Below, one piece after another: positions 1-26,889 of a DNA stretch of 26,889 bases. Both the position numbers and the translations under genes were made by a program. The notes below the pieces were generated by a model. The model ran no database searches and had not been told where the DNA came from. It worked only from the letters and a program-made list of their open reading frames with translations. The first letter of the stretch is position 1, and every line of letters begins with the position of its first letter. This DNA comes from a virus, in IMG/VR virus record IMGVR_UViG_3300031576_000252, positions 1 to 26,889 of that record; one strand, given 5' to 3'.

Positions 1-2057
1 TGAGCATTGGTGGCACTACTACGAGGCGACCCGGAGTTCGGCGCAAGACCCCCCTCGCCTGTCAAGAGGGCCTGCGTCTGCATGGCCTGCATCTGCTCCA
101 TCTCCCAGAGCGCCTTCTGCTGGTTGGCGTAGAAGTCGATCCGGGCCTGGGCGTCCGGCGGCAGCATCTTGTAGTGGTCGCTCTTCTGGAAGTCGCGGCT
201 GACTTGCAGGTGGATGTAGTGATCGTCGAACTCCTCGGGCATCACGAGCTCGCCTCCGATCGCTCGGTCGATCGCGATTTCGGCGTTCCTCTCGTCGGCC
301 TCGGTCTGATCGAGCCACTTGCGAGGGTCCGCGAGCTCGAGCATCTCGAAGAAGCGCGCGCGCTCCCGCGCATCGGCCATGTCGATCGCGCCGTATTGGA
401 CGAGATCGAGGACGAACTGCTGACGCGCCGCCCGGGAGTAGGGGATCGAGGAGCCGCTCTCGACGCGCACGTCGGTCGCGTCCTTCAAGTCCGCCCCGCG
501 GAACCAGAGCGCCTCTATCATGCGCCCCTTCCCGACGACCTTCACCATCCGCTCCTCGGGGTAGTGCTTGCTCGAAAGAACGAGCATCCGCTTCCCCAGG
601 CGCTCGACCGCGCGCTCGAGCCTCCGGGAGATCGGCGCGAAGAAGCCCTGGTCCTGCTCCTGCAGAAGCGCGAGGGCGACACCCGAACGAACGTTCTGCG
701 GCGCCCTCGCCGTCGTGACCTCGTGGATCGAGACCGTCTCCCTCATTCCCTGGATGGTGCGATCCTCCGTCTCTCCAAAACCGACCGGCAGCGGCATCGG
801 CGTCATGGGCTCCGGCCTCATCCCGCCTGTCGGACTGAACTCGATCTTCTCGCCGGGGACGTCGTTGTAGGCGTTCTTGTGGACCTCGGCCCCCCGCGGC
901 AGGAGCAACTTCGGCTTGAGACAGAGGTTCACGTGCTCGACTTGCTGGGAGCGAAGGCGGTTCAACCTCCGCTGCTGCGAGAGGATGGATTCGGCGAGCC
1001 CGATTCCCCAGAAGTTTCCCGGTCTCGGCAAGTAGCTGACGTAGATGAGCTCGGAGTAGTCGCACTCGCCCTTCGAGAGAATCTTGTCCCCGGCGACGAG
1101 GGCGTGAAGGCCCTCCGGGTAATCCTCGCTCTCGGGCTCGTGGTACTCCCGGAGGATGAGGGTATCGTCGCTTTCGAGAGGCGAGACCTGCGGAGGACCC
1201 GAGGCGGGTGTGCGCCGGGGCGCGATCGAGGCCGCGGCGAGGCCGAGGATGCGGGCCTCCCAATCCTCCGCATCCTGGCGCGTCACCACCTTCTCGGGGG
1301 CGATCTCCTCCACCACGGCGCCGTAGCGGCCGCGCAAGTAGGCCCGAGAGCGCCGGTAGGTTTGGACCCACCAGGGGCAGTAGGAGCGGTCGATCACGCC
1401 CGCCGGGGCCGTCGCGTAGGACGGCACGTAAATCTCGAACGGCGAGACCGGATCGACCCGGATCGCGCCCGGGCGGTACTCGATGTAGGAACCGGCGGCC
1501 GCCAAGCGCGCCTTCTCCGACGCCGAGATCGTCGCGGGAAGAGGCTCTCCGCTGCTGGGATCTATGTAGATCCTCGATTTCTCCCCCGAAACGGGATCGA
1601 ACGTCACCTTGAAGAAGGCCGTCCCGCAGATCACCGCCCACCGAACGACCTCTTCGATCTTCGCGGGGATGTCGAGCTCCTGCCAGACGGCGGTGAGCAC
1701 CTTGTCCGCCACCCGCGCGGCCGCTCGGTCCTCGATGTCGGAGGTCGCGGGCGCGACGTAGGCCCGCGGCTGGTGCTCGATCAGGCTGCTGACCGCCCTC
1801 TGCACGAAAGGCTGGACCAGGTTCACGATCTCGAACTGGATGTGGTCCGGGATCGACTGGAGGCGCCTTCCCCCCAGGTCCCAATAGAGATACTGGTAGC
1901 CCATATAGAAGGCGAGGCTGATGTAGTTCTTCCGATCGACCCGCTCCTTAACGGAGACGATCGCCCGCAGGTCCGCGCGGCTGTTCACCCGGGCGATGAT
2001 CTTCGCGTCCTGCTCGCCCTGACCGAGCCAGGACTGATTCGCGGTGCGGACGTCCAT
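1..2057 (-). CDS. Phage portal protein (3' end cut by window edge)
   Basis: The frame is open from an ATG at 2057 to the left edge, giving 685 codons with no stop. The portal forms the dodecameric ring at one capsid vertex through which DNA is packaged and ejected, and to which the terminase docks. The product is acidic/basic mixed with no membrane segments. It carries portal-like blocks: an N-terminal helical region with FYMGYQY near residue 45, a central region with NFWGIGLAESIL and QQRRLNRLRSQQVEH, and a long helical C-terminal part rich in Q and M (MEQMQAMQTQ). The length is close to P22-type portals (about 700 aa). The start is chosen because the stop of the upstream gene overlaps it (TGATG at 2059-2055), implying coupled translation. 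It follows the terminase genes, the usual order. Identification rests on my recognition of the family and on context. Confidence 0.85.
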   Translation of the reverse strand, partial: MDVRTANQSWLGQGEQDAKIIARVNSRADLRAIVSVKERVDRKNYISLAFYMGYQYLYWDLGGRRLQSIPDHIQFEIVNLVQPFVQRAVSSLIEHQPRAYVAPATSDIEDRAAARVADKVLTAVWQELDIPAKIEEVVRWAVICGTAFFKVTFDPVSGEKSRIYIDPSSGEPLPATISASEKARLAAAGSYIEYRPGAIRVDPVSPFEIYVPSYATAPAGVIDRSYCPWWVQTYRRSRAYLRGRYGAVVEEIAPEKVVTRQDAEDWEARILGLAAASIAPRRTPASGPPQVSPLESDDTLILREYHEPESEDYPEGLHALVAGDKILSKGECDYSELIYVSYLPRPGNFWGIGLAESILSQQRRLNRLRSQQVEHVNLCLKPKLLLPRGAEVHKNAYNDVPGEKIEFSPTGGMRPEPMTPMPLPVGFGETEDRTIQGMRETVSIHEVTTARAPQNVRSGVALALLQEQDQGFFAPISRRLERAVERLGKRMLVLSSKHYPEERMVKVVGKGRMIEALWFRGADLKDATDVRVESGSSIPYSRAARQQFVLDLVQYGAIDMADARERARFFEMLELADPRKWLDQTEADERNAEIAIDRAIGGELVMPEEFDDHYIHLQVSRDFQKSDHYKMLPPDAQARIDFYANQQKALWEMEQMQAMQTQALLTGEGGLAPNSGSPRSSATNA

Positions 2058-2407
2058 CAGGGCACCGCTTCGACCACGGGCATCATCTCGGGTCGGCCGA
2101 GGTAATAACCGGCGGCCACGAGCGCCGTCTGCAGCAGGGCGTCGAAATCGGGCGGATCCGTCTCCGGCAGCTCTTCACGCGCCTGGCAGATGCAGAACCA
2201 CAGGAGAAGATCCGCGCAGGTCGCGACGAAGTCCTCGATGGCACAATCGACGAAGCGGTCCTTGACTCCCAGGGCCTGCGCGTGCTGCAGGAGCCGGCGG
2301 TACAGCTCGGTCTGCCCGAGTTCGTTCGAGGCCTTGAGGCCGCCCCGCACGATGGCGACGGCGGTCTTCACCCGCGGATCGTCGAGATCGATGCCGGAAA
2401 CGATCAT
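2057..2407 (-). CDS. Hypothetical protein, 116 aa, between terminase and portal
   Basis: The product starts MIVSGIDLDDPRVKTAV and is mainly alpha-helical, with a Cys-containing hydrophobic stretch (CADLLLWFCICQ) in the second half and a C-terminal hydrophobic patch. I do not recognise a family. The ATG at 2407 overlaps the stop of the upstream membrane protein gene (ATGA), and its own stop overlaps the portal start (TGATG), so it sits inside a tightly coupled packaging operon. A longer in-frame reading back to 2812 exists but is Arg/Gly-rich and is a shadow of the terminase nuclease gene. A head-assembly or packaging accessory role is inferred from position only. Confidence 0.7.
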   Translation of the reverse strand: MIVSGIDLDDPRVKTAVAIVRGGLKASNELGQTELYRRLLQHAQALGVKDRFVDCAIEDFVATCADLLLWFCICQAREELPETDPPDFDALLQTALVAAGYYLGRPEMMPVVEAVP

Positions 2408-2670
2408 GGAGTGAGATCGCCGCGCGCGGTGGCGGCGTCGGTGTCGCTGTGGACGTAGCGGCTCCCGACGGGCGCCCCCATCCTCGCGGCCGCCACCGCG
2501 TTCTCGAAGCGGCGCAGTTCCACCAGCTCGTCGGGCGAGTCCGCGCAGAGCCGATCCGCCATCCGGGAGAGCTCGCGGCTCGTGTTCCGAAGCGCGAGGT
2601 AGGCGACGAGCGAGCCCGCGCAGGCCGCGAGCCCGAGGAATCCGACCGCGACCGCCGTCACAAGCTCCAT
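2404..2670 (-). CDS. Small protein with one N-terminal membrane segment, 88 aa
   Basis: The product begins MELVTAVAVGF and residues about 4-27 form one hydrophobic segment (Ala, Leu, Val, Gly). It is followed by a charged, probably helical tail (RELSRMADRL) with no recognised domain. The topology is N-in or signal-anchor-like, which cannot be settled here. The start overlaps the last 13 nt of the terminase nuclease ORF and the stop overlaps the next gene by 4 nt. Single-pass proteins in phage late operons are sometimes lysis-related (holin or spanin component), but nothing specific supports that here. Confidence 0.65.
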   Translation of the reverse strand: MELVTAVAVGFLGLAACAGSLVAYLALRNTSRELSRMADRLCADSPDELVELRRFENAVAAARMGAPVGSRYVHSDTDAATARGDLTP

Positions 2671-3404
2671 GCCTCGACCTCCACGGGGTTCTGGGACCGG
2701 CGCCACTCGCCCTGCACCTCCGCGGTGCGTTCCCGGATCTTCTCCCAGAGCTCCATCCGTCGCAAGAGATCGGGGTTCGTGTCGGCCTCGACCGGCCGCA
2801 GCGGCAGCTCACCCCACCGCTCCTTCCGGGCCATCAGGGCGATCCCGAGAGCGAACGCCTGGTCGTCGTGGAAGCCGCTCGGCGCCTCTGCGCGTCCCTT
2901 CTCGTCGAGACGCATCTGCATACACTCCAGCACAGTCGACCTGTCTCGCCAGCGGATGAGCTTCCGAGACGTCACCCGACGGATCTCGTTGATAAGGAGG
3001 GGCCGCGAGGCCGAGGTCGTGAGCCAGCCGTACTCGTTTTTCGGTTTCCTCTCGATCTCGTCGTAGTCGACCCGGGTGTAGAGCCGGTAGTAGTGGGCCC
3101 GGCGAAGCTCGAGGATCACCGAGAGCCCGTAGGTGTTCGACTCGACGGCGATCTCGGCCGTCTTGTAGAGGTGGCCCAGGAGCCGGAGGTGGCGCGCGAA
3201 GACATGGGGCTCGACCTTCGACTGGTAGACGCACACCTGCTCGAGCGTCCAACAATCGAGGACCTGCGCCGCCTGGAAGTCGCCTCCCTCCTTCCCCTGC
3301 GCGACGTCGGCCCCGATGACGTAGGGCCGGCTCTCGAGCGGCTCCCTATAGAGCCTTGTTTGAAGCGCGGACGCGGAGCCTTTCACGTTCGATCGCGAAA
3401 TCAA
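2658..3404 (-). CDS. Terminase large subunit, C-terminal nuclease domain as a separate ORF
   Basis: This 248-aa product matches only the RNase H-fold nuclease half of a terminase large subunit, which cuts concatemeric DNA during packaging. The visible catalytic acids are D33 in VIGADVAQGKEGGDF, E88 in EIAVESNTYG and the D180-D181 pair in FHDDQAFALG. GWLTTSASRPLLINEI is also typical of this domain. No ATPase motifs are present; those lie in a separate ORF at 4178-5026. The start is taken as TTG at 3404 because a GGGGAG ribosome binding site lies 5 nt upstream. A GTG at 3386 is the alternative. The gene overlaps the preceding ORF by 59 nt. The first ~26 residues (ending REPLESRPY) look like the normal interdomain linker, so the break lies between domains and both halves look intact. 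Confidence 0.85.
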   Translation of the reverse strand: MISRSNVKGSASALQTRLYREPLESRPYVIGADVAQGKEGGDFQAAQVLDCWTLEQVCVYQSKVEPHVFARHLRLLGHLYKTAEIAVESNTYGLSVILELRRAHYYRLYTRVDYDEIERKPKNEYGWLTTSASRPLLINEIRRVTSRKLIRWRDRSTVLECMQMRLDEKGRAEAPSGFHDDQAFALGIALMARKERWGELPLRPVEADTNPDLLRRMELWEKIRERTAEVQGEWRRSQNPVEVEAWSL

Positions 3405-3900
3405 CGACGCTCCCCGCCATGCCCTCGGCGCCGCGCCCGCCGTCCCACCGATCGAGGAACATGCCGGCGTACTTCGGCCCCTCGCGACCGCCCTCCATGG
3501 CGCCCGCGAAAACGCGTTCCCAGACGAGGTGAACCTTCGCCCGCATCGCCGGCTCGAGTTTCTTCCGCAGCCACCCCTCGAAGCGGGGATCCTGCGACCA
3601 TTGCTCGACGAGGACGAAGAGGTCGACCTCCTTGAGCTTGAGGATCTCGCGACGCAGAAGGCGCGTGATCCGCTCCTGCCGAGGGGAAGCGACGAAGGTC
3701 TTCTCCGCGTTCGCGCTTTTCGCGTAGAAGTCGATCGCGCCCGGTTCGATTTCGACGCCTCGACCGGCGAGGGCGAGCCGCTTCCTCGCAGCCTCGATCG
3801 CCTCGCTCTCCGCCTCGATCGCCGGCGGCGCCAACGGAGGACCGCCCCCTGGAGTCCCTTTCATGCGCTCGGAGACGGCGAGCTTGTGCGCCTCGTCCAT
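3346..3900 (-). CDS. Hypothetical helical protein (184 aa) lying between the two terminase halves
   Basis: The product starts MDEAHKLAVSERMKG, has a Pro/Gly-rich N-terminal part and then a highly charged helical body (RQERITRLLRREILKLKE, LVEQWSQDPRFEGWLRKK). Its C-terminal half resembles the pattern of small terminase-type or DUF5681-like proteins (EGPKYAGMFLDRWDGG), but that resemblance is weak. I see no homing endonuclease motif (no HNH, GIY-YIG or LAGLIDADG). The ATG at 3900 lies 5 nt after the stop of the 3906-4181 ORF, without a strong ribosome binding site, suggesting reinitiation. Its end overlaps the nuclease-half ORF. A packaging role, perhaps as small terminase, is inference. Confidence 0.65.
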   Translation of the reverse strand: MDEAHKLAVSERMKGTPGGGPPLAPPAIEAESEAIEAARKRLALAGRGVEIEPGAIDFYAKSANAEKTFVASPRQERITRLLRREILKLKEVDLFVLVEQWSQDPRFEGWLRKKLEPAMRAKVHLVWERVFAGAMEGGREGPKYAGMFLDRWDGGRGAEGMAGSVVDFAIERERLRVRASNKAL

Positions 3901-3905
3901 GAGAG

Positions 3906-4181
3906 TCAGGCGGGCGTCGCCTCGGGAAAGGCCGTCGAGGGCTCGTTTCCGGTCGAGCCCTTCCCCTTGCGCCCGGGCGAGATCCCGACCCGCGGGGTCT
4001 CGGCGTGCGTCCCCTCGACGGACTCGTTGCACCCGCTCGCGGGATCGAGGTCGAGCTTCGGGCTCTTGCTCATCCCCTCGTTCGGGTTTCCCGGGGCGGA
4101 TCCGACCGAAATGCGGTTCGGGAAGGGCTTCGAGCCCTCCTCGAAGCCTCCGAGACCGTGGGGCTGCTTCGCGCGCGTCAT
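3906..4181 (-). CDS. Small basic, probably disordered protein (91 aa) after the terminase ATPase half
   Basis: The ATG at 4181 overlaps the stop of the ATPase ORF (ATGA) and is preceded by an AAAGGTG ribosome binding site, which supports translation. The product starts MTRAKQPHGLGGFEEGSK and is rich in Gly, Pro, Ser, Lys and Glu with almost no hydrophobic core, so it is likely unstructured. No family is recognised. It could be a linker or adaptor, or the residue of the event that separated the terminase halves. Confidence 0.6.
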   Translation of the reverse strand: MTRAKQPHGLGGFEEGSKPFPNRISVGSAPGNPNEGMSKSPKLDLDPASGCNESVEGTHAETPRVGISPGRKGKGSTGNEPSTAFPEATPA

Positions 4182-5026
4182 GGCGACACCTTTCTTTCGA
4201 CTTCGATCGTGCGGTCCCGCGTGTGCGGGCCGTGAGTGATCGCCTCCAAGTCTCCGGTCCACAGCGGTTCGGCGCAAGTCTCGAGGGCCTCCTGCAGCGC
4301 GACCCGGTCGAACGCGCCTCGACCGAAGAAGAGGATGAACTTCCCGTAGACCCGGATCTGGCGCTCGTCCTCCGAGGGCAGGTCCCGCTCGAACTGCGCG
4401 ATCTCCTCCTCCCCGAGGATCTTGTTGTCGCGCATCGTCCCGCTGAAGACCCCGATCGCGGGATCCGTCCTCTCGACGAAACCCGGCATGTAGATGCGCT
4501 GGTGGATCCAGGCGAGCCCCGAGACCGGAGTCATCGTGACGAGCTCGGTCCCGCCGCGGTCGATCAAGCGCGCCATGCACTCGGTCCACACGTCCTCCAC
4601 CGGCTCCTCGTCGAACCAGACGTAGTCCCAATCGACCCCCTGGAACTTCTCGCGACCCGAGTCGCAGGAATAGAGATCGATCGTGGAGCCGTTCCTCAAG
4701 TAGATCCGTCTCTCGTCCTGTCGGAACCGGCGGATTTCCTCGCCCGGGAGAAACTTGAAGAGCTTCTCTTCCGTCACCCGCTTGCTCATCTTGAAGTCGA
4801 GCGCGACGCATCCGATCTTCGCCGGCGTCGTCGCCCGCCACCCGGGAAGCGCGGGACAGATCCCGAACGCGCGAGAGGCCGTCGCGTAGGCGCCGAGGTC
4901 GCTCTTCCCCCACCGGTTCGGCCCGATCCCCCAGACGTGCTTCTGTTTCCGCACAAGCGAGGCTTCGAGCATCGCCTGCTGGTGCTGGAAGGGCTCCCAG
5001 GTCAGGAAGGGATGTCCTTCGTACAT
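4178..5026 (-). CDS. Terminase large subunit, N-terminal ATPase domain as a separate ORF
   Basis: This 282-aa product is the ATPase (packaging motor) half of a terminase large subunit. Visible motifs are an adenine-binding region (WEPFQHQQAML, residues 10-20), Walker A GPNRWGKS (35-42, with K41), Walker B DYVWFDEE (134-141, with D139 and E140) and the coupling motif TMTP (164-167). After residue about 230 comes FFGRGAFDRVALQEALE, which in intact terminases leads into the linker and nuclease domain. Here the ORF stops after IEVERKVSP. A full-length TerL would be roughly 450-550 aa. The nuclease half is encoded about 770 bp downstream, beyond two small ORFs. The start is ATG at 5026; no strong ribosome binding site is visible, and the upstream ORF ends 14 nt before it. 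Confidence 0.88.
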   Translation of the reverse strand: MYEGHPFLTWEPFQHQQAMLEASLVRKQKHVWGIGPNRWGKSDLGAYATASRAFGICPALPGWRATTPAKIGCVALDFKMSKRVTEEKLFKFLPGEEIRRFRQDERRIYLRNGSTIDLYSCDSGREKFQGVDWDYVWFDEEPVEDVWTECMARLIDRGGTELVTMTPVSGLAWIHQRIYMPGFVERTDPAIGVFSGTMRDNKILGEEEIAQFERDLPSEDERQIRVYGKFILFFGRGAFDRVALQEALETCAEPLWTGDLEAITHGPHTRDRTIEVERKVSP

Positions 5027-5040
5027 GAGGGGAAACGGGA

Positions 5041-5280
5041 TCAGTCCGAAGTGCGGTCCATCCAGCGCAACGAAGCCTCCACCCGATCCGCCACCATCAA
5101 GAGATCCGTCTCGAGGAACCCCCCCCGCTCGAGCTCCGCCGCCGCCGAGGCCAGCGCCGCCGCGATCGCGTGCCTGAACTTCACCCGGATCGCGTAGTCC
5201 TTCGGTCCCCGGACCTCCCGCTGGTTCGTCTCGACCTTCCTCGAGCGGTACTCCCGATGCGCGCCGGGAACGGAACGCAG
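5041..5280 (-). CDS. Small helical protein upstream of terminase, start uncertain
   Basis: The frame ending at the TGA at 5043-5041 has protein-like composition over at least 65 codons: an Arg/Lys-rich N-terminal part (REYRSRKVETNQ), then an Ala-rich helix and a C-terminal acidic/hydrophobic helix. The problem is the start. No ATG, GTG or TTG occurs in frame upstream except a late GTG near 5183 and an ATG near 5097, both of which would truncate the conserved-looking part. CTG at 5280 is the boundary given here. Its position immediately before the terminase ATPase ORF makes a small-terminase-like role possible, but I see no diagnostic motif. Confidence 0.4.
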   Translation of the reverse strand: MRSVPGAHREYRSRKVETNQREVRGPKDYAIRVKFRHAIAAALASAAAELERGGFLETDLLMVADRVEASLRWMDRTSD

Positions 5281-5317
5281 CTCGGGTCGGGGCGACGCGC
5301 GAACCGGGAAGGCCGTT

Positions 5318-5467
5318 TCAGAACTCCCGCGCCCACGCGCCGAATCGAACCCGGGCCGCTCGCGCCGTCCGGATCGCCACGCCCCACGGCACCAGCACTC
5401 CCCACACGAGCGGGAAGAGCAGGCTCCGCGCGATCCAGTACGCGAGCGGCCGGGCCGTTGAAATCAA
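5318..5467 (-). CDS. Putative 49-aa membrane microprotein
   Basis: From a TTG at 5467 the frame encodes a hydrophobic segment with Trp (YWIARSLLFPLVWGVLVPWG) followed by a basic tail (RTARAARVRFGAWAREF). This looks like a one-pass membrane microprotein. The frame is open further upstream to a GTG at 5638, giving 106 aa, but that part is less protein-like. An ATG-initiated frame in this region (5519 to 5181) is a competing reading. It would be the first gene of the leftward packaging operon below the promoter at 5671-5699. Confidence 0.38.
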   Translation of the reverse strand: MISTARPLAYWIARSLLFPLVWGVLVPWGVAIRTARAARVRFGAWAREF

Positions 5468-5670
5468 GTGGCCCCGCCGCCGCCAGACCTCCGGGACCGA
5501 CGGCCGCGCAGATGACCATGCGATAGATCCCGCGGACGCAACCGGAAGCCTTCTTCGAACGGGGCCGTCGATCAGCCTACCAAGCTCCCCGGGCCCGTTG
5601 CAAGCGGCCAACACGCAGACCCGGACAAGGAGCCCCACCGCCCGACGGGCCCGGGGAGGAACACACCCAC

Positions 5671-5699
5671 AATATCTAGGGTCTTGCGGCGACCTTCAA
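5671..5699 (-). promoter_or_regulatory. Sigma70-like promoter for the leftward packaging block
   Basis: On the minus strand TTGAAG (5699-5694) and GATATT (5676-5671) are separated by 17 bp. The -10 matches 4 of 6 and the -35 matches 4 of 6 consensus bases. It lies in the divergent gap between the packaging genes and the plus-strand gene at 5742, and points toward the packaging block. Confidence 0.5.
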
Positions 5700-5741
5700 G
5701 GGTCTGTAGGTTCCGCGACACTCGTGGGACAAGCCTCACGG

Positions 5742-5984
5742 ATGCGCCGCCTCTTCGACGCGAGAGAGGATGTGCTCTCCGCACCGAAGATCCCCGTCGC
5801 TCACGAGGTCGACCTCGACTCCCCTCCCGACCTCCCGCTCGGCGAGAACGTCGAGATCCGAGCCGACCGGTCGAACGCACTCTCGCCGCCCTCATGGACG
5901 GTGGACTGGAACGCGAGGCAAGGACCGACAGGCGCACCGAAGTTCCCCCACGGCCCACCGGGGCCCCGCGCGCTGGTAGGGTAA
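5742..5984 (+). CDS. Hypothetical protein, 80 aa
   Basis: The product starts MRRLFDAREDVLSAPK and is acidic in the middle (HEVDLDSPPDLPLGENVE), ending in a Pro/Gly-rich basic tail. Most third codon positions are G or C, as in clear genes of this genome. No ribosome binding site is visible before the ATG, and an in-frame GTG lies 18 nt upstream. No family is recognised. It is the first plus-strand gene of the 5.7-7.5 kb segment. Confidence 0.45.
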   Translation: MRRLFDAREDVLSAPKIPVAHEVDLDSPPDLPLGENVEIRADRSNALSPPSWTVDWNARQGPTGAPKFPHGPPGPRALVG

Positions 5985-6002
5985 TCCTCCCTGACCGTAC
6001 TG

Positions 6003-6016
6003 GCCCGCCGGCGGGC
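6003..6016. repeat. Perfect 14-bp palindrome GCCCGCCGGCGGGC
   Basis: The two 7-bp arms are perfectly complementary with no spacer. It is located just after the 80-aa gene. It could be a protein-binding site, or part of a terminator lacking a T-tract. By chance such a palindrome is uncommon, but the local GC content is very high. Confidence 0.5.
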
Positions 6017-6253
6017 TCTGTAGGGGAGGCAACGGGACGCGCGAAAGACCGCTCGACGCCGGAGGGGACTCGCCTCACACGCCGGGCAGCGCCGATCAAC
6101 GCTGACCCTGCCCTCCACCCGCGAGCGGAAGAACTGGATCGGGCGAAGCCGATGCGCTTCCACCCCCCTTCCCGCACCGGAAAGCGACACCGCCCCCTAC
6201 TGGATGTCGCTGGGGACTCACCTGCCGGGACTGGTTCGACAGGCCTCCCACTC

Positions 6254-6280
6254 GATCCCCCCTGCCCGGAAGGGGGGATC
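6254..6280. repeat. Perfect hairpin GATCCCCCC / GGGGGGATC, 9-bp stem
   Basis: Arms at 6254-6262 and 6272-6280 pair perfectly around a 9-nt loop. No T-tract follows on either strand, so it is not a standard intrinsic terminator. The arm GATCCCCCC recurs at 6305-6313 and 7305-7313. Confidence 0.6.
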
Positions 6281-6353
6281 GTACCCCCGGGTCCTGTTTC
6301 GATAGATCCCCCCAACCAGGTACACTTCGCGCCCCTCACGGGGCTTGAGGACC

Positions 6354-6551
6354 GTGGAACCCGAAACCCGTACCCCCCGCTACATCGTCTGCGTCTGCAA
6401 ACACGGCGAAACCCGCCACTACCCCCGCCGCCAGGGCCCCTGCTCACGCTGCCCCTGCCTCGCCTACCACCCTCGCCCCTGGACCCGACCCCTCTTCCGC
6501 GGTGTCGTCCCAGACCGATGCTTCGAGCCCGACCCCCACGAGGCCCCATGA
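6354..6551 (+). CDS. Cys-rich zinc-binding microprotein, 65 aa
   Basis: The pattern C-x-C-x-H near residues 13-17 followed by CSRCPC about 15 residues later, then a Y-x-P element, matches a small zinc-binding protein type often seen in actinobacterial and phage genomes. The start is taken as GTG at 6354, which has GAGG just upstream; a TTG at 6345 is in frame. The stop overlaps the next gene by 4 nt (ATGA), implying coupling. The function is unknown; metal binding is inferred from Cys/His spacing. Confidence 0.6.
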   Translation: MEPETRTPRYIVCVCKHGETRHYPRRQGPCSRCPCLAYHPRPWTRPLFRGVVPDRCFEPDPHEAP

Positions 6552-7147
6552 AACGAGCTAAGCTCCTCCACATGCGCCCCCCCTCTACCTCCGAGTGGAA
6601 CGCCATCGCCCTCGCCATCCTCCGCGCCTCCTTCTCCTCCCTCGACAACGACGACCCCCGCGTCCCACTCACCCGCTCCAACCTCGAAACCCTCGCCCCA
6701 GACCGATCCACCCTCGACCGCATCCTCGACGCCGAAATCCGCCACGGCGCCTGGACAGGCTACTCCTCCTTCCTCCTCGCCCTCTGCAAAACCGCCTTCG
6801 CCGAACTCGCCCCCTCTTCCGCAAAAGACCCCCGCGCACTCCTCCTCGGCGCCACCCTCATCGCGGGCATGTGCGCCCAGGATCCCTCCATCATCCCATC
6901 CATCTTCCCCTCTCCTCCAAAAGGGGGGGACGCCCGCCCGATCCGCCTAGTTCCCACAGCCCTCGACACGGAGGTCTCTCCATGCGCTCCCTCGGTCCTT
7001 TCTGGACCCGTGGAGGGCGGAAAATCCGCTCCCACTCCAGGGCCGAACACGCCGTCATCCGACAACTCCTCGACGAAGGCCACGAGGTCTGGAACAACGG
7101 ATGGCCCGACCTCGTCGCCCTCCGAGATGGAAAGATCCGCTTCATAG
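6548..7147 (+). CDS. Hypothetical protein, 199 aa, coupled to the Cys-rich microprotein
   Basis: The ATG overlaps the previous stop. Residues 1 to about 130 look like a helical protein (EWNAIALAILRAS, LLALCKTAFAELA, LLLGATLIAGMCAQD). The final ~55 residues are Ser/Thr/Pro-rich and overlap the VRR-NUC gene in another frame by 166 bp, so they may be unstructured or constrained by the nuclease frame. No family is recognised. Codons are extremely C-rich (runs of CTC, GCC, TCC), unlike most genes in the window. Confidence 0.55.
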   Translation: MKRAKLLHMRPPSTSEWNAIALAILRASFSSLDNDDPRVPLTRSNLETLAPDRSTLDRILDAEIRHGAWTGYSSFLLALCKTAFAELAPSSAKDPRALLLGATLIAGMCAQDPSIIPSIFPSPPKGGDARPIRLVPTALDTEVSPCAPSVLSGPVEGGKSAPTPGPNTPSSDNSSTKATRSGTTDGPTSSPSEMERSAS

Positions 7148-7542
7148 AGATCAAGCGAGACGACCAGGCCCAGGGCTACCTCAAGCCCAGACAGCGCGCC
7201 ATCTCTTCCATCCTCGAGAAGTACCTCGGGATCACCGTAGAGGTCCTCCGACCCTCCGAGCTCCTCGGGGGGGGTGCCCAGCGGCAGGGCGGGATCCGTC
7301 CTCGGATCCCCCCGAGAGCGATCTCCCCCGAAGCGAGCGGCCTGAGCGAGCGAAGGGGCCTCGAGGAGCGGCGCCCCGCCGCGACGCAGGACCTCCCTAC
7401 CTCCACGCTCGAGCGCGCGGTCGACGAACTTACGGAGCCGCTCCCACCTCGCCCTTCGGTTCCGCCGGCACGTTCGCCGTCATCCCCGAAGGAGCTGCCT
7501 CCGGCTCCTTCCGCTCCGCGCTCGGCGTCGACACCGCCTTGA
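6982..7542 (+). CDS. VRR-NUC-like PD-(D/E)XK nuclease
   Basis: A GGAGGT ribosome binding site precedes the ATG. The N-terminal ~95 residues carry the VRR-NUC pattern: SRAEHAVIRQLLDEGHEV, then the catalytic D in GWPDLVALRDG, then E-x-K in FIEIKRD, then a Gln-containing helix (LKPRQRAISSILEKYLG) and a final strand. VRR-NUC proteins are stand-alone, magnesium-dependent structure-specific nucleases common in phages, usually linked to recombination or replication. After residue about 95 comes a long Pro/Arg/Ser-rich tail. Its last 112 bp overlap the minus-strand gene 7430-7744, so the tail may not be conserved. Hairpins at 7264-7316 lie at the domain/tail boundary. Confidence 0.82.
   Translation: MRSLGPFWTRGGRKIRSHSRAEHAVIRQLLDEGHEVWNNGWPDLVALRDGKIRFIEIKRDDQAQGYLKPRQRAISSILEKYLGITVEVLRPSELLGGGAQRQGGIRPRIPPRAISPEASGLSERRGLEERRPAATQDLPTSTLERAVDELTEPLPPRPSVPPARSPSSPKELPPAPSAPRSASTPP
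7264..7316. repeat. Overlapping alternative hairpins inside the VRR-NUC gene
   Basis: CTCGGGGGG (7264-7272) pairs with CCCCCCGAG (7308-7316). A second hairpin, GGGATCCG (7291-7298) with CGGATCCC (7303-7310) and a TCCT loop, uses part of the same 3' arm. The two structures therefore exclude each other over 7308-7310. This could affect transcription or translation, or be a by-product of GC-rich repeats. Confidence 0.45.
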
Positions 7543-7744
7543 AGAACTTCGCGAACGCCGGTCCCGGCACCACGAACTCACAGCTCTCCCACCCACGATC
7601 AGGATCCGTCGGCTCGTACCCCATCATCCAGTCGCCGTTCTCGCACCAGCGGGTACTAGCACCCACCTCCACGTTCCGCGCTGCCCCACACTCCACCGCC
7701 CGCATCGGACTCTCGAGTTCGTAGTACCCTTCGTAGTACCCCAT
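7430..7744 (-). CDS. Hypothetical protein, 104 aa, antisense to the VRR-NUC tail
   Basis: An AGGAGGT ribosome binding site sits 7 nt before the ATG at 7744. The product starts MGYYEGYYELESPM and is Tyr- and Gly-rich, with Cys residues (VECGAARN, WCENGDWMMGYEP) in the first two-thirds. It ends in a Pro/Ala-rich tail. No family is recognised. Its 3' 113 bp overlap the end of the VRR-NUC gene on the opposite strand. It is the only clear minus-strand gene between the packaging block and the plus-strand operon. Confidence 0.65.
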   Translation of the reverse strand: MGYYEGYYELESPMRAVECGAARNVEVGASTRWCENGDWMMGYEPTDPDRGWESCEFVVPGPAFAKFFKAVSTPSAERKEPEAAPSGMTANVPAEPKGEVGAAP

Positions 7745-7819
7745 CGCGTCGACCTCCTGTTCTGTTCGACCGAAGCGCCCACCACCCTACACTACCACCC
7801 CTACCCCGCGCCAGACCTC

Positions 7820-7866
7820 GGGGCCCCCCACAGGCTTTTAGAGCCCGTGACGCGAGGTGGGGCCCC
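7820..7866. repeat. Two GGGGCCCC palindromes, 39 bp apart
   Basis: Perfect octamers lie at 7820-7827 and 7859-7866, the second just before the weak ATG at 7867. They could pair with each other or bind a protein. Confidence 0.4.
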
Positions 7867-8061
7867 ATGTCATCCCAGAGCGCGGGCGCCGAGGACGGCA
7901 CCCCCCCCTTCACGCGGGGGGGGCGGTCGAGTCGAGCGGATGGGGGCGCGCCCGTCCGGCCGCGCCAAGAGGAGGAGCGGGCGCACGAGGCGTTATGCGG
8001 GCCGGTGCAAGCGAGCGCAAGTCAAGGCAGGGCAAGGGGTAGAGATTCCAGCGTCCGATAA
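7867..8061 (+). CDS. Possible 64-aa polar protein (weak)
   Basis: GAGGTG lies 7 nt before an ATG. The product (MSSQSAGAEDGTPPF...) is Arg/Gly/Ala-rich and probably disordered. Third-position GC is high in the first two-thirds and falls toward the end. The frame runs through a C8/G8 hairpin. It may be chance coding capacity in a GC-rich spacer. Confidence 0.25.
   Translation: MSSQSAGAEDGTPPFTRGGRSSRADGGAPVRPRQEEERAHEALCGPVQASASQGRARGRDSSVR
7901..7923. repeat. C8/G8 hairpin
   Basis: Eight C (7901-7908) and eight G (7916-7923) pair perfectly around the loop TTCACGC. This would be a very stable stem, but without a T-tract. Confidence 0.55.
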
Positions 8062-8351
8062 TGGTATGTATGTTGTACGCGACCTAGCTCCGCGTCGCGC
8101 CCCTTTCTCACTGCCGCTCGACCTCGGCTCCGCTCTACCCTCGGTCTAGGATGTTGCATTACCGTACGCCTACGAAGTTGCAATGCTATGCATCCTGCGG
8201 CGCATGATCGCGTCGAGCTAGACCCTCGGCACTCTCGCTCTCTGGCCTCTACTCGATGGGGAGAGCCATAGGTTTTACCGATAGGGTGGATAGGTAGGGC
8301 CGATGGGCTTTCGGGGATTTCAGGGTCGGGGGAGGCATAGAAAAAAAGTTC
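8062..8351. other. Non-coding, relatively AT-richer spacer upstream of the plus-strand operon
   Basis: No ORF with a ribosome binding site is visible. The stretch is the least GC-rich of the neighbourhood (for example around 8055-8080 and 8155-8190). It contains GTTGCA at about 8154 and 8176 and purine-rich direct repeats built on GATAGG and GATGGG at about 8279-8310, ending in an A-tract at 8340-8347. It could hold regulatory sites or an origin; there is no direct proof. Confidence 0.4.
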
Positions 8352-8380
8352 TTGACGTCGGATTTCCTCGTCTCTACAAG
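8352..8380 (+). promoter_or_regulatory. Sigma70-like promoter for the plus-strand operon
   Basis: TTGACG (8352-8357, 5 of 6 matches) and TACAAG (8375-8380, 4 of 6) are 17 bp apart. An A-tract immediately upstream (8340-8347) could act as an UP element. The first gene starts about 60 bp downstream. Confidence 0.7.
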
Positions 8381-8441
8381 GGGGGTCGTGAAGCGACTGG
8401 ACTACCGAACGCGCCGCTCCGGCGGCGGGAGGCTAGGCACG

Positions 8442-8639
8442 ATGGCGACCATGGATGAGACTGACCTCAGGATTGCGGAGTTCCTCGCCTCGCGCGGGGC
8501 GCACTTCGCGGCACAGAGCGCACTGAAGACGCTCCTGTACATGCGGGACGGGTCATACCGCGATCCGGTGGATGCGGCGGAAGACGCAAGGATCGTGTAC
8601 GAGCTGCTTCGGGGCCGTTGCACGGCGGCAGGAGGCTAG
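8442..8639 (+). CDS. Hypothetical protein, 65 aa, first gene of the plus-strand operon
   Basis: GGGAGG precedes the ATG at 8442. A longer frame back to 8352 would overlap the promoter and is not used. The product (MATMDETDLRIAEFLASRG...) is a compact helical protein with an acidic start and a basic C-terminal helix (YELLRGRC). No family is recognised. It ends in a GGAGGCTAGGC cassette in which the stop codon and the next gene's ribosome binding site are fused. Confidence 0.7.
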   Translation: MATMDETDLRIAEFLASRGAHFAAQSALKTLLYMRDGSYRDPVDAAEDARIVYELLRGRCTAAGG

Positions 8640-8641
8640 GC

Positions 8642-8932
8642 GTGACGAATCAATCTGTCGAGATGAAGTGTGCTTGCTCCTCTGGCGATCAGGCTGGTCG
8701 GACGTGGCTCCAGTCCGAGGAACATGCCTACACATACGGCGGTGCACAGGTCCGGCGAGGACGCGCGATCTACCCCGATGGCAAGGTTCGTGCAGTCCGT
8801 GCCGGAATCCCGGACACGTTTTTCACGGTCCCTGCCCACGGAAGGATTGCAGGGCGGTACGTTTCGGGCTACCTAACGCACAACGAGAAGGGTTGGAAGT
8901 TTCACTTCGCCTCGCGAGCGGCGGCGAGCTAG
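8642..8932 (+). CDS. Hypothetical protein, 96 aa
   Basis: The start is GTG at 8642, 2 bp after the previous stop, with GGAGG overlapping the upstream C-terminal codons. The N-terminal part has two close Cys residues (MKCACSSG) and the rest is beta-rich (RAIYPDGKVRAV, GRYVSGYLTHNEKGWKFHF). The pattern suggests a small soluble fold of unknown function. The stop lies in a GAGCTAGGC cassette. Confidence 0.65.
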   Translation: MTNQSVEMKCACSSGDQAGRTWLQSEEHAYTYGGAQVRRGRAIYPDGKVRAVRAGIPDTFFTVPAHGRIAGRYVSGYLTHNEKGWKFHFASRAAAS

Positions 8933-8934
8933 GC

Positions 8935-9141
8935 ATGGAAGACGAGGAGACCGACCTCGACCGTCTCCGGCGCGAGGCGGGTTTCGGCCGCCTTCGGCGC
9001 TTGCGTCTTGCTCCTGGCGAGCGCGCGCCGGGGCTTCCATTCGACGGCGGCGCGGCGGTGAAGGCTGGGGACGGGACGAACGAGGCGAGATTGCGGACGG
9101 AAGGACTACCCTTCGACGAGACGACGACGAAAGGAGATTGA
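8935..9141 (+). CDS. Hypothetical acidic/basic protein, 68 aa
   Basis: The ATG at 8935 is 2 bp after the previous stop. The N-terminal helix is highly charged (MEDEETDLDRLRREAG). The centre is Arg-rich, and the LPFD element occurs twice, about 24 residues apart (GLPFDGG and GLPFDET). No family is recognised. It may be a short linear-motif protein. Confidence 0.55.
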   Translation: MEDEETDLDRLRREAGFGRLRRLRLAPGERAPGLPFDGGAAVKAGDGTNEARLRTEGLPFDETTTKGD

Positions 9142-9145
9142 GACC

Positions 9146-9409
9146 ATGCAGGAACCCGACCAGGATCTATCGTTCGTTGATCTCCTCGCCTGGTGCTTTC
9201 GGTTCTTGGACGCACATCCGGACGCGCTCCTCTTCGTCAAGTGGACATGCGAGGGCTGCGGGGATCGCGCGACCTCGAACGAGCCGAACGCGATCCACCT
9301 GCTCGGCTACGAACACGCGGCGTGCGGCAGCATCAGCCATCCGAAGAAGTTCGGGGTGGTCGCCGCGATTTCGCGTGCTCGAACCGTCGGTTTTCCGTCG
9401 AACAACTGA
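9146..9409 (+). CDS. Hypothetical zinc-ribbon-like protein, 87 aa
   Basis: AAAGGAG precedes the ATG, in a GAGACCATG start context shared with 9878. The N-terminal part is an acidic helix (DLLAWCFRFLDAHPD). The middle has CEGCGDRA followed ~19 residues later by YEHAACG, a plausible Cys/His zinc site. The product ends in a basic tail. The function is unknown. Confidence 0.65.
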   Translation: MQEPDQDLSFVDLLAWCFRFLDAHPDALLFVKWTCEGCGDRATSNEPNAIHLLGYEHAACGSISHPKKFGVVAAISRARTVGFPSNN

Positions 9410-9423
9410 AAGGAAAGATGACC

Positions 9424-9855
9424 ATGCAACCCCGCCGATCCGCGCGGGCTCCCGTGTCCTGGGACTTTTCCCGGGTAGAGGACTTGAACAATTTCGTGGC
9501 GGTCCCCAACGGAACCCATCCTTGCGTAGTGCACGAGATGAAGAGGACCGCGGCGCGGGACGGTTCGGACCGATGGTGGATACGGTGGGTTGTGACCAAC
9601 GAGAGTCCGTGGGCGGGCCGTACCGCCGCGTGGGACTCGCTCACGTGGAACGAGCGCGGAATGCGGCGCGTGAAATGGGTTCTTGGTCGGCTCGGCTTCG
9701 ACGTGGCGGGCTGCATCGAGTTGGCGCCGAATGACCTCCTCGGGCGCAAGGCTCGCGTGACCGTGTTTGCCGAAGAATTCATCAATCGCGCGACGGGCGC
9801 GCGCACGATGCGCTCACGGGTGCCTTTTGCCGGGTACGAGAAGATCGAGGAGTAA
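9424..9855 (+). CDS. DUF669-like phage recombination-associated protein, 143 aa
   Basis: The product has the DUF669 plan: an N-terminal DFSRVEDLNN with a proline-containing strand (VAVPNGTHPCVV), a central RWVVTNESPWAGRTAAWDSLTWN, a helix (RRVKWVLGRLGF), then LLGRKARVTVFAEEF and RSRVPFAGYE. DUF669 proteins sit beside annealases and resolvases in phages and are considered single-stranded-DNA-binding-like. The start at 9424 gives good spacing from AAAGGA; an ATG 6 nt earlier is possible. A second protein of this type lies on the minus strand at 15207-15647. Unlike that one, this copy lacks an acidic -PF tip. Confidence 0.72.
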   Translation: MQPRRSARAPVSWDFSRVEDLNNFVAVPNGTHPCVVHEMKRTAARDGSDRWWIRWVVTNESPWAGRTAAWDSLTWNERGMRRVKWVLGRLGFDVAGCIELAPNDLLGRKARVTVFAEEFINRATGARTMRSRVPFAGYEKIEE

Positions 9856-9877
9856 CCTCCAACAGAAAGGCGAGACC

Positions 9878-10060
9878 ATGCAGCGATTTCAAGTCCGAAT
9901 GGTCCTGCGGAAAGAGACCCCGGGGACGCACGTTTACACGGAGCCGGTCCACGATGACGGGAGCCCGCCGAAACTGAGGACACTCTACCTCCCGAAATGG
10001 GTGCTCGGCACGACGCCGCCGCCGGCGGTGTTGGTGACGGTCGAGGAAGCGAAGGCATGA
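9878..10060 (+). CDS. Hypothetical protein, 60 aa
   Basis: AAAGG precedes a GAGACCATG start. The product is beta-rich (MQRFQVRMVLRKE, LRTLYLPKWVLG, AVLVTVEEAKA). No family is recognised. Its stop overlaps the next start by 4 nt. Such small strands-only proteins often accompany DUF669-type genes, but the role is unknown. Confidence 0.65.
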   Translation: MQRFQVRMVLRKETPGTHVYTEPVHDDGSPPKLRTLYLPKWVLGTTPPPAVLVTVEEAKA

Positions 10061-10392
10061 GCGACCGGGCGCTTCTGGGAACTTCGACCGGGTACGAATG
10101 GGAACTTGACCCGAACTTCCCCGAGGGTCGGGCTCGTCCCAAGGATCTCCCGTCGTCGCAATTCGCGCCCGATCTCTCGATCAACGGGATCTCCATGCAC
10201 GTCGAAGCGTACAAGGTCCGATGGTGGCGAGACGGCGAACTCGGGCGCATCCTGGTCGCCTGCGACGATAGTTTCGAGCGGGAGGTCGCGGCGATCTGCG
10301 ACCTCGAAGGCTCCGACTGTTGGCCTCAAGTTCACGAGCTTCCCGGCCTTCCCGGGGAATGGCTCGTGGTCGCCTTCCCCTATGGGGACTGA
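10057..10392 (+). CDS. Hypothetical protein, 111 aa
   Basis: The ATG overlaps the previous stop (ATGA). The product is soluble with alternating strands (HVEAYKVRWWRDGELGRILVAC) and ends EWLVVAFPYGD. It is acidic and has two Cys in the centre. No family is recognised. The last 11 bp overlap the next gene. Confidence 0.65.
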   Translation: MSDRALLGTSTGYEWELDPNFPEGRARPKDLPSSQFAPDLSINGISMHVEAYKVRWWRDGELGRILVACDDSFEREVAAICDLEGSDCWPQVHELPGLPGEWLVVAFPYGD

Positions 10393-10606
10393 CGGGCGGC
10401 GAATCGAGTTCGAGGGAGAAGCCTACGAGGTTCGGCCGTGCGGCTGCTGGCACACGTTGAAGGGCCATCGGGTCGAGGCGTGCGCGGCGCACCGGGGGCA
10501 AGCGCCCGGCCTACCGAGGCGGCTCCTCCTCTACGCCGAGGTGGCAGTAGCCTTCATGCTCGCGGCCTGCGCCTGGATCTTCTTCCGGCGTCGGCTCAAG
10601 CCCTAG
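10382..10606 (+). CDS. C-terminally membrane-anchored small protein, 74 aa
   Basis: The product starts MGTDGRRIEFEGEAYEV and has a Cys/His stretch (PCGCWH, CAAHRG) near residues 20-40. One C-terminal hydrophobic segment (LLLYAEVAVAFMLAACAWIFF) is followed by RRRLKP. The tail-anchor layout would place the N-terminal domain in the cytoplasm. It is the last gene before the terminator. Its 3' 96 bp overlap the resolvase-like gene on the other strand. The role is unknown. Confidence 0.65.
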   Translation: MGTDGRRIEFEGEAYEVRPCGCWHTLKGHRVEACAAHRGQAPGLPRRLLLYAEVAVAFMLAACAWIFFRRRLKP

Positions 10607-11155
10607 ATCCCCCTCCCGGCCCGCTTCCTCGAACGGGGGAGGCGGGCTCTTTCTTTCGGCGTCCAGACGCACCCATTCGAGCGCGCCCCTCGGAGCGTTC
10701 CCGATGGTGACGCACCACCGACCAGGCTGCATCGCCCCGAGGATGTCGAGGGAGAAGCCGCGCACTCGTTCCGGCCGATCAACGAGAACCCCCGTCAGCA
10801 CCTCGAAAACGGCGTCCGCCCGAGCGGGAACGTTGTGACTGACGCCTGCTCGCAGCCCCTTCACCCACGCGCGTACTGCTATTGTCACGGGTCCTGCAAC
10901 GGGTCCGGGATGACCTCCAAGCGCGACGAGCTTCCTTTTCCAAACCTCTCGAAGGTGAAACCTCGCGGCGTCGAGCCAGCGAACATAAGACTCGGGGCGG
11001 GCTAGGTAGGGGCGCCCGATGGTTCGACCGCACGCGGGGCACCACTTCCGGCTGCGGCCTTGCGGCTGCCACACGAGCTTTCGATGGGGTGAGCACGCAA
11101 GGGCGAGGGGGACCCAGAGGGTAAGGGGGGGAGTGAATCGTGGATCTCCTTCCAT
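10511..11155 (-). CDS. RusA-like Holliday junction resolvase (putative)
   Basis: RusA proteins cut Holliday junctions during phage recombination and DNA maturation. The central 100 residues follow the RusA plan: YVRWLDAARFHLREVWKRK, then a strand pair (VTIAVRAWVKG), then ARADAVFEVLTGVLVDRPERV, which corresponds to the D-x-D-N...D.L.GV..DD..V signature although the first aspartates are partly replaced. The N-terminus carries a zinc-ribbon-like CPACG with upstream Cys/His. The C-terminal ~45 residues are Pro/Glu-rich and overlap the convergent gene and terminator. The start is ATG at 11155, with GAGG 8 nt upstream, inside the preceding gene (154-nt overlap). It is the last gene of the leftward early operon. 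Confidence 0.55.
   Translation of the reverse strand: MEGDPRFTPPLTLWVPLALACSPHRKLVWQPQGRSRKWCPACGRTIGRPYLARPESYVRWLDAARFHLREVWKRKLVALGGHPGPVAGPVTIAVRAWVKGLRAGVSHNVPARADAVFEVLTGVLVDRPERVRGFSLDILGAMQPGRWCVTIGNAPRGALEWVRLDAERKSPPPPFEEAGREGDLGLEPTPEEDPGAGREHEGYCHLGVEEEPPR
10619..10657 (+). terminator. Intrinsic terminator of the plus-strand operon
   Basis: GCCCGCTTCCTC (10619-10630) pairs over 12 positions (two G-U) with GGGGAGGCGGGC (10636-10647) around the loop GAACG. It is followed by TCTTTCTTTC. It lies inside the 3' part of the minus-strand resolvase-like gene. Confidence 0.88.
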
Positions 11156-11511
11156 TCGGTGAACCTCGATTCCTTGAGAAGCGGAGACCAGACACGCCAG
11201 GGCTTCCTATCCCCTTTTGCGTGGACCTCGCACTCAATCCCGTAGCCCAAAAACTCGTCGACCCGCTCTCCCATGCGCCGGCGCCGGGCTGCCACGCCGT
11301 TGAGCGTGCTCACCGAGACGAGGAGCGGAGCTGTTCCGGCCCGGAAAACCAACAGGTCGGCGACACCAAAGAAGTCGGCAGAGTACACGAAGAACTTCTC
11401 GGGTCCAGCGTACCGGTACGCCTGGGCGGCCCGGAGGACCAGGGCGCCGGCGCGCTCGAAGGCGTCCTGCCGTTCTTTCTCGAGCCGGTTCCCCTTGCGA
11501 CGTGTGTTCAT
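11002..11511 (-). CDS. PD-(D/E)XK-fold resolvase-like protein lacking the canonical lysine
   Basis: The N-terminal ~115 residues follow the archaeal-resolvase-like/phage endonuclease plan: RKGNRLEKERQDAFERAGALVLR, then FFGVADLLVFRAG (the catalytic Asp position), then LLVSVSTLNGVAARRRRM. The position expected to hold E/Q-x-K reads S-V-S, so the canonical Lys is missing and only basic residues further on could substitute. It may be a non-catalytic DNA-binding relative, or a family with a migrated catalytic residue. The last 50 residues are Ser/Pro/Gly-rich and overlap the next gene. ATG at 11511. Confidence 0.6.
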   Translation of the reverse strand: MNTRRKGNRLEKERQDAFERAGALVLRAAQAYRYAGPEKFFVYSADFFGVADLLVFRAGTAPLLVSVSTLNGVAARRRRMGERVDEFLGYGIECEVHAKGDRKPWRVWSPLLKESRFTEWKEIHDSLPPLPSGSPSPLRAHPIESSCGSRKAAAGSGAPRAVEPSGAPT

Positions 11512-11526
11512 GTCAGAAGCGCGTCA

Positions 11527-11736
11527 TCAAGAAACCTCGTCGACTCGGCCGGTGCCGCCGCACTCGGCGCACCGCTCGCGCCGGTAAATCGGAGACGGAG
11601 GATCGCTGGCGCGATCGTAGCCGACGTACTCGTCCACGCGGCCCTCGCCGTAGCACGTCTCGCATGTGCCGCACCACCGCTCGTGCTCGCCGGTGGGGCC
11701 GACCGCCCCGGCACAGGTGCAGCGCGTCGCGCTCAC
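11527..11736 (-). CDS. DnaJ-type CxxCxGxG zinc microprotein, 69 aa
   Basis: Two CxxCxGxG-type knuckles are visible: CETCYGEGRV and CAECGGTGRV, spaced about 28 residues apart, plus an N-terminal C-x-C. This is the zinc-centre pattern of DnaJ central domains, here without a J-domain or peptide-binding domain. The GTG at 11736 overlaps the upstream stop (GTGA); a GTG at 11742 is also in frame. It is likely a small metal-binding adaptor. Its target is unknown. Confidence 0.65.
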   Translation of the reverse strand: MSATRCTCAGAVGPTGEHERWCGTCETCYGEGRVDEYVGYDRASDPPSPIYRRERCAECGGTGRVDEVS

Positions 11737-11855
11737 AGCCACACCGCCGCCGCGATGAGGGCGGCGAAGAAGAGGTAGTAGCCGAGGAGCCGCAGGAGTC
11801 CCCGCGAGAGCCCGGGCTTGCGGTCGAGGGGAGAGTTCACGCCGTGCTCGATCAT
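11733..11855 (-). CDS. Membrane microprotein, 40 aa
   Basis: GGAGGA lies 6 nt before the ATG. The product starts MIEHGVNSPLDRKPG and ends in a hydrophobic C-terminal segment (LLGYYLFFAALIAAAVWL). 4-nt overlaps join it to the genes on both sides. It is too short for functional assignment. Confidence 0.6.
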   Translation of the reverse strand: MIEHGVNSPLDRKPGLSRGLLRLLGYYLFFAALIAAAVWL

Positions 11856-12211
11856 CGAGAATCCTCCATCAGTAGGCGTATTCGAGTCGACTGCTCGACC
11901 TCTATCTCGGCAGCGTCTAGCTCCTCCCGTCCGCACTCGCAGCGCCAGGGCCGCTTCTCGCCGCCCCGCCAGCGCGTCCCGTCGGGGTCGCGGGACTTGG
12001 GGCAGCGCCCGTCATGGCGCTCGACGCACGAGAAGACGCCTCGATTCTGGTCGCAGTGCTGGTAGGCGACGAAGAAGCGGCGCAGGGCCGCGAGTTCGGT
12101 ACACTCTCGCGCCTGCCAAGAGGTCGATCCTTCGCGGACGCAATCCGGGCATGCGACCATCGTCGCATTGACCGACACGTCGAAATTGTGCTTGGAACAG
12201 ACTAGGCTCAT
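11852..12211 (-). CDS. Cys-rich hypothetical protein, 119 aa
   Basis: Cys pairs appear at the N-terminus (VCSKH, CPDC), in the middle (HCDQNRGVFSC, RCPK) and near the C-terminus (WRCECG), consistent with two or more zinc sites. The C-terminal helix is acidic and then basic. The ATG overlaps the previous stop (ATGA). The family is not recognised. DNA, RNA or protein binding through zinc is possible. Confidence 0.65.
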   Translation of the reverse strand: MSLVCSKHNFDVSVNATMVACPDCVREGSTSWQARECTELAALRRFFVAYQHCDQNRGVFSCVERHDGRCPKSRDPDGTRWRGGEKRPWRCECGREELDAAEIEVEQSTRIRLLMEDSR

Positions 12212-12579
12212 GCCTTGCCCTCCCGGATCTCGGCCGCGCGGATGCGGATCTTCGTACCGATCTCGGCATGGCAGAATCGACCACCCATCGTTCTACAAGT
12301 CGGATTACACAGATGGTTCTGACACACGAGGTATGCCTCCTCCATCGCCGCCACTGCCGCCTCGCGGGCGATCTCACGCAACGCCGAGCGCATCCGGCCA
12401 AGCACCTCGTCGGCGAGCCTGAGGCAACGAGTCTCTTCGTCGAGATCTTCATAGGGTCCAAGTGCGCGGGAGGGAATCTCTCGGCCTCGTTCCCGACAGG
12501 CGGCGAGATAGACCTCGTGGCATTGGGCCGGAGTCAAAGCGTGCGCGCGGGCGATCTCTTCGATGCGCTTCGCGTTCAT
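12208..12579 (-). CDS. Hypothetical helical protein, 123 aa
   Basis: The product starts MNAKRIEEIARAHALTPAQC and is almost entirely helical and charged (RLADEVLGRMRSALREIAREAAVAAMEEAY). A Cys cluster follows near residues 86-103 (VCQNHLCNPTCR, FCH). The longer frame to 13002 is a shadow. 4-nt overlaps lie on both sides. The family is unknown. Confidence 0.65.
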   Translation of the reverse strand: MNAKRIEEIARAHALTPAQCHEVYLAACRERGREIPSRALGPYEDLDEETRCLRLADEVLGRMRSALREIAREAAVAAMEEAYLVCQNHLCNPTCRTMGGRFCHAEIGTKIRIRAAEIREGKA

Positions 12580-12782
12580 CTCGTCGCTTCCTCCAGGCGC
12601 TCGTACGTCGCCTCGAACAGATCCGGCTTGATCGGCCAGGTGTCGTTCGTCACAGGATCCCGGAGAACCCAATCGCCCGCCTCGGCCCGGACGCGGCCGT
12701 GGGCGGTAGTGACCAACTCGGCGACCTCGACACGACGGGCAAGGACGACGATCGGCTTCTTCCGGACGCGGATCTCGTTCAC
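12576..12782 (-). CDS. PGDYG-type small phage protein, 68 aa
   Basis: The product starts VNEIRVRKKPIVVLA and contains AEAGDWVLRD followed by IKPDLFEATYE. This is the pattern of a widespread small phage/bacterial protein (RKKPVxVEA ... PGDWI ... PDIFxxTYE) with no established function. The GTG at 12782 is preceded by AAGGAGG and overlaps the previous stop (GTGA). Confidence 0.7.
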   Translation of the reverse strand: MNEIRVRKKPIVVLARRVEVAELVTTAHGRVRAEAGDWVLRDPVTNDTWPIKPDLFEATYERLEEATR

Positions 12783-13030
12783 GGTGCCTCCTTCGCCAAA
12801 AGCCACTTGCCGCGGTCCAGGGATTCGATCGCCGCCAGAGAGACGGCTGCGACCTGCACCAGTTCCTTCCGGTACTCCCCGAGTGCACTCTCAAGCACCG
12901 CCTTGGCCGCCTCGCCAGTTTCCTCATGGAGAATAGCGAGCCACTTGTAGGGATGGTGATTCTGCTCGCCCCACTTGGCGTCTTGACGGTGCCGTTCGTC
13001 AACCACGGCTTTCGTGAGTTCCTCGTTCAC
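12779..13030 (-). CDS. MazG-like NTP pyrophosphohydrolase-type protein, 83 aa
   Basis: The pattern DERHRQDAKWGEQ, then EETGE (E36-E40) and a second helix YRKELVQVAAVSLAAIESL, matches small phage MazG-like all-alpha NTP pyrophosphatases. These hydrolyse (d)NTPs to NMPs and may adjust nucleotide pools or (p)ppGpp-related signals. The second metal motif E-x-x-D is not clear here (E-x-x-x-V), so activity is uncertain. The GTG at 13030 has AAGGAGG and overlaps the previous stop. The C-terminus KEAP encodes the next gene's ribosome binding site. Confidence 0.7.
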   Translation of the reverse strand: MNEELTKAVVDERHRQDAKWGEQNHHPYKWLAILHEETGEAAKAVLESALGEYRKELVQVAAVSLAAIESLDRGKWLLAKEAP

Positions 13031-13251
13031 GTTGCCTCCTTGCTTTTCCGGAACGTCTTGGCCTTGGGACAGTCCGCAAAATGGTTGAGGAGGTGGGCCG
13101 TGTACGGAGCGCGGTTTCCCGTCCTCAGTATCACCCACCAGATCGGTTCGCCGCAACCTCGGCAAGCCCCCGCGTCCCCGACGAGGCGAAGGAAGAGGGC
13201 GATGTTGGACCGCAGCCACGCGGCGTCGTCGGGTCGAACGATGTCGCTCAC
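13027..13251 (-). CDS. Zinc-binding small phage protein, 74 aa
   Basis: The product starts VSDIVRPDDAAWLRSNI and has CRGCGEPIWWV followed ~25 residues later by HFADCPKAKTFRK. This C-x-x-C / H-x4-C layout occurs in many phage and actinobacterial proteins that probably form a zinc ribbon. The GTG at 13251 is preceded by AAGGAGG and overlaps the previous stop. The function is not established. Confidence 0.7.
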   Translation of the reverse strand: MSDIVRPDDAAWLRSNIALFLRLVGDAGACRGCGEPIWWVILRTGNRAPYTAHLLNHFADCPKAKTFRKSKEAT

Positions 13252-13499
13252 GGGGCCTCCTTCCTGATCGCGGCGCGGAGGAGGGCCGCACCTTCCGGTT
13301 GCGAGAATCGCTCGCTCGACCCATCGAGCACCTTCCCGCACGCTTCCACCGCCTCGTCGAGGGCGGTGCGGAACTTGCGCTGAAAGATTGTGCGTAAACG
13401 CGCGAGCGATTCTTCGGCTGTCGGGACGGCGTTCCAATCAAGACAACCCTGTGCCGCAGCGTCACATGCGATCCTGTCCAGTTCCTCGCGGAGGTTCAT
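13248..13499 (-). CDS. Hypothetical helical protein, 83 aa
   Basis: The product starts MNLREELDRIACDAAAQGC and is composed of charged helices (RTALDEAVEACGKVL, GAALLRAAIRKEAP). No family is recognised. 4-nt overlaps lie on both sides. The last codons AAG GAG GCC double as the ribosome binding site of the next gene. Confidence 0.6.
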   Translation of the reverse strand: MNLREELDRIACDAAAQGCLDWNAVPTAEESLARLRTIFQRKFRTALDEAVEACGKVLDGSSERFSQPEGAALLRAAIRKEAP

Positions 13500-13726
13500 G
13501 TCGGCTCCGTCTTCTTCGGAGGCCACGGCTCCTTCTCGATCGCAGTGAGTGATCGCTGGACACACTCCTTTATGACCATGGCTATTGTACAGCGGTGCCT
13601 CGACGCTTCGTTGCGCAACCGCACGCACAAAGCGCCGACGAAGTTTATGTGAATGGTCGTAGTTTCCGATTCAGGCGCAGCGTCCTTCCACGGATTGTAC
13701 CCTCGGAATCTCTTGTTCTGTGTCAT
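13496..13726 (-). CDS. Ribbon-helix-helix (Arc/CopG-like) DNA-binding protein, 76 aa
   Basis: A strand TTTIHINF is followed by two helices (LRNEASRHR and TIAMVIKECVQRSL), the ribbon-helix-helix plan of Arc/CopG-type regulators that bind DNA as dimers through the strand. The N-terminal 20 residues are a basic arm (MTQNKRFRGYNPWK). GGAG precedes the ATG at 13726, and 4-nt overlaps flank the gene. It may regulate this operon or another phage promoter; no target is visible. Confidence 0.7.
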   Translation of the reverse strand: MTQNKRFRGYNPWKDAAPESETTTIHINFVGALCVRLRNEASRHRCTIAMVIKECVQRSLTAIEKEPWPPKKTEPT

Positions 13727-14052
13727 GTGTTCTCCTTCTCGATCTCGGCGGCGATCACGAAACCGCATCGTTCCTCCTTTTGCCGATATTCATCACGCGG
13801 TACTGAACATCGCCAGCAATAGTGCGCCCGCGCGATCTCCACGCACCGACGGCGCTCCGTGGAGGTCGCCTTCATCGAGTCTCTCACCTCCTCCAGCGTC
13901 ACGGTGAGGCCAGCGCGCGCCTCTGCTTCCCCGCGACCGATACAGCGGACGCAGACTGACACCGGCTCCAACCTCGTGCCATCGCTGTAGCCCTTCCGGT
14001 AGGCGTCCTCGGGGCTCATCCCTTTCCACGGGCTTGTTTCGATGTCGGTCAT
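13723..14052 (-). CDS. Hypothetical protein with two Cys-x-x-Cys motifs, 109 aa
   Basis: The product starts MTDIETSPWKGMSPEDAYRKG. C-x-x-C motifs occur at VCVRCIGRGEAEA and HYCWRCSVPRDEY, about 45 residues apart and flanking a charged helix (EEVRDSMKATSTERRRC). A single zinc site is plausible. GGAGG precedes the ATG, and both ends overlap neighbours by 4 nt. The family is not recognised. Confidence 0.65.
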   Translation of the reverse strand: MTDIETSPWKGMSPEDAYRKGYSDGTRLEPVSVCVRCIGRGEAEARAGLTVTLEEVRDSMKATSTERRRCVEIARAHYCWRCSVPRDEYRQKEERCGFVIAAEIEKENT

Positions 14053-14405
14053 CGTTTACCTCCGTGCTTCGACTTCATGTGCCGAGCAAGGTTCGGAAAC
14101 GTGCGGTGACACCTCGGACAGACCCCGCGTTCGATTCTCCGCTCGATCGCCATGCGCTTGTTCCGCTCGACCACGACCTCTCCCTCGGCGCGTGCGAGAT
14201 CCGCCGTGCGCGATGCGAGTTGCTTTCGCAAGCGCTCAACCTCTGGCTCCGTGTAAGTCATTGCGTGCCCATTCGGGCAGAAGAACGAGTCCGTACCGTG
14301 AGCGCGCAGGTACTTATTGTAATCCAGCGGCATTGCGAACATTATGCCGCAGACGATACAGACATCGCTCGATAGCGTCACAGACTCGTTGAACGTCGTC
14401 GTCAT
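14049..14405 (-). CDS. C2H2 zinc-finger phage protein, 118 aa
   Basis: The N-terminal zinc-ribbon-like part has CIVCG (C16, C19) and CPNGH (C43). A charged coiled-coil follows (about residues 53-90). The C-terminus is a C-x2-C-x9-H-x4-H finger (CPRCHRTFPNLARHMKSKH). This ribbon + coil + terminal finger layout recurs in phages and suggests a DNA-binding dimer. AAGGAG precedes the ATG at 14405, with 4-nt overlaps on both sides. Confidence 0.72.
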   Translation of the reverse strand: MTTTFNESVTLSSDVCIVCGIMFAMPLDYNKYLRAHGTDSFFCPNGHAMTYTEPEVERLRKQLASRTADLARAEGEVVVERNKRMAIERRIERGVCPRCHRTFPNLARHMKSKHGGKR

Positions 14406-14701
14406 CGGTTCTCCTTTGCCGCCGCGAGCGCCTGCTTTGCCTGCCATTTGTGGAACTGCGCAAATCCCTTCTTCGAGTGCTTGGCGCCATAGGTTCCAGT
14501 CATCCCAGCGCACACCCGCTGGCACTCATGTTCATCACACGTCGGATTTCCGCAGACAAGAGAGGACGCGACGGAACACTCTTTTCTCGCTTGCGCTCCG
14601 CACCAGCATTTCTGCTTGCCATGCAGATCGCACACGCCACGTGCGGTGGCATCGCGTCGGCATGGCGAAGTCCAGGCCATACGGAAACCGCACGCAGTCA
14701 T
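14402..14701 (-). CDS. Cys/His-rich phage protein, 99 aa
   Basis: The first 65 residues carry at least eleven Cys/His in a regular layout (CRRD, VCDLH, CWCGAQARKEC, VCGNPTCDEHEC), consistent with two or three zinc sites. The C-terminal third is a basic helix (KHSKKGFAQFHKWQAKQAL). This type recurs in phage early operons with no established function. AAGGAG is upstream, and 4-nt overlaps lie on both sides. Confidence 0.68.
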   Translation of the reverse strand: MTACGFRMAWTSPCRRDATARGVCDLHGKQKCWCGAQARKECSVASSLVCGNPTCDEHECQRVCAGMTGTYGAKHSKKGFAQFHKWQAKQALAAAKENR

Positions 14702-15048
14702 TCTTCTCGTCTCCTTCCTCGTTCCTCCGCCGCCGCGAGGGCGGCTTGGGCATTCAGACTGGCGGCCTCGCCCTGGTCAAGCCTCCAGTCGGCCAAGTCT
14801 GCCTCTGGAATCTGCTTCACGAGATCCGTGAGAGCAGCATCGCACTGTCGTAGCACCCCCTCCAGTCTTCCGACGCGGGCGAGGAGGTAGCCGAGGTCAT
14901 CCCGCGCTGAAACGCACAAGGCGATTTCTTCGGGAGATGCGTGTGTCGGGCCAGAGTCGGGATGTTGGAGGATCATGGAACGAATCGGGATCGGATCCCA
15001 CTTGGAGGCCGCCTCCAGCCGCGCACGGATCTCGTCGAGACGAGTCAT
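14698..15048 (-). CDS. Helical phage protein of the 'MxRLDEIRARLEAA' type, 116 aa
   Basis: The start MTRLDEIRARLEAASKWDP is typical of a widespread small phage/bacterial hypothetical family. The rest has ARDDLGYLLARVGRLEGVL and a C-terminal coiled-coil rich in Ala and Glu. GAGG precedes the ATG at 15048. The longer frame to 15087 is unnecessary. The function is unknown. Confidence 0.68.
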   Translation of the reverse strand: MTRLDEIRARLEAASKWDPIPIRSMILQHPDSGPTHASPEEIALCVSARDDLGYLLARVGRLEGVLRQCDAALTDLVKQIPEADLADWRLDQGEAASLNAQAALAAAEERGRRREE

Positions 15049-15188
15049 GCTTCCTCCTCGCGTGGGACTCGTCCACCTCCTGCGCACGTCTCACACTCCC
15101 TCCACAACAACAGGGGCACCCCGGCCTTCGACCAACCCTCGTATTCGACCTCCCCCACGCCGTTGCAGTCGGGACACTCTCGCGTCAT
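15045..15188 (-). CDS. CxxCxGxG zinc microprotein, 47 aa
   Basis: A very short gene with two DnaJ-type knuckles, CPDCNGVGEV and CETCAGGGRV, separated by about 26 residues, like the 11527-11736 product. The ATG at 15188 lies downstream of an AAAGGAG site at roughly 12 nt. A competing ATG at 15195 is better spaced but opens a short out-of-frame ORF. Its stop overlaps the next start by 4 nt, which supports it. Confidence 0.65.
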   Translation of the reverse strand: MTRECPDCNGVGEVEYEGWSKAGVPLLLWRECETCAGGGRVPREEEA

Positions 15189-15206
15189 CGGTCATTCCGT
15201 CTCCTT

Positions 15207-15647
15207 TCAGAATGGGCAATCGTCGAGCTCGGGATCCGGCGGCGAAGGCTCGGCGGAAGGACGCGGCGGTCCTTCGATTGCCTGGTAGCCGAAGTTGTTT
15301 TCGGGTCCTCCCGTTGGCTGCAAGTAATGCTTCCCGTTGTACTCGTGGCGTGCGACCGTCACATGAGCAATCGCGCCGCGAACGTCGTCACCCTTCACGT
15401 CGCAGGGATCGTCGTCGGCGAGGCGCAGGAGGGCGCCGAGTTTCTTGCGGGCGATCCAGCCGGCTTTTGCGCTCAAGGTGAGGCGATCCATGCAGAGGCG
15501 GGCGCCCTTCAAAGGCCCGGCCTCGATCACCAAGTGGAGCACCATCTGGTAGTCGTGCTCCTCCGTGAACTTCTCGTCGACACTTTGGACGCGCGCGAGG
15601 TACGTCCCATCGGGAACGTCAGCTCGAACGGGACCGAAGAGGGGCAT
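15207..15647 (-). CDS. DUF669-like / SSB-like protein with acidic -DDCPF tip, 146 aa
   Basis: The product has the DUF669/OB-like layout: VPDGTYLARVQSVDEKF, then MVLHLVIEAGPLKGARLCMDRL, then ARKKLGALLRLADDD, then GAIAHVTVARHEYNGKHYLQP. A Pro-rich linker leads to the C-terminal tip LDDCPF. The last residues resemble the SSB C-terminal peptide (DDxPF), which recruits many repair partners in bacteria. Binding of single-stranded DNA during annealase-mediated recombination is inferred. The start overlaps the annealase stop by one base (TGATG), implying coupling. Confidence 0.72.
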   Translation of the reverse strand: MPLFGPVRADVPDGTYLARVQSVDEKFTEEHDYQMVLHLVIEAGPLKGARLCMDRLTLSAKAGWIARKKLGALLRLADDDPCDVKGDDVRGAIAHVTVARHEYNGKHYLQPTGGPENNFGYQAIEGPPRPSAEPSPPDPELDDCPF

Positions 15648-16546
15648 CAGAAGGGCGTGTCTTCGACTTCGGCCTCTGGAACGGGCTCGGACGTCGCCGC
15701 GATGGGCGGGGCCTTTACAAGCGCACGGCGCAGCGCCCCCTTCACCTTCTCCGCGTACTTCTCCTCGATCTTGTCGGGGATCGGCCATCCGAGCTTTCCT
15801 TTGGTCACCTTCTGCAGCGTCGCGTCCAGATCCGCGTCGGCGATCCCCTTTCCGTACGCCTTGTTGAGATCGACTAAGAGCGCGGAGAGCGAACGCGGAT
15901 CCGGGGGCGGGGTGGGCGGTGGCGCCTTCGCTTCGCCCTTCTCGTCGAAGACCCCGAGTTTCCCGCTCGCTATCGCCCCGCGGATCATCCGAGCGACCTG
16001 CTCCTCCGGGAGGAACCGACGCTGCGCGTTGCGCACGGCCTTTGCGTAGCCGACCTCGAACCAGAAGCGGTTCTCGATCATCCTGCCGTCGCGCTTCTTC
16101 GTCTTCTTCTCTTGGCGCTTGAAACCCTTGTGGGTCTCGAGCAGGACCTCCGGTTGCACCATGCGGCCATCCTCGAGGATCGCCGGCTTCCCCACGCGAA
16201 CGCGCTGCACCGTGATCTCGAAGGTCGCGTAATCGCCGTGGTCTTCCCACCGGGACTCGACTTCCCGCAGGACGATGCCCTTGTCGGCCAGTTTGCGGAC
16301 GATCAGGTCGACGCCGACCTTGCCGAGGCCCACGACCTCGCGCTTGCCCTCCTGCGTGTCCAGCTCTATTCGGTAGGCAAACTTGTCTGGGGCGGCCCCG
16401 TGGATCTCCGCGATGATCGCCTCCTCGTCGAGCTGGTCCATCAGCGCGAGGACTTGCGCCTGCCGCACTTCGGGGAGGCTTCGGACATCCTCCTCCACCG
16501 GCGCCATTCCTGCGGCCGGCAACACTCCAACTTTCGTGACGGTCAT
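15647..16546 (-). CDS. Putative single-strand annealing protein (Erf/Rad52-like), 299 aa
   Basis: GGAGG lies 6 nt before the ATG. Residues about 60-200 follow the phage annealase pattern: VGLGKVGVDLIVRKLADKGI, DYATFEITVQRVRV, and the late signature FEVGYAKAVRNAQRRFLPEEQVARMI (compare K-A-x-x-x-A-Q-R-x-x-x-R-x-L-I/L-P). The C-terminal third is Pro-rich and then helical, and the protein ends EVEDTPF, an SSB-type acidic tip. It would promote annealing of single strands during replication or recombination. The neighbours (DUF669-like, Gp157-like) match this pathway. The exact subfamily (Erf, Sak or other) is undecided. Confidence 0.65.
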   Translation of the reverse strand: MTVTKVGVLPAAGMAPVEEDVRSLPEVRQAQVLALMDQLDEEAIIAEIHGAAPDKFAYRIELDTQEGKREVVGLGKVGVDLIVRKLADKGIVLREVESRWEDHGDYATFEITVQRVRVGKPAILEDGRMVQPEVLLETHKGFKRQEKKTKKRDGRMIENRFWFEVGYAKAVRNAQRRFLPEEQVARMIRGAIASGKLGVFDEKGEAKAPPPTPPPDPRSLSALLVDLNKAYGKGIADADLDATLQKVTKGKLGWPIPDKIEEKYAEKVKGALRRALVKAPPIAATSEPVPEAEVEDTPF

Positions 16547-16556
16547 CGAGCGCCTC

Positions 16557-17180
16557 CTACTTCCACCGAACCGAAACCACGCGACGGACCCTGACCGCGA
16601 AGGAGAGGTCCTCGCCCGTGTCCTTCCGAACGACCGCCCCTTCGGACGTGAGGGCGATCGCGGCAGCGAGCTTCTCCTTGTCGACCTTCCACGAGACCAC
16701 CTGCTCCTTCAAGTCCTGCGGGATCTTCGTCTCGTCGAGGACGTCGATCGCCTGTGCCGAGCTCGTGCTGATGCGGATTCCCCGCGTGGCTCCCTCGAAG
16801 CGGTCGACCTGTAGGATCTCGGCCGCGATCCGGGCGCACGCGGTCAGCCGTTCGACGACGCGATCGTAGGAGCGGGCGACCTCTTGGAGATGCTTGACCT
16901 GGGCGCGAAGGGCGGCGCCGCGGGCGTCGCACTCGTCATGTACGGCGACGTAGGCGTCGACCTTGTTCTTGAGAAGCGCGCCGCTCGCAACTAGGCGCTC
17001 GGCGAGAGCGACGTTCGGGTTCTGGATGTGAGCGCCCGTCGGGTCGAGCGTCTCGGGCTCGGCTTCAAGGAGCGCGACGAGGTCGCGCACTTCCTTCGTG
17101 AGCTCGATGAGGGTCGGACCTTCGACGCGGGCGGGCAAGCCCGCTCCGGGTCCATGTTTCACCACGGATGGTTTCAGCAT
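16557..17180 (-). CDS. Siphovirus Gp157-like protein, 207 aa
   Basis: AAGGAG precedes the ATG at 17180. The product has the Gp157 layout: an N-terminal helix (TLIELTKEVRDLVALLE), a long coiled-coil (KVDAYVAVHDECDARGAALR... VKHLQEVARSYDRVVERL), then a beta part (GIRISTSSAQAIDVLDE), IPQDL and VDKEKLAAAI. Gp157 proteins accompany phage annealases; an older proposal links them to phage-resistance interference, without proof. It is translated just upstream of the annealase (10-nt gap) in the same operon. Confidence 0.8.
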   Translation of the reverse strand: MLKPSVVKHGPGAGLPARVEGPTLIELTKEVRDLVALLEAEPETLDPTGAHIQNPNVALAERLVASGALLKNKVDAYVAVHDECDARGAALRAQVKHLQEVARSYDRVVERLTACARIAAEILQVDRFEGATRGIRISTSSAQAIDVLDETKIPQDLKEQVVSWKVDKEKLAAAIALTSEGAVVRKDTGEDLSFAVRVRRVVSVRWK

Positions 17181-17430
17181 GGTCTTTCTCCTTACTCTCG
17201 AGAAGGAACACGCGGAGGTCCTGGATTCCGAGAAGCGTGAGCACCGCGGCCGCGCGGACGAAAGACGGGCACTTGCCGTCCTTCTCCCACGTCTGCACCG
17301 TGCGCTGGTCGCACCCCTGCCCCGTGAGACGGGCGATGCGCTCCGCGAGGTTCCGTCGGGACAGCCCCGCCGCCGCCCGAGCGCGCCACAAGGCCCGCCC
17401 GTTGAACCGGAGGACTCCGGTTCGCTGCAT
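17065..17430 (-). CDS. Xre-type helix-turn-helix regulator, 121 aa
   Basis: Residues about 11-70 form an HTH_3/Cro-CI-type domain (LWRARAAAGLSRRNLAERIARLTG, TVQTWEKDGKCPSFVRAAAVLTLLG). This is a DNA-binding regulator expected to control early phage transcription. The rest (about 35 residues) is Arg-rich and overlaps the Gp157 gene in another frame by 116 bp, so it may not be functional. ATG at 17430; no strong ribosome binding site. It is the first gene of the leftward operon, under a promoter with direct repeats that may be its operator. Confidence 0.72.
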   Translation of the reverse strand: MQRTGVLRFNGRALWRARAAAGLSRRNLAERIARLTGQGCDQRTVQTWEKDGKCPSFVRAAAVLTLLGIQDLRVFLLESKEKDHAETIRGETWTRSGLARPRRRSDPHRAHEGSARPRRAP

Positions 17431-17445
17431 GGTCGCCGCCGGCAC

Positions 17446-17466
17446 GAACTAAGATGCTAGGAACTA
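17446..17466. promoter_or_regulatory. Direct repeats GAACTA, 15-bp spacing, flanking the -10: possible operator
   Basis: GAACTA occurs at 17446-17451 and 17461-17466, on either side of the -10 of the leftward promoter. Repeats one to two helical turns apart at a promoter upstream of an Xre gene are typical of autoregulation. Binding is inferred. Confidence 0.4.
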
Positions 17467-17481
17467 TTTTGCCGGAGTCAA
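17454..17481 (-). promoter_or_regulatory. Sigma70-like promoter for the leftward early operon
   Basis: On the minus strand TTGACT (17481-17476, 5 of 6 matches) and TAGCAT (17459-17454, 4 of 6) are 16 bp apart. The Xre ATG follows about 23 bp after the -10. The -35 overlaps the stop codon of gene 17478-17810. Confidence 0.6.
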
Positions 17482-17810
17482 GCGATTTGTTGGGAGGGCT
17501 GCCGGACCACCCCGACGAGGGGGCGTGGGGAGAAATGGGTGCGGGTGGGGCCGCTCAGCGTCTCCCGCAGGTAGGCCACGTGAACCCCGATCTGCGAGAG
17601 GTCCCCATCCTGGGTGGAGTACGTGTAGAGCCCCCGCGGCTCGTCGATCTTCACGAGGTTTGCTTCCACGATCGTCGCCAAGGTGCCGTCCGGCTTCAGT
17701 AGCAGGAGAACGAGGGTGCTCCCCACGGTGCGGGCTCGTCCGAGTTCGAGGTGGAGGACCCGCTCGGTCTCATTCTGCAGGAAGCTTTCGTAGGGGAAGG
17801 GAAGGCTCAT
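17478..17810 (-). CDS. Hypothetical beta-rich protein, 110 aa, after the giant gene
   Basis: The gene starts 10 bp after the end of the 2858-aa gene, in the same direction. The product begins MSLPFPYESFLQNETERV. It has alternating strands (STLVLLLLKPDGTLATIV, EPRGLYTYSTQDGDLSQIGVHVAYLRET) that resemble immunoglobulin-like N-terminal domains of phage structural proteins such as BppU-type proteins. No signature is decisive. A virion or tail accessory role is inferred from context. Confidence 0.6.
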   Translation of the reverse strand: MSLPFPYESFLQNETERVLHLELGRARTVGSTLVLLLLKPDGTLATIVEANLVKIDEPRGLYTYSTQDGDLSQIGVHVAYLRETLSGPTRTHFSPRPLVGVVRQPSQQIA

Positions 17811-17820
17811 GGGCGCATCG

Positions 17821-20800
17821 CTATCGCCTCTCGCTCACGATGTCCATGAAGTGCATCGCGGCGGCGGCTTCCGCAGGGCTCTCGACACCCTGCATGTACC
17901 ACCGCTCCGCCCATCCCTTGAGGATCCCCCGCTCGTACATCGTCGCGTGGGGCCAGTAGATCGCAGCTTCTCTCCACCGCTCCGCACGAGGGCTGGCGGC
18001 CTGGATCCGCTTGAGGGCCCCCGTGAGATTGCGCGCCCCGAGCATCTGGGCGACGTCGGCCGGCTGGATCTGCACTCCGTGCTTCGCGTACGCCGGAGGA
18101 GCGGCCTGGGCGGCCCCGTGCTTGATCTCCTCCCGGCCCGCTTCGAGCTCGCGATTCGTGGCGGCCTGCGAGGCGATCATCCGGAGCACCGCGGCGCGCC
18201 GCTCCTCGCCCGCGACGGGCAAACCCGGAAGCGGCGGATGTCGCCGCTTCGCTTCGGCTTCCGGCAGGGTGCGAACCCCGTGGGGGAACTGGAAGAGGAA
18301 CTCACCGTCCGGCGTGCGCTCGGCGTCCATCTGCCGCATGACATCGACGACGTAGCGCCCTCCGAAGGCGCCCATGTTGTTCGCCCAGAAGTCGTCCCAC
18401 TTCGCCTCGTTCCCCTCGAGGTACTTGGCGATACCCGCGTCCGTGAGCTGCGTGATGAGCGTCAGGGGAAGGGAGTCTGCATCGGGAATCGGGATCCGCC
18501 AGAGCCGCACCCACCACGGCAGGCTCGCGAGCCGCTCCTGAAAGCTCGGCATGAGAGAGACGCCGGGGAGCTCCGCGGGCCGCGTCCCGACCTGGTAGCC
18601 GATGGTCGAGGGCGTCTTACTCCATTCCGGGAGAAGCCTTCCGATCGCTCCCATGCGGTCGAGCATCCCGGTATGCCGCAGGACCTCCTCCGTCGCGACG
18701 ATCGCGAAGAGGCCGCGCACCAAGGCCCGGGCGGCGTAGAGGTTGGCGTTCTTCGTCCCCTTCCGTGCGAGCTCGAGGCCGAAATTGACGCTCTCGCGGA
18801 TCCGCCGGAGCGTCTGCGTCGCGATCCGAAACTGCGTGTTCTCGAGGAAAAGGAGCAACCGCCCGAACTTCGTGGTGAACACGCCGGGCATCGTCGCCAG
18901 CGTGAAATGAAAGTTGACCTGTCCATTGAGGAAGGTGGCGAGCTCGCGGTGAGCTTCGGAGCCGAGAGGCGGCGCTCCCGGCGTCAGGCCGGCCGCATAC
19001 TCCGTCGCGACGCGGTTCAGGGCCTCTCCCCATCGGAAGAACTTGAAGCCAAACGCGCCGATCGCGGCACCCAGAAGCGGTCGCCCGTAGGCCGCACCGA
19101 TGGCCGCCCCTGCGACGGTGGGCGCGAAAGTCTTCCCCATCCTGGAGAGAAGGGTCCCCGGTCGACCGTACGAGGTCGGATCCCACCCCCGTGACCAGAT
19201 CAGCGCGCCCGATCGCGCGGCGTGCCGGCGCCACGCCCGCTGCTTCCCGCGCGGCAAGAGGTCCGCCATCCCGACCAGGGCCCTCGAGTAACCCTCGAGG
19301 GAAGGTTGGATCCCGACTTCACCGAAGAGAGAGGTCCACCCGAGAAGGACGTTGGTCATCCCCGATCGCGGATGCTGCAACATCGCCTGCCGGAGCCAGG
19401 TCCCGAAGGGACCGATGAGGACACGATCGACCACGCGCTCGGTCTGCGTCTGCCCTCGACCCTTGAGCTCCTGTTCGGTGAGCGACATCGCCTCCTGGAA
19501 CCGCTCGCGGCCCCACATGTCGTCGACGATCCCGCCGACACGATGCCAGGCCTCGCGCAGCTCCCGCCGGCGCCACACCTCCGTCGTCTGGCCGGTCTTG
19601 TCGTTCGCCTGGCGAACCCGGACCCCGACCACATGCCCAGTCGGGTCTTTCACCCACGATTTCCCCGGCTCGAGGATGTAGAGAAGCCCGCCTCGAAGCA
19701 GGCCGGTCTCCGGGTCGACCGTCCGGTTCTGTACAGTATCGAGCTCACGGAAGGAGTAGGGCTTCCTCCATTTCCCCAGGAAGTAGTCGCGCACCTTGTC
19801 CATGGTCACGCCGTAGGCGATCGCGCGCTCCGTCTCGGGCGTGTAGACGTTCAGGATCTCATCGAGGTCCAGGATGTAGCCGGTTTTCCCCTCGCGGTGC
19901 TGGACGAAACGGTTGAACCGCTCCCGCGGCCGGATCATCCGAAGCAGGACGCTCATCCGGTCGTAGGCTCCGGCGATCGAGCCGTCTCCGCCCCAGATGT
20001 GGGTCAAGTAGTCCTTAAAACCCCATTGGTCCGCCTCTCGCCAGAAGGCCTCGGCCGCCTGCTCGGCGGCGGCCCGCACCTTCGACCATCGCTGCCAATT
20101 CTTCGTGTGCCTCGCCTTCGCGGCGCGCGCAAGCTGGCGCTCGGCGTACTTGAGTTCGTTCTCGATGTGCCCCCACCGGCTCCGGCGGTAGTGCTTGAAG
20201 AGACGGCGGCGGTATCGGTCGAACCACTCTCTCGCGCGGCGCACCGTCTCGACGTGCTCTGGATAGCGCGCCGCGAGGACCTGCTCGACGGGCTGCGCGA
20301 GCTCGGCCGCGGTGAGGCCCTTGCGAATCTCGTCGAGGTAGCGCGGGTCGGCGTCTCGAAGCGCCTGCTCGACGCTCATCTTCGGATCGCGGTCGAGATG
20401 CGCGGCGACGAGGGTCTGTAGTGTCGGGTCCTTGAAGCGCCACGGCCGCAACGGATCTCGGCGAGCGACTTGCGCGAGGATGCCCGCGCGAGGACGGAAG
20501 GGTTGCCCGCGGGCCTTCTGGCGCAGGAACCGGAAGACTTCCGCCGCCCGCATCCCGTAGGTGGGTCCGAGGATTTTCGCGCGTTGGCGGGCGAGCCGCA
20601 GTTGGAAACCGATGCCGGCCGCTGCGAGCATCCGCGTAAACTTCCGCCCGAAGAGCGCGTCGCGTTCCGAAAAGAGCTCGTGCCAGATCGCCAGACCCTT
20701 GAGGCGCCGCAAGGGTCCGGCGTCGGCGTAGGCGCGCATCCGAGCGGAGGTCTCGGCGCCGAACACCGGAATCGCGCGCACCATCTTTCTGACGACCGAG

Positions 20801-23800
20801 GGGACCAACCCGAGCATGCCTGGGAAGGCGAAGAGCGTCGTGGAGGGATGCTCCTCCGTCGGGAGCTTCCCCCACGAGAAACCCTCGCGACGAACTGCGT
20901 GCTTCCGCTTCGCCTCTTCGATGCGATCGAGAAGAGTCCCGACCTCGGCGTCGATCTCGCCCTTCCCCCTGAACTCGTCTGCGACTTTCCCCAGGAAGTC
21001 CCACACCCGGCCACCGGTCCAGAAGACGCCGTGCAGGACGTCGGACGTCGTGAAGCCCGCGCGGTAACCCTCCGCCGGCCGCTGCCCTCGAGCTTCCTGA
21101 TCGAGCTCCCGCTGCATCTCGGAAGGATTCGAGATGTCGAAGCGCAGAAGGTCGCGCGCCGTCCGGTCGTCGGAGACGCCGGCGACCAGAGCCTTCATAA
21201 ATTGCAACTTCTTTCCGACTCGCCGCGAGAGGACACTCTCGAGGGGCGTGTTCGGATCGAAGAGGAACGTGAAGTGGCTCTCGCTTTTCGACCCAAGCCG
21301 GTGACCGCGCCCGATTGCCTGCTCGGTCATCATCCCCGTCCACGGCAGCGTCGTCGCGACGAAGTACCGCGGGTGTTTCCCCTCGGTGTCGTGGAACGAG
21401 AGGCCGGCCCCGGCCTTCGCGAGAGTGGCGACCAGGATCTTCTTGCGGTTCGCCTGGAACTCGTCGGCGTCCTGCATGGCCTGGGTGTTCGAGACGTCGC
21501 CGTGGACTTGGGCGACAACGCCGGGGCCGCCGAGGGCCTTCACGATCTTCGAGATAGAGGACGTCTCCATCCGTGCGAGCTCGGCGAAGAGCTCGTCGAG
21601 AATCTCGGGGTGGTGAAGACGGCGGCGCACCGCCTCGCTGCCCTCGATCTCGGTCTTGTATTCCGTTAGAACCGCCACGGAGAAGCCCTTTTCCCTCGCG
21701 TTGGTGGCGATCCGCAGCGCCGCTTCGGCCTTCCCGACTTCGAGCGCGCGACGGGTGGCGAGGACCCGCATCGCCGAGAGGAACATCTTGTTCCTGGGAT
21801 TCGCTCCGGCGATCTCCTTCGTGAAGGCTTCCTCGACGGCCGCCACCAGTCGCATGGCGGTCCCGCTCATCTGCGCGCGCTCGAGCCGGTAGTGGAACTC
21901 GATGGGAATTGAAACCCGCTTCGTGTCGATCATCACGGGTTCGCCCCATAGATCGGCGCCACTCGGGCTGATCGACATGAGAGGCTCGACCTCGGTCTTC
22001 TCCGGGTTCGTCCAGCGGATCCGTCCTCGGAGGAACTCGTTCTCGGTGGGGAAAACGATCTTCGCTCCCGCCTTGAGCTCTCCCTCTGCGGGCTTGCGCG
22101 TAGGCGGGATCCCGCGCTCGCTCATCGCCCCCTTCTCCAGCATCTCCTTGCGGGCCTTCAGCAGGGCCCGGACATCTCCCGTCGCGACAAGCTCCCCGCT
22201 TCGGGGGTCGAGCCGGGCTCCGTGCGTCACGAGCCAATTCCAGGAGCCGATCCCCTCCCACAAGCCGAGCGTCTCGAGGTACTGCATCTCGATACTCGAC
22301 TGGAACGGCGTCGCCGACAGGTAGAGCTGGTTCTCGCCGAGCGCCTGGAAGGACCGCCCGACCTTCGCCTGCAGAGAGTCCTCGTTCTTCAACGCCTGGC
22401 TCTCGTCGGCGACGAAGAAGTCGACCTTCCCGCTCTTCGCGCGGAACTCCGCGAGGCGGGCCTCCTGCCGCATGAAGGCGTAGGTGTTCACGCGCCAGCC
22501 GGGACCGATGCCGGGGCGCACCTTCACGCCGAAGGCGCCGGCGACGGTGCGCCACGTGCGCGCGAGATCCTTGTTCGGGACCAGAATCATGGCGCTCTTC
22601 GCGTCGAGCTCCTGCATCGCCGCCACGGCGATCCAGGTCTTCCCAGAGCCGACCTGATGGAAGAGCCCGTACCCGCGCAGCGGCTTCGGCTTGCGGGTCA
22701 GAGCCTCGACAACGTAGCCGACCTCCTCGAGCTCGGCCTCGATCGCGCTCGGGTCGATGCCGGCGCGTTCCGCCTCGAGGCGCAGCACCCGCGCGGTGGG
22801 CTCGCTTACTTTCGCGGGGGGGTTGGGGCGCTTCGCGGTCGTTTTGTAGTGGAGGAGCTCGGGCTCGATTCGCCGGCGAGGTGCCTCGCCAGCCTGCGAA
22901 TCGGGGGCAGCAGCCGCCGCAGCGCGCCGCGCAACTCGATTTCGTCGGCGTCCGTCAGCCGCTCGCTTTCGGGGATCTTCGGGCTCATGTCCAGGAGGCT
23001 CTCCTTGTCCCACCCCAGCTCCGGGCCGGGGTCCCGGTTCTGCAGGGCCTGGAGCTTCGCCGGGTCGGGGGGCTTTAGGGGCTTTTTCACCGCGTGCCTC
23101 CGTAGGAATCTCGTACTCCGGACGCCTTTCTGCAAGGTCCCGTAGGGCGGCTTCGAGGCGCTCCTCCTTCTCCGCCCGGGCGAGGCCGCGGTGGATGTCC
23201 CTCTCGCGCTCTCCGCCGATCGCTTCCCCGAAGTCCTCGAGGTAGCGGTGCGCCGCGTCCCAGACGCGGTAGAGCGAGCCGCGGATCCGCTCCCCGAGAG
23301 CCCCGAGGATCTTCTTGGCCCATGCCGAAAACTTGGTCAGACCCCGCTCGAGGTAGGCGGTACCGAGTCGCATCGCCTTCGCCCAAAGCTCCGGGTCGAG
23401 GGCCTGGAACATCCCCGCTCGCCCTGCCTGCTCGCGGAACTCGCGTTCGAGCCGCTCCAGCTCATCATCCGAAACGGCGAACTTCTTCTTGTCGGGAGGC
23501 TTCTTCGGCGGAGGGGCGGCGCCGGCCGCCGCCGCCTTCTCCATCGGCGTCTCGGTCGCGGATCCTCCCCCCTGCGAGGCGAGCGCGAGCCGAGTCGCCT
23601 GCTCGAGCGGGCCCTCGAGCAGCGTGACCAGAATCTCACCCTCCACGATCCTTTCCTGCGGGTAGGCCTTTCGCGCGGCCTTCGCATACCGATCCAAGAA
23701 CCCCGCTCGATCCGCGCGCGCGAGGCCGCGCAGCGCCATGACGGGCCCATTCCCCGCAATCACAAAGAGGGCGCCCTTCTCCCCGACCTCGCCGCTGGCG

Positions 23801-26397
23801 TCCCGCCACACGACAGGCTTGCCCGCGAAGGGGACAGGGGAAGGCTCGACGAGGAACTCCGGATCCTTCGCCGCGGCCTCCCGGATCGCCGCGACCTGCT
23901 CCTTCGAGCGTTCCGAGGTTCGCTCCCGCGCCTGGAAGAGCTCGTGGGGATAGCCCGGGACTTCCTCTCCTTCCGGAGTATGGGAGGCGATGAGGGAACC
24001 GAGCGTGACCTTGACCGTTTTCCCGTGGTAGGGCCGGTTCGCGTTGTCGCGAAGGGTGACTCCCGGCGAGCTCTCCAGAATCTCGGGCTCCACCGTCGGC
24101 GCCTTCGCCTTGACCTCTCGCGCGCGCTGGCCCGGAACGAGAATCTCCTGCCCCGGGAACTTCGGATGAGCGATCCGAAGCTCCCCCTTCTCGCTGACGC
24201 CGACCACTCGCCCGGTGACGGTCGTTCCCTTCGCCGTCTTCGCCTCGACCCATCGGTTCGGCCCCTTGGGGACGCCGAGGATGTGAGCTGCGGCCGCGGC
24301 CGCCTTTCCGGCGGGCGTCGACACTTTCGGGGCCGCACCCGTGACGATCGGAGCGCGGGGAGGCGCAGCAGACGGGGGAGCCGCGAGTTCGCGCTCGAGC
24401 CCCTTGCGGTAGCTCTCGAGCACCAGGCGCCGGGTTTCCGGCAAGGGCCCCGCGAGCATCCCCTTCACCCCCTCGAGCTTCGCCTGCGTCTCTGCCCTGG
24501 CCTTCGCCTCCGCCTCGAGTCTGGCTCGCTCGACGCGTTCCGCTTCCGGTGCCTCGACGGGCTTCGGGGGACGCGGTTGGACGGGACCCTTTTCCGCCTG
24601 TCGGGCCGCGATCCGGTGGAGGATCTTGCGAAGGCGCTCCTCCCGACTCTCTCCGGTGAGGCGTAGGCGTTCCGCAGAAGGAAGTCGACCTGCCAGGACC
24701 TCCGGAGCGGCCGGCAGCGCGCCCATGACGGCGGAGAGCTCCCCCGCGGTCAACGGGCTGTCCGTGGGCTCAAGCAGCGCCGGATGACCCTCCGGAAGGC
24801 CCTTCCGGGTGTCGAACCGACGCCTCGCAGCCTCGTAGATGCCCTCCAGAACCGCGTCGACGACGGTCGCCTCGGGTGGTTCAGCCGAAGGCCCCCTCGT
24901 GCCACCCGGAGGCGTACCACCGGGCCCCGGGCGATAGATCTGCCCGACTCCCCAGCGACCAGCGCTCCCGCGGAACCAGGCGTACGTGCGGTAGGATCGC
25001 ATCCCCTCGAGAAGCCCCGCGAGGGCGAAGACGCCCATCTGCGGGGCGTACTCCGCCAGGAACATCTTCAGGCGCTCGGGGGAGGGGTCCTCGTACAAGT
25101 CCTTGATGACGCCAGGGTTGGAGACGATCGGAGCCACAGCGCCCATTGCCAAGCCAGCGGTCGCCATTCCCTTGATCGGCCCGTACCGGCTCGCGAGGAA
25201 CTTCTGCAGCGGCGGCCCCAGGCCCTCGAAGACCGCGAACAGGGTCGCATTCGCCGTGGCCTCCCCCGTCTTGAGCTCCGTAAGGGGGATCCCGAGGACC
25301 TCGTTTGCGTACTTCTGGGGCGCAGAGAGCGGGCTCGCGAGGGCGGCACCCACACCAGCGATCGCGCCCGCCGTTGCACGTGAAACAATCCCTGGGGTAG
25401 GCCCGGGGATGCGTATTTTTTTCCCCGTCAAAACGCCCCCAAGCAGCTGGGCGGGATAGCCGAAGCCACCCTTCGTGAGTGCTTTCGCTCCCAGGCGCGC
25501 GGGCCCGAACAGGACCTTCGGGCCGGGGGCACCTGGCGTTACGAATCCAGCGGTCTCGGCGGCCGATTGGAGGGCTAGCGACGCGGCCGTGCGATAGGGG
25601 CTTTCGACGGGGCCCTGCTGTTCCGGCGCGATCGGCAGAAGCCCCGCGAAGAAACCGCGCACCGCTCCGAAGAAAGCCGCGCGCCTGGTCGCGAGCGCGG
25701 TGGCGCTTCTCTCCTCCGGCGTCTCCTCTCGTCCTTGTCGTGCAGCCTCCTCTTGCGCGTAGAAGCCGTACCAGTCGTGGGTCTGCAGGTAGGTCCCGAA
25801 CTCGTCGTCGAAGAGCCGGTCGCCTCTGGGTCCAGGGCGCTCCTCGAACATCCGCGCTTCTTCGAGCGGAGGAACGGGCTTCCCCGCGCGCTGGAAGTGA
25901 GCCTGATAGTCCTCGAGGAGGTGGGCCCCCAACGGTCCCCCCACGATTCCAGGGAGCTTCTCCTCTGGGATCCGGTAGACCGGCATCCACTCGAGGTCCG
26001 TGCGCTGCGTGTAGAAGAAGGCGTTCGGGGCCTCGGCCTGCTCCCGATCGACCGTCTCCTTCGCGAAGCCCTGAAGGTCCTGGTAGACCTCGACGCCGGT
26101 GAGGCGCTGGGACGGATCGACCGTCTCGTCGCCCTTCTGGACGCCCCATACGAACCGGCGTTCTGGGAGAGCTCCGTAGCGCGCGCCCCAGGCGTCGACC
26201 TCCTCCTTCAGGTGTCGCTCGCGGCCGCGCGCCCCGTAGGACTCGAGCCTGCGGAAGATGTCCCTCAAGTCTTCGCCGGCGGCCGCGTAGGGATCCTGCG
26301 CCGGCCCTGCAAACGCTTGCGCGGCGGCCTCGAGCTGCGCGAGATGGACGTCCTTGAGGGCTCGTGCGAGGTCGGGGCGAGCGGGATCGTGGGGCAT
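17821..26397 (-). CDS. Giant polyvalent protein with SF2 helicase core, 2858 aa
   Basis: One uninterrupted frame. Approximate domains: 1-230 charged, soluble; 230-480 Ala/Gly-rich hydrophobic, perhaps membrane-inserting; 720-760 small beta domain; 790-930 DdrB/ParB-like (LIASHTPEG, YPHELFQARERTSERS, then AGNGPVMAL where GNGR is expected); 1000-1050 motif common in large phage proteins (TAYLERGLTKFSAWAKKILGA); 1225-1760 superfamily 2 helicase with VGSGKT (about 1247), DESQ (about 1331), LSATPF (about 1360), VATLAKAGAGLS (about 1655) and QAIGRGHR (about 1692), a SNF2/strawberry-notch-like set; 1760-2858 long helical region with another Gly/Ala hydrophobic segment near 2420-2465. This is the architecture of polyvalent proteins, which are packaged and thought to be delivered with DNA. 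ATG at 26397 overlaps the upstream stop (TGATG). Confidence 0.85.
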   Translation of the reverse strand: MPHDPARPDLARALKDVHLAQLEAAAQAFAGPAQDPYAAAGEDLRDIFRRLESYGARGRERHLKEEVDAWGARYGALPERRFVWGVQKGDETVDPSQRLTGVEVYQDLQGFAKETVDREQAEAPNAFFYTQRTDLEWMPVYRIPEEKLPGIVGGPLGAHLLEDYQAHFQRAGKPVPPLEEARMFEERPGPRGDRLFDDEFGTYLQTHDWYGFYAQEEAARQGREETPEERSATALATRRAAFFGAVRGFFAGLLPIAPEQQGPVESPYRTAASLALQSAAETAGFVTPGAPGPKVLFGPARLGAKALTKGGFGYPAQLLGGVLTGKKIRIPGPTPGIVSRATAGAIAGVGAALASPLSAPQKYANEVLGIPLTELKTGEATANATLFAVFEGLGPPLQKFLASRYGPIKGMATAGLAMGAVAPIVSNPGVIKDLYEDPSPERLKMFLAEYAPQMGVFALAGLLEGMRSYRTYAWFRGSAGRWGVGQIYRPGPGGTPPGGTRGPSAEPPEATVVDAVLEGIYEAARRRFDTRKGLPEGHPALLEPTDSPLTAGELSAVMGALPAAPEVLAGRLPSAERLRLTGESREERLRKILHRIAARQAEKGPVQPRPPKPVEAPEAERVERARLEAEAKARAETQAKLEGVKGMLAGPLPETRRLVLESYRKGLERELAAPPSAAPPRAPIVTGAAPKVSTPAGKAAAAAAHILGVPKGPNRWVEAKTAKGTTVTGRVVGVSEKGELRIAHPKFPGQEILVPGQRAREVKAKAPTVEPEILESSPGVTLRDNANRPYHGKTVKVTLGSLIASHTPEGEEVPGYPHELFQARERTSERSKEQVAAIREAAAKDPEFLVEPSPVPFAGKPVVWRDASGEVGEKGALFVIAGNGPVMALRGLARADRAGFLDRYAKAARKAYPQERIVEGEILVTLLEGPLEQATRLALASQGGGSATETPMEKAAAAGAAPPPKKPPDKKKFAVSDDELERLEREFREQAGRAGMFQALDPELWAKAMRLGTAYLERGLTKFSAWAKKILGALGERIRGSLYRVWDAAHRYLEDFGEAIGGERERDIHRGLARAEKEERLEAALRDLAERRPEYEIPTEARGEKAPKAPRPGEAPGPAEPGPRPGAGVGQGEPPGHEPEDPRKRAADGRRRNRVARRAAAAAAPDSQAGEAPRRRIEPELLHYKTTAKRPNPPAKVSEPTARVLRLEAERAGIDPSAIEAELEEVGYVVEALTRKPKPLRGYGLFHQVGSGKTWIAVAAMQELDAKSAMILVPNKDLARTWRTVAGAFGVKVRPGIGPGWRVNTYAFMRQEARLAEFRAKSGKVDFFVADESQALKNEDSLQAKVGRSFQALGENQLYLSATPFQSSIEMQYLETLGLWEGIGSWNWLVTHGARLDPRSGELVATGDVRALLKARKEMLEKGAMSERGIPPTRKPAEGELKAGAKIVFPTENEFLRGRIRWTNPEKTEVEPLMSISPSGADLWGEPVMIDTKRVSIPIEFHYRLERAQMSGTAMRLVAAVEEAFTKEIAGANPRNKMFLSAMRVLATRRALEVGKAEAALRIATNAREKGFSVAVLTEYKTEIEGSEAVRRRLHHPEILDELFAELARMETSSISKIVKALGGPGVVAQVHGDVSNTQAMQDADEFQANRKKILVATLAKAGAGLSFHDTEGKHPRYFVATTLPWTGMMTEQAIGRGHRLGSKSESHFTFLFDPNTPLESVLSRRVGKKLQFMKALVAGVSDDRTARDLLRFDISNPSEMQRELDQEARGQRPAEGYRAGFTTSDVLHGVFWTGGRVWDFLGKVADEFRGKGEIDAEVGTLLDRIEEAKRKHAVRREGFSWGKLPTEEHPSTTLFAFPGMLGLVPSVVRKMVRAIPVFGAETSARMRAYADAGPLRRLKGLAIWHELFSERDALFGRKFTRMLAAAGIGFQLRLARQRAKILGPTYGMRAAEVFRFLRQKARGQPFRPRAGILAQVARRDPLRPWRFKDPTLQTLVAAHLDRDPKMSVEQALRDADPRYLDEIRKGLTAAELAQPVEQVLAARYPEHVETVRRAREWFDRYRRRLFKHYRRSRWGHIENELKYAERQLARAAKARHTKNWQRWSKVRAAAEQAAEAFWREADQWGFKDYLTHIWGGDGSIAGAYDRMSVLLRMIRPRERFNRFVQHREGKTGYILDLDEILNVYTPETERAIAYGVTMDKVRDYFLGKWRKPYSFRELDTVQNRTVDPETGLLRGGLLYILEPGKSWVKDPTGHVVGVRVRQANDKTGQTTEVWRRRELREAWHRVGGIVDDMWGRERFQEAMSLTEQELKGRGQTQTERVVDRVLIGPFGTWLRQAMLQHPRSGMTNVLLGWTSLFGEVGIQPSLEGYSRALVGMADLLPRGKQRAWRRHAARSGALIWSRGWDPTSYGRPGTLLSRMGKTFAPTVAGAAIGAAYGRPLLGAAIGAFGFKFFRWGEALNRVATEYAAGLTPGAPPLGSEAHRELATFLNGQVNFHFTLATMPGVFTTKFGRLLLFLENTQFRIATQTLRRIRESVNFGLELARKGTKNANLYAARALVRGLFAIVATEEVLRHTGMLDRMGAIGRLLPEWSKTPSTIGYQVGTRPAELPGVSLMPSFQERLASLPWWVRLWRIPIPDADSLPLTLITQLTDAGIAKYLEGNEAKWDDFWANNMGAFGGRYVVDVMRQMDAERTPDGEFLFQFPHGVRTLPEAEAKRRHPPLPGLPVAGEERRAAVLRMIASQAATNRELEAGREEIKHGAAQAAPPAYAKHGVQIQPADVAQMLGARNLTGALKRIQAASPRAERWREAAIYWPHATMYERGILKGWAERWYMQGVESPAEAAAAMHFMDIVSERR

Positions 26398-26889
26398 CAA
26401 CGCGGCATTCCCGGGCGACGTCGGTACGGTAGGAAGACGTCCCCGGTTTCTGCCGGCGCTGCACCCGTCGGTTGGGAAGCCGGTCCCGGCGCTGCACCCG
26501 TCGGTTGGGAGGCCGGTCCCGGCGGCGCCGTGGCGGAAGACGGCATTGCTCCCTTCCCGCTAGGTTCAAGGGAGCCCGCCGACGTCCCCGGAGTTTCTGG
26601 AAACTGACCGGATTGCTTGCTCGGGAAGGAGGGCGCGGCTCGGGTGACCCCCATCTCCATCGACAAGCGCGCCTTCGCGAAGTCGTAGATCTCGTCGAAG
26701 CTGGGATCGCGGCCCCGCAGGTTGTTCGCCACGGTGTCGAACAACTGCAGATTACGGATGAGACGAGTCTCCGCCTGCAGGAGAGCCTCGGGCTTCGGCA
26801 TCCCTCGCGCAGCCATCTCCGGCGTGTACCACATCCCCAGGCGCGCGGTCTCTTCGAGGAGCCGGATGTTCTGCTGCGCCATCTGGCCG
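26397..26889 (-). CDS. Hypothetical protein upstream of the giant gene (5' end possibly cut)
   Basis: The frame is open to the right edge. An ATG at 26882 could be the start (161 aa) or an internal Met. The N-terminal part is helical (RLLEETARLGMWYTP, IRNLQLFDTVANNL). The C-terminal 75 residues are Pro/Ala/Ser/Gly-rich and carry a duplicated 11-residue unit (GPASQPTGAAP), ending FLPYRRRPGMPR. The stop overlaps the giant gene's start. It may be a virion or scaffold-like accessory protein. Confidence 0.65.
   Translation of the reverse strand, partial: GQMAQQNIRLLEETARLGMWYTPEMAARGMPKPEALLQAETRLIRNLQLFDTVANNLRGRDPSFDEIYDFAKARLSMEMGVTRAAPSFPSKQSGQFPETPGTSAGSLEPSGKGAMPSSATAPPGPASQPTGAAPGPASQPTGAAPAETGDVFLPYRRRPGMPR
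26458..26523. repeat. 33-bp tandem repeat, two copies, in frame
   Basis: Copies at 26458-26490 and 26491-26523 differ at one base and encode a duplicated Pro/Ala/Gly linker unit. The 33-bp period keeps the reading frame. Confidence 0.9.

Follow-up and report, generated by a model that had tools for sequence, protein, structure and literature searches.

The large terminase subunit (TerL) is normally one protein that pumps DNA into the phage head and also cuts the DNA. It is described as a single two-domain motor protein and serves as a universal single-gene marker. The first-pass annotation of the DNA described here likewise took a single polypeptide to be the normal state of phage TerL. This does not hold in general, as split TerLs have been published for cultured phages and we found more of them. 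The published cases are the Arthrobacter cluster AY phages BillyTP, Tiff81 and BlueShadow (PMC11920828, PMC12820723), and the records of BillyTP and Tiff81 indeed contain consecutive ATPase and nuclease genes.

The annotated phages closest to the one described here are podophages of the Jasmine type (Jasmine, DS1 and Shocker), which provide the nearest annotated relatives of its ATPase, its portal and its probable small terminase (TerS), the subunit that would recognize the DNA. The TerL of these phages is continuous, TerS lies upstream of it, and its nuclease part has no detectable similarity to the nuclease of our phage.

The window, i.e. the whole stretch of DNA that was analyzed, is the IMG/VR record IMGVR_UViG_3300031576_000252 of an uncultivated phage and is 26,889 bases long. 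The record is classed as linear and hence is probably a fragment. In it, the ATPase and the nuclease of TerL are separate, complete genes with two other genes between them.

Organization of the terminase locus

The genes relevant to this analysis are all located on the minus strand:

4178..5026, minus strand: TerL ATPase subunit, 282 aa, with the complete N-terminal motor domain and the first part of the hinge
3906..4181, minus strand: ORF2, 91 aa, no assigned function; coding signal, low complexity, likely disordered
3346..3900, minus strand: ORF3, 184 aa, TerS-like, probable small terminase, from an hhalign match to the Jasmine-type TerS family
2658..3404, minus strand: TerL nuclease subunit, 248 aa, with the last part of the hinge and the complete RNase H-like domain
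2404..2670, minus strand: predicted membrane-like protein, 88 aa, in the interval between the nuclease and the portal; called on its coding score
2057..2407, minus strand: protein of 116 aa upstream of the portal, no assigned function; called on its coding score
3..2057, minus strand: portal protein of the P22/Jasmine type, cut by the fragment end (PF16510, E = 3.2e-17)

The gene order is thus likely to be ATPase, a gene of no assigned function, TerS, nuclease, two small genes and portal. The portal matches those of the Jasmine group with an E-value of about 1e-33, and no family match was found for the 88-aa protein.

The ATPase and nuclease ORFs are in different frames and about 770 nt apart. 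The stop codon of the ATPase overlaps the start codon of ORF2 in an ATGA, the gap between ORF2 and ORF3 is 5 nt, and ORF3 overlaps the nuclease ORF by 59 nt, so that the closely packed chain of ORFs described in the first-pass annotation is borne out by the coordinates. The two intervening ORFs are both coding in their annotated frames. In fact, each of the four ORFs shows a coding-type GC3 and codon signature that is best in its annotated frame, and their third-position GC and codon bias match those of the other genes of this phage. For ORF2, GC3 is 0.90 and the codon log-odds are also of the coding type. No promoters or terminators beyond chance expectation were detected inside the four-gene interval. 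A fusion of ORF3 with the nuclease by a +1 frameshift in the 59-nt overlap was considered and set aside, since the nuclease has its own start, a TTG, with a ribosome-binding-like GGGGAG about 5 bases before it.

Several features lie elsewhere in the record. Positions 17821-26400 are occupied by a minus-strand ORF of 2859 aa with ddrB-ParB and helicase regions and a DarB-like antirestriction PHROG match. The long stretch from 5300 to 15200 holds weak, short ORFs on shifting strands, in contrast to the clear coding signal of its flanks, and its GC skew is strongly negative at 6-7 kb. A 33-bp tandem repeat of 2.2 copies (26453-26524) is found near the fragment end.

Both halves of TerL are complete domains

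The ATPase motifs can be read directly from the translation: Walker A is GPNRWGKS with K41, Walker B is WFDEE with D139/E140, and the coupling motif is TMTP. The residue numbers given for this half in the first-pass annotation were right, and its description as complete agrees with a match to PF03237 (Terminase_6N) that is above the cut-off (E = 3.8e-10). All the hallmarks of a TerL ATPase domain, namely the Terminase_6N match, Walker A, Walker B and the coupling motif, are hence present. Despite this clear Pfam result, a PDB sequence search with the ATPase as the query returned no terminase match. This ORF is the single ATPase match in the 26.9-kb record, and no second TerL ATPase was found there.

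The nuclease half, which had also been called complete, has the RNase H-like fold and the three acidic metal ligands of a TerL nuclease domain. Its residues D33, E88 and D180/D181 are invariant in a diverse alignment of 20 sequences. Its sequence matches the nuclease of RB49 gp17 (E = 3.8e-6), and its predicted fold (mean pLDDT of 82) superimposes on residues 381-562 of T4 gp17 with a Z-score of 22.7 and an rmsd of 2.2 over 177 residues. The match to PF17289 (Terminase_6C) is below the cut-off (E = 0.0025). The classical TerL has both domains on one polypeptide, whereas here they are found on separate ORFs.

ORF3 is a probable small terminase

ORF3 has no direct Pfam or PHROG match, no match in annotated phages by tblastn and no relatives in viral contigs. 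Its single-sequence structure model is all-helical and, with a pLDDT of 51, too poor for a structure search. We built a profile from 42 ORFs located upstream of TerL in Jasmine-type loci, which came from a limited fetched set. Three of the four tested members of this family match PHROG terminase small subunit families. Comparison of ORF3 with this profile by hhalign gave a score of 32.9 (P = 1.7e-4, hhalign probability 49%), and the match lies mainly in the C-terminal half of ORF3. Random ORFs, 120 and then 500 of them, did not exceed a score of 21.6, and 200 shuffled versions of ORF3 did not exceed 22.1. The 23 other ORFs of the window that were tested scored at most 16.6, and none of them is TerS-like. 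ORF3 is therefore probably TerS, as judged from this profile match, and the earlier suggestion that the 184-aa middle protein could be the small terminase gains support from the separation of its score from the controls. ORF2 has no Pfam or PHROG match.

Split and continuous relatives among uncultivated phages

Viral contigs whose ATPase resembles that of the window usually encode TerL in a single ORF, so the split in the window is derived. A direct continuous counterpart of the split pair exists: the single-ORF TerL at L080:2104-3771 joins an ATPase of the window's type to a nuclease of the window's type. On the other hand, one uncultivated clade is split throughout (L015, the near-identical L016/L173-L175, L019, L172, L176, L177, L178, L261 and L264). 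Its members have an ATPase of about 310 aa and, directly after it, a nuclease of about 250 aa, followed by a short protein, the portal, a scaffold-like protein and a capsid-like protein. This clade, which we call the L015 clade, shares with the window the ATPase type, the nuclease type and a split in the same hinge, but its two genes are directly adjacent, with neither TerS nor ORF2 between them. In one member (L176:4609-6666), the Walker A motif of the split-TerL ATPase gene is interrupted by an intein-like insert (GNRIGK|C...GN|SDQGAY) that has a Pfam match to a homing endonuclease.

A further split-TerL lineage, with overlapping genes, is represented by L252:1115-2658 and L253:2614-4157. 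Its nuclease is about 34% identical to that of the window over the match, and the two start at almost the same hinge position. However, its ATPase has no match to the window-type ATPase profiles, and its ATPase and nuclease genes overlap. Upstream there is a probable TerS, separated from the ATPase by two small ORFs. Podophage ctLwi270 (MW202554.1; L010:2317-4854) also has a split TerL, which belongs to a different family; here, an ATPase ORF with an intein-like insert is followed by a 62-aa ORF and then by a separate nuclease ORF. The occurrence of natural splits in several lineages indicates that TerL splitting has recurred.

Searches of viral contigs for close relatives of the ATPase, the nuclease, the portal and ORF3 found none, and neither did a search of genome contigs with the ATPase profile. 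The same four-gene order was not found in any relative, and the arrangement therefore rests on one assembly.

The cut lies in the hinge

In an alignment with continuous relatives, the cut falls within the hinge, which is bounded on one side by the last strand of the ATPase (FILFFGRGAF) and on the other by the first conserved nuclease strand (RLYREP..YVIGADVA). The L015 clade is cut about 15-20 residues earlier. As counted on an alignment of a limited set of fetched loci, the hinge residues at the two edges of the window's split sum to 58-64. Continuous TerLs have about 32-51 such residues, and another split clade has about 56. The first-pass annotation had proposed that the linker was duplicated or kept on each side. 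The summed length does not support a duplication; the hinge is shared out between the two proteins.

The two halves differ in their closest TerL type. The ATPase, like the portal, is closest to the Jasmine type, and the nuclease is closest to another type. It is 32-35% identical to the nuclease domain of the phiARM81mr/douglas-type TerL, which is continuous and has a different ATPase. L080 and the L015 clade show the same pairing of ATPase and nuclease, which suggests a domain exchange at the hinge. The split probably arose at the hinge too, as it did in several other lineages of phages. Trees built from the limited set of fetched loci do not distinguish one split shared by the window and the L015 clade from two separate ones, and the AU test does not reject a single clade for either half (p = 0.62 and 0.316). 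TerS and ORF2 could have come to lie between the halves either by insertion between adjacent halves or by rearrangement of a TerS-containing block. A search for flanking repeats that would mark an insertion gave only weak, chance-like pairs.

A proposed two-chain packaging motor and its alternatives

We think it likely that the large terminase of this phage is made as two chains which reassemble non-covalently, with the ATPase, the small protein of no assigned function, the TerS-like protein and the nuclease encoded on one message. The minus-strand message would be polycistronic, and the overlapping or near-touching start and stop codons of the four genes would link their translation. The ATPase chain would assemble on the portal as the ring that pumps the DNA. 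The nuclease chain would bind to the ATPase chain non-covalently via the interface that joins the two domains in an ordinary TerL, possibly with the help of TerS. The nuclease would then cut the concatemer at the start and at the end of packaging. Co-transcription, translational coupling, assembly and division of labor are thus what we infer for this gene set.

The main support for a two-chain TerL comes from cultured phages with split TerLs, which are viable, and the existence of other natural two-gene TerLs (the L015 clade, L252/L253 and cluster AY) strengthens this reading. Its main difficulty is that the separated domains of T4 gp17 keep their own activities but lose translocation without the hinge (PMC9958956). 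This same result, that translocation in T4 requires both domains and the hinge, speaks against a motor in which the ATPase alone pumps, while the nuclease acts as a separate cutter outside the translocating ring and joins in only when packaging is initiated or terminated. A cut in the hinge could nevertheless allow the subunits to act at different steps, and both PMC11476376 and PMC9958956 cite a study that, by its title, has TerL grip DNA through the ATPase domain. We regard such a motor as possible, if somewhat unlikely. A three-part terminase, in which TerS, perhaps together with ORF2, stands in for the covalent hinge as a bridge between the separate ATPase ring and nuclease, seems to us quite unlikely. 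As the record is probably a fragment, a full TerL could also lie outside it.

Other explanations would do away with the two-chain TerL altogether. If an intron or another RNA-level insertion occupied the interval, the mature TerL would be one polypeptide. Introns are known in terL, e.g. in ICP1 (PMC10448857), and the split sits in the middle of the gene, as an intron would. However, the search with group I and group II covariance models proposed in the first-pass annotation, run with Rfam on the interval, gave no match at the gathering threshold or at a relaxed one. Moreover, the interval is coding throughout, ORF3 is TerS-like and not a homing endonuclease, and in the other split clades the directly adjacent genes leave no room for an intron, all of which makes this explanation extremely improbable. 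An assembly chimera of an ATPase and a nuclease from two different phage genomes would account for their different closest TerL types, and only one record is known. Yet composition and codon use are uniform over the four genes, their boundaries fall at the ATGA and at start/stop overlaps that are not expected from a random join, and the same pairing of types recurs within a single ORF of L080 and in two neighboring genes of the L015 clade. We consider a chimera very unlikely, and we hold the same view of a broken terminase in a decaying or defective element. In favor of a broken terminase, TerL is usually continuous and the fragment may not come from a viable phage, but each half has kept all its catalytic residues, its reading frame and its codon bias, the overlapping starts look organized, and as much of the portal as the fragment contains is intact.

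Comparison with described terminases

Natural two-chain TerLs in several lineages, cultured phages included, imply that the covalent coupling of the two domains is dispensable, and they provide material for asking how force and cutting are coordinated. A TerS-like protein encoded between the halves suggests a possible source of a substitute link. For genome annotation, it is of note that a TerL half encoded on its own is easily annotated as hypothetical or mistaken for a fragment.

Similar to the cluster AY phages, the window contains both TerL domains in two genes of what appears to be one operon. In cluster AY, however, the halves are consecutive and TerS lies upstream, whereas in the window ORF2 and ORF3 are located between the halves. 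The cluster AY halves have no detectable sequence similarity to those of the window, and a separate origin of that split is therefore likely. In summary, a split TerL is in itself already known. What is new here is that the probable TerS and another gene lie between the two halves, an arrangement seen in no other case in our survey, which was not exhaustive.

Follow-up and report, generated by a model that had tools for sequence, protein, structure and literature searches.

A giant protein with a helicase core and a module shared with a known virion protein: a probable ejection-type polyvalent protein of a podovirus-like phage

A giant protein of 2858 residues is probably a polyvalent, ejection-type internal virion protein of a podovirus; we put the probability of this reading at roughly 60%. 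It is encoded in the window analysed here, the entire IMG/VR record IMGVR_UViG_3300031576_000252 (26,889 bases, linear, probably a fragment). The virion role is favoured because the helical module at residues 947–1177 is common to the DarB-like/PLxRFG giants of podophages, one of which, JC1 gp69, is virion-proven. The protein further carries a helicase core with intact motifs and has no DNA methylase. The positions of the features are summarized in Table 1.

Table 1 Features of the window in the order of their window positions. Residues are numbered in the giant protein.
Feature	Window position	Strand	Residues or size	Basis or remark
P22/SU10-like portal protein	3..2057	−		Family and relative search
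Gp157 / Mu Gam-like gene, downstream of the giant	16557..17180	−		Family match
110-aa ORF	17478..17810	−	110 aa	Begins 10 bases past the giant; no family match
Giant ORF	17821..26397	−	2858 aa	Start ATG 26397, stop at 17821
Remote copy (candidate) of the podophage giants' C-terminal module	17989..19992	−	~2136–2803	hhalign versus controls and shuffles
C-terminal weakly hydrophobic segment	18679..18735	−	2555–2573	Hydropathy
E..NR..T signature of the C-terminal module	19003..19026	−	2458–2465	Motif, alignment
SF2/SNF2 (Strawberry-notch-like) helicase core	21127..22686	−	~1238–1757	Motifs I–VI intact; PHROG, profile
Helical module common to DarB-like/PLxRFG giants	22867..23559	−	947–1177	blastp, alignment, PHROG
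Degenerate DdrB-like ParB domain	23659..24009	−	797–913	PF18763 E 7.5e-5, sub-threshold
N-terminal Gly/Ala-rich weakly hydrophobic arm	25009..25680	−	240–463	Hydropathy maxima 1.33–1.45
Upstream partial ORF, truncated by the contig end	26397..26888	−	163 aa	No family match; stop overlaps the giant's ATG

The giant gene and its genomic setting

The giant ORF comprises 2858 sense codons, read from the ATG at 26397–26395 in a single coding frame, and its ATG overlaps the TGA of the upstream frame (TGATG). The G+C content at the three codon positions is 0.70/0.50/0.83, the period-3 signal keeps the same phase all along the stretch, and 300 shuffles of these 8,580 bases produced open runs of 554 codons at most. 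Thus, the ORF is neither a chance product nor several misread genes. The initial annotation had proposed one ORF here and had named several misread genes as the finding that would speak against it; its coordinates were right and the frame is single and coding throughout, on the minus strand, which had been left unstated.

The whole protein gave no match in a tblastn search of 50,697 phage records, and neither did residues 1–790 or 1780–2858; the helicase segment alone matched the PLxRFG protein of Klebsiella phage ZX1. Peptide-pattern scans of viral and genome contigs confirmed no relative, and as only six peptides were used per scan, distant kin are easily missed in this way.

The phage, which comes from an environmental sample, looks short-tailed to judge from its podovirus-like terminase and portal. 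TerL and the portal are encoded on the same strand and contig as the giant, about 13 kb away; capsid or tail genes were not recognised on the contig, which is a fragment. The nearest relatives of the portal and the TerL N-terminal part are found in Arthrobacter phages (among them Jasmine and Adat), Cellulosimicrobium phage DS1, Microbacterium phage Shocker and Manatee Spring podoviruses. In Jasmine, DS1, Shocker, ctEqG8 and ctLwi270, which have related portals, a large protein (1803, 1783, 1743, 1106 and 1416 aa) closes the late genes or lies close to where they end. Only that of ctLwi270 matches the C-terminus of the podophage giants (8P, E 2.7e-10); the other four scored 19.7–22.8 against the C-terminal module, about like the controls. 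The actinophage relatives encode separate SNF2/RapA-like helicases in the early region.

TerL is distributed over two ORFs (window 2658–5026, minus strand), the ATPase part at 4178–5026 and the nuclease part at 2658–3404. A 228-aa ORF (3346–4032) without a PHROG or Pfam match lies between them. A group I intron within TerL was considered, and Rfam shows nothing there. Over about 10 kb (window 5200–15600) the period-3 signal is weak and changing, unlike in the rest of the contig, and the 10 minus-strand ORFs in this part gave no PHROG match better than E 0.009. In the upstream partial ORF, a 33-base tandem repeat (2.2 copies, window 26453–26524) encodes a Pro/Ala/Gly-rich repeat near the C-terminus. 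Downstream of the giant lie the 110-aa ORF, which gives the mere impression of a small structural beta domain, an HTH gene and the Gp157/Gam-like gene.

Helicase core, ParB-like domain and absence of a methylase

The helicase core contains the ordered motifs GSGKT (residue 1250), ILVPNKDL (1271), DESQ (1331), SATPF (1361), AVLTEYK (1575), GAGLSFHD (1663) and QAIGRGHRLG (1693), to which we presumptively assign the labels I–VI. A full SF2/SNF2-like motif set had been proposed before, and the motifs are indeed all present and in order. The protein was matched by phrog_62 (DNA helicase, E 2.8e-21) and, just below the cut-off, by the Pfam family Helicase_C_4 (Strawberry notch) at 1636–1757 (E 1.2e-6, 29 bits against 30.5). 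Pfam also returned weak ResIII, DEAD and SNF2 fragments. A profile of ZX1/Skulduggery-type, Thermus-plasmid and IMG/VR helicases, built without the window sequence, scored the giant protein at E 1.5e-53.

In a tree of 24 helicases, that of the giant pairs with the Thermus plasmid helicase (support 99/94) on long branches and probably belongs inside the group of ZX1, Skulduggery and IMG/VR helicases (94/95 for the wider group). The JC1/8P-type helicases and the separate actinophage helicases stand apart from this group. The nearest helicase is a lone 621-aa protein of a Thermus thermophilus plasmid (L004:4101-5966; 28.9% over 249 aa). The HDTxGKHPR type of helicase, otherwise seen in ZX1-like giants, is also carried by four stand-alone phage ORFs of 430–445 aa (L018, L019, L022 and L023). 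Since these small ORFs have the same helicase type, the helicase alone does not prove virion delivery. Homologs acting as intracellular replication helicases without virion association had been named beforehand as evidence against a delivered protein; this objection applies in part, to the helicase domain taken by itself, whose type the small stand-alone ORFs carry.

The region preceding the helical module scored 23.3 bits with PF18763 (ddrB-ParB), against the Pfam cut-off of 27.6. A small profile of the ParB domains of Y7 and L048 matched the giant protein with an E value of 9.1e-8 in a one-sequence search. At the position of GNGR in Y7 and L048, the only other members seen, the domain reads GNGP. 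A conserved arginine is described in the pocket of the DdrB-like ParB domain (PMC5512222). We infer that this residue corresponds to the GNGR arginine, which is proline in the giant; the active-site arginine is then probably missing from the domain, whose role would be limited to binding. Of the DdrB/ParB-like domain claimed in the initial annotation, the match itself stands, at a score below the Pfam cut-off and with the GNGR arginine replaced by proline.

The giant protein contains neither an NPP motif nor a Pfam methylase, neither PF02384 nor PF05175 matched on the contig, and an N6-adenine methylase with NPP(Y/F) was not seen. A methylase concealed in the C-terminal part or in another part of the contig was also considered, and none was found. 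The absence of a methylase beside the helicase, already suspected from the sequence, thus holds for both the ORF and the contig by Pfam and motif. All eight complete named helicase-bearing giants have an NPPF motif; the Pfam methylase check among the giants covered ZX1 alone (MTS, E 2.5e-7). The helicase profile matched 7 of 79 IMG/VR frames, with NPPF in four and not seen in three; all seven have open 5′ ends, so the three say nothing either way. According to Iyer et al., this methylase almost invariably occurs in fusion with the helicase (PMC5512222). Judged by its sequence, the giant is the reverse case, a helicase without a methylase.

Modules shared with podophage giants and weakly hydrophobic arms

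By blastp, the helical module matched gp69 of Burkholderia phage JC1 (E 5.8e-10), and it was also detected in Skulduggery, ZX1, Y7, Mwe-JY07, 8P and Atu_ph08. The DarB-like family phrog_10089 matched at residues 942–1153 (E 2.2e-8). Our comparison set consisted of the giants of 14 phages, giving 15 protein entries as F116 has two. At E ≤ 0.05, blastp linked the giant protein to 8 of the 15 (JC1, Skulduggery, ZX1, Y7, Mwe-JY07, 8P, POI1126 and Atu_ph08), and the matches are collinear: the helical module (~950–1180), the helicase and then the C-terminal signature region (POI1126, E 0.036). The PLxRFG motif preceding the C-terminal module in 10 of the 15 entries is absent from the giant protein. 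Pseudomonas phage F116 (L012:4727-16088) has its giant split between two neighbouring genes, one of 2129 aa annotated as a methyltransferase and one of 1649 aa comprising ART, LPD23 and the C-terminal module.

JC1 gp69 was detected by mass spectrometry in CsCl-purified virions with 51 unique peptides and the second-highest score (PMC9144972), and DarB of P1 is packed in the phage head (PMC9024508). By analogy, the giant protein may likewise be associated with the virion. With a ParB-like domain, the helical module, an SNF2-like helicase and a putative C-terminal module, it combines two or more unrelated domains in the manner of polyvalent proteins. The earlier proposal of a polyvalent-type domain mix with a link to phage polyvalent proteins is borne out by the DarB-like PHROG match and by blastp to the giants.

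Many giants, with or without helicase and methylase, have an E..NR..T signature in their C-terminal part and, after it, a short stretch of hydrophobic residues. The pattern E..NR..T..AAYR was found in at least 120 IMG/VR stretches, and the distance from signature to stop is 339–414 in 64 of 66 closed IMG/VR frames and 401 residues in the giant protein. The giant keeps E, N, R, T, A and A of the signature; invariance of these residues in the 48 alignment rows (Y and R being near-invariant) is by construction, because the rows were picked by the signature itself. The giant also has an R, a G and a D further upstream that at least 90% of the rows conserve.

We compared the last 813 residues with the C-terminal module of the podophage giants. 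A 69-sequence profile ranked them 4–5 among 4000 shuffles (HMMER), and hhalign gave a score of 32.3 against at most 27.2 for 150 shuffles. With the full giant protein, the hhalign score was 33.2, and none of 39 unrelated phage proteins exceeded 21.7. The hhalign probabilities are only 5–9%, and the missing PLxRFG motif likewise speaks against homology. The full-length C-terminal profile (−1.7 bits) and a short profile (rank 15 of 5001) were not significant in HMMER. In the JC1 giant, whose helicase is of another clade, the module is not clear (24.0). Taken together, homology of the C-terminus to the podophage giants' module appears moderately supported.

The sole C-terminal hit from Pfam, NCBIfam and PHROGs was a PHROG match of 29 residues (E 0.083). 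The initial annotation had left the C-terminal ~1100 residues unnamed, which agrees with Pfam, but hhalign tentatively places the podophage giants' module there. An AlphaFold2 run on 1098 residues as a single sequence gave no usable model (pLDDT 38.4). With 48 relatives, a model of 812 aa reached a confidence of 59.8, and about 80–90 over residues 2424–2566; the gain is suggestive only, since the two jobs covered different lengths. The aligned model had no match below E 0.001 in BFVD and PDB, and none of 293 chains reached a Z of 5 with VIA-align. Several top BFVD rows were pieces of polyvalent proteins, methylases or helicases, and row 12 was internal virion protein D (E 0.15); these rows are a hint only, as the alignment of the model was drawn from such proteins.

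The four hydropathy maxima in the N-terminal arm (at residues 240, 336, 408 and 445) have, in descending order of value, means of 1.45, 1.38, 1.36 and 1.33. Towards the C-terminus, they are 1.28 at 2428 and 1.22 at 2555, the latter segment lying about 98 residues past the signature (about 90 in 8P and ctLwi270). Classical transmembrane helices were rejected, as the best 19-residue mean of the protein is 1.45 and none reaches 1.6. The Gly/Ala-rich hydrophobic stretches described in the initial annotation exist, but they are weak, and a classical membrane-spanning segment is not among them.

The accepted ejection protein gp16 of T7 has best hydropathy means of 1.44 and 1.39, as weak as those of the giant. 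It is thought to enter the inner membrane via putative transmembrane regions 243–410 and 1119–1290, with its DNA-binding part in the cytoplasm (PMC8954989). The C-terminal profile of the giants picks up T7 gp16 at 1097–1131 with a score of 32.0, against at most 25.7 for 60 shuffles. Aligned with a profile of six gp16 C-termini, the module profile gave 98 columns, a probability of 39% and a score of 39.6, whereas 60 column shuffles reached at most 27.0. The resemblance (L002, L005-L017 and L030-L110 versus L151-L156) falls just before and into the second membrane region of gp16. It seems moderately supported and concerns a large group of known phages, not this window alone. The giant protein scored 17.1 directly against the gp16 profile, without a meaningful alignment, so its link to gp16 runs only via the giants' module, each step being moderate.

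Interpretation and comparison with known systems

As a polyvalent ejection-type protein, the giant would be packed into the head during assembly and, on infection, exit through the portal ahead of or together with the DNA. The arms (240–463 and ~2424–2573) and the C-terminal module would then settle at or in the host inner membrane, with the part between the arms facing the cytoplasm. There, the SNF2-type ATPase may work as a translocase along the double-stranded phage DNA as it enters. It would strip off or block restriction enzymes, nucleoid proteins and other host proteins, and it might also assist in drawing the DNA into the cell. A bolder version, which we consider unlikely, takes the giant as a gp16-like subunit of a DNA ejectosome, with an SNF2-type translocase for double-stranded DNA acquired in its cytoplasmic hub. 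It would then be a virion-borne motor for genome import, held in the host inner membrane by arms to either side of the motor.

The HTH and Gp157/Gam-like neighbours look early, and the giant, whose stop is followed after 10 bases by the next ORF, may be co-transcribed with them. These neighbours give the strongest reason to consider an early role inside the cell, in which a fused replication or recombination helicase is made after infection along with these genes and has no place in the virion. Such a role would also fit the stand-alone phage ORFs with the same helicase type and the separate early-region helicases of the actinophage relatives, but the latter belong to a different clade. The size of the giant, its putative C-terminal module and the late-gene position of the large proteins in relatives argue for the virion instead, as does the 947–1177 module shared with giants that include a virion-proven member; we regard a purely intracellular helicase as unlikely. 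Points that weigh against the ejection-type reading are the missing PLxRFG motif, the failure of the giant to match gp16 directly, the lone Thermus plasmid protein as nearest relative of the helicase, the C-terminal module that is not clear in JC1, and the control-like scores of four of the five large late-gene proteins. A DarB-type antirestriction protein minus its methylase, protecting DNA only by occupying and sweeping it and taking no part in an ejection channel, would account for the modules in common with DarB-like giants, and P1 DarB protects against type I restriction (PMC5512222). The model published there, however, requires the methylase and the ATPase together, and the gp16-like hydrophobic layout would be left unexplained, which makes this alternative quite doubtful. 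Decay is very improbable: the lost ParB arginine, the TerL split over two frames and the weak coding signal over 5.2–15.6 kb could be taken as signs that a polyvalent protein is decaying, or has been domesticated by the host, within a defective prophage, but 8.6 kb are free of stops, with a strong codon-position signal and all helicase motifs intact.

If the bolder version is true, podophage giants of the polyvalent kind would in general be ejection proteins in which enzymes were inserted between or before membrane arms. The giant bears on how podophage DNA is transferred across the envelope and on what giant internal proteins do. Because the helicase lacks a methylase, the motor is separated here from the modification step, and a role of the motor alone in DNA entry or protection can be asked about. 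Should the resemblance between the module and gp16 hold, polyvalent proteins would be seen as components of the ejection machine and no longer as a mere collection of effectors. In the open literature, we found no paper linking polyvalent giants with gp16, which is not proof that there is none.

Among known systems, the polyvalent proteins of Iyer et al. 2017 (PMC5512222) likewise combine a DdrB-like ParB domain and a SWI2/SNF2 ATPase in one phage polypeptide, whereas the giant has the Arg-to-Pro change in ParB, no adenine methylase and no Pfam LPD36. With the DarB-like/PLxRFG giants (ZX1 and Lastavirus, Skulduggery, JC1 and Bcep22-like phages, 8P), it has the giant size and the helical module in common, as well as the ZX1/Skulduggery-type helicase with HDTxGKHxR and an E..NR..T region at about equal distance from the end. 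In contrast to them, it is without methylase, lytic transglycosylase, LPD39 and PLxRFG motif, and most of its length is below blast range. The large proteins of Jasmine, Shocker, DS1, ctEqG8 and ctLwi270 occupy an equivalent position after the structural genes in phages with a related portal and/or TerL, but they are shorter, at 1106–1803 aa, and have no helicase match. Compared with T7 gp16 (internal virion protein D), the giant shows no direct match and no transglycosylase, and the account of gp16 in PMC8954989 describes no helicase in that protein. Both proteins nevertheless have two weakly hydrophobic regions, one towards each end, and gp16 at ~1080–1180 resembles the module shared by the podophage giants.
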